Source: Candidatus Dormiibacterota bacterium
Lineage (GTDB): Bacteria > Chloroflexota > Dormibacteria > Aeolococcales > Bog-877
DNA length: 41,430 nucleotides
Assembly: GCA_027306595.1 (NCBI GenBank)
Contig: DAHUZI010000019.1
Span: 1 to 41,430 of the forward strand
Direction of reading: 5' to 3'
Shown here: positions 1 to 41,430 of the stretch, piece after piece
Position numbering within the stretch: position 1 is the stretch's first letter
Layout: every line of letters begins with the position of its first letter
The notes under the pieces: generated by a model
Told to the model about the DNA's origin: nothing
What the model saw: only the letters and a program-made list of their open reading frames with translations
The model's database searches: none
Made by a program: the position numbers and the translations under genes

Positions 1-565
1 TGTGGTCGATGATCCCGTAGTCCTTGGCCTCCTCCGGCGACATGTAGAAGTCGCGGTCGGAGTCCTGGGTGATCCGGTCCACCGGCTTGCCGGTGTGCTT
101 GGCGAGGATCTCGTCCAGGGTGCGGCGGAGGCGGAGGATCTCCCGCGCATGGATCTGAATGTCGGTCGCCTGGCCCTGGAAGCCGCCCGAGGGCTGGTGC
201 ATCAGGATCCGCGTGTTGGGGAGGGAGAAGCGGAGGCCGGGATCGCCGCCGGCCAGCAGCAGGCAGGCCATCGACGCGGCCAGCCCCATGCAGGTCGTGC
301 TGACCCGGGGCTTGACGTACTGCATCGTGTCGTAGATCGCCAGCCCGGCCGAGACGCTGCCTCCAGGGCTGTTGATGTAGAGGGAGATGTCCCGCTCCTC
401 GTCCTCGCTCTCCAGGTAGAGGAGCTGGGCCATGACCAGGTTGGCGATCTGGTCGTCAATGGGGGTGCCGATGAAGATGATGCGGTCTTTCAGCAGGCGG
501 GAATAGATGTCGAAGGCCCGCTCGCCGCGGTTGGTGGTCTCGATGACCATCGGGACAAGGGCCAT
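1..565 (-). CDS. clpP: ATP-dependent Clp protease proteolytic subunit, 3' end cut by window
   Basis: Serine peptidase subunit that forms the tetradecameric ClpP barrel and degrades proteins fed by a Clp ATPase in the cytoplasm. The frame reads [20 protein letters not shown] from an ATG at 565, with AGGAG five bases upstream. The nucleophile-serine block [11 protein letters not shown] and the histidine block [19 protein letters not shown] are both present, as is the SDRDF/EAKEYGI segment near the C terminus. 188 codons are visible and the gene runs off the left edge, so perhaps 10-15 residues are missing. It lies 103 bp downstream of tig on the same strand, the common tig-clpP order, so co-transcription is likely. 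clpX is expected beyond the edge but cannot be seen. Confidence 0.97.
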
Positions 566-668
566 GGCAGCTCCTGGATGCGGTCGGCTGCCCGAGGCAG
601 GGTCGACCCGGAACGGGGGGGCGGTCGGGGGCGGCGGACCCGACGGCCGCCGCAGCCGGCTGCCGGGA

Positions 669-1973
669 TTATAGGTCCGGTTCGGAGTCGGCCTTCCCGT
701 CCGCGATCGCCGTCAGCCGGTCGGTGGCCCGCCGCCAGAGCAGCTCCCGCCGCAGGGCCGGGCGCGCCTGGTCCCGCCGGGCCCGGTCCCCGCGACGAAA
801 CAGCTGGTCCAAGGCCCGCTCGAGGTCGGCGTCGTCGACCGTGAGCCCCTCAACCCGGGCGACCGCCTCCAGGGTCACCTCCAGCTTGACTCGCTCGGTC
901 GCCGGCTGGCGGCGCTGTCCGCGGATCTGCTCCACGGTCTGGCCGGTCGCCTGGAGGTACGCGTCGAGTGCGACCCCGGCGCTAGCCAGGCGGAGCTCGA
1001 GATCGCGCAGCTGGCGGTCCACCTCCCGCTGGATCATCGCCTCCGGGACGTCCACCGACGCCAGCCGCAGGACCTCCTCCAGCACCTGGCTCTCCCGCTT
1101 GCTGGTCGCGACCTCGGCCGCCGCCGCCTCCAGCCGCTCCCGGAGTGCGGCCCGCAGCTCGGCGAGCGTCTCGCCCATCCCCGCGATCGAGGCGAGGTTG
1201 TCGTCGATCGGCGGCAGCTCCTTGGTCTGCGCCTGCCGCACCGTCCCGCGGACCACGACCCTGGTGCCCCGGAGCTCCGGCTCGGGATAGTCGTCGCCGA
1301 GGACGAGGTCGGCCTCGAGTGGCTCGCCCACGCGGCGCCCGAGCAGGACCTCGGTCAGCCCCGGGAGCACGACCCCGGGGTCGAGGTCCAGCGTCTGGGT
1401 CCGGCCATCGCCGCCCACCAGCTGGCCGTCGCGGTACATGGCGAGGTCGGCCGTGACCCGGTCGCCCGCCTCGATGGGCCGGTCGCCGGCGTCGAAGAGG
1501 ATCGCGTGCTCCCGCTGGACCATCGCCACCGCCGCCTCGACGTCCCGGTCGGTGACCGGGTCGGGGGCCAGCGGCGCCCGCAGGGCACGGTAGTCGCCCA
1601 GCTCGACTGCGGGCCGGACCACGACCGTGGCGGTGAACCGGAACGGCTCCCCCTCGTCGAGGGTCACCTCGCTCACCTCCGGCTGGGTGACCGGCTCGAG
1701 CCCGGTGTCCGTCAGGGCCCTCGTCCAGACCTCGGGAAGGAGGAGGTCGACCGCCTCCTGGCGAACAGTCTCCCACCCGACCGCCCGCTCCAGGACCGAT
1801 CGGGGGACGCGCCCGGGGCGGAAGCCAGGGATGCGGACCCGCCCGGCGAGCCGGCGGACCGCTCGGTCCACGGCGCGCCCCACCTCGTCGGCCGGGGCGA
1901 CGACGGTCACGACCGCCTCCGACCCGCCGCGGCGCTCGACCGCCACGTCCAGGGGCGCCGCCGCCGTGCTCAT
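669..1973 (-). CDS. tig: trigger factor, ribosome-associated chaperone/PPIase
   Basis: Binds the ribosome exit tunnel and assists folding of nascent chains. The product is 434 aa, close to the usual length. The ribosome-binding signature FRPGRVP is at residues 51-57, the FKBP-like PPIase segment lies around 155-245 ([12 protein letters not shown], then a GDDYPEPEL loop), and a helical C-terminal chaperone domain ends the protein. The start is the ATG at 1973 ([17 protein letters not shown]), preceded by GGAGAGG about three bases away. The frame stays open further upstream but runs into tRNA-Leu, so the longer form is rejected. Clear member of the family. Confidence 0.96.
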
Positions 1974-2020
1974 CGCCTCTCCGTCCTGTGTGCATGCCGG
2001 GCGCCGGTGGCCGCGGTCCG

Positions 2021-2102
2021 TGCGCGGACCGAGGCTCGAACTCGGACGGGTCACCCCACGGGGTCCTAGGCCCCGCGCGTCTACCGATACCGCCATCCGC
2101 GC
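2021..2102 (-). tRNA. tRNA-Leu, anticodon UAG
   Basis: Folds as a class II tRNA. The acceptor stem is GCGCGGA/TCCGCGC with discriminator A at 2021. The D stem is GCG/CGC with a GG-containing loop, and the anticodon stem is CGGGG/CCCCG. The long variable arm has a GGG/CCC stem, and the T arm is CCGAG-TTCGAGC-CTCGG. The anticodon loop CCTAGGA (2070-2064) gives UAG, decoding CUA. CCA is not encoded. The base before the anticodon is C where U33 is nearly universal. A TATACT -10 box on the minus strand at 2151-2146 lies about 43 bp before the 5' end. Confidence 0.9.
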
Positions 2103-2145
2103 CCGCCGAGGGCCGGCCGCGGCACGGGTCGCCCGGCGCCGCCGG

Positions 2146-2151
2146 AGTATA
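2146..2151 (-). promoter_or_regulatory. -10 box for tRNA-Leu
   Basis: Minus-strand TATACT in otherwise GC-rich spacer, 43 bp before the tRNA 5' end. No convincing -35 hexamer is seen. Confidence 0.4.
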
Positions 2152-2222
2152 GCAACGGGCCCAGCTCAGGGCCTGCGCCGCGTTCCGCGGGGCTCGAGCC
2201 CGGGTCGGGGCCGTGCGTCTCG

Positions 2223-2228
2223 TATCAT
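2223..2228 (+). promoter_or_regulatory. -10 box, probable leaderless start of the following gene
   Basis: TATCAT lies seven bases before the GTG at 2236. That would place the transcription start at or within a base of the start codon. No clear -35 element is visible. Confidence 0.4.
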
Positions 2229-2235
2229 CGGAGCC

Positions 2236-2568
2236 GTGGAGAGACCTGGCGACACCGGCGGCGAGGGCGCTTCGGGCGGGGCCACCGGCCCGACTCCCCG
2301 GCGGGGCCGCCCGCGTCGGGTTCGTGTGGCCGAGACGGACGCGGCCCCGGCCCGCCCCACCCGGCGGGCGCGTCGACCGCGCGCGGCCGCTGCGCCCGTC
2401 CCCTCCGTGGTTGAGGAGATCGTGTCGCGGGTGCAGGCGCTGGTCGCCGACAACGAGCGCCTCCGGGAGGAGAACGCCGCCCTCCATGGCACCTTGACCC
2501 AGCTCACCGACGCCCTCAGCGGGATCGCGCCGCGACGGCGCGGACGGCCCCGGCGCCGAGCCGACTGA
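2236..2568 (+). CDS. small basic protein with two AT-hook-like motifs and a coiled coil
   Basis: 110 aa, family not recognised. RGRPRR-type AT-hook motifs occur at residues 23-28 (RGRPRR) and 102-107 (RGRPRR). Between them lie an Ala/Pro/Arg-rich stretch and a heptad-like helix around 57-95 (VVEEIVSRVQALVADNERL and on). This suggests a dimeric DNA-binding protein, perhaps nucleoid-associated, but that is inference. The GTG at 2236 is chosen because the acidic/basic alternation starts there, a -10 box sits seven bases upstream, and the longer open frame overlaps tRNA-Leu and tig. It has no Shine-Dalgarno, consistent with a leaderless mRNA. Confidence 0.65.
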   Translation: MERPGDTGGEGASGGATGPTPRRGRPRRVRVAETDAAPARPTRRARRPRAAAAPVPSVVEEIVSRVQALVADNERLREENAALHGTLTQLTDALSGIAPRRRGRPRRRAD

Positions 2569-2618
2569 CCCCGGCCGGCGGGGTCCGTGGCGCCTCGTGA
2601 CCGGGCGGGCGCCCGCCC

Positions 2619-2647
2619 TCGACATCCGCTCCGACCCGTCCTAGGAT
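2619..2647 (+). promoter_or_regulatory. sigma70-type promoter, leaderless
   Basis: TCGACA (2619-2624), 17-bp spacer, TAGGAT (2642-2647), then six bases to the GTG at 2654. The -35 matches TTGACA at five of six positions and the geometry is that of a leaderless transcript. Confidence 0.6.
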
Positions 2648-2653
2648 GACCCT

Positions 2654-2956
2654 GTGCCCGTCAGCGGGGCAGCGGGCATGGACGGGCTGACGGTGGCCCC
2701 ATCCGCACACGAGGAGGTCAGGTCCGTGGACCATCCGAGCGTGTCGCTGAGTCCGGTCGACGACCCCCGGCAGGTCGTCGCCAAGATCGAGCAGAAGGCG
2801 CTTCGGCTGTCAGCGCTCCTCCGCGACCTCGACAATCACCCGATCCCCCTCGACCCGGCGCTCCAGGACGAGCTGGACGCGGTCCTGGACCAGCTCGGCT
2901 GCCGCATCGCGGCCACCCTGACCCTGCACCAGACCCGGGCCGTGCCGGTCGCCTGA
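2654..2956 (+). CDS. hypothetical protein, 100 aa
   Basis: Not assigned to a family. The C-terminal 75 residues look coding and helical (QVVAKIEQKALRLSALLRDL, then PALQDELDAVLDQLGCRIAA), with one cysteine. The GTG at 2654 follows a good leaderless promoter at six bases. An alternative GTG at 2726 has a strong AGGAGG eight bases upstream and would give 76 aa starting VDHPSVSLSP; both forms may be made. It lies between the AT-hook gene and tRNA-Arg with no obvious operon partner. Confidence 0.6.
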   Translation: MPVSGAAGMDGLTVAPSAHEEVRSVDHPSVSLSPVDDPRQVVAKIEQKALRLSALLRDLDNHPIPLDPALQDELDAVLDQLGCRIAATLTLHQTRAVPVA

Positions 2957-3010
2957 CCGTCGCCGTCCCCGGCCGGTTCAGGGGCGGCGACCCCGTTCGA
3001 GCGCGGCAGG

Positions 3011-3016
3011 TAGAAT
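3011..3016 (+). promoter_or_regulatory. -10 box for tRNA-Arg
   Basis: TAGAAT, 11 bases before the tRNA 5' end. No good -35 hexamer is visible. Confidence 0.45.
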
Positions 3017-3027
3017 AGGACGCGCGG

Positions 3028-3104
3028 GCGCCCATAGCTCAGCCCGGATAGAGCACCAGACTACGGATCTGGGTGCGGGGGTTCAAATCCCTCTGGGCGC
3101 GCCA
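3028..3104 (+). tRNA. tRNA-Arg, anticodon ACG, CCA encoded
   Basis: Complete cloverleaf: acceptor GCGCCCA/TGGGCGC, anticodon stem CCAGA/TCTGG with loop CTACGGA (3061-3067, anticodon ACG at 3063-3065), T loop TTCAAAT, discriminator G at 3101 and CCA at 3102-3104. Its 3' half, from the first anticodon-loop base onward, is one arm of a 75-bp direct repeat, so it is the attachment site of the element that follows. Under the usual model the 3' half now present was brought in by the element and restores the gene. Confidence 0.95.
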
Positions 3105-3135
3105 GCGAAACCCCGGCAACCAAGCGGGTTTCTGC
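3061..3135 (+). repeat. attL: direct repeat spanning tRNA-Arg 3' half and its trailer
   Basis: 75 bp that recur at 9696-9770 with a constant offset of 6635 bp, no indels and 7 mismatches counted by eye. The repeat begins at the anticodon loop, a classical crossover position for tyrosine integrases, and runs through the T arm, the CCA end and the downstream hairpin. Confidence 0.9.
3108..3131 (+). terminator. weak hairpin after tRNA-Arg
   Basis: AAACCC (3108-3113) pairs with GGGTTT (3126-3131) around a 12-base loop, followed by CTGC. It may serve as a terminator or tRNA trailer. It lies inside the att repeat and its attR counterpart is altered (CCCGC/GCGGG). Confidence 0.35.
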
Positions 3136-3494
3136 GCAGAAGCATTAGGCGAGTGCCTAGGGCCTTGGTGGCCTTGACGCCAACTGGAGCGGCGCCCCGC
3201 GGTCCGCCACCACCCCGAGGCCCACCCGAGGCGGTTCCGTCAGCCCGGCCGGCGCCCCCACCCGTAGCCGGAGGGGGCATGAGCCCATGGGAATCAGCGG
3301 ACTCGACCGAGCCGACCGTTCGCCGAGCGGTCAGCTCGCCGCGTTCCCCCGCGACCGCGCTGTCCACGCAGCCGACTGCCGGGCGCGCCGCTGGGTCGCC
3401 CCGCCACCTGCCGGTCGCGGGCACCGGGGCATGACGGGCCGGCCTGGCGACCGTGCCGGCCTCGTGACCACCGTGCCATCCCGGACCGGGCAGT
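3132..3494. other. non-coding spacer between tRNA-Arg and eqolisin A
   Basis: No convincing gene is seen. A 45-bp block at 3208-3252 matches 9895-9939 upstream of eqolisin B at about 37 of 45 positions, including the shared run GTCAGCCCGGCCGG. The eqolisin and its upstream region were therefore duplicated together. Confidence 0.6.
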
Positions 3495-3530
3495 GGCGCC
3501 GTATAAACAAGTGGGGCGGCGCGCTCGTCG
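3495..3530 (+). promoter_or_regulatory. conserved promoter-like block of eqolisin A
   Basis: GGCGCC followed by GTATAAACAAG and a CTCGTCG end. The same block, with GTACAAGCAAG, is found at 10564-10597 before eqolisin B. TATAAA (3502-3507) is the probable -10 and leaves a leader of about 40 nt. No TTGACA-like -35 is present, so an alternative sigma factor or an activator is possible. Confidence 0.45.
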
Positions 3531-3554
3531 TCCCACCCGCGAGGAGACCCGCCC

Positions 3555-5165
3555 GTGACCCTGACCGCCCGCCGACTCCTCACCCTGGCCGCCGTGGTGG
3601 CGGTTATCCTCGGAGGCACGAGCGCTGGGCTGGCGCTCGCCGCGACCCGGACGATCCCGCCTCCCCTCCGCGTGCGACCGATGGCCCACCGCCTCGCCGC
3701 GCTCGCGCAGCCAGGGCGGGTCGCGGTGGCGCCCCGGGCGCTCTCCGGCGGGGAGCTGCCGCGCGACTGGCAAGACCACGGGACGTGGTGGCCGGCGATC
3801 GGCCAGCTGGGGACGCAGACGGCCCAGGTGGCGCTGCACCTCGGCCCCGTCGCCGGCTGGCTCCCGTGCCAGTACGGGCCGACCGGGGTCTCTGTCGTTG
3901 GCCGGCGGATGACGTACCGGTGCGCCGCGCGGCCGGGCTCGGCGGCAGGGGCGATCACCCTGGTCGCCCCGCTCGTCCAAACCGCCACCGGCTGGTGGGA
4001 GCACGCGGCCACGGACTCCCAGGCGGACCGGGCGACGTTTGCCGTCTTCCGGCGAGCGCGGCTCACCCGGGCGTCCAACGGGCGGCCGTGGTGGGTGACG
4101 CCCAACCGCGTCCTGGTCCGCATCGAACCGCCGCCGGAAACCCCCACGCTCGGACTCCGGCCCGGCTCCCAGCGGGTGCCGGCCGGCCACCCCGCGGGGC
4201 TGACCGTCACCGGCGCCCACTGGCCGGCCGGTGCCTACGCCGTGCTGTGGGACATGACGGACAACGTCGACACTACGCCAACGCCCGGGTCCTGGTGCGC
4301 GACGCCCGACTGCCAGTGGATGGTGCCGGCCTCTCCCCCAGGGACGTACGAGTTCGCCGTGTATCTCCACGCCCGCTCGGGGGCCCGGATCGCCAGTCTG
4401 CCGTCCACCGTCACGGTCACCTGGGTGGCGTCGAAGCCGGCACCGGCGCCGCCCCCGGCCGCTACCCCCACGCCACTGCCGACGCCTGTAGCGACCCCGA
4501 CAGTGACCCCGACGCCGCCTCCGCCATCATCGACGTTCGCCTACTCACCGAACTGGTCCGGCTACGTCGTGGGGAACGGCCCGTACACGGGCGCCACGGG
4601 AACGTTCGATGTTCCCAACTTGTACGCATCCTCAACCCAGGCGTGGACCGCCGAGTGGGTTGGCATCGACGGCGCGGCCTCCTCGGACTCCTCTTTGATC
4701 CAGACGGGTGTGACCGAGATCTACGACCCGAGCACCAACCTCGTGAACTTCCAGGCGTGGTGGGAGATCCTCCCCGCACCGTCGACCTCGATCAACATGG
4801 CACTGTCGCCCGGGAACGCGATGACGGCCACCGTCGACCAAGTGAGCGCTGGGATCTGGGCTCTCACCTTGACGAACGACACAACCGGTGCGGCCTTCAC
4901 GACCGAGCAGTCCTACACGGCACCGCTGTCCTCCGCCGAGTGGATCGTCGAGGCGCCAACCAATGGGGCGACTCACCAAATCGACCCTCTTGGCGACTAC
5001 ACCCCCGACGTGACCTTCACCAATGACCGGTTCAACGGGGTCCAGGCGACCTTGCAGGAGGAGATCATGGTGCAGAATGGCGCTCAAGTCTCCACTCCCT
5101 CGGACCTGTCGGCCTCCGGCAGCTTCAGTGTCGCCTACGGCAGCACCGCCCCGCCGGTTCCATAG
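3555..5165 (+). CDS. secreted G1 (eqolisin) glutamic peptidase A
   Basis: 536 aa extracellular protease. A signal peptide occupies roughly 1-29 (RRLLTLAAVVAVILGG core). An N-terminal domain at about 85-190 has paired cysteines (GWLPC, YRCAARPGSAAGAITLVAPL). An Ig-like segment at about 195-295 has a WC..PDC pair. A Pro/Thr-rich linker follows, and the C-terminal eqolisin domain starts near 325 (NWSGYVVGNGPYTGATGTF). The catalytic dyad of fungal eqolisins (Gln53/Glu136) corresponds to Gln383 in SLIQTG and Glu466 in AEWIVEAP; WVGIDG and WWEILP are also conserved. The GTG at 3555 follows GAGGAG by eight bases. It appears intact although it lies in a decayed mobile element. Acid-pH activity is expected from the family, not shown. 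Confidence 0.92.
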   Translation: MTLTARRLLTLAAVVAVILGGTSAGLALAATRTIPPPLRVRPMAHRLAALAQPGRVAVAPRALSGGELPRDWQDHGTWWPAIGQLGTQTAQVALHLGPVAGWLPCQYGPTGVSVVGRRMTYRCAARPGSAAGAITLVAPLVQTATGWWEHAATDSQADRATFAVFRRARLTRASNGRPWWVTPNRVLVRIEPPPETPTLGLRPGSQRVPAGHPAGLTVTGAHWPAGAYAVLWDMTDNVDTTPTPGSWCATPDCQWMVPASPPGTYEFAVYLHARSGARIASLPSTVTVTWVASKPAPAPPPAATPTPLPTPVATPTVTPTPPPPSSTFAYSPNWSGYVVGNGPYTGATGTFDVPNLYASSTQAWTAEWVGIDGAASSDSSLIQTGVTEIYDPSTNLVNFQAWWEILPAPSTSINMALSPGNAMTATVDQVSAGIWALTLTNDTTGAAFTTEQSYTAPLSSAEWIVEAPTNGATHQIDPLGDYTPDVTFTNDRFNGVQATLQEEIMVQNGAQVSTPSDLSASGSFSVAYGSTAPPVP

Positions 5166-5226
5166 GCGACGGGGGCCGCCCTGCCACGGGGTCATCGCAG
5201 CCGATCCATTCCTGGTGTAGGGGGAG

Positions 5227-5553
5227 TTGATCGCTCCGGACCTCGACCTGACACCGGCCGACCGCATGTACCTGGCGAAGCAACTTGTCGTGCTCCTGCG
5301 GGAGGTCGCCGCCGAGCTGAAGCAGAAAGGGTGGGACCCAGCCAATCGCCCCATCGGTGCTGATTGGCCATCCCGAGCCGTGGAGGGCGCGGAACTCCTC
5401 CGCGCCAAGCCCGGCTGCGCGGCGATCGCGCGGAGGACTCTCGTCCCTCAGCAGCGTGCGGTGGTGATCGAGCGGGCTTTGGGCCTATACCGGCCAGCCA
5501 ACGAGCACGAGGCCGACTTCGTCAAGGGGGTGGCCGAGCAGGCCCTCGCGTAG
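5227..5553 (+). CDS. hypothetical protein beside eqolisin A
   Basis: Up to 108 aa, family not recognised. The sequence looks coding (LTPADRMYLAKQLVVLLREV, then GWDPANRPIGADWPSRA) and helical at both ends, with one cysteine. A stop at 5218-5220 limits the start to TTG 5227, which has GGGGGAG directly against it (poor spacing), or ATG 5266 (MYLAKQLVVL). It follows the eqolisin by 61 bp on the same strand, but nothing similar follows eqolisin B. Probably element cargo of unknown role. Confidence 0.5.
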   Translation: MIAPDLDLTPADRMYLAKQLVVLLREVAAELKQKGWDPANRPIGADWPSRAVEGAELLRAKPGCAAIARRTLVPQQRAVVIERALGLYRPANEHEADFVKGVAEQALA

Positions 5554-5579
5554 GCTCCCGCCGCCCCCGCTCCCACGTC

Positions 5580-6351
5580 GCGGCCCGGCCGAGTCGGGCC
5601 GCGCGCCGGGATCGCCCAGGCGGAGCACGGCAGGGCATCCCGGTCCTGCCAGCGTGCGGCGATGCCGCGCATGTGCGCCTCGCCTGGTGTGTCCGCGTCC
5701 TCCCACGTCGCGATGTGAGCGAACCATTGCAGCGGGTCGAGGACGACCGCGTCCGGCACGGTCGGCAGGCAGGCCGGTGACGGTGGCGACCGCGCGGACG
5801 CCCGGCAGCGTGAGCCCGGTGACCGCGTCGGTGCCGGGCTTCCCCTCGCAGACGATGGCGGGGGTGTTGTCGGCAGACACGTCGCGCACCCGCTCCGTGC
5901 CCTCGAGCGGCAGGGCGGGGAGCGCGTTGCCGCCCAGCCCGCGCGGCCCGTCGAGCTGCTACCACCAGCAGCGCTTGGTGCCGTCGGTGTAATCCTGCCG
6001 ACCGGGCACGGCGAGGGCCCAGCCGTCGAGAATGCAGATCCGGCCAGCGCGGTGCGGGCCCGACCGGCGTGCGCCGCGGGCGCCCGTTGCGGCCCCGGGC
6101 AGGGTCGGGGGCGCGACGCGGTGCGGCATCCCACGCGCGCACGATGCGTCGAGTCGGTGCCACCACCCGGGCTGGGCGGTTCGGTCGTCACGGGGCCACG
6201 CCCCGGCGCGTTCCCCGCGGGTGCACACGGCCCGCGCACCGTCGTCGGAGCGGAAGCCGGCGCAGCGCGTTCCGGTGCCGGCTGGCCGTCCTGGGTACCC
6301 GCTGCAGATGGGGCCGGAGCGGTCGCGAGTGTAGCGGTCAGCGCCAGTCAC
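5580..6351 (-). pseudogene. Toprim/primase-like replication protein, broken
   Basis: Several minus-strand pieces join into one protein-like sequence. The first runs to KRCWW and stops at an in-frame TAG (5959-5961). The same frame resumes with QLDGPRGLGGNALPALPL and continues to VCEGKPGTDAVTG and VRAVATVTGLP. A frameshift near 5760 then leads to VPDAVVLDPLQWFAHIATWE, DADTPGEAHMRGIAARW. The EGKPGTDAV and WEDAD motifs fit the acidic motifs of a Toprim domain, as in phage or plasmid primase-like proteins. Dead gene; family assignment moderate. Confidence 0.6.
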
Positions 6352-6747
6352 GCCCGCCTCCCGGCCGGTGCCCCGTGCGGCGGGGCGAACGCTGGGGTCC
6401 GATCAGCTCGCGGGACGACCTTGGTGGTGGTCCTCCGTTGCCGCCGGCCCCGGCTCCGGCCCCGGGCCGGGGTCGGTGGCGCCGTCCTCGGGCGCCGGGC
6501 GGGGCGGGGGCGAGGAGCTGTCCCGCCAGCGGGTCCGCCGGGACGGCCGCGAGCACCCGCGCGATCCGGCCGAGGGTCGGCCCAGTGATGGGCCGCCCCG
6601 GAGCGCCTTGCTGACTGCCGCCTCGCTGGGGCCCACGACCTGGGCGAACCCCTGCTGATCAAGGCCCCGGATGGCCAACTCGACGCGGAGCGCGGCCGCG
6701 TCGAAGGCGACCGTGCCGGCGCGACGGGGCTGGGCGCTGGTGGCCAT
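6338..6747 (-). pseudogene. XRE-type HTH regulator, frameshifted
   Basis: From ATG 6747 the frame gives MATSAQPRRAGTVAFDAAAL, then a helix-turn-helix (GLDQQGFAQVVGPSEAAVSK, ALRGG). After about 6590 the proper continuation (GPTLGRIARVLAAVPADPLA) is in another frame, so a single base has been lost. In the shifted frame the protein ends at 6338. Probably the former control gene of the element. Confidence 0.6.
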
Positions 6748-6865
6748 GCCCCCAGTGGAGCAGGGCACGCCTGGTCAAAGCCGTCGGTTTCGTGTCGCGC
6801 TGTGGGATGAGAGGGTGGTGGAGGTGGAGCACGGCCAGACCCCATCGTCGGAGCGTGGCGGCCCC

Positions 6866-7084
6866 CGCGGCTGCGCGGTGGTGATCGAGGGCCGTCGGGG
6901 TGCGTATGGCACGCGGGTCCCCCAACTCATCGGCTGCGTGGCCGTGGGGGCGACCCTCACGCAGGTCCGCCGCCTCATCGCCGGAGCGATCGCGCTCCAC
7001 GTCGCGGGGATGCCTTAGGACGGGCAGCGCGTCCCCCGCCCGACGGGCGTCGCCGCGGCGATCGTGCCGGTGCCGGCGGCAACG
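6866..7084 (+). pseudogene. hicB: HicB-type antitoxin, nonsense mutation
   Basis: The frame reads CAVVIEGRRGAYGTRVPQLI, then GCVAVGATLTQVRRLIAGAI, ALHVAGMP, stop. This is the HicB partial RNase-H fold sequence, usually VVIE..GAYVPDLPGCVA followed by an HLEGLREDG tail. The TAG at 7016-7018 falls where a Glu codon is expected, and the same frame continues after it as DGQRVPRPTGVAAAIVPVPA, the usual HicB tail. No good start codon lies before the conserved part; the frame opens only from far upstream and overlaps the XRE relic. Inactive. Confidence 0.65.
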
Positions 7085-7135
7085 AACCACGCCCGGCCGG
7101 TCCGCGGGCGGCAGCCGGCGAGGCGCCTCGCTCCC

Positions 7136-7329
7136 GTGCGACCGTTCGCGCGATCATCTCCGCCCTCACCCGGGACGGGTGGGTTCATGCCGCCACCGTC
7201 GGAGAACATCGCCGGTTCCGTCACCCCGTCAAGCCGGGGCGCGTGACCGTCAGCGGGAAGCTCGGCCAGCCAGGGACGCCCGGGGCGGTCGCCAGCATCC
7301 GCCGGCAGTCTGGCCTGCGCTTGCGGTAG
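7136..7329 (+). pseudogene. hicA: HicA-type toxin, start lost
   Basis: The frame from 7141 reads TVRAIISALTRDGWVHAATV, GEHRRFRHPVKPGRVTVSGK, then a tail ending SIRRQSGLRLR and TAG at 7327-7329. This matches the small double-stranded-RNA-binding HicA fold, including the central His (GEHRRF) and the HPVKPGRVTV strand. No ATG, GTG or TTG is in frame upstream; GTG 7136 is one frame off, so a frameshift has separated start and body. It lies about 50 bp after the hicB relic, as expected for a hicBA pair. Confidence 0.65.
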
Positions 7330-7750
7330 GCTCAACGCCCGGCGGCGAGCGACCCGCCTCCCCTCCGACGGGCCCGTCGAGCGCTCCCAACAGCCACCTG
7401 CTGCGCGACGTCACGAGTGGGTCGGGCGGGTCCGGGCTCAGCGTCAGCCAGGTCCCGCAACCGGGACATGGCGCCAAGAGTTGGGCTGGCGATACCTCCA
7501 CGTCGGTCTCGCGTTGGAGACACGTCGTGCGTTCCGGCGGCCCGGCCAGCTGGTCCGACCCACAGCCCCAGGTCGCCCACGTGGCCATCAGGAGCCCGGC
7601 CAGCGCGGGCTGGTCGCGGAGCGAGGCACGCAGGGCCGGGTCGCCACGCGTCCGGACGTCGCCCTCGTGCGCTCGCAGCAGCGTGCGGATGCGGGTCGCT
7701 TGCCGATCGCTCGGCCGGGCCAGGACCCACAGCCGGCCGTTGGGCGGCGG
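7250..7750 (-). pseudogene. zinc-ribbon-like protein fragment
   Basis: The frame is open from just after the TAG at 7753-7751 that ends the HTH gene and is in the same reading frame as it. It looks coding: GRLWVLARPSDRQATRIRTL, then LRASLRDQPALAGLLMATWA, and a CPGCG motif (LLAPCPGCGTWLTLSPDPPD) like half of a zinc ribbon. The only in-frame start is ATG 7588. Either it was once part of the preceding gene and was cut off by a nonsense codon, or its own start is lost. The last part overlaps hicA on the other strand and is unlikely to be coding. Family unknown. Confidence 0.35.
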
Positions 7751-8446
7751 CTACCAGCCGAGGACGTCGCGCGCCCGTGCGCCCGGCGGGCGCGGGATGG
7801 CCACCCTCGCGCGTCGAGCCCGGTCGAGCCTCATCGCGTGCTCGAGGGCCGCGCCGACGGCGCTGTCGCCCGGTTCCCCGGGGAGGATGGTCGGGTCCAA
7901 GGCGTCATCGAGTCGAACGTCGCCGGGGCGTCCCGGCCCGGTGGCGACGATCGCGGCGGCGAGTGCGGCCCGCCGATCGGCCCCGCGCATCCGTTTGCGG
8001 TGACGCCAGTCGCGGCGCCGCCCCCAGTCCTCGGCCAACACGGCGCCCTGACGATCGAGGTCGTCGGGCGCCCGTGCCCGGTCCTCGGCCCAGCCCTTGC
8101 ACTGGCGCCAGGTGCAGCGGAGCGGGTCCCGTCGCCACGGTTCGGAAAGGTGGGGTTCGGCTGACTCCCACCAGCGCCTGTAGAGGAGGCGTGTCGGGCT
8201 CGGTGCCCGCCGGCCATCCTGGGCGGCAGCCTCGAGTCGCGTCTTCACCCAGTGGCGCTGCGCCACCACCGTCGGCGGGTACCGGTACGGAGGCTTCCGG
8301 CCCTGCCCCCGGACGCGCCGTCCGCCATCGACCAAGCCGTCCGCGATGTGCCGCTCGACGGTGCGCCAGCCGCCGAGGCCGAGCTGGACGGCGTGGTCGG
8401 CGACCTGCTGCTGGGTGAGCCATCCGCCCGCCGGGTCGTCGGCCAC
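7751..8446 (-). CDS. HTH DNA-binding protein of the integrative element
   Basis: 231 aa from GTG 8446. A helix-turn-helix near the N terminus (WLTQQQVADHAVQLGLGGWR, TVERHIADGLV, then a basic PPYRYPPTVV hinge) resembles MerR/excisionase-type winged helices. The remainder is rich in Arg, Trp and Asp and not recognised. It starts three bases after the integrase relic's stop, so the two were an operon, a position often held by excisionase or replication-control genes. The reading frame is intact, unlike its neighbours, but it may have lost a C-terminal part (see the zinc-ribbon fragment). Confidence 0.45.
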   Translation of the reverse strand: MADDPAGGWLTQQQVADHAVQLGLGGWRTVERHIADGLVDGGRRVRGQGRKPPYRYPPTVVAQRHWVKTRLEAAAQDGRRAPSPTRLLYRRWWESAEPHLSEPWRRDPLRCTWRQCKGWAEDRARAPDDLDRQGAVLAEDWGRRRDWRHRKRMRGADRRAALAAAIVATGPGRPGDVRLDDALDPTILPGEPGDSAVGAALEHAMRLDRARRARVAIPRPPGARARDVLGW

Positions 8447-8448
8447 GG

Positions 8449-9524
8449 TCAGCCGCTCGGCGGCGCTGGGGCACCCAGGGTCGCCTCGAGCGCGTCGGCG
8501 ACGGCCCGCAACGGCAGGCCGGCGTCCGCGAGATAGCTGGCGGCGCCCTGGCAGAGACTGTGGAACCGGATCGCTGGCCGGCCGTGCCGCTGGCGCGCCA
8601 ATCGGAAATGGCCGGTGGCCGCAGGCCCCAAGGGCGGCTGGCCGACGGGGGTCGTGAAGATCAGGCCCGTGCCATCCTCCCAACGTCGTCCCGCAACGAG
8701 GCGCTCCGCAGCCTGTCGCGCCCGCTGCCGGTCGCGCGCGGCGACCGCGAGGGCGGGCAGAGCCACGGCCCTGGCTGCGGCCGGTCTTGGGCTCGGCGGA
8801 GATCCAGGTGCGGCGGAGCCGTTGCAGGGTGCGGACGACGCGCAGCTCACGCCGCTCAGCGTCGTAATCGGGCCAGTGGAGCGCCAAGAGTTCGCTCTGA
8901 CGCGTCCCCGTACTCGGCGTCAGCGTCCACAGCGGGCCATCGCGATCGTCGCCCACCGCGGCGAGGAGCCGCCGCGCCTGCCCGGCGGTGAGAACCGCAG
9001 GCTCGCGGACCGGAAGGCGCGGCGGGTCGCTGAGCTGCGCCACGTTGCGCAGGAGCCTGCCGTCGCGGACGCCCGCCGCGAGGCAGGCCCGAAGAATGCT
9101 GCGGACATGCCAAGCACTCTGCGGGCTCAACCCGGCAGCGAGCGTGGCGGCGAAGAGACGGTTCACTTCGTGGCCGTCAGCTCGACGAACGGTCCCCTGC
9201 CCAGCCCGGGGAGGACGTGCGGCTCCAGGTCGGTGCGGGACCACGCCGCGGTCCGGGGCCGGAGCCGCACCGCCGCCCAGCCAGCCACTGCTTGGCATGC
9301 GCGCGGAGGGTGGGCGACCGTCCCGGGCGGGCGGCGACAGCGCCCCGGAGGCGGTCGCCGAGCGCCATGAGGAGGTTGTCCTCGGCTTCCTGGCGGGTCC
9401 GACCGTACGGGTGCCGGCGCACGAGGCGCCCGGCCTCGTCGCGGACCGAGTACCGCGCCTGCCAGCGTCCGTCACCCCGCTCGGTGACGCCACCGGTCCC
9501 GTTCGCTCGCTTGCGGCCACGCAC
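8449..9524 (-). pseudogene. tyrosine site-specific recombinase (integrase), multiply frameshifted
   Basis: GTG 9524 with GAGGAGG upstream begins an arm-type N-terminal domain (ERGDGRWQARYSVRDEAGRL, then RQEAEDNLLMALGDRL). The frame is lost near 9280. The SAM-like core and first catalytic block follow in a second frame (DGHEVNRLFAATLAAGLSPQ, TGTRQSELLALHW with the first catalytic Arg). A third frame from about 8790 carries ERLVAGRRWEDGTGLIFTTP and RFHSLCQGAASYLADAGLPL, where the conserved HxLRHG has become HSLCQG. The Tyr-containing end is missing. It cannot be functional. It sits beside attR and reads leftward into the element. Confidence 0.8.
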
Positions 9525-9695
9525 GCCCCCTCCTCGGGATGCGGCGCCGCGGGGCGCGGTCCCCCCGTCTGACGCCAACCTGAGTCCACGCCAGCGTGCC
9601 AGGGCGCGCCCTCGTGCGGGCGGCGTCGCGCCAATCGAATGCGGACGAGCCGCTGGCGAGCCGACCGGAGCAGTCGGAAGTGCCCTGTCTGCCGG

Positions 9696-9770
9696 CTACG
9701 GATCTGGGTGCAGGGGTTCAAAGCCCTCTGGGCGCGCCAGCGCGACCCCCGCAACAGAGCGGGTTTCTGC
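9696..9770 (+). repeat. attR: displaced 3' half of tRNA-Arg
   Basis: Second copy of the att repeat. It starts at the anticodon loop with no 5' half of a tRNA before it. The T stem now has A opposite C and the T loop ends in G, changes expected in a sequence no longer under selection as a tRNA. Confidence 0.88.
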
Positions 9771-10563
9771 CCCAGTTGATGACGTGGTGGGCATCGGCAT
9801 CCCAGAGTGGATGCGGACGGCAAGCCGGCCGCCGCCCCTGCCCGCCAACCGCTGCCTCGCCACCGGGTCTTCAGCCGCCCGCGCCACCCCCCGGCACCAC
9901 CCCGGGGCCCGGTCGAGGCCATCGCGTCAGCCCGGCCGGTACCCTCGCCTGCTATGCGAGGCGGAATGCCCGAACCGGTCGCGGCGCTGTCCTCGCCCGC
10001 GGCGTTCACTGGCGACCGTGCCGCCCATGAGGCCGACCGGCGGGTCGGCCCAGCCGCCTGCCCGGTCGGGCTGGCGATCGCCGCCGCCGCCTGGGGCGAG
10101 GGCGCGAGCCCGCTGCCGGTCCCTGCAGCCGTGGAGACGTGGTGGCCAGCTGCGACCCCGAGTGGTCCCCGGTGCGACCATCGCTCCCGTGGCGGTCCGC
10201 ATGGCCCCGCCCGAACATCGCCGCGACCGTGAACCCGATGGCGATCGGCGACCTGGGGCCCGCCGCGCCCGAGGTCGCCCGGCCGTGCCATGGCGGCCGC
10301 CCCTCGTCACCGTCTGGGGCGACGCGCGAGCCCGCTGCCGCCGGCCCCCGGCCTAGCGGCCCGGCTCCGGGCCGTGATCCACTCCCAGCCCCGAGAGGCC
10401 ACCCGCTCGGTCGCCGAGCGCTGGCGGCGGTCGCCGCTGTGACCATGCCCGCCGCCTCCCAAGCGCTCCGGGCCACGGTCGACCCGTGAGCACCTGGGAC
10501 CGGTGAGCCGACTCCGACATCGTGCCCGCATCGTGGCCGATGTGTCACCCGGCACCGGTCGGG
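9771..10563. other. non-coding spacer upstream of eqolisin B
   Basis: No convincing gene on either strand. It holds the 45-bp block (9895-9939) shared with the region before eqolisin A. It is longer than the corresponding spacer A by about 400 bp, so extra material was inserted or retained here. Confidence 0.55.
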
Positions 10564-10597
10564 GGCGCCGTACAAGCAAGCGGGGTGGTGCTCGTCG
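10564..10597 (+). promoter_or_regulatory. conserved promoter-like block of eqolisin B
   Basis: Counterpart of the block at 3495-3530: GGCGCC, GTACAAGCAAG and CTCGTCG in the same order, with TACAAG (10571-10576) in the place of TATAAA. The distance to the GTG is 45 nt, compared with 47 in copy A. Confidence 0.45.
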
Positions 10598-10621
10598 CCC
10601 CGCCACCCAGGAGAGCCGCCC

Positions 10622-12250
10622 GTGACCCTGACCGTCCGCCGACTCCTCGCCCTGGCCGCGGTGACGGCGGTGATCCTCGGCGGCACGAGTGCTGGGCTCG
10701 CACTCGCCGCGATCCGGACGATCCCGACTCCGCTCCGCCCGCCGCTGACGGCCCACCGCCTCACCGCACTCACGCAGCGGAGTCGGGTGGCGGAGGCCCC
10801 TCGGGCCCTCCCTGACGCGGAGTTGCCGCGCGACTGGCGGGACCACGGCTCGTGGTCGCCCGCGATCAGCCATCGGGGAGCCGCGACCACCTCCCTGGCC
10901 CTGTATCTCGGCCCCACGGCGGGCTGGCTACCCTGCACCTACGCCCCGACCGGCGTGTCGGTGACCGGGCGACCGATGACCTACCGGTGCGCCCCGCGCC
11001 CGGGTTCGGCGGCCGGGGCGATCACGCTGGTGGCGCCGCTGGTGCACAGGACCACCGGATGGTGGGAGCAGGCGGCGACCAACTCGACCAGGGACGCGGA
11101 CACATACGAGGCGTTCCGTGTAGCCACACTCACGCGCGCATCGAACGGGCGCCCGTGGTACGTGACGACCCGGCCCCAGCTCGTGCGCCTCGAGCCCCCC
11201 CCTCCGTCACCGTCGATGGCACTGAGCCTCGGACTCCGGCCGGGCTCCCAGCGGGTGCCGGCCGGCCACCCGGCGGGGCTGACCGTCACGGGCTCCGGCT
11301 GGCCGTCTGGGGCCTATGCGGAGCTCTGGGACCTGACGGACAACGTCAACACGACCCCGACGGTCAGCGACTGGTGCACGGCCCCGAACTGCCAGTGGAT
11401 GGTGCCGGCACACCGGTCGGGGGCTTACGAGTTCACCGTGTACCTCCACGCCCGCTCGGGGGCCCGGATCGCCGGTCTGTCAGCAGCCGTCACGGTTACC
11501 TGGGTGGCGTCGAGTCCGGCACCGACGCCGTCCCCGGCTTCGACCCCTACCCGGACGCCACTGCCCACGGCGGTAGCGACCCCCACGCCGGCGCCACCAC
11601 CACCATCGTCGGCGGTCGCGTCCACGCCGATCTGGTCCGGCTACGTCGTGGGGAACGGCCCGTACACGGCCGCCACCGGAACGTTCAACGTGCCTCGCCT
11701 CTACGGCGGGCCAACCGAGACGCAGGTGGCCGAGTGGGTCGGCGTCGACGGATGGAACCAGCAGTCCTTGATACAGGCCGGGATCGACGAAGTCTATGAC
11801 CCCAACGTCAGCACGACGCAGTTCCGCATCTTCGCCTGGTGGGAGGTACTGCCGGCGTATGGGACCATGCAGCCGATCGCAATGGCGATCTCCGCCGGGA
11901 ACTCCATCACGGCGACCGTGTCACAGGTCGCGCCCGGGGCTTGGGACCTGAGCGTCACCGACAACACCACGGGGACGAGCTTCACCACAGAACAGGCGTA
12001 CAGCGGCCAGGGAGTGTCCGCCGAGTGGATCGTGGAAGCGCCGACCGCGGAACCGGCCGGGACCGTCGACACGCTCGCCGAGTTCACACCGGCCGTGACG
12101 TTCACCAACGATCGCTTCAATGGAATCCAAACCTCGCTGACCGACGTCGTGATGGTGCAGAACGGCATCCAAGTCTCGACTCCCTCGATCCTGTCGGCAT
12201 CCGGCAGCTTCACGGTCGCATACGGCAGCAGCTCGCCGCCGGCCCCATAG
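10622..12250 (+). CDS. secreted G1 (eqolisin) glutamic peptidase B
   Basis: 542 aa paralogue of eqolisin A with the same plan: signal peptide (RRLLALAAVTAVILGG core), N-terminal domain with GWLPC and YRCAPRPGSAAG, Ig-like segment with a WC..PNC pair, Pro/Thr linker near 305-340, then the eqolisin domain (IWSGYVVGNGPYTAATGTF). Gln385 (SLIQAG) and Glu472 (AEWIVEAP) form the expected catalytic pair. The GTG at 10622 follows AGGAGAG by seven bases. It lies outside attR, so it is either the chromosomal homologue or cargo of a second, tandem element. Substitutions relative to A are scattered and the frame is intact, suggesting that both copies are maintained. Confidence 0.92.
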   Translation: MTLTVRRLLALAAVTAVILGGTSAGLALAAIRTIPTPLRPPLTAHRLTALTQRSRVAEAPRALPDAELPRDWRDHGSWSPAISHRGAATTSLALYLGPTAGWLPCTYAPTGVSVTGRPMTYRCAPRPGSAAGAITLVAPLVHRTTGWWEQAATNSTRDADTYEAFRVATLTRASNGRPWYVTTRPQLVRLEPPPPSPSMALSLGLRPGSQRVPAGHPAGLTVTGSGWPSGAYAELWDLTDNVNTTPTVSDWCTAPNCQWMVPAHRSGAYEFTVYLHARSGARIAGLSAAVTVTWVASSPAPTPSPASTPTRTPLPTAVATPTPAPPPPSSAVASTPIWSGYVVGNGPYTAATGTFNVPRLYGGPTETQVAEWVGVDGWNQQSLIQAGIDEVYDPNVSTTQFRIFAWWEVLPAYGTMQPIAMAISAGNSITATVSQVAPGAWDLSVTDNTTGTSFTTEQAYSGQGVSAEWIVEAPTAEPAGTVDTLAEFTPAVTFTNDRFNGIQTSLTDVVMVQNGIQVSTPSILSASGSFTVAYGSSSPPAP

Positions 12251-12349
12251 CTGGGCCGGACGCACCGGGCCGCAACCCGCGCCCGCCTCCGCGCGGCCGC
12301 CCGCGGGTTGGCCGTACCCGATGGCGCGCCGCCCGACCGCGCGCCCGGG

Positions 12350-12700
12350 TGCACTCCCGAAGTGGGGCACGTTGGAACCCGGGGTCCTGGTCGCGGTCGC
12401 GAGTCCAGCCTCGAGCGTGGAGCCAGGCCCCGGGGGACCGGCCGCTCGGAGCCGGCCGGCATCGGCGGCTCGCTGCTCCCGCTCCGCCAGCCCCGCCGCG
12501 AGCCGCCGCCGGGCCGACTGGGCATGGCTGGAGTCGAGGTCCGTCTCGGCGAACGACCGCCCACCATCGATGGGGGCCACGCCGAACGTCCCGGATCCCG
12601 CGAACGGTCGAGGACGAGCTGACCCGGCGGACTGAACCGCCCGACCAGCGCCCGCGCCGGGCCGAGGGACTTGTCCATGGCCAACTCAAAGTCAGCACCT
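12350..12700 (-). pseudogene. DNA methyltransferase C-terminal relic
   Basis: Minus-strand pieces read DKSLGPARALVGRFSPPGQL, VLD, and then, after a one-base loss at about 12607, FAGSGTFGVAPIDGGRSFAE and TDLDSSHAQSARRRLAAGL. The DPFAGSGT motif is the S-adenosylmethionine-binding block found near the C-terminal end of beta-class adenine-N6/cytosine-N4 methyltransferases. The DPPY-bearing N-terminal part is not recognisable. Probably the remains of phage or integrative-element DNA. The rest of the 12251-12976 interval shows no other gene. Confidence 0.6.
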
Positions 12701-12976
12701 GCGGCCAGGGAAAGTGCGCGCGCCCGCCTTGGACGGGATGGGCCCCGAGCGCCTGGCTCGGGCCTCCGGCGCCGTCGCCCAGGGGGCCACACCGTCACGG
12801 TCCCGCTCGCCACCAGCCCTGGGGCACCACCCTCCGCCGGCTCACCAACCGGATCGCCATCAGCCGGCGGGGTCAGATCCAGAGGCCGTCGCCCGCGCGC
12901 CGGCAGCGCTCGCGGTCTCAATTGGGACCGAGGCCGAAGGCCCGTAACCCGGACCCGCGCGAGCCGTTCCACGGCC

Positions 12977-14122
12977 GTGAGCGGGATTGCATCGCCCTGC
13001 TGCCGCGCGCCTGGGGCGGCCGCGAGCCGGGCTGTCTTGGGGCTCGCGGCGGCGCTCGCCCTTATCGCGGGCGCGGGCGCGCCCGCCCCGGCCCGGGCTG
13101 CTGGCCGGGGCGGGCGCACCGGTGCCGAGGCGTCCGCGCCGGTGCCTTGGCCGGCGCACTGGCTGGTCGCCGCCCCCACGGGCTGGATCGTCACCGCCGC
13201 GGTCGCCAGCCCGGCCGGGTCCGCGATCGACCTCATCGTGGCCCCGGCCAGCGGCCGGGCCCCCGGCCGCCTGGAGCGGATCGCCCTCCCCTCGGGACGG
13301 GTCGAGGCGGCGCGCGCCGTCGCCGCCGGCGCCACCTTGGCACCGCTCGCATCCCAGGTCGCCGTCCTCGACTACACCGGCCTGCACCCCTGGCTGCGCG
13401 CCCTCGCCCCCCGCACCCTGCGCCCCGGCCGCCCGGTCGGGCTGCGCAACGCGGCGGGCGTCGAGTGGCCCGCGGAGGTGACGTCCGCGGCTTCCGGCGC
13501 CGCCTGGATCGGCGACGGGCGGACCGTCCGGCTGGTCGACCTCGCCACCGGGCGCACCGCCCGCCGACTTCGGGTTCCGCCCGGATGGGCGATCGGCGCC
13601 CTGGCGGCGGCCCCGGCACCGCGGCGCCTGTACACCTCCGTCACGGATGCCCGCGGCGTCAACCGGGTGCTGGCGCTCGACCCGGCGCCCGGCCGGGTGG
13701 AGGCGACATCGGCACGGCTGCCGGCGCTCAGCGCGGCGGCCCTGCTCCCCGTGGCCACGGGGGTCTGGGTCTCGTACCGCACGGGGATGCTGGGGCTCAC
13801 GCAGCTCCTCCGCGCCTCGCGGCTGCAGCCGGCCGCATGCCCGCGCATGCCCGCCACCTGGCCGGTCCCGGCGCCGTGCCGGTCGGTCGGGATGGGCGAC
13901 TGGCCCAGCGTGACCGGTCGGACCCTGTGGCTCGCGGGGGCGTTCGGCCTCTCCTGCAACGACCCTCGCACGGGCGCCGTCCGTGGCGGCGAGACGCTCG
14001 CCGGTCGATCGCCGCTCGCCGGCCAGGTCAGCCGGGTGGTGGCCCAGCGCGGCGGGCTCGCGTACGTGGAGACGGCCGCCGGGATCGTGGCCCTCCGCCC
14101 ACCGTCCGCCTGCCTGGCATGA
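12977..14122 (+). CDS. secreted propeller-like protein, function unknown
   Basis: 381 aa. GTG 12977 opens a signal peptide (AVLGLAAALALIAGAGAPAP core, cleavage probably near ARAAG). The mature part has repeated beta-strand units typical of a beta-propeller: IDLIVAPASGRAPGRLERIA, VRLVDLATGRTARRLRVPPG, VLALDPAPGRVEATSARLPA. Four cysteines sit in the last third (ACPRM, APCRS, LSCND, SACLA) and may form disulfides. The longer upstream frame overlaps the methyltransferase relic and is rejected. It converges on the DUF4438 operon with 97 bp between the stops. No enzyme motif is seen. Confidence 0.7.
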   Translation: MSGIASPCCRAPGAAASRAVLGLAAALALIAGAGAPAPARAAGRGGRTGAEASAPVPWPAHWLVAAPTGWIVTAAVASPAGSAIDLIVAPASGRAPGRLERIALPSGRVEAARAVAAGATLAPLASQVAVLDYTGLHPWLRALAPRTLRPGRPVGLRNAAGVEWPAEVTSAASGAAWIGDGRTVRLVDLATGRTARRLRVPPGWAIGALAAAPAPRRLYTSVTDARGVNRVLALDPAPGRVEATSARLPALSAAALLPVATGVWVSYRTGMLGLTQLLRASRLQPAACPRMPATWPVPAPCRSVGMGDWPSVTGRTLWLAGAFGLSCNDPRTGAVRGGETLAGRSPLAGQVSRVVAQRGGLAYVETAAGIVALRPPSACLA

Positions 14123-14219
14123 TCACGGCAAGCCGCAGGGGCCCAGTTTCGGTGCGCCCCCAACCCGCCGGACTACGGGCGGCCGGGTGGGCCGCCGGCC
14201 CGCGTGGCGGTGCGGTGGC

Positions 14220-15128
14220 TCACGGCCCGGCCTCGCCGACCGCGAGCAGGGCGGCCAGATTGGCGCCAGGATGGACCTGCACCTCGAGGCGGCCGTCGAG
14301 AGCGCTCACGAGGACGGTGACCGCCAGGCCCCGGCCGGCGCGGCGACTGGCGCCGGTCGCGATCACGCCCACCGTGAGCGCCCCGGGCCGGTACCCGATC
14401 GCGAACCGGCCGTCCCAGTCGCGCACCGCGACCAGATCGCCCAATCGCAGGTGATCGAGGCCGGCCGCCGTCAGCGCCGACGGAGATGAGGTCTGGATCT
14501 CCAAGGAGGTGGTCGCGGCCAGACGGCCGGCGCCCATCCCGACCAGGTGGGGCGGGCAGACCGCCACGACACCAACCTGCAGCCGCCCGCCCGTGACCCG
14601 GGGGGCCCACGCCGCCCACAGGCGGGGACTCAGGCGGTGGCACGCCACCGATGGCGCATCCCGCACGGCGAGCCCAACCCCGACAGCGCGGACGACGACC
14701 CGATCCTCTGGGCCCAGGCGCTCGCTGACCTCCGGCGGGAAGTCGCAGAGGACGTGGGTGAACGCCTGGAACTCCTCGTGCTTGCCGGTCACCACCCCGA
14801 TCGCCCCGTCCACCGCCCCGCCCTGGATCTCCACGCGGTTGCCGACGCAGGCCTGGAGGCTGAGGTCGGCGTTGGCGGCGGGATCGGGATGGACGATGCT
14901 GACCGCCGGCTCCACCTGCTCCCCGGCCCACCCCAGCGCGGGCATGCCCACCCGGACCGCGGGCGCGATCCCCCCAATCCCGACCCCGACGAACGGGGTT
15001 CCGTCACGGTCGACGAGGTACGGGTCGCCCAGCAGCCGAACCGGCGCCACCCGTCCGGTCAGAGTGGTCCCGATCAGGCGGCCGCCGTTGGTCGCCGCGG
15101 CCCCTCCGGCGGCGGGCCCGGCCGTCAC
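14220..15128 (-). CDS. DUF4438 family protein (copy b)
   Basis: 302 aa. The family is defined by structural-genomics proteins such as Thermotoga TM1086, and its biochemical role is not established to my knowledge. Seen here: a GVGIGGIAPAVRVGMPALGW block, EQVEPAVSIVHPD, NRVEIQGGAVDGAIGVVTGK and VTVLVSALDGRLEV. The GTG start at 15128 overlaps the stop of copy a as GTGA, so translation is probably coupled. It is the last gene of the minus-strand run SBP1 - Gfo1 - SDR - DUF4438a - DUF4438b. The two copies align along their length but are clearly diverged, suggesting two subunits of one complex rather than redundancy. Confidence 0.8.
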   Translation of the reverse strand: MTAGPAAGGAAATNGGRLIGTTLTGRVAPVRLLGDPYLVDRDGTPFVGVGIGGIAPAVRVGMPALGWAGEQVEPAVSIVHPDPAANADLSLQACVGNRVEIQGGAVDGAIGVVTGKHEEFQAFTHVLCDFPPEVSERLGPEDRVVVRAVGVGLAVRDAPSVACHRLSPRLWAAWAPRVTGGRLQVGVVAVCPPHLVGMGAGRLAATTSLEIQTSSPSALTAAGLDHLRLGDLVAVRDWDGRFAIGYRPGALTVGVIATGASRRAGRGLAVTVLVSALDGRLEVQVHPGANLAALLAVGEAGP

Positions 15129-16000
15129 GGGCGCACCCCGCAGGCGGTGGAGATGGAGAGGCCGGCCTCCACCCACCATCCCAGCCGGTCGGCGGGTCCG
15201 GTGAGGACCGTCACCACGCCCACGCCGTGCCCGGGAACCGGACCGAGCGCATGCACGACGACCCCGACCGAGGCCCAGCCCCGCGCGTATCCGCGGCCAA
15301 ACCGGTGGTCCTGGTCGACCATCGCCACCAGATCGCCGATCCGAAGCTCGGCCAGGCGGTGGGCACCCCGAAGGACCGGGTCGTGGAGCATGACGTCGCA
15401 GTTGGCCCATTCCGAGCTCATGCCCAATCCCGCCCCCATGAGCTCCGGCGGGACCACCCCGACGACCCCGACCTCGAGCCGGCCCGGACCGGAGCGGTGC
15501 GACAGCCCCGCAAGCAGCCCCGGGCTGCAGTTGCGCACCGCGATATCTGGATGGTCGAGCAGGCGCAGCCCCTGCCCCTCGGCCTCCACGACCACCGAGT
15601 CTCCGGGCACCAGCTGCTCCAGGGCCTCGGGCTCGAAGTCGCAGAGCACGTAGGCGTGCTTGCCGATCACGGTTCCGGTCGCGCCCGCGGCCCGGCCCGA
15701 CGCCACCCGCACCGGGTTCCCGAGGCAGGCCAGGACCTGGACCGCCAGGTGCTGAGCGCTGTCCCGGCTCCCGAGCGAGGCGCCCGGCTCGCCATGGTCC
15801 GCCGCCCACCCGAAGACCGGACTGCCCAGGCGCAGATTGCGGCAGACACCGGCCATGCCCGGCAGCGCCACCGGGCGATCCCACCAGTCGACCGCGAGGT
15901 GCCCGCGGTGCACCGGATGGACGATCTCAGCCGCGCAGCGCACCCGCACGAGGCGATCGCGATTGGTGCGGAGCTCGTCGGGGGGCTCAGTTCGCGGCAT
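15125..16000 (-). CDS. DUF4438 family protein (copy a)
   Basis: 291 aa from ATG 16000. It has the same block order as copy b: PGMAGVCRNLRLGSPVFGWA, ADHGEPGASLGSRD, NPVRVASGRAAGATGTVIGK, HAYVLCDFEPEALEQLVPGD and a final VTVLTGPADRLGWWVEAGL. The GWA.DH.EPG motif is characteristic of the family. It starts 92 bp after the SDR stop and overlaps copy b by four bases. No signal peptide, so cytoplasmic. Function unknown; the context implies processing of whatever SBP1 binds. Confidence 0.8.
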   Translation of the reverse strand: MPRTEPPDELRTNRDRLVRVRCAAEIVHPVHRGHLAVDWWDRPVALPGMAGVCRNLRLGSPVFGWAADHGEPGASLGSRDSAQHLAVQVLACLGNPVRVASGRAAGATGTVIGKHAYVLCDFEPEALEQLVPGDSVVVEAEGQGLRLLDHPDIAVRNCSPGLLAGLSHRSGPGRLEVGVVGVVPPELMGAGLGMSSEWANCDVMLHDPVLRGAHRLAELRIGDLVAMVDQDHRFGRGYARGWASVGVVVHALGPVPGHGVGVVTVLTGPADRLGWWVEAGLSISTACGVRP

Positions 16001-16092
16001 GCCGCTCGAGGCGCGGGCGCCGGGGGCGCGCCATCATGGGGGCTCGGCCCCTGGCGCCGGCCCCGCCGGCGGCCGGCCGTCGACCCGCGCGC

Positions 16093-16902
16093 TCACCCCG
16101 GGCTCAGCCGGAACCGGCCGGCGAGCGAACCGCCGTCGACATCCAGAACCGCGCCGGAGATGTGCTGCGCCTTCGGCGAGCAGAGAAAGCAGACCGCATC
16201 GGCGATGTGGTTCGGCCGACCGGCCTCGCCCAGGGGAATGCCCGCCACCAGCCTCCGCCGAAGGGCTGGCGATGCACGGTCGGGGTGGGCGTCGCTCCAC
16301 CCCCTCACATCGATGTATCCGGGCGCCACCACATTGACCCGGATCCGGTGCGGCCCCAGCTCCATGGCGTGGGTGCGGCTCAAGGATTCGATCGCCGCCT
16401 TGGAGGCGGCATAGGCGCCGCCACCGGGACGGGGGCTGCGGGCGGAGCCCGATGAGATGTTGACGATCACGCCATCGGTGGGCGGCGTCGCCAGCCGATG
16501 CCGGACGAACGCGCGGCTCAGCAGGAAGCAGCCGGTGACGTTGACCTCCCACACCCGCTTCCAGGCCTCGAGGGGCATGTCCACAAGCCCGCCGTCCGGG
16601 TACTCCGCCGCGTCGTTGACCAGGATGTCGACGCGGCCGAAGCGCTCCACCCCGGCGCCGACTGCCCGGTCGGCGAGCGCTGGGTCCGAGACGTCGCCGA
16701 CCACCACAAGCACGGCCGCGCGCCCGGCGAAGTGGGTGGGCTCGGCGACATCGACCGCCACCACCTGGGCGCCCGCCGCCAGCAGGCCCTCGGCGATCGC
16801 GCGCCCCAGGCCGTTGGCGGCCCCGGTCACCAGGGCGGTCGAGCCCCCGAGGTCGGCCGTGGCCGCCCCTCGCCTGCCACCGACTCGCGCCCTAGGGGGC
16901 AA
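16093..16902 (-). CDS. SDR-family NAD(P)-dependent oxidoreductase
   Basis: 269 aa short-chain dehydrogenase/reductase. The Rossmann motif TGAANGLG is at 26-33, the active-site Ser lies in VNISSGSARS near 152, and Tyr165/Lys169 are in YAASK. The cofactor-adjacent NNAG motif is replaced by NDAAE (97-101). The C-terminal DVDGG block is present. The start is TTG 16902, the only start in frame before the Rossmann motif; it overlaps the end of the Gfo/Idh/MocA gene by 11 bases. Probably oxidises or reduces a hydroxyl of a sugar-like substrate together with that enzyme; substrate unknown. Confidence 0.88.
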   Translation of the reverse strand: MPPRARVGGRRGAATADLGGSTALVTGAANGLGRAIAEGLLAAGAQVVAVDVAEPTHFAGRAAVLVVVGDVSDPALADRAVGAGVERFGRVDILVNDAAEYPDGGLVDMPLEAWKRVWEVNVTGCFLLSRAFVRHRLATPPTDGVIVNISSGSARSPRPGGGAYAASKAAIESLSRTHAMELGPHRIRVNVVAPGYIDVRGWSDAHPDRASPALRRRLVAGIPLGEAGRPNHIADAVCFLCSPKAQHISGAVLDVDGGSLAGRFRLSPG

Positions 16903-18010
16903 GGGGCAGATCCACCCAGCCTCGGAGCCGAACCGACCGCCCCACCGCGTTGATCACCTCCTGGACCACCGCCGCCTGGCCGAAGTCGGCCTGGCCGGTC
17001 GTCACCGCGCCCAGAACCTCGTCGAGCATCCCCGACACCAGATTGGCATAGCAGAGGGTGGGCCAGCTCTCGCTGGCGCTGCCGCCCGGCGGGTAGTACT
17101 CGCGGGGGATCGCGATCGGGCGGAACTCGACCTGGTCCGGGGTGGCCCCCATGAGGGTCTCGCAGATGCCGAGTTCCTCCACGAGACGCACGATGAGGGC
17201 GCCGGCGCTCCCGTAGATGCGCGCCTCCACGCCCGGGTAGTTGCCCACCGTGACGAAGCTGCTCTGGATCGACAGCAACGCCCCGCCCCGGAACTCCCCG
17301 AGGAAGATGTCCCCGTCATCGACCTTGATCCGGGTCAGCGCCCCGCTGCCGCGGGCGATCCGACTGGGGACGAAGTTGCGCATCGTCCCCACCACGCTGG
17401 CCAGGCTGTCGCCCACGAACCAGTGGGCGATGTCGATGATCGGCGCGCCATACCCCTCGAGCGAGCCGACCCAGAGCTCGTCAGGGTCCTGGGTGGGCGG
17501 GGGCGGACGGAATGGGGTGGCTGGGTCGAGCCACTGGGAGTTCTGCTCGTACCCGTTGAAGATGTACGGGGTGCCGATCCGCCCGGCTGCGATCAGGTCG
17601 CGTGCGTAGCGGACGGCTGGGCTGTAGCGGAAGGTGAAGCCGACCCTCGTCACCAGGCCCCGATCCCGGGCGAGCCCGGCGACCCGACGTGTCTCCTGGT
17701 AATCGTGCGCCACCGGCTTCTCGCTGAGGACATGCTTGCCGGCCTCGAGCGCGGCCGACGTGATCGCGAGATGACTGTCGTCGTCGGTGACCACGTCGAC
17801 CAGGTCGACGCTCGGCGACGAGACCAGATCGTGGTAGTCGCTGACGTGGGCGGGGATCGCGAAGTCGCGGGCGACCTGCTCCGCCCGCACCGAATCGCAG
17901 TCGCAGAGCATGGTCACCCGGCAGCGGGGGTCGCGCGCCCAGCCTGGCAGGTGGGCCATGGTCGCCCAGCGGCCACCCCCCACCACCCCGATCCGGATCG
18001 GGGTGCTCAC
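16892..18010 (-). CDS. Gfo/Idh/MocA-family oxidoreductase (1)
   Basis: 372 aa. The N-terminal NAD(P)-binding motif GVVGGGRW is at 8-15, the family EKP motif at 97-99 (LSEKPVAHD), and an alpha/beta C-terminal domain carries the substrate site (FTFRYSPAVRYARDL, EQNSQWLDP, SLEGYGAPIIDIAHWFVGD). Members oxidise or isomerise cyclitols, sugars or sugar acids. GTG 18010 is used. It lies 118 bp after SBP1 and overlaps the SDR gene. It is a close paralogue of the gene at 20325-21497; both share the unusual NSQWLDP insert region, so the two probably act on related substrates. Confidence 0.9.
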   Translation of the reverse strand: MSTPIRIGVVGGGRWATMAHLPGWARDPRCRVTMLCDCDSVRAEQVARDFAIPAHVSDYHDLVSSPSVDLVDVVTDDDSHLAITSAALEAGKHVLSEKPVAHDYQETRRVAGLARDRGLVTRVGFTFRYSPAVRYARDLIAAGRIGTPYIFNGYEQNSQWLDPATPFRPPPPTQDPDELWVGSLEGYGAPIIDIAHWFVGDSLASVVGTMRNFVPSRIARGSGALTRIKVDDGDIFLGEFRGGALLSIQSSFVTVGNYPGVEARIYGSAGALIVRLVEELGICETLMGATPDQVEFRPIAIPREYYPPGGSASESWPTLCYANLVSGMLDEVLGAVTTGQADFGQAAVVQEVINAVGRSVRLRGWVDLPLAP

Positions 18011-18128
18011 TCTCCGCCGCGCCTGGCCGAGCGCCTCGTCGCGACGCCCGGCGCCACCCGGCCGCGCCCCCGTCGACCGCCGCCCCCAGGGCGCGGCGGT
18101 CCGACCGAGGCACGGCCCGCCATCGCCG

Positions 18129-19967
18129 TCACCCCGCAGACCCGGCGTACGCCCACTTCTGGGGGAAGATCGCCAGCAGCGGATTGGCCGGGAACACGCC
18201 CCGGAGCGTGCTGCGCGCCTCGATCAGCTCGAAGTCGCCGTTGGGAATCCAGAGCATGGGCAGCTGGGTGGCCACATAGTTCTCCCAGGGGATGACGCTC
18301 CCGCCAGCGGCCAGGCCCTGGTTGTCGAGTCGCACCTCGGTGCGATCGCAGTAGCTGCCGTAGTTGAGCAGCGCTCCGCATTCGAAGTAGCCACCCCCCA
18401 AGGGGTAGTAGGGAAGCGTGTAGACCGCCCCGCCCCAATCGATGAGCTGCCACTTGCAGGCGGCCTGCGTGGAGGTGCAGGGGATGGCGAGCTGAAAGGC
18501 GAAGACGTTGGTCGACAGGGCGATCTGGATTCCGAGCTGGGAGGCGGCCGACTTCAGGGTCTCCATCTGAATCGTCTGGAAGATCTGTCCGCTGTTGTAG
18601 ACGAGGTTGAAGCTGAGGGCCTCCCCGCGCCGGATGCCGGCGCCGCAGCGCCCGGCCCCGCGGCCGGGGAAGGTGCAGGTCGTGGCGCCGTTGGGGTGGA
18701 CGGCCCACCCATGCTGCTTCAGGAGGGAGCGGGCCGCGGACTGGCTGTAGGGATAGGCGAAGTCCCGCTCCGCGGGGCCGATCAGGGACGGCGGGCCGTT
18801 GACCACGGGACCGTGGGTGGGCACCCCGTAGCCGCCCAGCGACTTCTGGATCCACTCGGGCTGATCGATGAGCCGCTGCAATGCCTGGCGGATGTAGAGC
18901 TGGGCAAAGAGCGGGCCCACCTGGGGATTGTGGAAGTTGATCAGGAGGCTGTTGAAGCCATACACGGGCCACTGGCCGAATCTGAAGCCCTGGCGGGCCA
19001 AAGCCGGGCGCGTGGAGATGTCCTCGGGCGGAATGTAGCCGACGTCGAGCTGCCCGGCGCGCAGGGCGTCGTACTCGGCCGTGGTGCTGGTGAAGGGCTC
19101 CTCGATGAACTGGGACAGATGGGGCTTGTCGGGTCCGCTGTAGCGTCGGTTCGGAACGAACACGACCTGGCCGGTCACGCTATGGCTCTGCATCGTCCAG
19201 GGGCCGTCGACCACCTTCCAGAGGGGGTTGCTCCCGTACGTGCCGAGCTCCTTCGATTGGTTGGAGAGGAATTGGTACACGGCGACCGCGCCCGCCCGGG
19301 TGGTGTCGTAATTGCCGACCGCGCCCCGCATGCCCGTCCGGTCCCATGCGTGCTGAGGGATCGGCGTGATTTGGCTCAGCTCGTTGTCGGTGTAGTAGGT
19401 GGGGCTGAAGCTGCGGGTGAGGATGAAGGTCAGCCGGCGGCTGGAATCCACCCTGACACTCTTGACGTTGTCCGGGAAGGCCCCGGGGACGTAGGGAGCC
19501 CAATTGCGCTTCTCGGCCCGCAGCAGGTTCATCCAGAAGACGACGTCGCGCGCGGTGAGGGGCGTGCCGTCCGACCACAGGTAGGGCTTGAGGCGGATCA
19601 CCACCTGGGAGTCGTGGTCCTGATAGAGGGGCGGGAGGGCGAGGCTGATCCGGTAGTTGACGGCCGGCGAGGCGCCGCTGCCGAACTGGTAGAGCGGCGG
19701 AATCATGAGGTACTCGAACTCGCTCTGGTACTGGACGGTGAAGTCGGTGCCGGGGTAGAGCGGGAAGATCCACTTGGGAGCGCCACCCGCGGACTCCGCC
19801 CAGCGCACGACCCCGCCGGACGCCGCCTGGGCTGGCACCATGGCCAGGCCGCCGAGCGATGCGGCGAGCAGAGCCAGGGCGCCCACGCTCACAGCCGCAC
19901 GGCCTCTGATCTTCGGCCGAGCCCCCGCTCGCCTCCGTGCCCCGCAAAGCATCCAGGCTGACATCAT
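18129..19967 (-). CDS. ABC transporter substrate-binding protein, family 5 (SBP1)
   Basis: 612 aa extracytoplasmic binding protein of the peptide/oligosaccharide/nickel class. The signal peptide (VSVGALALLAASLGGLAM core) ends near AQAASGG with no lipobox cysteine. Family features include KWIFPLYPGTDF, YLWSDGTPLTARDVVFWMNL, ELSQITPIPQHAWD and LWKVVDGPW. ATG 19967 has GGAGGG seven bases upstream. Four to six cysteines in the second half could form disulfides. First gene of the minus-strand operon. It strongly resembles SBP2 and SBP3. No permease or ATPase gene is nearby, so its transporter is elsewhere or it acts as a free binding protein. Confidence 0.92.
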   Translation of the reverse strand: MMSAWMLCGARRRAGARPKIRGRAAVSVGALALLAASLGGLAMVPAQAASGGVVRWAESAGGAPKWIFPLYPGTDFTVQYQSEFEYLMIPPLYQFGSGASPAVNYRISLALPPLYQDHDSQVVIRLKPYLWSDGTPLTARDVVFWMNLLRAEKRNWAPYVPGAFPDNVKSVRVDSSRRLTFILTRSFSPTYYTDNELSQITPIPQHAWDRTGMRGAVGNYDTTRAGAVAVYQFLSNQSKELGTYGSNPLWKVVDGPWTMQSHSVTGQVVFVPNRRYSGPDKPHLSQFIEEPFTSTTAEYDALRAGQLDVGYIPPEDISTRPALARQGFRFGQWPVYGFNSLLINFHNPQVGPLFAQLYIRQALQRLIDQPEWIQKSLGGYGVPTHGPVVNGPPSLIGPAERDFAYPYSQSAARSLLKQHGWAVHPNGATTCTFPGRGAGRCGAGIRRGEALSFNLVYNSGQIFQTIQMETLKSAASQLGIQIALSTNVFAFQLAIPCTSTQAACKWQLIDWGGAVYTLPYYPLGGGYFECGALLNYGSYCDRTEVRLDNQGLAAGGSVIPWENYVATQLPMLWIPNGDFELIEARSTLRGVFPANPLLAIFPQKWAYAGSAG

Positions 19968-20324
19968 CGCTGGTCCCTCCCGCGTACGGTTGCGGCATCG
20001 GTCGACGGGGCGGCGGACGCGGGGGAGCCCGTCGACGCCCCCCCCTTCGAGCCCCGCGTCACCGCGGCGCGGCGGCGCGGGTTCCCGATCAGCCGCAGGT
20101 GTTCGAGCGGGCTGGGGGCGGCCCGGACACCGCCCCTCCTCATCGCCGGCTCCCGGGGTCGGCCCGCGTGCCGGTCGGCAATGCGGCGACCCACGCGGCG
20201 GCGCGGGGGCGGCCAGCGGGAACCGGTCCGGTCACAGCGCCCCACATATTGTCGACAGTCCCCGGGATCGTCAAGAGTGGCGGCCGCGGCCCGCGACCCC
20301 GCCGATCGCAGAGGGCCGCCCGGG
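19968..20324. other. intergenic leader of the SBP1 operon
   Basis: No gene seen. It contains the SBP1 promoter/operator described separately and a GC-rich untranslated leader of about 270 nt on the minus strand. Confidence 0.55.
20246..20274 (-). promoter_or_regulatory. promoter and GntR-like operator of the SBP1 operon
   Basis: On the minus strand TTGACG (20274-20269), a 17-bp spacer and CAATAT (20251-20246). The palindromic sequence TTGTCGACAG (20249-20258 on the plus strand) overlaps the -10. It fits the TNGTNNACNA consensus of FCD-type GntR operators except at the last base. A GntR/FCD regulator is encoded at 28837, but a link is only inference. Confidence 0.45.
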
Positions 20325-21497
20325 TCAGCCGCCGGCCGCGGAGCCCAGCCCGACCCAGGCGTGGCGGCGGTGCGAGGCCTCGACGGCATTGATCACCTCC
20401 TGCACCACCGCGCTCTGGGCGAAGTCCCCCTCCGCCGCCCGGGACGGATCGCGGATCTCCTCCACGAAGCTCGCCACCAGATTCCCGTAGCAGGTGGAGG
20501 GCCAGTCGTCCCCGGGCTGAGATCCGGGCGGGAAGCATGAAGGTGGGATCGGCTGGGGCTGGAACTCCACCGACCCGCTGGACGCCGCCCACAGTCGCTG
20601 CCACGTCCCCCGCTCCTCCACCAGCCGGCAGACCACCGCGCCCCGGTCACCGTAGAGGCGGGCCTCGATGCCCGGATAGTTGCCCACCGTCACGTAGCTG
20701 CTCTGGATCGTGGCGAGCGCCCCACCGCCCATCCGCGCGATGAACACATCGCCATCGTCGATGTTGATCGGCTCGCGCTCGCGATCGAGGTTGGTGCGTC
20801 GCCGCCGGGGCACAAAGTTCTGCAAGGCCCCGACCACCTCCTGGATCGGCCGTCCCGTCATCAGCAGGGCGAGATCGATGATGGGCGCCCCGTACCCCTC
20901 CAGCGAGGAGACGGTGATCGCCTCGGGTCCCGGCGCCCATCCGCCCACCAGGTCCTCCTCGGGCGGCGCGGTAAAGAGGCGCTTGTCCGCGGGCACGTCG
21001 GGGTCGAGCCACTGGCTGTTCTGCTCGAAGCCGTTGAAGATGAACGGGGTGCCGCAGACCCCCTCCCTCACCAGTTCGAGCATGCGCCGCATGGCCGGCG
21101 CGAACCGGAAGGTGAGCCCCACCTTCGTGCGCAGCCCGGGCGCTTGGGCCAGCCGGTGGGCGCGCCACACGGCCGCGGCGTCGTGGGCCACCGGCTTCTC
21201 GCACAGGCAGTGCTTCCCCGCCTCCAGAGCCGCGAAGACCAGGGCATCGTGCTCATCGCGGGTGCAGACGTCGATGATGGCGATGTCGTCGCGGGCGATC
21301 ACCTCCCCGGCCTCGACGCTGAACTCGGCGACCCCGAACTCGGCGGCCCGCCGCCGAGCCAGGGCCTCGTCGCGGTCGCAGAGCACCGCCAGCTCGACGC
21401 CCGGACATCGGGCGAATCCCGGAAGGTGTGCGCTCGCGGCCCACCGGCCAGCCCCGATCACGGCCGCTCGCAGGGGACGGTCGACCCGTGCCGGCAT
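20325..21497 (-). CDS. Gfo/Idh/MocA-family oxidoreductase (2)
   Basis: 390 aa from ATG 21497 (MPARVDRPLR), preceded by GAGG at seven bases; ATG 21509 is possible. The NAD(P) motif AVIGAGRW is at 12-19 and EKP at 100-102 (CEKPVAHDAAAVWRAH). It shares with copy 1 GLTFRFAPAMRRM, FIFNGFEQNSQWLDP, SSLEGYGAPIIDLA, INIDDGDVFIARM and the AVVQEVINAV ending. It is transcribed divergently from SBP2 across a 392-bp gap. Either it belongs to the SBP2 regulon, mirroring the SBP1/Gfo1 pair, or it forms the first gene of a run with SBP1 downstream; the 357-bp gap argues against the second. Confidence 0.9.
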   Translation of the reverse strand: MPARVDRPLRAAVIGAGRWAASAHLPGFARCPGVELAVLCDRDEALARRRAAEFGVAEFSVEAGEVIARDDIAIIDVCTRDEHDALVFAALEAGKHCLCEKPVAHDAAAVWRAHRLAQAPGLRTKVGLTFRFAPAMRRMLELVREGVCGTPFIFNGFEQNSQWLDPDVPADKRLFTAPPEEDLVGGWAPGPEAITVSSLEGYGAPIIDLALLMTGRPIQEVVGALQNFVPRRRRTNLDREREPINIDDGDVFIARMGGGALATIQSSYVTVGNYPGIEARLYGDRGAVVCRLVEERGTWQRLWAASSGSVEFQPQPIPPSCFPPGSQPGDDWPSTCYGNLVASFVEEIRDPSRAAEGDFAQSAVVQEVINAVEASHRRHAWVGLGSAAGG

Positions 21498-21889
21498 CGG
21501 CTGCCTCATCGAAGGTGCGGGACCGGCCCCGGCCCCCGGTTGCAGCGCTCGCACCCTGCATGGAGGTGCGCCCGCCCGCGCCCCGAGCCGACGGGGCGTC
21601 GCTTCGACCCCGGGCCGGGCCTGGCGGCAGGGACCATCTGTTCGCTCACGGCTGGTGCGACTCCCCGTCCTGGCCGCGCGGCCACCCGGCGCGTCCCGGA
21701 AGCCCGCGGCTCTCACACCCTAAGCCCCGGGAGCGGACCGCCGCTATGGTGCCGCGCCCCGCCCACCGGCGCCGGGGCTGGCCGTCGCCCCTCGATCGAG
21801 GCCACGGCCGCCGCTCCGGACCCACCCCCTTGTGGCCCTCGCCCCGGCCCCGATACGATTCCGCCGTTCTGGGTTCGGGAGGAGCGGGG
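21498..21889. other. divergent intergenic region Gfo2 / SBP2
   Basis: No gene supported. Apart from the SBP2 promoter I see no clear operator palindrome. Confidence 0.5.
21830..21859 (+). promoter_or_regulatory. promoter of SBP2
   Basis: TTGTGG (21830-21835), 18-bp spacer, TACGAT (21854-21859), then about 30 nt to the ATG with GGAGGAG close before it. Confidence 0.5.
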
Positions 21890-23761
21890 ATGCTCGGTCG
21901 ACTGCGTGCGCGTCTTGGCGGCCCGGGGGTGCGGCGCGCCGCGGCATTCCGGACACTTGCCGTGCCGGCCGTCCTGCTGGTCGGCGTCGCCGCGGTGGTC
22001 GGGCCCAGCGGCCTCGCCTCTCGTGCGGCAGTGCAAAGGGCCAGCGCCGGCGGCACCGTCCGCTGGGCACTCCCGCCCGGCGAGGTGCCCAACTGGATCT
22101 TCCCCATCACCTCGACCGCCGACTTCAGCAACGTGAACACGCTCCAGTTCCAGTACCTCATGTTCCGACCCCTCTACTGGTTCGGCGGCAACGGGACCCC
22201 GTACTTCAATGCGGCCCGCAGCTTGGCCGAGCCCCCGGTCTTCTCCGACGGCAGCCGGACCGTCACCATCACCCTCAAGCGCTGGCACTGGTCCGACGGC
22301 ATGCCGGTGACCACCCGTGACGTCGAGTTCTGGCTTCGGCTCCTGATCGCCAACAAGGCGAACTGGGGCGTCTACGTGCCGGGGGGCTGGCCCGACCTCA
22401 TCGCCCGGATGCGGTTCATGACCGCGTCAACCTTCCAGCTGACCTTCACCCACCCGGTCAGCCACTACTGGGCCCTCTACAACGAGCTGAGCCAGATCGT
22501 GCCGCTGCCGCAGCAGAGCTGGGACCGGACCACGGCCAGCGGCCCAGTCGGGAACTACGACCGCACCACCAGCGGGGCCCGGGCCGTCTTCCGCTTCCTC
22601 GCCGGCCAATCCAAGGACCTCACCACCTACGACACCAATCCCCTGTGGCAGGTGGTCGACGGCCCCTGGCGGATCGAGCCGGGCACCGGCTACTCGCCGG
22701 CCACCGGCTTCACGGTCCTGGTCCCGAACCGCAACTACCCGGGGGCCAAGCCCCACCTCGCCCGATTCGAGGAGGTGCCGTTCACGAGCAGCACCGCGGA
22801 GTTCGACTCCCTGCGCGCGGGACAGCTCGACTACGGCTACCTGCCGATCACAGACCTGAACCAGAAGGCGTACTTCGCGCACCAGGGCTACCGCTTCGCC
22901 CCCTGGAACGCGTGGGGGATCCGCTACGTCGCCATCAACTTCACCAACCCCAAGGACGGCCCCCTCTTCCGCCAGCTGTATCTCCGTCAGGCGATGCAGC
23001 GGCTGATCGATCAGCCCCAGTACATCGGCCAGATCTATCACGGCCACGCCGCGCCCGAGTACGGCCCGGTGCCGCTGATCCCCGCCAATAAGTTCGTGAG
23101 CTCGGTCGAGCGCCACAACCCCTATCCGTACAGCGTCGCCGCCGCCCGCACCCTCCTCACCAGCCACGGGTGGGCCGTCCACCCCAACGGCACCAGCGTC
23201 TGCCTGCACGGCGGCGCGGGCCCGGGCCGATGCGGCCCCGGGGTCGCGACCGGCCGCCAGCTCGCCTTCTCCCTCATCTGGACACCGGGAACCCAGGTGG
23301 AGGCCGACACGGTCCAGGCGATGCGGTCGGCGTTCACCCGGGTCGGGCTCGACCTCACCCTGCGGTCGAGCCCGAACGCTGGCGCGCTCGCCACCCCCTG
23401 CGAACCCAAGACCGGCTACGGCTGCCAGTGGGACCTCATCGACTGGAGCGCCGGCACCTACAGCGTCACCTACTCCCCCGACTACTTCCCGACCGGAGGC
23501 GAGGACACCGCGTGCGGGGCCGCCTTCAACGTCGGCGACTACTGCAGCCGACAGATGGATGCCCTCATCGCGGCGACCCACGTCGACAGCGGCCTGGGCC
23601 CCTTCTACCGCTACGAGAACGCCGCCGCCCTCCAGCTGCCCGTGCTCTGGCTCCCCATCGCCCCGGCCCAGCTCTCCGAGGTCAGCACCCGCATTCACGG
23701 GGCCCTGCCCCAGGACCCCAACCTCAACATCTACCCGCAGGAGTGGACGCTGGCCGGTTGA
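21890..23761 (+). CDS. ABC transporter substrate-binding protein, family 5 (SBP2)
   Basis: 623 aa. ATG 21890 has GGAGGAG five bases upstream; the longer frame is GC-driven. The signal peptide core is LAVPAVLLVGVAAVVG, without a lipobox. Characteristic blocks are VPNWIFPITSTADFSNVNT, WHWSDGMPVTTRDVEFWLRL, YNELSQIVPLPQQSWD and NPLWQVVDGPW. Several cysteines in the C-terminal half (CLHG, RCGPG, TPCEPKTGYGC) match those of SBP1. A perfect 10-bp hairpin follows the stop. Same class as SBP1 and SBP3; ligand unknown. Confidence 0.92.
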   Translation: MLGRLRARLGGPGVRRAAAFRTLAVPAVLLVGVAAVVGPSGLASRAAVQRASAGGTVRWALPPGEVPNWIFPITSTADFSNVNTLQFQYLMFRPLYWFGGNGTPYFNAARSLAEPPVFSDGSRTVTITLKRWHWSDGMPVTTRDVEFWLRLLIANKANWGVYVPGGWPDLIARMRFMTASTFQLTFTHPVSHYWALYNELSQIVPLPQQSWDRTTASGPVGNYDRTTSGARAVFRFLAGQSKDLTTYDTNPLWQVVDGPWRIEPGTGYSPATGFTVLVPNRNYPGAKPHLARFEEVPFTSSTAEFDSLRAGQLDYGYLPITDLNQKAYFAHQGYRFAPWNAWGIRYVAINFTNPKDGPLFRQLYLRQAMQRLIDQPQYIGQIYHGHAAPEYGPVPLIPANKFVSSVERHNPYPYSVAAARTLLTSHGWAVHPNGTSVCLHGGAGPGRCGPGVATGRQLAFSLIWTPGTQVEADTVQAMRSAFTRVGLDLTLRSSPNAGALATPCEPKTGYGCQWDLIDWSAGTYSVTYSPDYFPTGGEDTACGAAFNVGDYCSRQMDALIAATHVDSGLGPFYRYENAAALQLPVLWLPIAPAQLSEVSTRIHGALPQDPNLNIYPQEWTLAG

Positions 23762-23784
23762 GGCGCCCCCGAGGCGGGGGCGCC
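23762..23784 (+). terminator. hairpin after SBP2
   Basis: GGCGCCCCCG (23762-23771) pairs perfectly with CGGGGGCGCC (23775-23784) around a three-base loop. No T-run follows, so it may be a Rho-independent stop of the high-GC type or a 3' stabiliser. Confidence 0.5.
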
Positions 23785-23801
23785 CGACCGGGGCCCGGCC
23801 G

Positions 23802-24416
23802 ATGACGCCCGCCGAGGCCATCGCGCTCGCCCAGGCAGCCCACCGGCGCCTGGTGGCGACCGCGGCCGCCCTGGGCGACGATGCCGCCCGGCGGCCGTCC
23901 CGACTGCCGGGCTGGACGGTCGGCCACGTCCTCAGTCACCTCGCCCGCAATGCCGAGGGGCACGTCGGGCGCCTGGCGGGCGCCCTCCTCGGGGAGGCGG
24001 TCCCCCGCTATCCCGGCGGGCCCGAGCAGCGCGCCCGGGAGATCGAGGGCGGGGCGGGCCGGCCCGCCTCCGCGCTCGCCGCCGACGTCCTGGCCACGGC
24101 CGAGCGGCTGGAGGCGGTGTGGACCCGATCGGAGGCAGCCGGCTGGCCGCACGCGCAGCTGCTGGCGACCGATAGCTGGCCGACAACGCAGAGCCCGATC
24201 CGCAGACTGCGGGAGGTCGAGGTCCACCACGTGGACCTGGGACTCGGCTACGAACCCCAGGACTGGCCCGCGCCCTATGTGGCCTGGGAGCTCCAGGCGA
24301 GCCTGCCGGGGCTGCCGGCGCGGCTGCGCGGGCCTGCCGACCGCCGACGGCTTCTCGCCTGGGTGGTGGGGCGGGGCCCCTCGCCGACCGGGATCGAGCT
24401 GGATCCCTGGCTGTAG
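23802..24416 (+). CDS. maleylpyruvate isomerase/MDMPI-type (DinB fold) protein
   Basis: 204 aa. The N-terminal four-helix metal-binding domain is recognisable from RLPGWTVGHVLSHLARNAEG (about 35-54), whose histidines are the metal ligands of mycothiol-dependent maleylpyruvate isomerase-like enzymes; a third ligand fits REVEVHHVDLGLGY near 145. Members use mycothiol or an unknown thiol and most have no assigned reaction. ATG 23802 has only a weak upstream GGGGCCCGGCCG. It follows SBP2 by 40 bp across the hairpin, and read-through expression is possible. The family is typical of Actinobacteria and relatives. Confidence 0.8.
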   Translation: MTPAEAIALAQAAHRRLVATAAALGDDAARRPSRLPGWTVGHVLSHLARNAEGHVGRLAGALLGEAVPRYPGGPEQRAREIEGGAGRPASALAADVLATAERLEAVWTRSEAAGWPHAQLLATDSWPTTQSPIRRLREVEVHHVDLGLGYEPQDWPAPYVAWELQASLPGLPARLRGPADRRRLLAWVVGRGPSPTGIELDPWL

Positions 24417-24467
24417 GGGCGGCGGCGGGCGCGTAACCCGACGCCGGGGCCGGGCGTTCCCTCGGCC

Positions 24468-25607
24468 ATGCGAGCACTTGGCCCGCGCGCGGGATCGGCG
24501 ATGCTCCTCCTCACGGCCTTCGCCGCGAGCGCGGCCGGCCTCGGCCCCCAAGCCCTCGCCGCCGCGGCGCCGGCGGCGCCCGCCCGGGTCCTCGCCCAGT
24601 CGGTGAGCTTCACGTCCCCGGCCGACGGCTTCCTGCTCGGGGCGGTCCGCTGCGGCACGGGCTACTGCACCGCGCTCCGCCGGACCACCGACCGGGGACG
24701 GCGCTGGACCGCCCGGCCGGCCCCGCCGGCCCGGCTCGCCACAGGCGTGGGCGGCAGCGCCGTCAGCGCCCTCGTCGCCGCCGACGCCGAGGACCTCTTC
24801 GCCTTCGACCCCGGCCTGTGGGTCAGCCACGACGCCGGCGGCCACTGGCACGCCATCCACCTGCCGGGGACCGTGGCGGCGCTGGCGGCGACCGATGGCC
24901 GCGTCTACGCGGCGGTGACCCCGTGCGCCGAGGCTGGCCCCACCTGCCAGCGGCCCGGCAGCCTGTACACCAGCGCCGCGATCGCCGACGGCTGGCGCCT
25001 GATCGCCGGCGTCTCGCTCCCTGTGGGCGCGACCCCGATCCTTTCCGTGAGCGGGCGGACGGTCGCCGCCCTCACGGCCGGACCCGGGCGCTCGACCCTT
25101 CGGGTCACGACCGACGGCCTCCACTTCGGCAAGCGGCGCAGCCCCTGTGCGCCCCCGCTCACCGGCCCGGCTGGCCTCGCGGCTGGCGGCCCCCGCGCGC
25201 TCGCCGTTCTCTGTGCCGGCAACGCCGGGGCGGGGAGCGTCGAGAAGTCGGTCTTCGTCTCGAGCAACGCGGGCCAGACCTTCCGCCGGGTCGCCAACGC
25301 GCCCTTGGGCGGCGACCCGGTCCAGCTGGCGGCGGCCTCGCCGACGACCCTGCTCGTCTCGGCGGCCTCGGGCGCCAGCTGGCTGTACCGAACGGTCGGC
25401 CCGGACCGTTTCTGGACCGCCGCCCGCGAAGTCGGGGACGGCGGCGTGGGCTTCACCGGCCTCACCTTCGTCGACCAACTCCATGGCGCGGTCGTCTACG
25501 GGCGGGCGACCCTGGCCGAGGTCCTGGCGCCCCGGGCACCCGCAGGGCTTGGGACCGTGTACCTGACGAACACCGGCGGGCGCACCTGGTACCCGACCCC
25601 GGCGTAG
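24468..25607 (+). CDS. secreted BNR/Asp-box repeat protein
   Basis: 379 aa. The signal peptide (SAMLLLTAFAASAAGL core) is followed by a beta-propeller-like region with sialidase-type Asp-box turns: TTDRGRRW, SHDAGGHW, SSNAGQTF and LTNTGGRTWYP at the C terminus. Paired cysteines occur (RCGTGYC, PCAEAGPTC). Such proteins (VPS10/Ycf48-like folds) often bind ligands extracellularly; catalytic sialidase residues are not evident, so an enzyme role is not claimed. ATG 24468 lacks a good ribosome site. It lies 51 bp after the MDMPI-type gene. Confidence 0.72.
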   Translation: MRALGPRAGSAMLLLTAFAASAAGLGPQALAAAAPAAPARVLAQSVSFTSPADGFLLGAVRCGTGYCTALRRTTDRGRRWTARPAPPARLATGVGGSAVSALVAADAEDLFAFDPGLWVSHDAGGHWHAIHLPGTVAALAATDGRVYAAVTPCAEAGPTCQRPGSLYTSAAIADGWRLIAGVSLPVGATPILSVSGRTVAALTAGPGRSTLRVTTDGLHFGKRRSPCAPPLTGPAGLAAGGPRALAVLCAGNAGAGSVEKSVFVSSNAGQTFRRVANAPLGGDPVQLAAASPTTLLVSAASGASWLYRTVGPDRFWTAAREVGDGGVGFTGLTFVDQLHGAVVYGRATLAEVLAPRAPAGLGTVYLTNTGGRTWYPTPA

Positions 25608-25701
25608 GCGGCAGGCGAGCGCCCGCCGGCGCCGCCGGGCCGGCGGCCCGGGTACCCTGGGCGCCATCCGGGCCGCTCGGCCCGAGCAGGGAGGCAGGGC
25701 C

Positions 25702-25752
25702 ATGGGCACCCGACGCAGCAGCGGCTCCGGTCGACCGCTCCTCGGACGATGA
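25702..25752 (+). CDS. possible 16-aa leader peptide overlapping the SIS gene
   Basis: ATG 25702 with GGGAGG about seven bases upstream encodes MGTRRSSGSGRPLLGR and stops at a TGA that overlaps the ATG of the SIS gene (ATGA, 25749-25752). The SIS gene has no ribosome site of its own, so translation may be coupled through this short ORF. Peptide-level function is doubtful. Confidence 0.35.
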   Translation: MGTRRSSGSGRPLLGR

Positions 25753-26906
25753 CGGCGCCCTCCGCCCCCCTGCCGGACGGCTTCCCTGAGCTCAGGCCCG
25801 GCCCTCCGTGGGTCACCGAGGAGATGGTGGCCGCGGAGCCCGACCTCGTCGAGCCGCTCTGGCGCGCCGGCGACGAGCCGGCGCGCGCGCTCGCCGCCGC
25901 CGTCGACCGCGCCCTGGTCGCCGGGGAGCCGGTCTGCGTGGTCGGCTGCGGCACCAGCGAGCACGGGGCGATGGCGATCGCGGCCCTCCTGCGGGATGCC
26001 GTCCGCTGGGCGCCCGGCGCGTGGCTGATCGCCTCCCGGCAGGCCTTCGAGGCAGCGCTCGACCCCTGGCCAGGGGTCTGCCTGGCCGTCTCCCACGAGG
26101 CGGGCACCCGGGCGACGATCGCCGCTCTCGCCGCGGCCCGGGCGCGCGGCGCCGCAACCGGGCTCGTCACCGCGACCCCCGCCGGGCCCGCCGCCGCCCA
26201 CGCCGACCACGTGCTCGCGACCCCGGTCGTCGACCGCGCCTGGTGCCACACGGTCGGCTACCTCTCCCCCCTTCTGGCGGGCGCCCTGCTCGCCTCCCGG
26301 GTCGGGGGCGTCGCCATCGACCCCGCGCGCCTGGCCGGCCACCTCGCCCGCAGCTCGGCCCAGGCGGCGGCGCAGGCGGGTTCGGTGGCGGAGGCGCTCT
26401 GCGGCTGCGCCCTCCTCGAGTGCAGCGGGAGCGGGGTCGACGCGATCACGGCCCGGGAGGTGGCGCTCAAGATCGAGGAGGGGATGCGGCGGCCGGCCGT
26501 GGGTCGGGACCTGGAGACGGTGCTCCACGGCCACCTCGTCGCCCGGGACCGGTCGACGGGGCTGGTGGTGTGCGCGACCGAGCCGCGCTGCGCCGACGCG
26601 CGCCGGGCCCGGGCGGCCCAGGAGCTGGAGGCGACGACCCGGGTGGGCGCCAGCGCCGCCGCCATCGTCGACGAGCCGACCGCGGCCGCCTGGGCCCCGG
26701 CGGCGACCCCGGCCGGCCGGATCGTGGTCCCCAGCGGCGACGACCTGCCGGCCCTCACCGGCGCCCTCACCGGCTCGGCGATGGCGCTCCAGCGGCTGAC
26801 CCTCGCGCTGGTGGCCGCGGCGGGCACCAACCCGGACCTGATCCGGCGCGAGGAGGCCCCGTACCGCGAGGCCGCCGAGCTGGTGGAGGCGCACTTCCCG
26901 GACTGA
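25749..26906 (+). CDS. SIS-domain sugar isomerase-like protein
   Basis: 385 aa with two SIS folds, related to the isomerase half of GlmS and to AgaS/FrlB-type enzymes that handle phosphorylated amino or keto sugars. Motifs: VCVVGCGTSEHGAMAIAALL near 60-79 (sugar-phosphate loop), CLAVSHEAGTRATIAAL near 112-128, a second domain with ECSGSGVDAITAREVALKIE near 222-241 and the GTNPDLIRREEAPYREAAEL end. No glutaminase domain, so not GlmS itself. First of a probable SIS - PP2C - ROK run. Substrate unknown. Confidence 0.82.
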   Translation: MTAPSAPLPDGFPELRPGPPWVTEEMVAAEPDLVEPLWRAGDEPARALAAAVDRALVAGEPVCVVGCGTSEHGAMAIAALLRDAVRWAPGAWLIASRQAFEAALDPWPGVCLAVSHEAGTRATIAALAAARARGAATGLVTATPAGPAAAHADHVLATPVVDRAWCHTVGYLSPLLAGALLASRVGGVAIDPARLAGHLARSSAQAAAQAGSVAEALCGCALLECSGSGVDAITAREVALKIEEGMRRPAVGRDLETVLHGHLVARDRSTGLVVCATEPRCADARRARAAQELEATTRVGASAAAIVDEPTAAAWAPAATPAGRIVVPSGDDLPALTGALTGSAMALQRLTLALVAAAGTNPDLIRREEAPYREAAELVEAHFPD

Positions 26907-26993
26907 TCGCCTGGGGCTCGTCTCCGCCCCGGCTGCGGAGCCGAGGGCAAGTGCCGGCGCCCGCCGCCGCGCCGCCGGACGCGGCCGATCGCG

Positions 26994-26999
26994 TAGCCT
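26994..26999 (+). promoter_or_regulatory. -10 box, possible leaderless start of the PP2C gene
   Basis: TAGCCT six bases before the GTG at 27006. The -35 region is pure GC and unconvincing. Confidence 0.35.
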
Positions 27000-27005
27000 C
27001 GCGGC

Positions 27006-27752
27006 GTGACGAGCTTCGAGCCCCGGCGCTCCGGCGACCCCCACGCCCGCGGCCTCGTGGTGGCCAGCGGGTCGGGTCAGCTCGCCATCCACGGGCAGGA
27101 CCGCCTCCTGGTCGTCGACGACCTCGGCCTCTACGGGGTGTTCGACGGGGTCGGGGAGTTCCGGGAGAGCGGGCGCGCCGCCGCCTGCGCAGCAGGGTCG
27201 GTGCGCGCACGCTGTTCGGCTCCGGCCGGCGTCCACGCCGCGCAGGCGCTGCCGGCGGTGGTCGAGGGGCTCCAGGACGCCCACGCCGCCATCATCGCCC
27301 GCCGTTGGGGTGCCACCACCGCGGTCGTCGTCCGTCTCGCCGGCGACGGGGTCGCGGTCGCGGCGGTCGGGGACTCCCGCCTCTATGTCGCCGCGGGTGG
27401 GGGCCGGCTCGTGCAGTGGACGACCGACGAGGGGGTCGGCCACCGTGTCGACAACTGGCTCGGAGAAAGCTGGCCACTGCCCCGGGCCCGGATCGCGCAG
27501 GCAGGGGTCATCGCCCTCGATCTCCCTTTGACCCTCGTCCTCGTGACCGACGGGGTCACCGGCGACCTGCCCGACGAGTGGCTCAGCCCCGCCGACCTCG
27601 AGGCTGCCCTGGACGGGCGTGGCGAGCAGGCAGCGGCGGAGCAGCTGATCGCGATCGCCCGCAAGCACGACGACCGCACGGCGGTTGTCGTCCGAATCCG
27701 CCGTGCCGAGGAGCGAGAGGCCCAACCGCGGACGGCGCCGGGGCCCGGATGA
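27006..27752 (+). CDS. PP2C-family serine/threonine phosphatase
   Basis: 248 aa metal-dependent protein phosphatase. Ordered motifs: GQDRLLVVDDLGLYGVFDGV (about 30-49; metal Asp in FDGVG), GATTAVVV, AVGDSRLYV, VLVTDGVTGDLPDEW and KHDDRTAVVVRIRR, which supply the acidic metal ligands. There is no transmembrane or sensor domain, so it is a stand-alone cytoplasmic phosphatase. GTG 27006. Its stop overlaps the ATGATG of the fructokinase gene, indicating coupled expression. No kinase partner is in the window. Confidence 0.88.
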   Translation: MTSFEPRRSGDPHARGLVVASGSGQLAIHGQDRLLVVDDLGLYGVFDGVGEFRESGRAAACAAGSVRARCSAPAGVHAAQALPAVVEGLQDAHAAIIARRWGATTAVVVRLAGDGVAVAAVGDSRLYVAAGGGRLVQWTTDEGVGHRVDNWLGESWPLPRARIAQAGVIALDLPLTLVLVTDGVTGDLPDEWLSPADLEAALDGRGEQAAAEQLIAIARKHDDRTAVVVRIRRAEEREAQPRTAPGPG

Positions 27753-28756
27753 TGGCCGGGTCGCGGGGGGCGGCGACCAGCCGACCCGGGGCGGGCGCGG
27801 CACCCCCGCCCCGGCTGACGTTCGCGGGCCTCGAGGCCGGCGGGACCAAGTTCGTCTGCCTGATCGGCTCGGGGCCGGACGACATCGTCGCCGACCACCG
27901 GGTCGACACCACCGACCCCGCCCACACCCTGGCGGCCTGCCTCGCCTTCTTCCGGGCCCACGCCACGGGGCCGCGGGCACCGATCGGGCTGGGCATCGCC
28001 GCCTTCGGCCCCCTCGAGCTCCGCCCCAACCAGCCCCGCTATGGCTCGATCACAGCGACCCCCAAGCCGCTCTGGTCGAACATCGACCTCGTCGGCCCCC
28101 TGGCGCGCGGGCTCGGCCTGCCGGTCGCCCTCGAGACCGACGTGAACGCGGCGGCGATCGCCGAGGGCCGGTGGGGGGCGGCCCGGGGCCTGCGCACGTT
28201 CCTGTACGTCACTGTCGGCACCGGCATCGGCGGCGGCAGCATCGCCAACGGGAGCGTCGTCCGCGGCCTGATCCACCCGGAGATGGGGCACGTCTTCGTG
28301 CCCCGCCATCCCGACGACCCGTACCGCGGCGGGTGCCGCTTCCACCGTGACTGCCTCGAGGGGATGGCGAGCGGCGCCGCCCTCCAGGATCGGTTCGGCC
28401 GGAGGGGCGAGGCCCTGACCGGCACGGACCTGGAGCGGGCGCGCACGCTGATCGCCTTCTACCTCGCGGCCGGGCTGCGCTCGTTCACCTACGTCGCCGT
28501 CCCCGAGCGCATCGTCCTCGGCGGCGGGGTGGCGGCGATGCCAGGGCTCCTGCCCCGGCTCCGCGCCGAGCTCGTCCGCCAGCTGGCGGGGTACCCGGGG
28601 CTGCCCGAGCACGCCCAACCCGCCTTCGTGCGCCGGGCCGCGCTCGGAGGCCGGGCCGGTGCCCTGGGGGCGCTGGCCCTCGGCGAGCAGGCGGCCCAGG
28701 CGGCTGGCGCCACCTGCCCACGCCACCTCCCCCACGCTCGCGGCCGACCGAGTTAG
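27749..28756 (+). CDS. ROK-family fructokinase-like sugar kinase
   Basis: 335 aa. The ATP-phosphate loop is GLEAGGTKFV (about 27-36), the catalytic ETDVNAAAIAEGRWG follows, then the second phosphate motif VTVGTGIGGGSI and a zinc site (GHVFVPRHPDD with GGCRFHRDCLEGMASG) typical of the bacterial ROK fructokinase subgroup. This subgroup phosphorylates fructose or mannose, so fructokinase is the best guess. It starts at ATG 27749 or 27752, overlapping the PP2C stop. Together with the SIS protein it suggests sugar entry to glycolysis. Confidence 0.88.
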   Translation: MMAGSRGAATSRPGAGAAPPPRLTFAGLEAGGTKFVCLIGSGPDDIVADHRVDTTDPAHTLAACLAFFRAHATGPRAPIGLGIAAFGPLELRPNQPRYGSITATPKPLWSNIDLVGPLARGLGLPVALETDVNAAAIAEGRWGAARGLRTFLYVTVGTGIGGGSIANGSVVRGLIHPEMGHVFVPRHPDDPYRGGCRFHRDCLEGMASGAALQDRFGRRGEALTGTDLERARTLIAFYLAAGLRSFTYVAVPERIVLGGGVAAMPGLLPRLRAELVRQLAGYPGLPEHAQPAFVRRAALGGRAGALGALALGEQAAQAAGATCPRHLPHARGRPS

Positions 28757-28801
28757 CCCCCGGTCTGGAGACGCCCGGCCGGGACGCCCCCGGAAGGTGG
28801 G

Positions 28802-28830
28802 TTGACCAGCAGATATATCCAGGTCATACT
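28802..28830 (+). promoter_or_regulatory. promoter of the GntR-nitrilase-SBP3-rraA operon
   Basis: TTGACC (28802-28807), 17-bp spacer, CATACT (28825-28830), then six bases to the GTG at 28837, so the mRNA is probably leaderless. The spacer contains the palindrome GATATATC, flanked by GACC and GGTC, in an otherwise GC-rich region. It is a likely binding site for the operon's own regulator. Confidence 0.7.
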
Positions 28831-28836
28831 CCCAAT

Positions 28837-29514
28837 GTGCCAGCCGCTGCGACGCGCCCGAACCGGCTCAGCGACCACGCCTATCTCCAGCTCCGCGATC
28901 GCATCGTCCGGCTCGAGCTCCCCCCGGGAGCGCTGATCGATGAACGGGAGACGATGGCGGAGCTGGGGGTCGGGCGGACCCCGCTGCGCGAGGCGATCCA
29001 GCGCCTCGCGCATGACGGTCTGGTGGATGTCGTTCCCCGTCGGGGACACTTCATCGCCCCGGTGAGCCTCTCGGATCTCACCCATGTGTTCGAACTGCGC
29101 CAAGCCGTCGAGGGTCTCTCCGCGCGCCTGGCGGCGCAGCGGGCGACCGAGGCTGACTGCGCCTCCCTGGAGGCACTCCTGGTGGACGCACGGGAGCACC
29201 TGGGCGGGCAGGAGATTGACCGTCATCTTGAGATCGACCGCCAGTTTCACTCGCGCGTGGCGGCGACGGCGGGCAACCGGTACCTCCGAGAGGACGTTGA
29301 CCGCTTGTTTGCCCTGAGCGTCCGAATCCAGCGCCTGTCCGGGGTCTCGCTGACGACGATCGACCATGAACTCACGAACTACGAGGGCGTGGTCGCGGCC
29401 ATCCGCGACGGGCGCCCGGACGAAGCGGAACGATGGATGCGGCAGCACCTCGACCCGACCGACCCCTGGCTGCTTCCAGCTCCGCGCGCAGCCGGGAGCC
29501 CATCGCGCCCATGA
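28837..29514 (+). CDS. GntR-family (FCD) transcriptional regulator
   Basis: 225 aa. The winged helix is at about 10-75 (HAYLQLRDRIVRLELPPGAL, ELGVGRTPLREAIQRLAHDG, VVPRRGHFIAPV). The FCD ligand domain follows, with the metal/ligand-binding DRQFHSRVAATAGN and a final HELTNYEGVVAAIRDG helix. Such regulators usually repress until a carboxylate-type metabolite binds. It is first in its operon and probably autoregulates through the spacer palindrome in its promoter. The stop overlaps the next start as ATGA. The N-terminal GTG at 28837 follows the -10 by six bases. Confidence 0.9.
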   Translation: MPAAATRPNRLSDHAYLQLRDRIVRLELPPGALIDERETMAELGVGRTPLREAIQRLAHDGLVDVVPRRGHFIAPVSLSDLTHVFELRQAVEGLSARLAAQRATEADCASLEALLVDAREHLGGQEIDRHLEIDRQFHSRVAATAGNRYLREDVDRLFALSVRIQRLSGVSLTTIDHELTNYEGVVAAIRDGRPDEAERWMRQHLDPTDPWLLPAPRAAGSPSRP

Positions 29515-30395
29515 CCCTGATGAGAGTCGCGCTCGCCCAGTTCGAGGCCACGGCCGACAAGAATCGAAACCGGCGCCTCGTGGTCGACCTCGCAACGCAG
29601 GCCGCCAAGGCGGGTGCCCGGCTCTGCCTCTTCCCCGAGGAGTCGATGGTGAGCCTCCCCAGCGGGCTCGCGCCCCGTGATACGGCTGAGCCCCTGGACG
29701 GACCGTTCGTAGCCCAGCTCCGATCCCTCGCGGCCGAGCAGCGCATGGTCATCGCCGCGGGAATGCATGAGCAGGTCGGCGATGGCGATCGTCCATACAA
29801 CACGATTGTGCTGATCCGCGATGACGGCGCGCTGTGGCACACCTACCGCAAGCTGCACGTCTACGACGCCTTCGGGTATCGGGAGTCCGCGTACATCCTC
29901 CCCGGCGACGCCCCGCCCGTCACCTTCGATCTGGGGCCATTTCGCTTTGGCCTCATCAACTGCTATGACGTCCGCTTCCCAGAGCTGACCAGGCTTCTCG
30001 TCGACGACCAGGCCGACGTCATCCTCGTACCGGCGGCCTGGCAGCGCGGGCCGCTGAAGGAGGATCACTGGCGAACGCTGCTGCGAGCACGGGCCATCGA
30101 GAACACCTGCTGGGTGTTGGGGGCCAGCCAGGCTGGGGAGCAATGCACCGGACTCACGATGGTCGTTGACCCGCTCGGCATCGTCCGGGGCCAGCTCGGC
30201 GAGGAGCGGCAGGCGCTTCTGGTCCACGATCTCGACACCGATCGGGTCTCCGCCGGCCGCCGCCTCCTTCCCGGTATCCACCAGCGCCGTCTGCGAATCG
30301 ACCCCACGATCGTGCCTCACGTTGGTTCCGAAGGGGACGATCCCCACGCGCAGCAATCGAAGCCATCGACCACAGGTCACACCGCCGGCGGCTAG
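29511..30395 (+). CDS. nitrilase-superfamily carbon-nitrogen hydrolase
   Basis: 294 aa from ATG 29511 (MTLMRVALAQF), overlapping the GntR stop by four bases. The Glu-Lys-Cys catalytic triad is present: Glu43 in FPEES, Lys114 in YRKLHVYD, Cys151 in NCYDVRFPEL. The sequence resembles amidases of the omega-amidase/N-carbamoyl/deaminated-glutathione type rather than true nitrilases; the exact amide substrate cannot be told. Cytoplasmic. The context (binding protein, RraA-like, FCD regulator) suggests hydrolysis of an amide taken up by the SBP3 system. Confidence 0.88.
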   Translation: MTLMRVALAQFEATADKNRNRRLVVDLATQAAKAGARLCLFPEESMVSLPSGLAPRDTAEPLDGPFVAQLRSLAAEQRMVIAAGMHEQVGDGDRPYNTIVLIRDDGALWHTYRKLHVYDAFGYRESAYILPGDAPPVTFDLGPFRFGLINCYDVRFPELTRLLVDDQADVILVPAAWQRGPLKEDHWRTLLRARAIENTCWVLGASQAGEQCTGLTMVVDPLGIVRGQLGEERQALLVHDLDTDRVSAGRRLLPGIHQRRLRIDPTIVPHVGSEGDDPHAQQSKPSTTGHTAGG

Positions 30396-30429
30396 GCTCC
30401 CACGAGCCACAACGAAAGGAGGGGATCAG

Positions 30430-32283
30430 ATGAGAGTGCTCGCGACACTGCATCGGCTACGGCATGCTCGAAAGGGCGGCCGGAGCCAACATCCGGCCCG
30501 GGCGACGCTGCTCGCCGCCGCGGTCGCCATCGGGGCCATCGGTGCCCCGACGGTCATCGCTCGGACCCACACGGCCAAGGCCGGCGGCATCGCCACGTTC
30601 GCCATGACGGCTGGATTCAAGCCCGTCTGGATCTTCCCGGTCGTCAACGCGCCGAACGACTTCTACACCAGCGTCAATGACTTCCTGAACCAGATGTACC
30701 CGCCCCTCTACGCCATCGGCAAGGGGGGCCAAGACGTCTTCAATCCCGCCCGCAGCCTGGCCTATCCACCTGTGTACTCGAACGGTGGTCGCACCGTCAC
30801 CATCACCCTCAAGCCATACCTCTGGTCGGACGGACATCCGCTGACCAGCCGTGACGTCGAGTTCTTCCTCAACCTCATCACTGCCAACAAGGCGGTCTGG
30901 GCCAACTACGCACCGGGGCTGATCCCCGACAGCATCGTCCGCTCCGACTGGATCAGCTCGCGCAAGTTCAGTCTGACGTTCACCCACGCGTACAGCCACC
31001 TGTGGCTGCTCTACAACCAGCTCAGCGAGATCATCCCTCTCCCCCAGTTCCTGTGGGACAAGACCACGGCGGCAGGGCCCGTCGGCAACTTCGACGCGTC
31101 CACCAAGGGGGCCGTCGCCGTCTACAAGTTCCTGGCCGCGCAGTCCGCAGACACCGCCGCCTACGGCTCAAACCCACTCTGGCAGGTCGTGGATGGCCCC
31201 TGGGTGCTCAAGGATTACGTGCCGGCCACGGGCGAGAGCACGCTCGTGCCCAACTACCGGTACTCCGGCCCCATCCACCCGAAGCTGTCCGAGTTCCGGA
31301 TCCTGACCTTCACTTCGGCCACCGCCGAGTACGATGCGCTCCGCGGTGGCGAGGTCGACTACGGGTACCTGCCGATTGAGGATGTCAGCCTGATTCCCTC
31401 TCTCAAGCAGCAGGGCTACGCCGTCGTTCCCTGGCAGTGGCTGGCCATCAACTACATGAAGGTCGACTACACCAGCCCCCCAACCAAGAACATCACCGAC
31501 AAGCTCTACATTCGCCAGGCGATCGCCCACCTGATCAATCAACCGCTCTACATTCGCGCCATCTTCCATGGATACGCGACCCCCGACTACGGCCCGGTCC
31601 CGCAGAGTGCGGGCACGCTCGCTGACAGCTTCGAGCGGCATGACCCATACTCGTACAGCATCAGTGCAGCCAAACAGCTCCTGCGGGCCCACGGATGGTC
31701 CGTAAACCCGAACGGGACCGACACCTGCGTTCGTGCCGGTACGTCGGCGACCGATTGCGGAGCGGGGATCAGGACGGGGACACCGCTCAAGCTCCGGTTC
31801 CTGTACGGGAACACCACCCTCCAGGTGACGCAGATGGCCGAGGCCATCCAGTCCGCCGGGTCACAAGCCGGGATCACCCTGGAGCCGCAACCGCACAACG
31901 ACACCGAGCTCTACGCCCTGGAGGGCCGGTGTCCGATGGCGCCGCCCTGCAATTGGGATCTGCTCACGTTCTCGGGCAGTGCGATGTGGAACTTCTCGTC
32001 GCCAACCAACCTTCCCACTGGCGAGGGCCTCTTCAACACCGGCGCGCTCTACGCCGGAGGCTACAGCGACCCCCACACGGATGCGCTCATCAATCGGACG
32101 CACCTCGTGACCAGCCTGAGCGCCATGTATGCGTACGAGGACTACCTCACCCGACAGCTTCCGGTGATCTACCTGCCAGTCCCGGTGTTGCAGATCTCAG
32201 TGATCAGCCGGCATCTGCATGGCGTCTTGCCCCAGAGTGTGTTGCAGGAGATCGACCCGGCCAACTGGTATCTGACCAAGTAG
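30430..32283 (+). CDS. ABC transporter substrate-binding protein, family 5 (SBP3)
   Basis: 617 aa from ATG 30430 with AGGAGGGG six bases upstream. A long basic N region (RHARKGGRSQHPAR) precedes the hydrophobic core LLAAAVAIGAIGAP; no lipobox and no clear twin-arginine motif. It shares with SBP1 and SBP2 the FKPVWIFPVVNAPNDFYTSV region, YLWSDGHPLTSRDVEFFLNL, NQLSEIIPLPQFLWD, NPLWQVVDGPW and AIAHLINQPLYIR. It lies 34 bp after the nitrilase gene and before rraA across a strong hairpin that probably raises its mRNA level over that of rraA. Base composition is slightly less GC-rich than the SBP1/SBP2 genes. Confidence 0.92.
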   Translation: MRVLATLHRLRHARKGGRSQHPARATLLAAAVAIGAIGAPTVIARTHTAKAGGIATFAMTAGFKPVWIFPVVNAPNDFYTSVNDFLNQMYPPLYAIGKGGQDVFNPARSLAYPPVYSNGGRTVTITLKPYLWSDGHPLTSRDVEFFLNLITANKAVWANYAPGLIPDSIVRSDWISSRKFSLTFTHAYSHLWLLYNQLSEIIPLPQFLWDKTTAAGPVGNFDASTKGAVAVYKFLAAQSADTAAYGSNPLWQVVDGPWVLKDYVPATGESTLVPNYRYSGPIHPKLSEFRILTFTSATAEYDALRGGEVDYGYLPIEDVSLIPSLKQQGYAVVPWQWLAINYMKVDYTSPPTKNITDKLYIRQAIAHLINQPLYIRAIFHGYATPDYGPVPQSAGTLADSFERHDPYSYSISAAKQLLRAHGWSVNPNGTDTCVRAGTSATDCGAGIRTGTPLKLRFLYGNTTLQVTQMAEAIQSAGSQAGITLEPQPHNDTELYALEGRCPMAPPCNWDLLTFSGSAMWNFSSPTNLPTGEGLFNTGALYAGGYSDPHTDALINRTHLVTSLSAMYAYEDYLTRQLPVIYLPVPVLQISVISRHLHGVLPQSVLQEIDPANWYLTK

Positions 32284-32289
32284 CTAGCG

Positions 32290-32324
32290 CCCTGGGCCGG
32301 CTACGCGCCGTGGCCGGCCCAGGG
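32290..32324 (+). terminator. intercistronic hairpin after SBP3
   Basis: CCCTGGGCCGG (32290-32300) pairs perfectly with CCGGCCCAGGG (32314-32324) around a 13-base loop, with no T-run. It is probably a partial terminator or 3' stabiliser between SBP3 and rraA. Confidence 0.55.
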
Positions 32325-32355
32325 TCAACCGCCAGGAGCGTCGACAGGAGGGCCG

Positions 32356-33036
32356 ATGTTCACGCACGCGCCACGCGGAAGCCGCCCGAGTGCGGAGATC
32401 CTCGAGGGCCTTCGAGGGGCCAGCCCCTCAACCCTCGGGCACTACACCGATTGCGGCTTCCTCCGCGGTCTTCGACCGAACCTGCGGCGATTCAAGCTGG
32501 TGGGGAGCGCGATCACCGTCCGCCTCCCCCACCTCGACTCGACGGCGCTCCACTACGCGCTCGACAGCGTTGAGCCTGGTGACGTCCTGGTCGTCGACCA
32601 GTCGGGAGACCACGAGCGAGCCTGCTGGGGCAGCGTGGTGACCGTGGCCGCCAGGGCCAGGGGGGCTGTTGGGGCCCTCATCGACGGATCCACGACCGAT
32701 GTGGCCGAGATCGCCGCGATGGAGTTCCCCACGTTCTCTCGGGGCGCATCTGCTCTGACGACCAGGATCCTCGGTCTGGAGGGGTCAGTCAACATCCCCG
32801 TCACCGTCGGCGGCGTCACGGTGATGCCGGGCGATGTCATCTTCGGGGACGAGAACGGTGTCGTCGCGATGTCCGCAGCGGCGGCGGCGTCTTGGCTACC
32901 AATCCTCACGGCTGATGAGGCGGATGAGCCGTCGTGGGTCACCCGTCTGGAGGCGGGGGCCTCGCTGGCGGAGATGAGCGGCGCTCGGGCGCTGTTCGAG
33001 AAGGGGATGCGGGCCGCCCCTGGCGGCGACGGCTGA
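32356..33036 (+). CDS. RraA-family protein (HMG/oxaloacetate aldolase-like)
   Basis: 226 aa. The family includes 4-hydroxy-4-methyl-2-oxoglutarate aldolases, oxaloacetate decarboxylases and the RNase E inhibitor RraA. Seen: KLVGSAITVRL, PGDVLVVDQSGDHERACWGS (near 74-93), VTVAARARGAVGALIDGSTT (near 95-114) and GDVIFGDENGVVAM. In characterised aldolases the segment after IDG carries Arg-Asp; here it is T114-D115, so the substrate-binding Arg is missing. ATG 32356 follows AGGAGGG by three bases. Last gene of the GntR operon. An altered reaction or non-catalytic role is possible. Confidence 0.85.
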   Translation: MFTHAPRGSRPSAEILEGLRGASPSTLGHYTDCGFLRGLRPNLRRFKLVGSAITVRLPHLDSTALHYALDSVEPGDVLVVDQSGDHERACWGSVVTVAARARGAVGALIDGSTTDVAEIAAMEFPTFSRGASALTTRILGLEGSVNIPVTVGGVTVMPGDVIFGDENGVVAMSAAAAASWLPILTADEADEPSWVTRLEAGASLAEMSGARALFEKGMRAAPGGDG

Positions 33037-33133
33037 GCGGAGACCGACCACGAATGCGGAGGGCCAGCGGCAGGACCGGTGGCGGGCGGGATCCCGGTCG
33101 CGCTGGCCGAGCCAGATCCCGCCTCCGACCGGG

Positions 33134-34546
33134 TCACGCTCCCGCCGTGATCGGCAGCCCCGACGGGGCCGCCCGCTCCCACTCGTCGTCCACCAGGACC
33201 GGTCGCCGGTCGGCCCGGTCGAGGAGCGAGGCCGCCAGGCTGGCCCGGTAGCCGGCCGCGCAGTGCACCCAGATGGGCACGTCCGACGGCAGCTCCTGGA
33301 CCCGGGGCACCAGCTCCGGCAGGTGGATGTGGCGCGCCCCGGCGATGTGGCCCCGCTCCCACTCGTCGTCGCGGCGGACGTCGAGCACCGTGGGGGCGGC
33401 GCCGCCGCGCAGGGCCAGGGCCAGATCGGCGAACTCGCGCACGGGATACGAGCGCATCGCGCCGCCCAGCTGCGCCGGGGGCGACACGGCAAGGCCCGCG
33501 GGGCGGTCGACCCCGATCCGGGCGAGGCTGCGCTGGGCCTGGTGGGCCTGGGCCGCGCTCGTCGCCAGCAGGGTGAGCGGCATCCCCCAGGGGACGATCC
33601 AGCCGAGGTAGGTCGTGAACGAGCTCGAGAGCTCGGCCGCGATCGTCCCCGCGAGGTGGCCCTCGGCGAAGGCCCGGCGGTCGCGCAGGTCCAGGACCCA
33701 CTCGCCACGGTCGATGCGCGCCCTGAGCTCCGCGGGCGCCACCGCCGCCGCAGGGCTGAGGTCGAGCGCGGCCGGGCCGGCACGGTTGAGCAGGCCCATG
33801 TGGCGGTAGTAGCGGGGATAGGCGACCAGCCCCGCGACCAGCATCTCGGCGAAGGCCTCGGGGTCGTCCTGCCTGAGGGCGGGATTGACCCGCCGCTCCT
33901 CGCCGACGGTGCTGGCGGCGGCCCCGCTGGATTCGACCGAGGAGCAGAAGCTGCCGAACCCGTGGGTGGGATGGACGGCGACGGGGTCCGGCAGGGCCTC
34001 CGCCAGGCGGCGGACGGAGGCGTGCTGGCTGCGGGTGAGCCGCTGGGTCGCGGCGGGGGCGACCAGGTCGGTGCGGCCCACGGTCCCGAACAGAAGGGAG
34101 CCGCCGGTGAAGACGGCACCGGGCCCGGCCGGCGTCTCCAGGACGTAGGCGACGTGGGCCTCGGTGTGGCCGGGGGTGGCGACCACCCGCAGGACGAGCT
34201 GCCCGACTGCGAGCCGCTCGCCGTCGCGGGCGGGATGGCAGTCGAAGCTCGCCTCCTCGCCGCCTCCGATCACGTACGGCGCCCCGGTCCGGCGGGCGAG
34301 CTCCAGGCCACCGGTGACGTAGTCGTTGTGGAGGTGGGTCTCGAGCACGAGCGCGATCCGGACCCCGGCGGCGTCGGCGGCAGCCTGGACCCGGTCCAGG
34401 TCTCGCTGGGGATCGATCGCGGCGGCGAGGGCCCCGTCGTGGACGAGGTAGCTGCGGTCGCCGAGCTCGGGGGTCTCGATGACCACGACGGCGGGCCGGG
34501 CGGGGGCGGCGCCATTGGCGTCTGGCGAAGGCACAGGGGCGGGCAT
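33134..34546 (-). CDS. persulfide dioxygenase-like MBL fold fused to two rhodanese domains
   Basis: 470 aa. The N-terminal metallo-beta-lactamase domain (about 20-270) has the iron ligands H71, H73 and D75 in THLHNDYVTG, the GHTEAHVAYVLE His and HPTHGFGSF. Two rhodanese-like domains follow: a first without an evident Cys (WVLDLRDRRAFAEGHLAGTI) and a second with the active Cys in HCAAGYRASL. The family oxidises glutathione or other low-molecular persulfides to sulfite, and the rhodanese part handles sulfane sulfur. A minus-strand TAGGCT six bases before the ATG suggests a leaderless message. It is divergent from the deacetylase gene and near a thiol-stress cluster. Confidence 0.9.
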   Translation of the reverse strand: MPAPVPSPDANGAAPARPAVVVIETPELGDRSYLVHDGALAAAIDPQRDLDRVQAAADAAGVRIALVLETHLHNDYVTGGLELARRTGAPYVIGGGEEASFDCHPARDGERLAVGQLVLRVVATPGHTEAHVAYVLETPAGPGAVFTGGSLLFGTVGRTDLVAPAATQRLTRSQHASVRRLAEALPDPVAVHPTHGFGSFCSSVESSGAAASTVGEERRVNPALRQDDPEAFAEMLVAGLVAYPRYYRHMGLLNRAGPAALDLSPAAAVAPAELRARIDRGEWVLDLRDRRAFAEGHLAGTIAAELSSSFTTYLGWIVPWGMPLTLLATSAAQAHQAQRSLARIGVDRPAGLAVSPPAQLGGAMRSYPVREFADLALALRGGAAPTVLDVRRDDEWERGHIAGARHIHLPELVPRVQELPSDVPIWVHCAAGYRASLAASLLDRADRRPVLVDDEWERAAPSGLPITAGA

Positions 34547-34552
34547 CCGCGT

Positions 34553-34558
34553 AGCCTA
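34553..34558 (-). promoter_or_regulatory. -10 box of the persulfide dioxygenase gene
   Basis: Minus-strand TAGGCT, six bases before the ATG at 34546. No good -35 hexamer. Confidence 0.35.
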
Positions 34559-34721
34559 CCGCCAGCCCCGGCCGGTGCCGGGCGTCCAGAGGCCGGGTCG
34601 CGCCGATGCCGCGAGCGGGGCGGCTGCCGGGCCGCGGTACGCTCGGGCGGTCGGGATCCGATCGCGGCCCGACGGCACCAGGGGTGCGCACCATGCCCGA
34701 TCGGCACCGTTGCGGGCGGCC

Positions 34722-35474
34722 GTGACCCACGCCACCGGGCGTCGAGCGGTGGGGGCGGGGCTGATCCTGGCGGCGTGCCTGCTCGCGTCGGGGCCGGGCG
34801 CGGCAGCGCGCCTCCGGCCCGCCGCGCGGACGGTGCCGAAGGGGCTCGCCGGTCGGGAGTGGAACACGATCCCGACCCAGAGGCGGGTGGTCGCGCTCAC
34901 CTTCGACGCCGGTGCGAACGCGGGCGGCGTCGCCAGCATCCTCGCCACCCTCCGGCGCACCCAGGTGCGAGCGACCTTCTTCCTCACCTCTGCCTTCGCC
35001 ACCCGGTTCCGAGCGGCCGCACTGGCGATCGCGGCCGCCGGCGAGCGCCTGGGGGACCACTCCGTCGACCACCCCCACATGACGGCCCTCACCGATGCTG
35101 CCATCCGCCGCCAGGTCGTGAGGGCCGCCGAGCAGATCCGCGTCGTGACCGGCCGGGATCCCTGGCCCTGGTTCCGCTTCCCGTACCTCGATCGCACCCC
35201 GCGCACGATCCGCGCCGTGAACGCGGCCGGCTTCGTGCCGATCGGCGCGACGGTCGACTCCCTGGGGTGGGAGGGCACGTCCGGCGGGATCACCGCCGCC
35301 CTCGTGGTCCGGCGCGTGCTCCGCGCCCTGCGGCCGGGGGCGATCGTCCTCATGCACTGCGGGGCCAACCCCGACGACGGCTCGACCCTGGACGCGAAGG
35401 CGCTGCCCACCCTGATCCGCGACCTTCGGGACCGCGGGTACGGGTTCGTGACCCTCGACGCCCTGCGCGGCTGA
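34722..35474 (+). CDS. polysaccharide deacetylase (NodB homology domain)
   Basis: 250 aa exported CE4-type esterase. The N terminus (GAGLILAACLLASGPGAAA) is a short signal peptide; the LAAC at 16-19 could be a lipobox but its hydrophobic stretch is short. The NodB domain begins at VVALTFDAGAN (catalytic-base Asp62; the second Asp of the TFDDG motif is Ala). The metal His pair is in GDHSVDHPHM (H113, H117), then WFRFPYLDRTPRTIRAVNAA and the final IVLMHCGANPDD His. Expected to deacetylate peptidoglycan or another N-acetylated glycan at the surface. GTG 34722 is chosen because it starts the signal peptide; TTG 34710 is an alternative. Convergent with OsmC. Confidence 0.88.
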   Translation: MTHATGRRAVGAGLILAACLLASGPGAAARLRPAARTVPKGLAGREWNTIPTQRRVVALTFDAGANAGGVASILATLRRTQVRATFFLTSAFATRFRAAALAIAAAGERLGDHSVDHPHMTALTDAAIRRQVVRAAEQIRVVTGRDPWPWFRFPYLDRTPRTIRAVNAAGFVPIGATVDSLGWEGTSGGITAALVVRRVLRALRPGAIVLMHCGANPDDGSTLDAKALPTLIRDLRDRGYGFVTLDALRG

Positions 35475-35511
35475 GCCGCCCCCGGGCGGAGCACCGGCCG
35501 GCTGCACCCGG

Positions 35512-35976
35512 TCACGTGCCGGCCCCAGGGTCGCGCCGCTCCACCGCGACCGAGACGGGGATGGCCGGCCGAACGCTGGCGGTCACGGTGCAGAAGTCCT
35601 GGAAGATGGCAAGGCAGCGGCCCGCCCGCTCCCAGTCGGCGGCGGCGGCCTCCACCGTGAGCGCCGCGTCGAGATCGCTGATCCGAAGCCGCCCCTCCGG
35701 GGTGCGGGCGTGCCGGGCGCGGACCTCGACCCGGATCCCGGCCACCGCGATCCGGGCCCGCGCGAGGCAGAAGAGCAGGCTCTGGCCGAGGCACTCGCCG
35801 ACCGCGGCCGCCAGGAGGCGGGACGCGCTCGGTCCGGCCCCAAGGCCGAGCGGCGGCGGCTCGTCGACCGTGAACGGCTCGGCCCCGGGCTGGTGGACGT
35901 CGACCCGAAAGCGGTAGCCGTCCTCGCGGACGAGGTCGACCGACAGCGGCTCGGGGAGGGGGCGGGCCTCAGCCAT
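35512..35976 (-). CDS. OsmC-family peroxide/thiol-stress protein
   Basis: 154 aa. The family reduces organic hydroperoxides through two cysteines. Here Cys lies in the central helix (GPSASRLLAAAVGECLGQSL) and in FQDFCTVTASV near the C terminus, both at the usual places. ATG 35976 lies inside the end of groES (8-base overlap), so translation is coupled. Last gene of the ArsR - glutaredoxin - GroES - OsmC run. Some members act on persulfides or are of unknown function; the partner persulfide dioxygenase nearby makes a sulfur role plausible. Confidence 0.88.
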   Translation of the reverse strand: MAEARPLPEPLSVDLVREDGYRFRVDVHQPGAEPFTVDEPPPLGLGAGPSASRLLAAAVGECLGQSLLFCLARARIAVAGIRVEVRARHARTPEGRLRISDLDAALTVEAAAADWERAGRCLAIFQDFCTVTASVRPAIPVSVAVERRDPGAGT

Positions 35977-36259
35977 CCGCGCCGTGCGCCCCGACCACGG
36001 CGAGGAGCTCGGTCGCGTCGACGATCAGGTGGTCGGTGCCGTCGAGACGCAGCTCGGTGCCGGTGTACTTGGCGAAGAGGACCCGGTCGCCGGGGTGGAC
36101 ACGGCTCGCCGCCTCATCCTCCCCCACCGCGATCACCTCCCCGCGCTGGGGCTTCTCCTTGGCGGTGTCGGGCAGCACCAGCCCGCTCTTGGTGACGCTG
36201 GCCTCCTCGAGGACGCGCAGCAGCACCCGGCTTCCGAGCGGACGCACCGATTCGGTCAT
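35969..36259 (-). CDS. groES: GroES-type co-chaperonin
   Basis: 96 aa. The complete cpn10 fold: VRPLGSRVLLRVLEEASVTK, the mobile loop SGLVLPDTAKEKPQRGEVIA, then GDRVLFAKYTGTEL and the LIVDATELLAVVG end. ATG 36259 with GGGAGA upstream. No groEL follows; the gene is wedged between glutaredoxin and OsmC. It is therefore probably a second, stress-linked copy, or the genome's groES separated from groEL. Confidence 0.93.
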   Translation of the reverse strand: MTESVRPLGSRVLLRVLEEASVTKSGLVLPDTAKEKPQRGEVIAVGEDEAASRVHPGDRVLFAKYTGTELRLDGTDHLIVDATELLAVVGAHGADG

Positions 36260-36287
36260 GGTCGTTCTCCCGTGGGGCGGACTTGGG

Positions 36288-36557
36288 TCAGGCGAGGCCG
36301 AGGAGGCGGTCGATGGCGGGACGGTCGAAGCCCACGATGGGACGGCCGTCGATCTCCACCACCGGCACCCCCATCTGCCCGGTCCGGCGGACCAGGTCGC
36401 GGGCGGCGGCGATGTCGCGCGAGACGTCGACCTCGCGGAACCCGATCCGGCGCTCGCGCAGGTAGGCCTTGGCGCGAAGGCACCAGGGGCAGCTCGGGGT
36501 CGTGAACACCAGGACGCGATGGGCCGTGGCGGTGGGGGCGGGCGAGACGATGGCCAT
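36288..36557 (-). CDS. glutaredoxin-like thiol reductase
   Basis: 89 aa thioredoxin-fold protein with the dithiol active site CPWC (TTPSCPWCLRAKAYLRERRI), the cis-proline TGQMGVPVVEIDGRPIVGF and a C-terminal helix. Such proteins (NrdH/mycoredoxin/glutaredoxin class) reduce disulfides or mycothiol mixed disulfides. CPWC with the short length is close to mycoredoxin and NrdH-type proteins. ATG 36557 with AGGAG eight bases upstream. It follows the ArsR gene by 11 bp. Confidence 0.9.
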   Translation of the reverse strand: MAIVSPAPTATAHRVLVFTTPSCPWCLRAKAYLRERRIGFREVDVSRDIAAARDLVRRTGQMGVPVVEIDGRPIVGFDRPAIDRLLGLA

Positions 36558-36568
36558 GGACGCAGCTC

Positions 36569-36958
36569 CTAACGCACGGCGGGGAGCGGGGATGGCGACC
36601 CGGCGCCGTGCGCCGCGGGGTCGCGAGGGTCGACAAACGGGACGTGCTCGACCCGGTCGAGCACGATCGAATGCACCAGGTCACAGGCGGCCGTGATCCG
36701 CGGCTCGACCAGGCGGTAATGGACGGTGGTGCCGGTCCGCCGGGCCAGGACCAATCCCGCGTGGCGCAGCACCCCAAGGTGCTGGCTGACGTTGGGCAAC
36801 GTGCAGCCGACGATCGCCGCGAGCTCGCCGACCGAGCGCTCGCCGCTGCGGAGCGCATCGAGCACCAGGAGCCGCTTGGCGTCGGTGAGCACCTTGCAGA
36901 GCTCCGCATGGAGGCGGAACGCCTCCGTCCGGATCGGATCGGCGGCTGGATCGGCCAT
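36569..36958 (-). CDS. ArsR-family HTH regulator
   Basis: 129 aa from ATG 36958 (MADPAADPIRTEAFRLHAEL). The winged helix is RLLVLDALRSGERSVGELAA, GCTLPNVSQHLGVLRHAGLV, ARRTGTTVHYRLVEP. Three cysteines (AELCKVL, VGCTLPN, TAACDLV) could serve as a metal or thiol/persulfide sensor; the CVC metal motif of ArsR itself is absent. It heads the glutaredoxin - GroES - OsmC run, so it is probably the switch for this group and possibly for the persulfide dioxygenase. The frame can be read from TTG 36994, but that start lies in the operator-like region. Confidence 0.85.
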   Translation of the reverse strand: MADPAADPIRTEAFRLHAELCKVLTDAKRLLVLDALRSGERSVGELAAIVGCTLPNVSQHLGVLRHAGLVLARRTGTTVHYRLVEPRITAACDLVHSIVLDRVEHVPFVDPRDPAAHGAGSPSPLPAVR

Positions 36959-36985
36959 GGCAGCAAGCCTATCATTACTTGCCTG

Positions 36986-36999
36986 ATTGCGCAATTGCG
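36986..36999 (-). promoter_or_regulatory. overlapping palindromes upstream of arsR-type gene
   Basis: ATTGCGCAAT (36986-36995) and CGCAATTGCG (36990-36999) are perfect, overlapping palindromes in an AT-richer stretch directly before the regulator, flanked by CTATC/GATAG. A good candidate for an autoregulatory operator. Confidence 0.5.
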
Positions 37000-37194
37000 A
37001 TAGTCATTCACCCTGGGAGGCCCCGGGGCCGCGGAAGCCCCCGGGCGGCCCCCGGGGATCCCCCCCGTGACCGCATCCAGGCCGCCGCCTACGGTTGAGG
37101 GGACGACCACAGCGCCGCCCCGAGCCCGGCGGGTCCGCCCGCCGCCACCCCGCCACGGGTTCGAGGGGCGCGACCGCACGGGGCGTATCCACCG

Positions 37195-37949
37195 TTGCCA
37201 GCCGCCGCGCATTCCCTCGATCGCGCCCGAGCCGACCGACGGTGGGCCGCAGCCCGGGCGCGCGCAGCGACCCTTCTCGGGATCGCAGCGGCGATGGCGA
37301 TCGCCGCGCCCGGGCGGGCCGCGGCCCCCACCCGCGTGATCAGCAGCGTCCCCTCCGTCGCCCAGCCGTGCGTCCTCGACTGCGAGACCGCCGCCCTCCA
37401 GATGGCGCTCGCCCACGAGGGGGGCCACGTGACCCGGGCGACCCTGCTCAGCCGGGAGCGGGTCAGCCCGGCGCCGCCCGGGCTCGCTGGGGCCTGGACC
37501 GTCCGCCGGGGCGACCCGTCCACGCGCGTTGTCGGCAGCGTCCACGGACCGGCGGCCCATCCCCCGACCGGGTACGGGCCCCACGCCCCCGGCATCGCCC
37601 GGGGCGCTCGGGCGGTTGGCGGCGACGGCCTCTGGTCGGGAACCGGCCTCGCCCTGACCCGGCTCGAGCCGCGGTCCGGGCCGGCCACCCGGTCGTGGTC
37701 CGGCTGACCGTGGTCGGGGCCACCGGGGAGCTGGTCACCCCGTCGATGAGCCGCTGGCGCGCCGGGGACGGCCGAGTCGGGCCGTGCCCCATCGGCGGAG
37801 GCGAGCACGCGGCCACGGTGGTCGGAGGGCGCCCGGAGACCCTCCTCCTGCACGAGCCCGAACCCCGGGCGGGGCCACGGAGGGGGTCGCGGGCAGCGCT
37901 CGCCGGGGCGTTCGCCTCCTGCCACGGCACGGCGGTGGAGCTTCGATGA
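37195..37949 (+). pseudogene. secreted C39-family cysteine peptidase-like protein, frameshifted
   Basis: The first frame (from about TTG 37195) has a signal peptide (ATLLGIAAAMAIAAPGRAAA), then SVPSVAQPCVLDCETAALQM with the catalytic Cys position, and GDPSTRVVGSVHGPAAHPPT, GYGPHAPGIARGAR. It stops at 37707. The second frame carries the expected rest: AAVRAGHPVVVRLTVVGATG, then GGGEHAATVVGG with the catalytic His, ending at 37949. One base (a G in GAGGCC) appears lost near 37668. The layout matches the Peptidase_C39_2 type found as exported proteins. The stop overlaps the start of eqolisin C as ATGA, so the two were an operon. It could be a sequencing error. Confidence 0.6.
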
Positions 37950-39415
37950 CGGCGAGCCCCACCGGCCGTGCCGGCCCGCGCCGCCTGGCCGCAGGGCTGG
38001 CGGTGCTGTGGACGCTGGGCGCCGGCTCGGCCGCGGCGGCGGCCGCCCCGGCCCCCGCGCCGGCCGCGAGCGTCGCCGTCGGGACCGAGATGGCGCCCGT
38101 GCGCCCCACCACGCTCGACCTTCGGCTCGGGCCCACAGCCGGCTGGCTCACCTGCCACTACGCGCCAGCCGGCATCTCGGTCGGGGGCCGTCCGATGACC
38201 TACCGCTGCGCTGCGCGCCCCGGGTCGGCCGCCGGCGCCATCACCCTCATCGCCCCACTGGTCCACACGGCCAGCGGCTGGCGCGAGACGGCCGCGACCA
38301 ACTCCCACACCGACCGGTCGACCTACGCCGTCTTCGCCCGTGCGACCCTGCGTCGGGCCTCCAACGGCGCCGCCTGGTGGGTGACCCCAGGGCGGGTCGT
38401 GGTGCGGCCCCAGGCGGCGCCCGCCCTCAGGCTCCGGCCCTTGGTGCAGCGGATCGCGCTCCACCATCCCGCCGGCCTCACGGTGACCGGCTCGGCCTGG
38501 CCGCAGGGCGCCTACGCGGTGCTCTGGACCGCGGCCGGCCCCAGAAGCCGGCTCGCCGCGCCCGGCCATCGGTGCACGAGCCCCGGCTGCCAGTGGATGG
38601 TCCAGGCCCCGCCCGGCCCGGCCACGGTGCGCTACTCGGTCGTCCTGCACGATCGCAGCGGCGCGAGGATCGCCCAGCTCGCCCAGGCGGTCGTCGTCAC
38701 CTGGTCCAGCGCCCCCACTCCGACCCCGGCCCCGGGGCCCGCCACCGGTCTCGCCCCGCTTCCGGTCCTGGCGGCGACGACCCGCCAGAGCGCGAACTGG
38801 GCCGGCTACGACGTCGAGGCCGGCCCCTACACCGCCGTCACCGGGACCTTCACCGTCCCGGTCATGGCCCCGGCCGCGGGCGAGGCCGCGGTCTCGGCCT
38901 GGGTCGGGATCGACGGGGCCACCGACGGGGACGCCGCCCTGATCCAGGCAGGCGTCGCCCTCGTCACGAACCCCGACATGGGCACGCCCACGGTGTCGGT
39001 GGTTCCCTGGTGGGAGGTCCTCCCAGCACCGGCGACGCCGATCACGACCCTCACGGTCCGGCCCGGGGACCGGGTCACCGTCCAGCTCGCCCAGGTCACC
39101 GCCGCCACCTGGCGGATCACCCTCGCCGACGACACGGCCGGCCGGAGCTTCTCGATCACCCAGCCATACAGCGCCCAGCTGGCCTCGGCGGAATGGATCG
39201 TCGAGGCCCCCTTCGACGGCAACACGCAGCAGATCGTCGCCCTCGGCCCCTACCGCCCCGCGGTCCGATTCTCCAATCTGCAGGTGGCGGGCGCGAGCCG
39301 CCAGCTCACCCGCGACGTGATGGTCCAGCGCGGGGCCGCGGTCTCGACCCCCTCGACGCTCTCCGCCTCCGGCTTCCAGGTCGCCTACGGGGCGGCCGCC
39401 CCAACCGCGCCGTAG
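37946..39415 (+). CDS. secreted G1 (eqolisin) glutamic peptidase C
   Basis: 489 aa from ATG 37946 with GGTGGAG five bases upstream. The signal peptide is LAAGLAVLWTLGAGSAAA. It has the same architecture as A and B but a shorter N terminus: GWLTCHYAPAGISVGGRPMT, YRCAARPGSAAGAITLIAPL, Ig-like segment with HRCTSPGCQWMV, a short Pro-rich linker (TPTPAPGPAT), then the eqolisin domain (ANWAGYDVEAGPYTAVTGTF). Gln334 (ALIQAG) and Glu420 (AEWIVEAP) supply the catalytic dyad; WVGIDG and WWEVLP are kept. It overlaps a C39-type peptidase gene upstream. It is not at the tRNA-Arg locus, so it may represent the resident copy from which, or to which, the mobile copies relate. Confidence 0.9.
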   Translation: MTASPTGRAGPRRLAAGLAVLWTLGAGSAAAAAAPAPAPAASVAVGTEMAPVRPTTLDLRLGPTAGWLTCHYAPAGISVGGRPMTYRCAARPGSAAGAITLIAPLVHTASGWRETAATNSHTDRSTYAVFARATLRRASNGAAWWVTPGRVVVRPQAAPALRLRPLVQRIALHHPAGLTVTGSAWPQGAYAVLWTAAGPRSRLAAPGHRCTSPGCQWMVQAPPGPATVRYSVVLHDRSGARIAQLAQAVVVTWSSAPTPTPAPGPATGLAPLPVLAATTRQSANWAGYDVEAGPYTAVTGTFTVPVMAPAAGEAAVSAWVGIDGATDGDAALIQAGVALVTNPDMGTPTVSVVPWWEVLPAPATPITTLTVRPGDRVTVQLAQVTAATWRITLADDTAGRSFSITQPYSAQLASAEWIVEAPFDGNTQQIVALGPYRPAVRFSNLQVAGASRQLTRDVMVQRGAAVSTPSTLSASGFQVAYGAAAPTAP

Positions 39416-40299
39416 CCGGCGGCCCGGGCCGCCGGCCGCGCTCGTGCCCCAGAGGCCCTGCAGCGCCATGGGCGATCACGGACGCCGGGGCCACCCGCGG
39501 CCCTGAACGGAGCCCCGGCCCGGGGATGCGGGTGCGCCGCCGGCCCCCTGGTCCGCCGCGGCGATCGGCGACGCGATGCGGTCGGCCGGAGCGCGGCCGG
39601 CTCCGACCGCCGTCGTCGCGGGGGCGGTCGGGGCGGTCGCGATCCTGGGGTGCGGCGCTCCGCGCCTGGCCGGCCCGGAGCGCCGACGACCCTTGCGGCC
39701 TGGCTGGCCTCTCCCGGCCGCCGCCCTCAGCTTCCTCGTGCGCCGCCGGGCGCCGACCGCCCCCCGAGTCCACGCGGCCGTCGCGATGGCCACCCCCGTC
39801 GCCTCCACCGCCGAGCGGCTGGGGCCGGCGGAGCCGGTCGCCGTCGCCGCCCTCTCCGTCCTGCCGACGCCTGACGCCGCCGTCGGCGTCACCCTCGCGT
39901 GGCTCGGCGCCGCCGACCCTGGGCGCCCCGTCCTCCACGGGTCGAGCCGGACCCTGCAGCGGCCGCGCGCTGAGCGCCAGGCAGCGGACCGGCCTGCACG
40001 CGGTTGGGGAGCGGCCGCGGTCGCCCGGGTCGAGGGGGGCACGACGGGAACCCACCCCCGTCACCGTGCGGCCGCCCGCCGCGCCACCCGGGCGCCAGGG
40101 GGCCGGGTGCCAGGGGGCCGGGCCCCGGTCGGTCGGCGTCCGGCGCCCCAGCCGACCGGCCGACCGGCCGACGTCACCAACTCGGCGGACCTGGATGCCG
40201 GCACGGCGTTGCCCGCCATCAGCCCGGTGCGCAGCTGTCACGGAACGGCGACGCCACCGGAACGTCCCGCCGGTCGGCGGCGAGCACAATCGGGCGCAC
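39416..40299. other. long GC-rich interval, no certain gene
   Basis: Frame 3 from ATG 39576 looks weakly coding to about 40000: a hydrophobic stretch TAVVAGAVGAVAILG, then AAVAMATPVASTAERLGPAE and AVAALSVLPTPDAAVGVTLA with GC-rich third positions. That frame never closes, so the reading proves little. It may be a decayed exported protein. Nothing else is recognisable; CCAGGGGGCCGGG is repeated in tandem near 40095-40120. Confidence 0.3.
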
Positions 40300-41331
40300 A
40301 TGGAGCGAGCCGCCCCGTCCGCACCGGTGTCGGGGCGTCGATCCTGGTGGTCGACCACGGCCATCGGCGACGAGATCCTGTCCGCCGAGGAGCGGCCGGC
40401 CCCAGTCGCCGCCATCATGGCGGCGGTCGCGGCGATCGCGATCGGAGGCGTCCTGCCGTTCCGGCCGTGGCCGACGCACACCGCCATCGAGCTGGGCGGG
40501 CTGGCGGGCCTCTCGGCAGCCATCTCGGTCAGCTTCCTTCTGGTCCGCCACCCGCCCGCGGGGTGGCTGCTCCGCGCGGCCGCGGCGGTTGGCACCCTCG
40601 TCGTCACCACCGCCCAGCTCCTGGGGCGGGCCGAGCACGTCAACTTCGCCGCCCTCTACATCCTGGTGGGGCTGTACGCGGCGGTCTACTTCACCCCCAC
40701 CTGGCTTTTCGCCGAGCTCACCTGGATCGGCGCCGCCTACGGTGGGCTCCTCGTCCTCGACGGCTCAAGCCCGGGCGCCGCGGTGGTCGCCTGGCTGGCG
40801 GTGGTGGGCACCGCGGTGGTGGCCAGCGCCCTGGTGGGGGTGCTGGTCCACGAGCTCCGGGCGCGGGCCCTCCTCGACCCGCTCACCGGCCTGCCCAACC
40901 GACGAATGTGGACGCTTCGGCTCGAGGACGAGGTCGCCCGGGCGGCGCGGACCGGGCGCCCGCTCGCGGTCGCCTTGCTCGACCTCGACCACTTCAAGCA
41001 GCTCAACGATCGCCTCGGACACCGGGCTGGCGACCGCGCGCTGGTCGACTTGGGGTCCGCCTGGCGGACCGCCGTGCGCCGGGGCGGGGACCTCATGGCC
41101 CGGATCGGCGGCGACGAGTTCGCCGTGCTGGCCCCGGACACGGATGCCCCAGCCCTGGACACGCTGATCCGGCGCCTGCGGGCCCGTGCCCCCGACCACC
41201 TGCACTTCTCGGCGGGGCTGATCACATGGGACGGGCAGGAGTCCCCGCCCGCGCTGCTCCACCGCGCCGACCTGGCGATGCTGGCGACCAAGGCACCGGA
41301 CCGGACCGCGCGCACCGGCGCGGCGCCCTAG
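40300..41331 (+). CDS. membrane diguanylate cyclase (GGDEF)
   Basis: 343 aa. About six transmembrane segments fill residues 40-185 (AAIMAAVAAIAIGGVL, GLAGLSAAISVSFLLV, AAAAVGTLVVTTAQLL, AALYILVGLYAAVYF, LTWIGAAYGGLLVL, AWLAVVGTAVVASALVGVLV). A GGDEF domain follows: DPLTGLPNRRMW, LLDLDHFKQLNDRLGHRAGD, then RGGDLMARIGGDEFAVL. The catalytic GGDEF is intact at about 270-274, and an inhibitory RxxD site lies exactly five residues before it, so product feedback is expected. It makes cyclic di-GMP from two GTP. The membrane part is not a recognised sensor. ATG 40300; no EAL domain. Confidence 0.92.
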   Translation: MERAAPSAPVSGRRSWWSTTAIGDEILSAEERPAPVAAIMAAVAAIAIGGVLPFRPWPTHTAIELGGLAGLSAAISVSFLLVRHPPAGWLLRAAAAVGTLVVTTAQLLGRAEHVNFAALYILVGLYAAVYFTPTWLFAELTWIGAAYGGLLVLDGSSPGAAVVAWLAVVGTAVVASALVGVLVHELRARALLDPLTGLPNRRMWTLRLEDEVARAARTGRPLAVALLDLDHFKQLNDRLGHRAGDRALVDLGSAWRTAVRRGGDLMARIGGDEFAVLAPDTDAPALDTLIRRLRARAPDHLHFSAGLITWDGQESPPALLHRADLAMLATKAPDRTARTGAAP

Positions 41332-41430
41332 CGGATCGCGGACCCGGCCGTGCCCGGGTCGGGCTCAGGGGCGCCGGGAGCCGCCGCGGCGGGGACCGCC
41401 GCCGGCAGAGACCGGCGCGGCGGCGACGGG
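41332..41430. other. right-edge intergenic sequence
   Basis: GC-rich sequence after the cyclase gene with no feature seen before the window ends. Confidence 0.5.

Follow-up and report, generated by a model that had tools for sequence, protein, structure and literature searches.

By profile searches, the three eqolisins encoded in the window (the whole 41,430-nucleotide stretch of Candidatus Dormiibacterota DNA analyzed here) carry a previously undescribed accessory module, D1-D2, which appears restricted to one genus and is attached to the catalytic domain of a known enzyme family.

Three modular glutamic peptidases

Each of the three proteins (eqolisins 1-3; Table 1) scores 85-106 bits in a search with the Pfam Peptidase_A4 profile (PF01828), far above its curated cut-off of 22.3 bits, which confirms the three eqolisins announced by a sequence-only reading of this DNA. 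The Gln/Glu dyad aligns with that of aspergilloglutamic peptidase and is kept in four of four module proteins (the three window copies and the homologue described below). In Foldseek, a model of the protein matches scytalidoglutamic peptidase 2ifr (E 6e-9, TM-score by target 0.61) and, more weakly, neprosin (E 2e-5), and the catalytic domain is modelled, at low to moderate confidence, as the seven-plus-seven-stranded beta-sandwich that characterizes G1 enzymes. Profile, dyad and fold are thus those of the G1/PF01828 peptidases (scytalidoglutamic and aspergilloglutamic peptidases and the bacterial pepG1 of Alicyclobacillus; MEROPS G1), and the window catalytic domains are devoid of cysteine, just as bacterial G1 members are without the conserved fungal cysteines (PMC3009609). 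We conclude that, by sequence, the three proteins are G1 glutamic peptidases (eqolisins, PF01828) with an intact catalytic dyad, built in the order signal peptide, D1-D2, linker, catalytic domain, and predicted to be secreted, modular, acid-type endopeptidases.

The N-terminal region common to the three eqolisins spans ~200 residues, as had been claimed, and comprises D1 (~104 aa; its two Cys are 18 positions apart) and D2 (~95 aa, with a Cys pair arranged as CxxxxC), followed by a Pro/Thr linker and the catalytic domain. Relative to the copy in eqolisin 1, D1-D2 is 74% identical in eqolisin 2 and 63% identical in eqolisin 3. When the four module proteins are aligned, the four module cysteines are invariant and constitute the only cysteines of each protein, and the invariant residues of D1 include Trp, Tyr and Asn as well as Cys. 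The P/S/T-rich linkers are variable, ranging from 27 to 56 aa. A relation of D1 and D2 as tandem Ig copies was not supported by hhalign (probability 0.4%), which detected none. The R-rich segment following the signal peptide is absent from eqolisin 3, whose best start is ATG 37946, within an ORF open from 37784.

Table 1. Coordinates of the eqolisins, their domains and neighbouring elements in the window
Feature	Position	Strand	Details
tRNA-Arg(ACG)	3028..3104	+	likely attachment site, 450 bp upstream of eqolisin 1
Eqolisin 1	3555..5165	+	536 aa from a GTG start closely preceded by an AGGAG-type ribosome site; signal peptide ~aa 1-30, then R-rich N-segment aa 31-91
D1 of eqolisin 1	3828..4139	+	aa 92-195; Cys105 and Cys123; net charge ~+7 at pH 7
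D2 of eqolisin 1	4140..4427	+	predicted Ig-like; aa 196-291; Cys248 and Cys253
Linker of eqolisin 1	4425..4541	+	Pro/Thr/Ser-rich; 39 aa, 67% P/S/T
G1 catalytic domain of eqolisin 1	4542..5162	+	dyad Gln383 (4701-4703), Glu466 (4950-4952)
Phage-type integrase	8488..8995	-	two collinear frame-shifted fragments, E 0.001 and 0.02, below family cut-off; between the tRNA-Arg repeats
Repeat of tRNA-Arg 3' end and following bases	9696..9770	+	91% over 75 bp; 0.9 kb upstream of eqolisin 2
Eqolisin 2	10622..12250	+	542 aa; tandem duplicate of eqolisin 1
D1-D2 of eqolisin 2	~10895-11509		
Catalytic domain of eqolisin 2	from ~11621		dyad Gln385/Glu472
Eqolisin 3	37946..39415	+	489 aa, counted from ATG 37946
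D1-D2 of eqolisin 3	~38114-38704		
Catalytic domain of eqolisin 3	from ~38786		dyad Gln334/Glu420

The three paralogues on which the sequence-only reading had drawn are real, but they are less independent than that count suggests, as eqolisins 1 and 2 are tandem duplicates (73% identity over 1.76 kb of DNA, upstream sequence included). The partial copy of the tRNA-Arg(ACG) 3' end lies 6.6 kb downstream of the tRNA itself, and past eqolisin 1 the DNA between the two repeats has little coding signal apart from the integrase fragments. The likely history of this region would be a decayed integrative element at tRNA-Arg, with eqolisin duplication. A weak match to a HicB-like antitoxin was also seen between the repeats (window 3028-9770). 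Also in the window are ClpP-like genes (called from reading the sequence, not from a profile) and trigger-factor genes, as well as genes for solute-binding proteins of family 5 (three) and for DUF4438 proteins (two); the latter correspond to two adjacent gene copies, with minus-strand ORFs (14220-15884 and 15125-16000) that overlap in different frames and each give a full DUF4438 match. A direct repeat of ~400 bp (39549-39948 and 40348-40771, 68% identity) is located downstream of eqolisin 3.

Distribution of the module and related eqolisins

Profile searches with D1-D2 alone revealed no family in Pfam, NCBIfam or PHROGs and no relatives among PDB sequences, plasmids or viral contigs, in line with the earlier description of the module as undescribed. 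Known carbohydrate-binding modules with a Pfam or NCBIfam profile did not match D1-D2, nor did D2 match any Pfam profile, including He_PIG, Big, PKD and FN3, and Pfam searched at E up to 10 returned two chance names only and no pro-domain, neprosin-type included. Matches to antibody light chains across the D1/D2 junction (PDB sequences, E 0.06) were set aside as chance or a generic Ig signal.

Besides the three window copies, the D1-D2 profile recovered a single further copy, which lies in the one additional genome that represented the genus in the search, and the known module sequences number four, from two genomes. Nothing else credible was found among 151 relatives, nor, beyond the genus, among 400 genomes drawn across the phylum; the remaining matches in the latter (E 0.002-0.007 per genome) were rejected, the alignments of three looking chance-like and the rest being judged on score alone. 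D1 searched alone against the 18 genomes of the family gave the same distribution, the other matches being weak and none credible. A scan of GTDB contigs with two short peptide patterns, which distant relatives outside the phylum could escape, returned the same homologue, on DAHUZL010000135.1 from a MAG of Candidatus Dormiibacterota, with 74% identity across 200 residues (E 8e-96). The motif YRCAxRPGSAAGAIT, by which the sequence-only reading had described the first domain, is present in the window copies but altered in this sole other homologue (YQCAALPGSAAGAIT). The sister-genome protein (L079:5731-7389, also L062) retains the Gln/Glu dyad and has WWT where the window copies have WWE, possibly reflecting a changed substrate cleft.

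The genome encodes a fourth eqolisin, on contig C14, that is without D1-D2. Since this protein and many related eqolisins are without the module, the catalytic domain does not need it. In a catalytic-domain tree, the module proteins fall within a 16-member clade drawn from the family or order (support 100/100), in which large non-catalytic extensions are found, one protein being cut by the contig end. The members outside the genus bear large N-terminal parts of different make-up, ~115-residue repeats (DTR...LNVT...GYF) and He_PIG Ig domains being the kinds seen. Three such repeats (ALxPxRxxDTR...LNVT...GYF), in some cases followed by He_PIG Ig domains, occur in L041, L042, L044, L047, L049, L051, L057 and L060, and gave no Pfam match in those scanned. 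Another eqolisin of the same order (L043:2453-4300) has C-terminal repeats like those of a beta-propeller lectin (NCBIfam NF052348, E 2.9e-18, below the curated cut-off). These multi-domain Dormiibacterota eqolisins resemble the module proteins in catalytic clade (L044, L047, L051) or order (L043), in being secreted and in having a large accessory part, but their DTR...GYF repeats, He_PIG domains or lectin-like repeats are by profile unrelated to D1-D2.

Described eqolisins have preprosegments of ~55 aa (PMC6154417), compared with ~280-345 aa, D1-D2 included, preceding the catalytic domain in the module eqolisins. The contrast with the short fungal propeptide drawn in the sequence-only reading is thus correct, but a large N-terminal extension is not peculiar to these proteins, the enclosing catalytic clade having extensions of other domains; a more telling comparison is offered by relatives from the same bacterial family, where different accessory modules fill this position. 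From these sequence comparisons, it is most likely that the eqolisins of this phylum are modular with interchangeable accessory domains, D1-D2 being the variant of this genus. Movement of the module between catalytic domains was also considered, a first tree having grouped eqolisin 3 with a repeat-type eqolisin (support 98/89), but in a tree with cleaner domain limits a single clade of module proteins is not rejected (p-AU 0.31), compatible with one origin.

Constraint on D1 and predicted structure

Identity in D1 ranges from 67 to 83%, against 45-68% in the catalytic domain, and is the higher of the two in six of six pairs; pN/pS in D1 is 0.24-0.42, and D2 is about as conserved as the catalytic domain. 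By this measure D1 is the most constrained part of the protein, and because its conservation exceeds that of the catalytic domain throughout, we take it to be functional. Its slower divergence suggests a function that is specific and constrained, and speaks against a passive spacer as well as against a propeptide of the ordinary, fast-evolving type.

AlphaFold2, in two runs with an alignment of only four sequences, gave Ig-like strands for D2 (pLDDT block means mostly 54-80), whereas D1 was modelled at a pLDDT of ~25. The catalytic domain, whose fold is known, also came out poorly in the same run (~25-75 by block, most blocks 35-59), so the low value for D1 is not evidence of disorder and may stem from the shallow alignment. 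Compared with known structures, the moderate-confidence D2 model matched many Ig/FN3/PKD-like structures, all of them at E values worse than 0.001, and D2 is predicted, with moderate confidence, to be Ig-like. A charge-hydropathy test placed D1 on the folded side, but did the same for the Pro/Thr linker and cannot discriminate here. The notion of a structured module, advanced from the letters of the sequence, therefore agrees with the model in the case of D2, while for D1 it draws on conservation.

Targeting, inhibition or spacing

We give about even chances to the reading that D1-D2 is a retained accessory module targeting or tethering the enzyme, with D1 as the specific part. The module would stay on the enzyme and tether it to an extracellular target, which may be a polymer of the wall or matrix or else a polymeric substrate. 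D1 would be the putative ligand-binding part and D2 a spacer of Ig-like type, while the catalytic domain, on its flexible linker, could sample protein around the tether. P/S/T-rich linkers of variable length are usual between the binding and catalytic domains of secreted enzymes. Such a role is favoured because D1-D2 sits where sister eqolisins have other accessory domains. Against it stand the lack of a match to any known binding-module family, a sequence that suggests no ligand, the pLDDT of ~25 for D1, a record limited to four sequences from two genomes and a combination of basic D1 with acidic catalytic domain that would equally fit an intramolecular pro-domain. The sequence-only reading had left the module either binding substrate or cell wall or keeping the zymogen inactive; the domain context of the relatives favours the former, and charge complementarity keeps the latter in play.

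The zymogen alternative, which we judge unlikely though worth weighing, holds that D1, alone or together with D2, acts as a pro-domain: basic D1 would block the acidic catalytic domain at neutral pH until acid separates the two and the linker is cleaved, as happens in pro-neprosin. The pro-domain of neprosin, a glutamate-class prolyl endopeptidase, is ~104 aa long, all-beta, with one disulfide and a pI of 9.5 against 4.3 for the catalytic domain, and its release is pH-triggered (PMC9343461). D1 likewise is a basic N-terminal part of ~100 aa with one Cys pair ahead of an acidic catalytic beta-sandwich, with pI values of 9.9-11.4 for D1 and 4.1-4.4 for the catalytic domain in four of four proteins, and Foldseek sets the latter near both scytalidoglutamic peptidase and neprosin. 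Eqolisin prosegments are themselves rich in positively charged residues (PMC6154417). The two systems differ in that there is no sequence match, the cysteines are spaced 18 residues apart here and 46 in neprosin, and the dyad is Gln/Glu rather than the Glu/Glu of neprosin. Moreover, D2 intervenes, and the linker is long, variable and Pro/Thr-rich, unlike the docked linker of neprosin, and has no Lys/Arg conserved across the four proteins, hence no plug. Other eqolisins of this clade are acidic (-8 to -16) over the 300 residues that precede the catalytic domain, indicating that the clade needs no basic pro-domain there, and the charge of D1 lies at or just above the maximum of 105-aa windows in the neighbouring solute-binding proteins (+4 to +6). 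No Pfam pro-domain was matched, and D1 diverges more slowly than the catalytic domain, the reverse of what pro-domains usually do. That D1 might be, by analogy, a prokaryotic counterpart of the neprosin pro-domain unrelated in sequence, a small one-Cys-pair domain acting as an electrostatic, pH-released inhibitor or chaperone, seems to us decidedly doubtful.

It is also improbable that D1-D2 serves as a structural spacer or stabilizer that keeps the protease off the cell surface or protects it and has no specific ligand. The generically Ig-like D2 model and the comparably bulky or bulkier repeats and Ig domains that sister eqolisins bear in the same position would suit such a role, but D1 exceeds the catalytic domain in conservation, which would not be expected of a passive spacer, and has invariant Trp, Tyr, Asn and Cys residues. 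A spacer may possibly describe D2 alone, given its conservation close to that of the catalytic domain, and fits D1 badly. Finally, although extended open frames often occur in several frames at such GC content and D1 was not modelled, the idea that the N-terminal region merely reflects chance or the composition of very GC-rich DNA, with no real domain, is scarcely credible in view of the homologue in another genome and a reading frame shared with the signal peptide and catalytic domain, and is refuted by purifying selection on D1.

The role of G1 peptidases in bacteria was stated to be unknown in the pepG1 paper of 2010 (PMC3009609), as was the zymogen structure of the eqolisin archetype SCP-B in the neprosin paper (PMC9343461). 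A constrained, genus-restricted module offers a direct handle on what it binds, or whether it inhibits.

Follow-up and report, generated by a model that had tools for sequence, protein, structure and literature searches.

The present analysis asks why a bacterial operon carries two diverged genes of the DUF4438 family side by side, and what their products may do together. The window, i.e. the whole stretch of 41,430 nucleotides of a Candidatus Dormiibacterota genome that was analysed, contains copy A (15125..16000, minus strand, ATG start, 291 aa) and copy B (14220..15128, minus strand, GTG start, 302 aa), and these are exactly the two DUF4438 genes of that genome, which is 75.8% complete. Each protein has both domains of the family in order, PF14505 and then PF20999, with scores (A, 125.9 and 105.5 bits; B, 118.8 and 91.0 bits) far above the curated Pfam cut-offs of 24.9 and 27. 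The copies are 36% identical, and the stop of A and the start of B share the GTGA at 15125..15128 on the minus strand, an arrangement that suggests translational coupling; the description of two diverged, overlapping copies given by an earlier, sequence-only reading of this DNA was thus confirmed for full-length proteins. The same reading had placed a binding protein, a Gfo/Idh/MocA enzyme and an SDR upstream, and the order on the minus strand is indeed a solute-binding protein of an ABC transporter (18129..19967), a Gfo/Idh/MocA oxidoreductase (16892..18010; PF01408, PF22725), an SDR (16093..16902; PF13561, 1.2e-55), A and B, but the binding protein belongs to SBP_bac_5 (PF00496, 2e-34, the peptide/nickel type) and not to SBP1, i.e. 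family 1. For the Gfo/Idh/MocA protein the nearest NCBIfam model was levoglucosan dehydrogenase, at 107 bits against a cut-off of 650. A second Gfo/Idh/MocA oxidoreductase gene (PF01408) lies at 20325..21530 on the minus strand.

The reading that we prefer, with a probability of roughly 0.57, is that A and B would assemble into a single hetero-oligomeric DUF4438 enzyme, with A as the catalytic subunit and B as a non-catalytic scaffold or activator, that would act in a catabolic pathway with dehydrogenases. In its support, A and B each form one clade and their trees match, the two genes are constantly adjacent, residues were lost asymmetrically, both genes are under purifying selection, and the family fold is predicted for both.

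Some features of the window lie apart from the pair. There are three SBP_bac_5 genes within about 14 kb (18129-19967, minus; 21962-23761, plus; 30436-32283, plus); neither next to them nor elsewhere in the window was an ABC permease gene identified. A plus-strand run at 25749-33036, with SIS domain, PP2C-like, ROK kinase, GntR-FCD regulator, carbon-nitrogen hydrolase, SBP_bac_5 and RraA-like genes, is possibly a second catabolic cluster. Three Peptidase_A4 (eqolisin, PF01828) genes are all on the plus strand (3555-5165, 10622-12250 and 37946-39415), the first two being 66% identical across their whole length.

A single DUF4438 gene is the usual state. When carriers were counted with the PF14505 profile, genomes reached via loci, which had been chosen as gene carriers, were positive in 47/47 cases, 46 with one copy and one with two; a draw centred on Lutispora gave 48 carriers among 299 genomes (47 single, one double) and a draw centred on a Desulfobacteraceae genome gave three among 198, all single. 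A scan with one peptide pattern across 84,980 species, with one genome per species, returned 423 relatives, of which 80 were kept; DUF4438 was called in 77 of these loci, 76 with one gene and one with two, while three loci in which the gene caller reported no such gene (L061, L078, L132) stand outside the locus counts. Record titles from the scan place the family in many deep-branching anaerobes, including Thermotogota, Bacillota, Atribacterota, Bipolaricaulota and WOR-3. Copy A had no match on plasmids, and no viral contig with DUF4438 was confirmed.

The pair is concentrated in one family. Within the window's class 10 of 110 genomes were positive, all of them in the window's family and all with two matches, so that the pair was present in 10/10 carriers among the 18 genomes of that family examined, and a draw of relatives recovered the same ten among 61. 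Two draws from the phylum Chloroflexota gave 17/301 and 23/400 positive genomes, 22 of the latter over the cut-off; the remaining one (G795, 8.6e-4, with one stop) was not counted as a carrier. Combining the class, relatives and phylum draws, the A/B pair was found in 11 genomes and one copy in 13. The 11 comprise the ten of the window's family and one of another class (G108); the pair spans four genera of the family plus one genome of another class. It was never split: among the 11 pairs there was no A without B and no B without A.

Pairing and neighbourhood must accordingly be read as properties of this lineage. The sequence-only reading had held that constant pairing would indicate a heteromeric enzyme or carrier that might act on an imported, oxidised substrate, and had proposed a survey of neighbourhoods for paired copies with Gfo/Idh/MocA, SDR and binding-protein genes, in which DUF4438 genes occurring singly and without such neighbours would count against it; this is what occurred. 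Outside the pair lineage the gene is nearly always single, and in a BLAST comparison (800 genes, 1e-6) none of the 80 single-type loci held a match to the window's GFO, SDR or SBP genes, or to the two 2-hydroxyacid dehydrogenases and the small GFO of the window's relatives, within at most 7 kb, many of the contigs being short. The aminotransferase of the pair loci matched in one of the 80 (L071, 1e-6). The idea of constant pairing with these genes as a family feature was therefore rejected. The neighbours vary even among the pairs, and on these results the function of DUF4438 cannot be derived from pairing.

Among the pairs the most regular neighbour is a D-2-hydroxyacid dehydrogenase gene, directly upstream of A in 10/11; the exception is the window, where the SDR takes that place. 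Two of these dehydrogenases were assigned by PF02826 and the others by likeness, that of G001 being a fragment at a contig end. GFO, SDR and SBP genes occur in some pair loci only. Two subtypes of pair were distinguished. In subtype I (G004, G006 and G108) a class I/II aminotransferase gene (PF00155, in G004) additionally stands in front, and G004 and G006 have an SDR gene behind B. In subtype II, which includes the window, Gfo/Idh/MocA genes flank the pair on both sides in genus g5 and G002; the second Gfo/Idh/MocA of the window has counterparts of 64-67% identity adjoining the pair in these six relatives (five of genus g5, and G002). Genes for relatives of the window's SBPs are found close to the pair in G015, G014 and G001. 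These neighbourhoods suggest that hydroxy acids, keto acids or sugars are oxidised or reduced, without singling out one reaction; with neighbours that change from one pair locus to the next, they constrain the pathway weakly.

Several further observations concern gene context. The pair operon of G108 (L051 2687-9897) also includes an Ldh_2 gene and two genes for aminotransferases; a GntR-like regulator and an Amidohydro_1 gene are oriented divergently to this operon. The window genome's closest relative of the pair-associated 2-hydroxyacid dehydrogenase is on another contig (C4, L152 9269-12076), is 48% identical and adjoins a proline dehydrogenase gene; in L023 a gene judged by eye to be proline-dehydrogenase-like lies about 8 kb from the pair. 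As for the single-type genes, 32/78 have a same-strand gene at most 100 bases upstream. The only frequent one, named by eye like the others, is a VanZ-like gene, directly upstream on the same strand in 14/78, all in one cluster of loci (including L122 3412-4729), and single-copy neighbours gave no general link that could guide to a function. In L042 (3664-9085) a single DUF4438 gene follows genes that by eye resemble heterodisulfide reductase subunits.

In an unrooted phylogeny (74 of 112 proteins, LG+C20+F+G4) a branch with support 100/95 separated the 11 B proteins from all others, and the 11 A proteins likewise grouped together at 89/84. The A and B clades have the same main groups, (G108,(G006,G004)) versus the window with G001, G002 and genus g5, and pairwise distances within A and within B are closely correlated (r 0.98, Mantel p 0.0001, the p value being only indicative for related rows). 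Matching trees could also be explained by linkage alone, and their point is that the pair has persisted. G002 and G006 belong to the same genus and carry different subtypes, and G108 belongs to another class; the pair has therefore probably moved as a unit, or else the subtypes are old.

A heteromer had previously been proposed on condition of constant pairing. The proposal gains support in the window's family, where pairing is constant, the two trees agree and B is degenerate in an asymmetric, conserved way, but constant pairing does not extend elsewhere. What makes a heteromer the likeliest reading is a reason absent from the earlier note, namely that the ionisable residues of the family are retained in one copy and have disappeared from the other. 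The reference for this comparison was 52 DUF4438 copies found by profile alone (40 newly fetched and 12 earlier, including the two tandem copies of G539), in which 13 D/E/H columns reached at least 95% conservation, 12 of them without exception (52/52). All 11 A proteins keep nine of the 13 columns, while all 11 B proteins keep two, and mean retention is 0.84 in A and 0.52 in B. For 37 non-polar columns retention is essentially equal (0.76 in A, 0.77 in B), and the difference between A and B was larger for the D/E/H columns (Mann-Whitney p 0.004, indicative only because the rows are related). Two residues, H69 and D202 in A numbering, are lost in 11/11 B and kept in 11/11 A and in 52/52 single-type copies, and the asymmetry singles them out as residues likely to matter. 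Copy A of the window keeps 11/13, among them D68, H69, E71, H115, D134, D202, D223, H250 and H258, its losses being H117Y and D200N. Copy B of the window keeps 6/13 and does not carry the ionisable set of the single copies, having E70, Q71, S208, E210, S215, T258 and R266 at the equivalents of D68, H69, D200, D202, D207, H250 and H258. Six or seven of the 13 are lost in each of the 11 B proteins. Copy A itself is intact at 13/13 positions in subtype I, with none lost, and has lost two to four in subtype II, H117 and D200 being among the losses in 8/8 and the position of L252 being changed too; an invariant GG.E stretch after H115 is absent from all A.

This result could have been affected by how the sequences were collected or by divergence in general. 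An earlier count on 89 copies had found 9/14 columns kept in A against 1/14 in B, but for 78 of those copies the loci had been retrieved by a peptide pattern in which D68, H69 and E71 are obligatory, with a resulting bias at these three positions, and the count was for that reason repeated on the 52 profile-found copies, with the same answer. Ten of the 52, and the tandem G539 pair, are also within the 89. One locus (L053) was left out of the residue alignment as identical to G070. As a control for divergence, the single copy of G116 has the longest end branch (1.13) and a median identity of 43% to other singles and has lost 1/14 positions, so divergence alone is not the cause of the losses in B; the B protein of G108, which is cut by a contig end (226 aa) and whose absent columns were set aside, is likewise at 43% identity and has lost seven of 11 scorable positions.

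Both A and B are under purifying selection. Among species of genus g5, dN/dS ranges from 0.12 to 0.22 in A and from 0.15 to 0.26 in B; for the window against G001, at high dS, the values are 0.35 and 0.38. No internal stop was present in A or B in the seven pairs of this set. One paralogue thus keeps and the other loses the ionisable set while selection acts on both.

An alternative explanation could be that B is a separate enzyme with a new reaction, A and B catalysing successive steps of the pathway as independent homo-oligomers. Purifying selection on B, its low identity to A and the enzymes encoded by the neighbouring genes would all agree with this, but no conserved D, E, H or K was gained by B in place of those lost. 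The conserved residues specific to B are P, A, F, Q, G, S, V and L, apart from one arginine (R59) that is new relative to the singles yet is shared with all A, and the substitutes for the lost residues differ between subtypes. A second enzyme is therefore unlikely, though it is the best of the alternatives. Less probable again is a role of B as a sensor or carrier that binds a ligand and feeds or regulates A without forming a complex with it. Such a protein could be expected to lose the ionisable set yet retain the fold in full, but a stoichiometric partner is suggested both by the fact that A and B are never separated in the 11 pairs and by their overlap, which is of four bases (ATGA or GTGA) in 8/8 pairs of subtype II and by this regularity is more than chance; in the three pairs of subtype I, B starts 44-68 bases behind A. 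Taken together, selection, the lack of new ionisable residues and the overlap agree better with B as a partner of structural or regulatory kind than with B as a second enzyme or as a copy being lost.

It is also conceivable, at rather long odds, that the active site is shared between subunits, one face coming from A and the other from B, so that losses would be complementary. In subtype II A has lost H117 and D200, and in some cases D229, which is kept in all B, and H69 and D202, together in many cases with H250 and H258, are gone from B; in subtype I, however, A keeps all 13 positions and no complementation is needed, so this form of sharing is not supported there. That the pair is a common tandem duplication serving dosage, or that one copy is heading for loss, was already disfavoured and is very improbable, since fresh tandem copies do exist (G346, G539) but keep all 14 D/E/H positions in both genes, unlike A and B, and since the pair is old, crossing genera and class, and the dN/dS of B is low.

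The predicted structures are consistent with a partnership of two related subunits. AlphaFold2 models had mean pLDDT of 91.9 (A) and 91.3 (B), alignments for the structure work being made from 50 of the 78 loci proteins plus A and B. Both models share over their whole length the two-domain fold of TM1086 of Thermotoga maritima, the solved DUF4438 protein (PDB 3DCL, 3N99), with Z 40.4 over 278 residues and rmsd 1.6 for A and Z 40.8 over 281 residues and rmsd 1.5 for B; sequence matches to 3DCL had E 1.7e-56 (A) and 4.1e-45 (B). The TM1086 crystals contain 5 and 30 chains, and a crystallisation paper (PMC2661377) describes an asymmetric unit of over 1 MDa, which is compatible with an oligomer. 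When A was compared with a copy of the PDB, there was no match beyond TM1086 at E <0.001 (Foldseek), and the fold therefore gives no hint of the reaction. Beyond TM1086 the A and B models matched only the small barrel of F1/V1-ATPase (about 65-84 residues, Z 7.8-9.2), to which no weight was given as a functional clue. In the literature searched, which had few subscription papers, no functional assignment was found for DUF4438, PF14505 or TM1086.

If A and B are subunits of one enzyme, the ancestor would have been a single-copy, probably homo-oligomeric DUF4438 protein of the TM1086 type that was then duplicated. Copy A would have kept most ionisable residues of the presumed active site, while B would have kept the fold, lost these residues and become an inactive scaffold or activator binding to A. 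The gene overlap may favour equal synthesis and co-translational assembly. The enzyme would probably serve catabolism of hydroxy-acid or sugar-like substrates together with the 2-hydroxyacid dehydrogenase, Gfo/Idh/MocA and SDR enzymes. A broader and more tentative proposal, which we would put at somewhat less than an even chance, is that DUF4438 proteins are enzymes with a fold of their own and that in one Chloroflexota lineage a homo-oligomer became an obligate hetero-oligomer, B activating or holding A, which came to serve in a catabolic operon rich in dehydrogenases and to act on a substrate different from that of the single-copy form. In subtype II, A has also changed at H117, D200 and the position of L252. 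The pair has two key implications. First is that A and B can be co-expressed and that their operon offers a pathway context absent around the single-copy form, making the function of DUF4438 directly testable. Secondly, a working and a non-working half of one two-part enzyme would be a concrete lead on a widespread, unstudied protein.

Comparison with known systems bears on several of these points. TM1086 retains most of the ionisable residues (11/14 from the alignment, lacking columns 173, 270 and 316), including the equivalents of H69, D200 and D202, in which it differs from B; its three missing positions imply that not every residue counted is essential. The tandem DUF4438 genes of G346 (Chloroflexi bin.298) and G539 (from the Lutispora-centred draw) are adjacent like A and B, but fall outside the A and B clades and have neighbours other than those of the pair. 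Similar in kind, though of unrelated folds and organisms, are two cases in which the partnership is reported whereas for A and B we infer it. Plant PDX1.2 is a pseudoenzyme regulator of vitamin B6 synthesis (PMC6829848), an active and inactive paralogue pair as proposed here, and trypanosome editing complexes contain paired RNase III proteins of which one only is competent (PMC9508840). In both, as in the A/B pair, a duplicated homologue without catalytic residues is still selected beside an intact copy.
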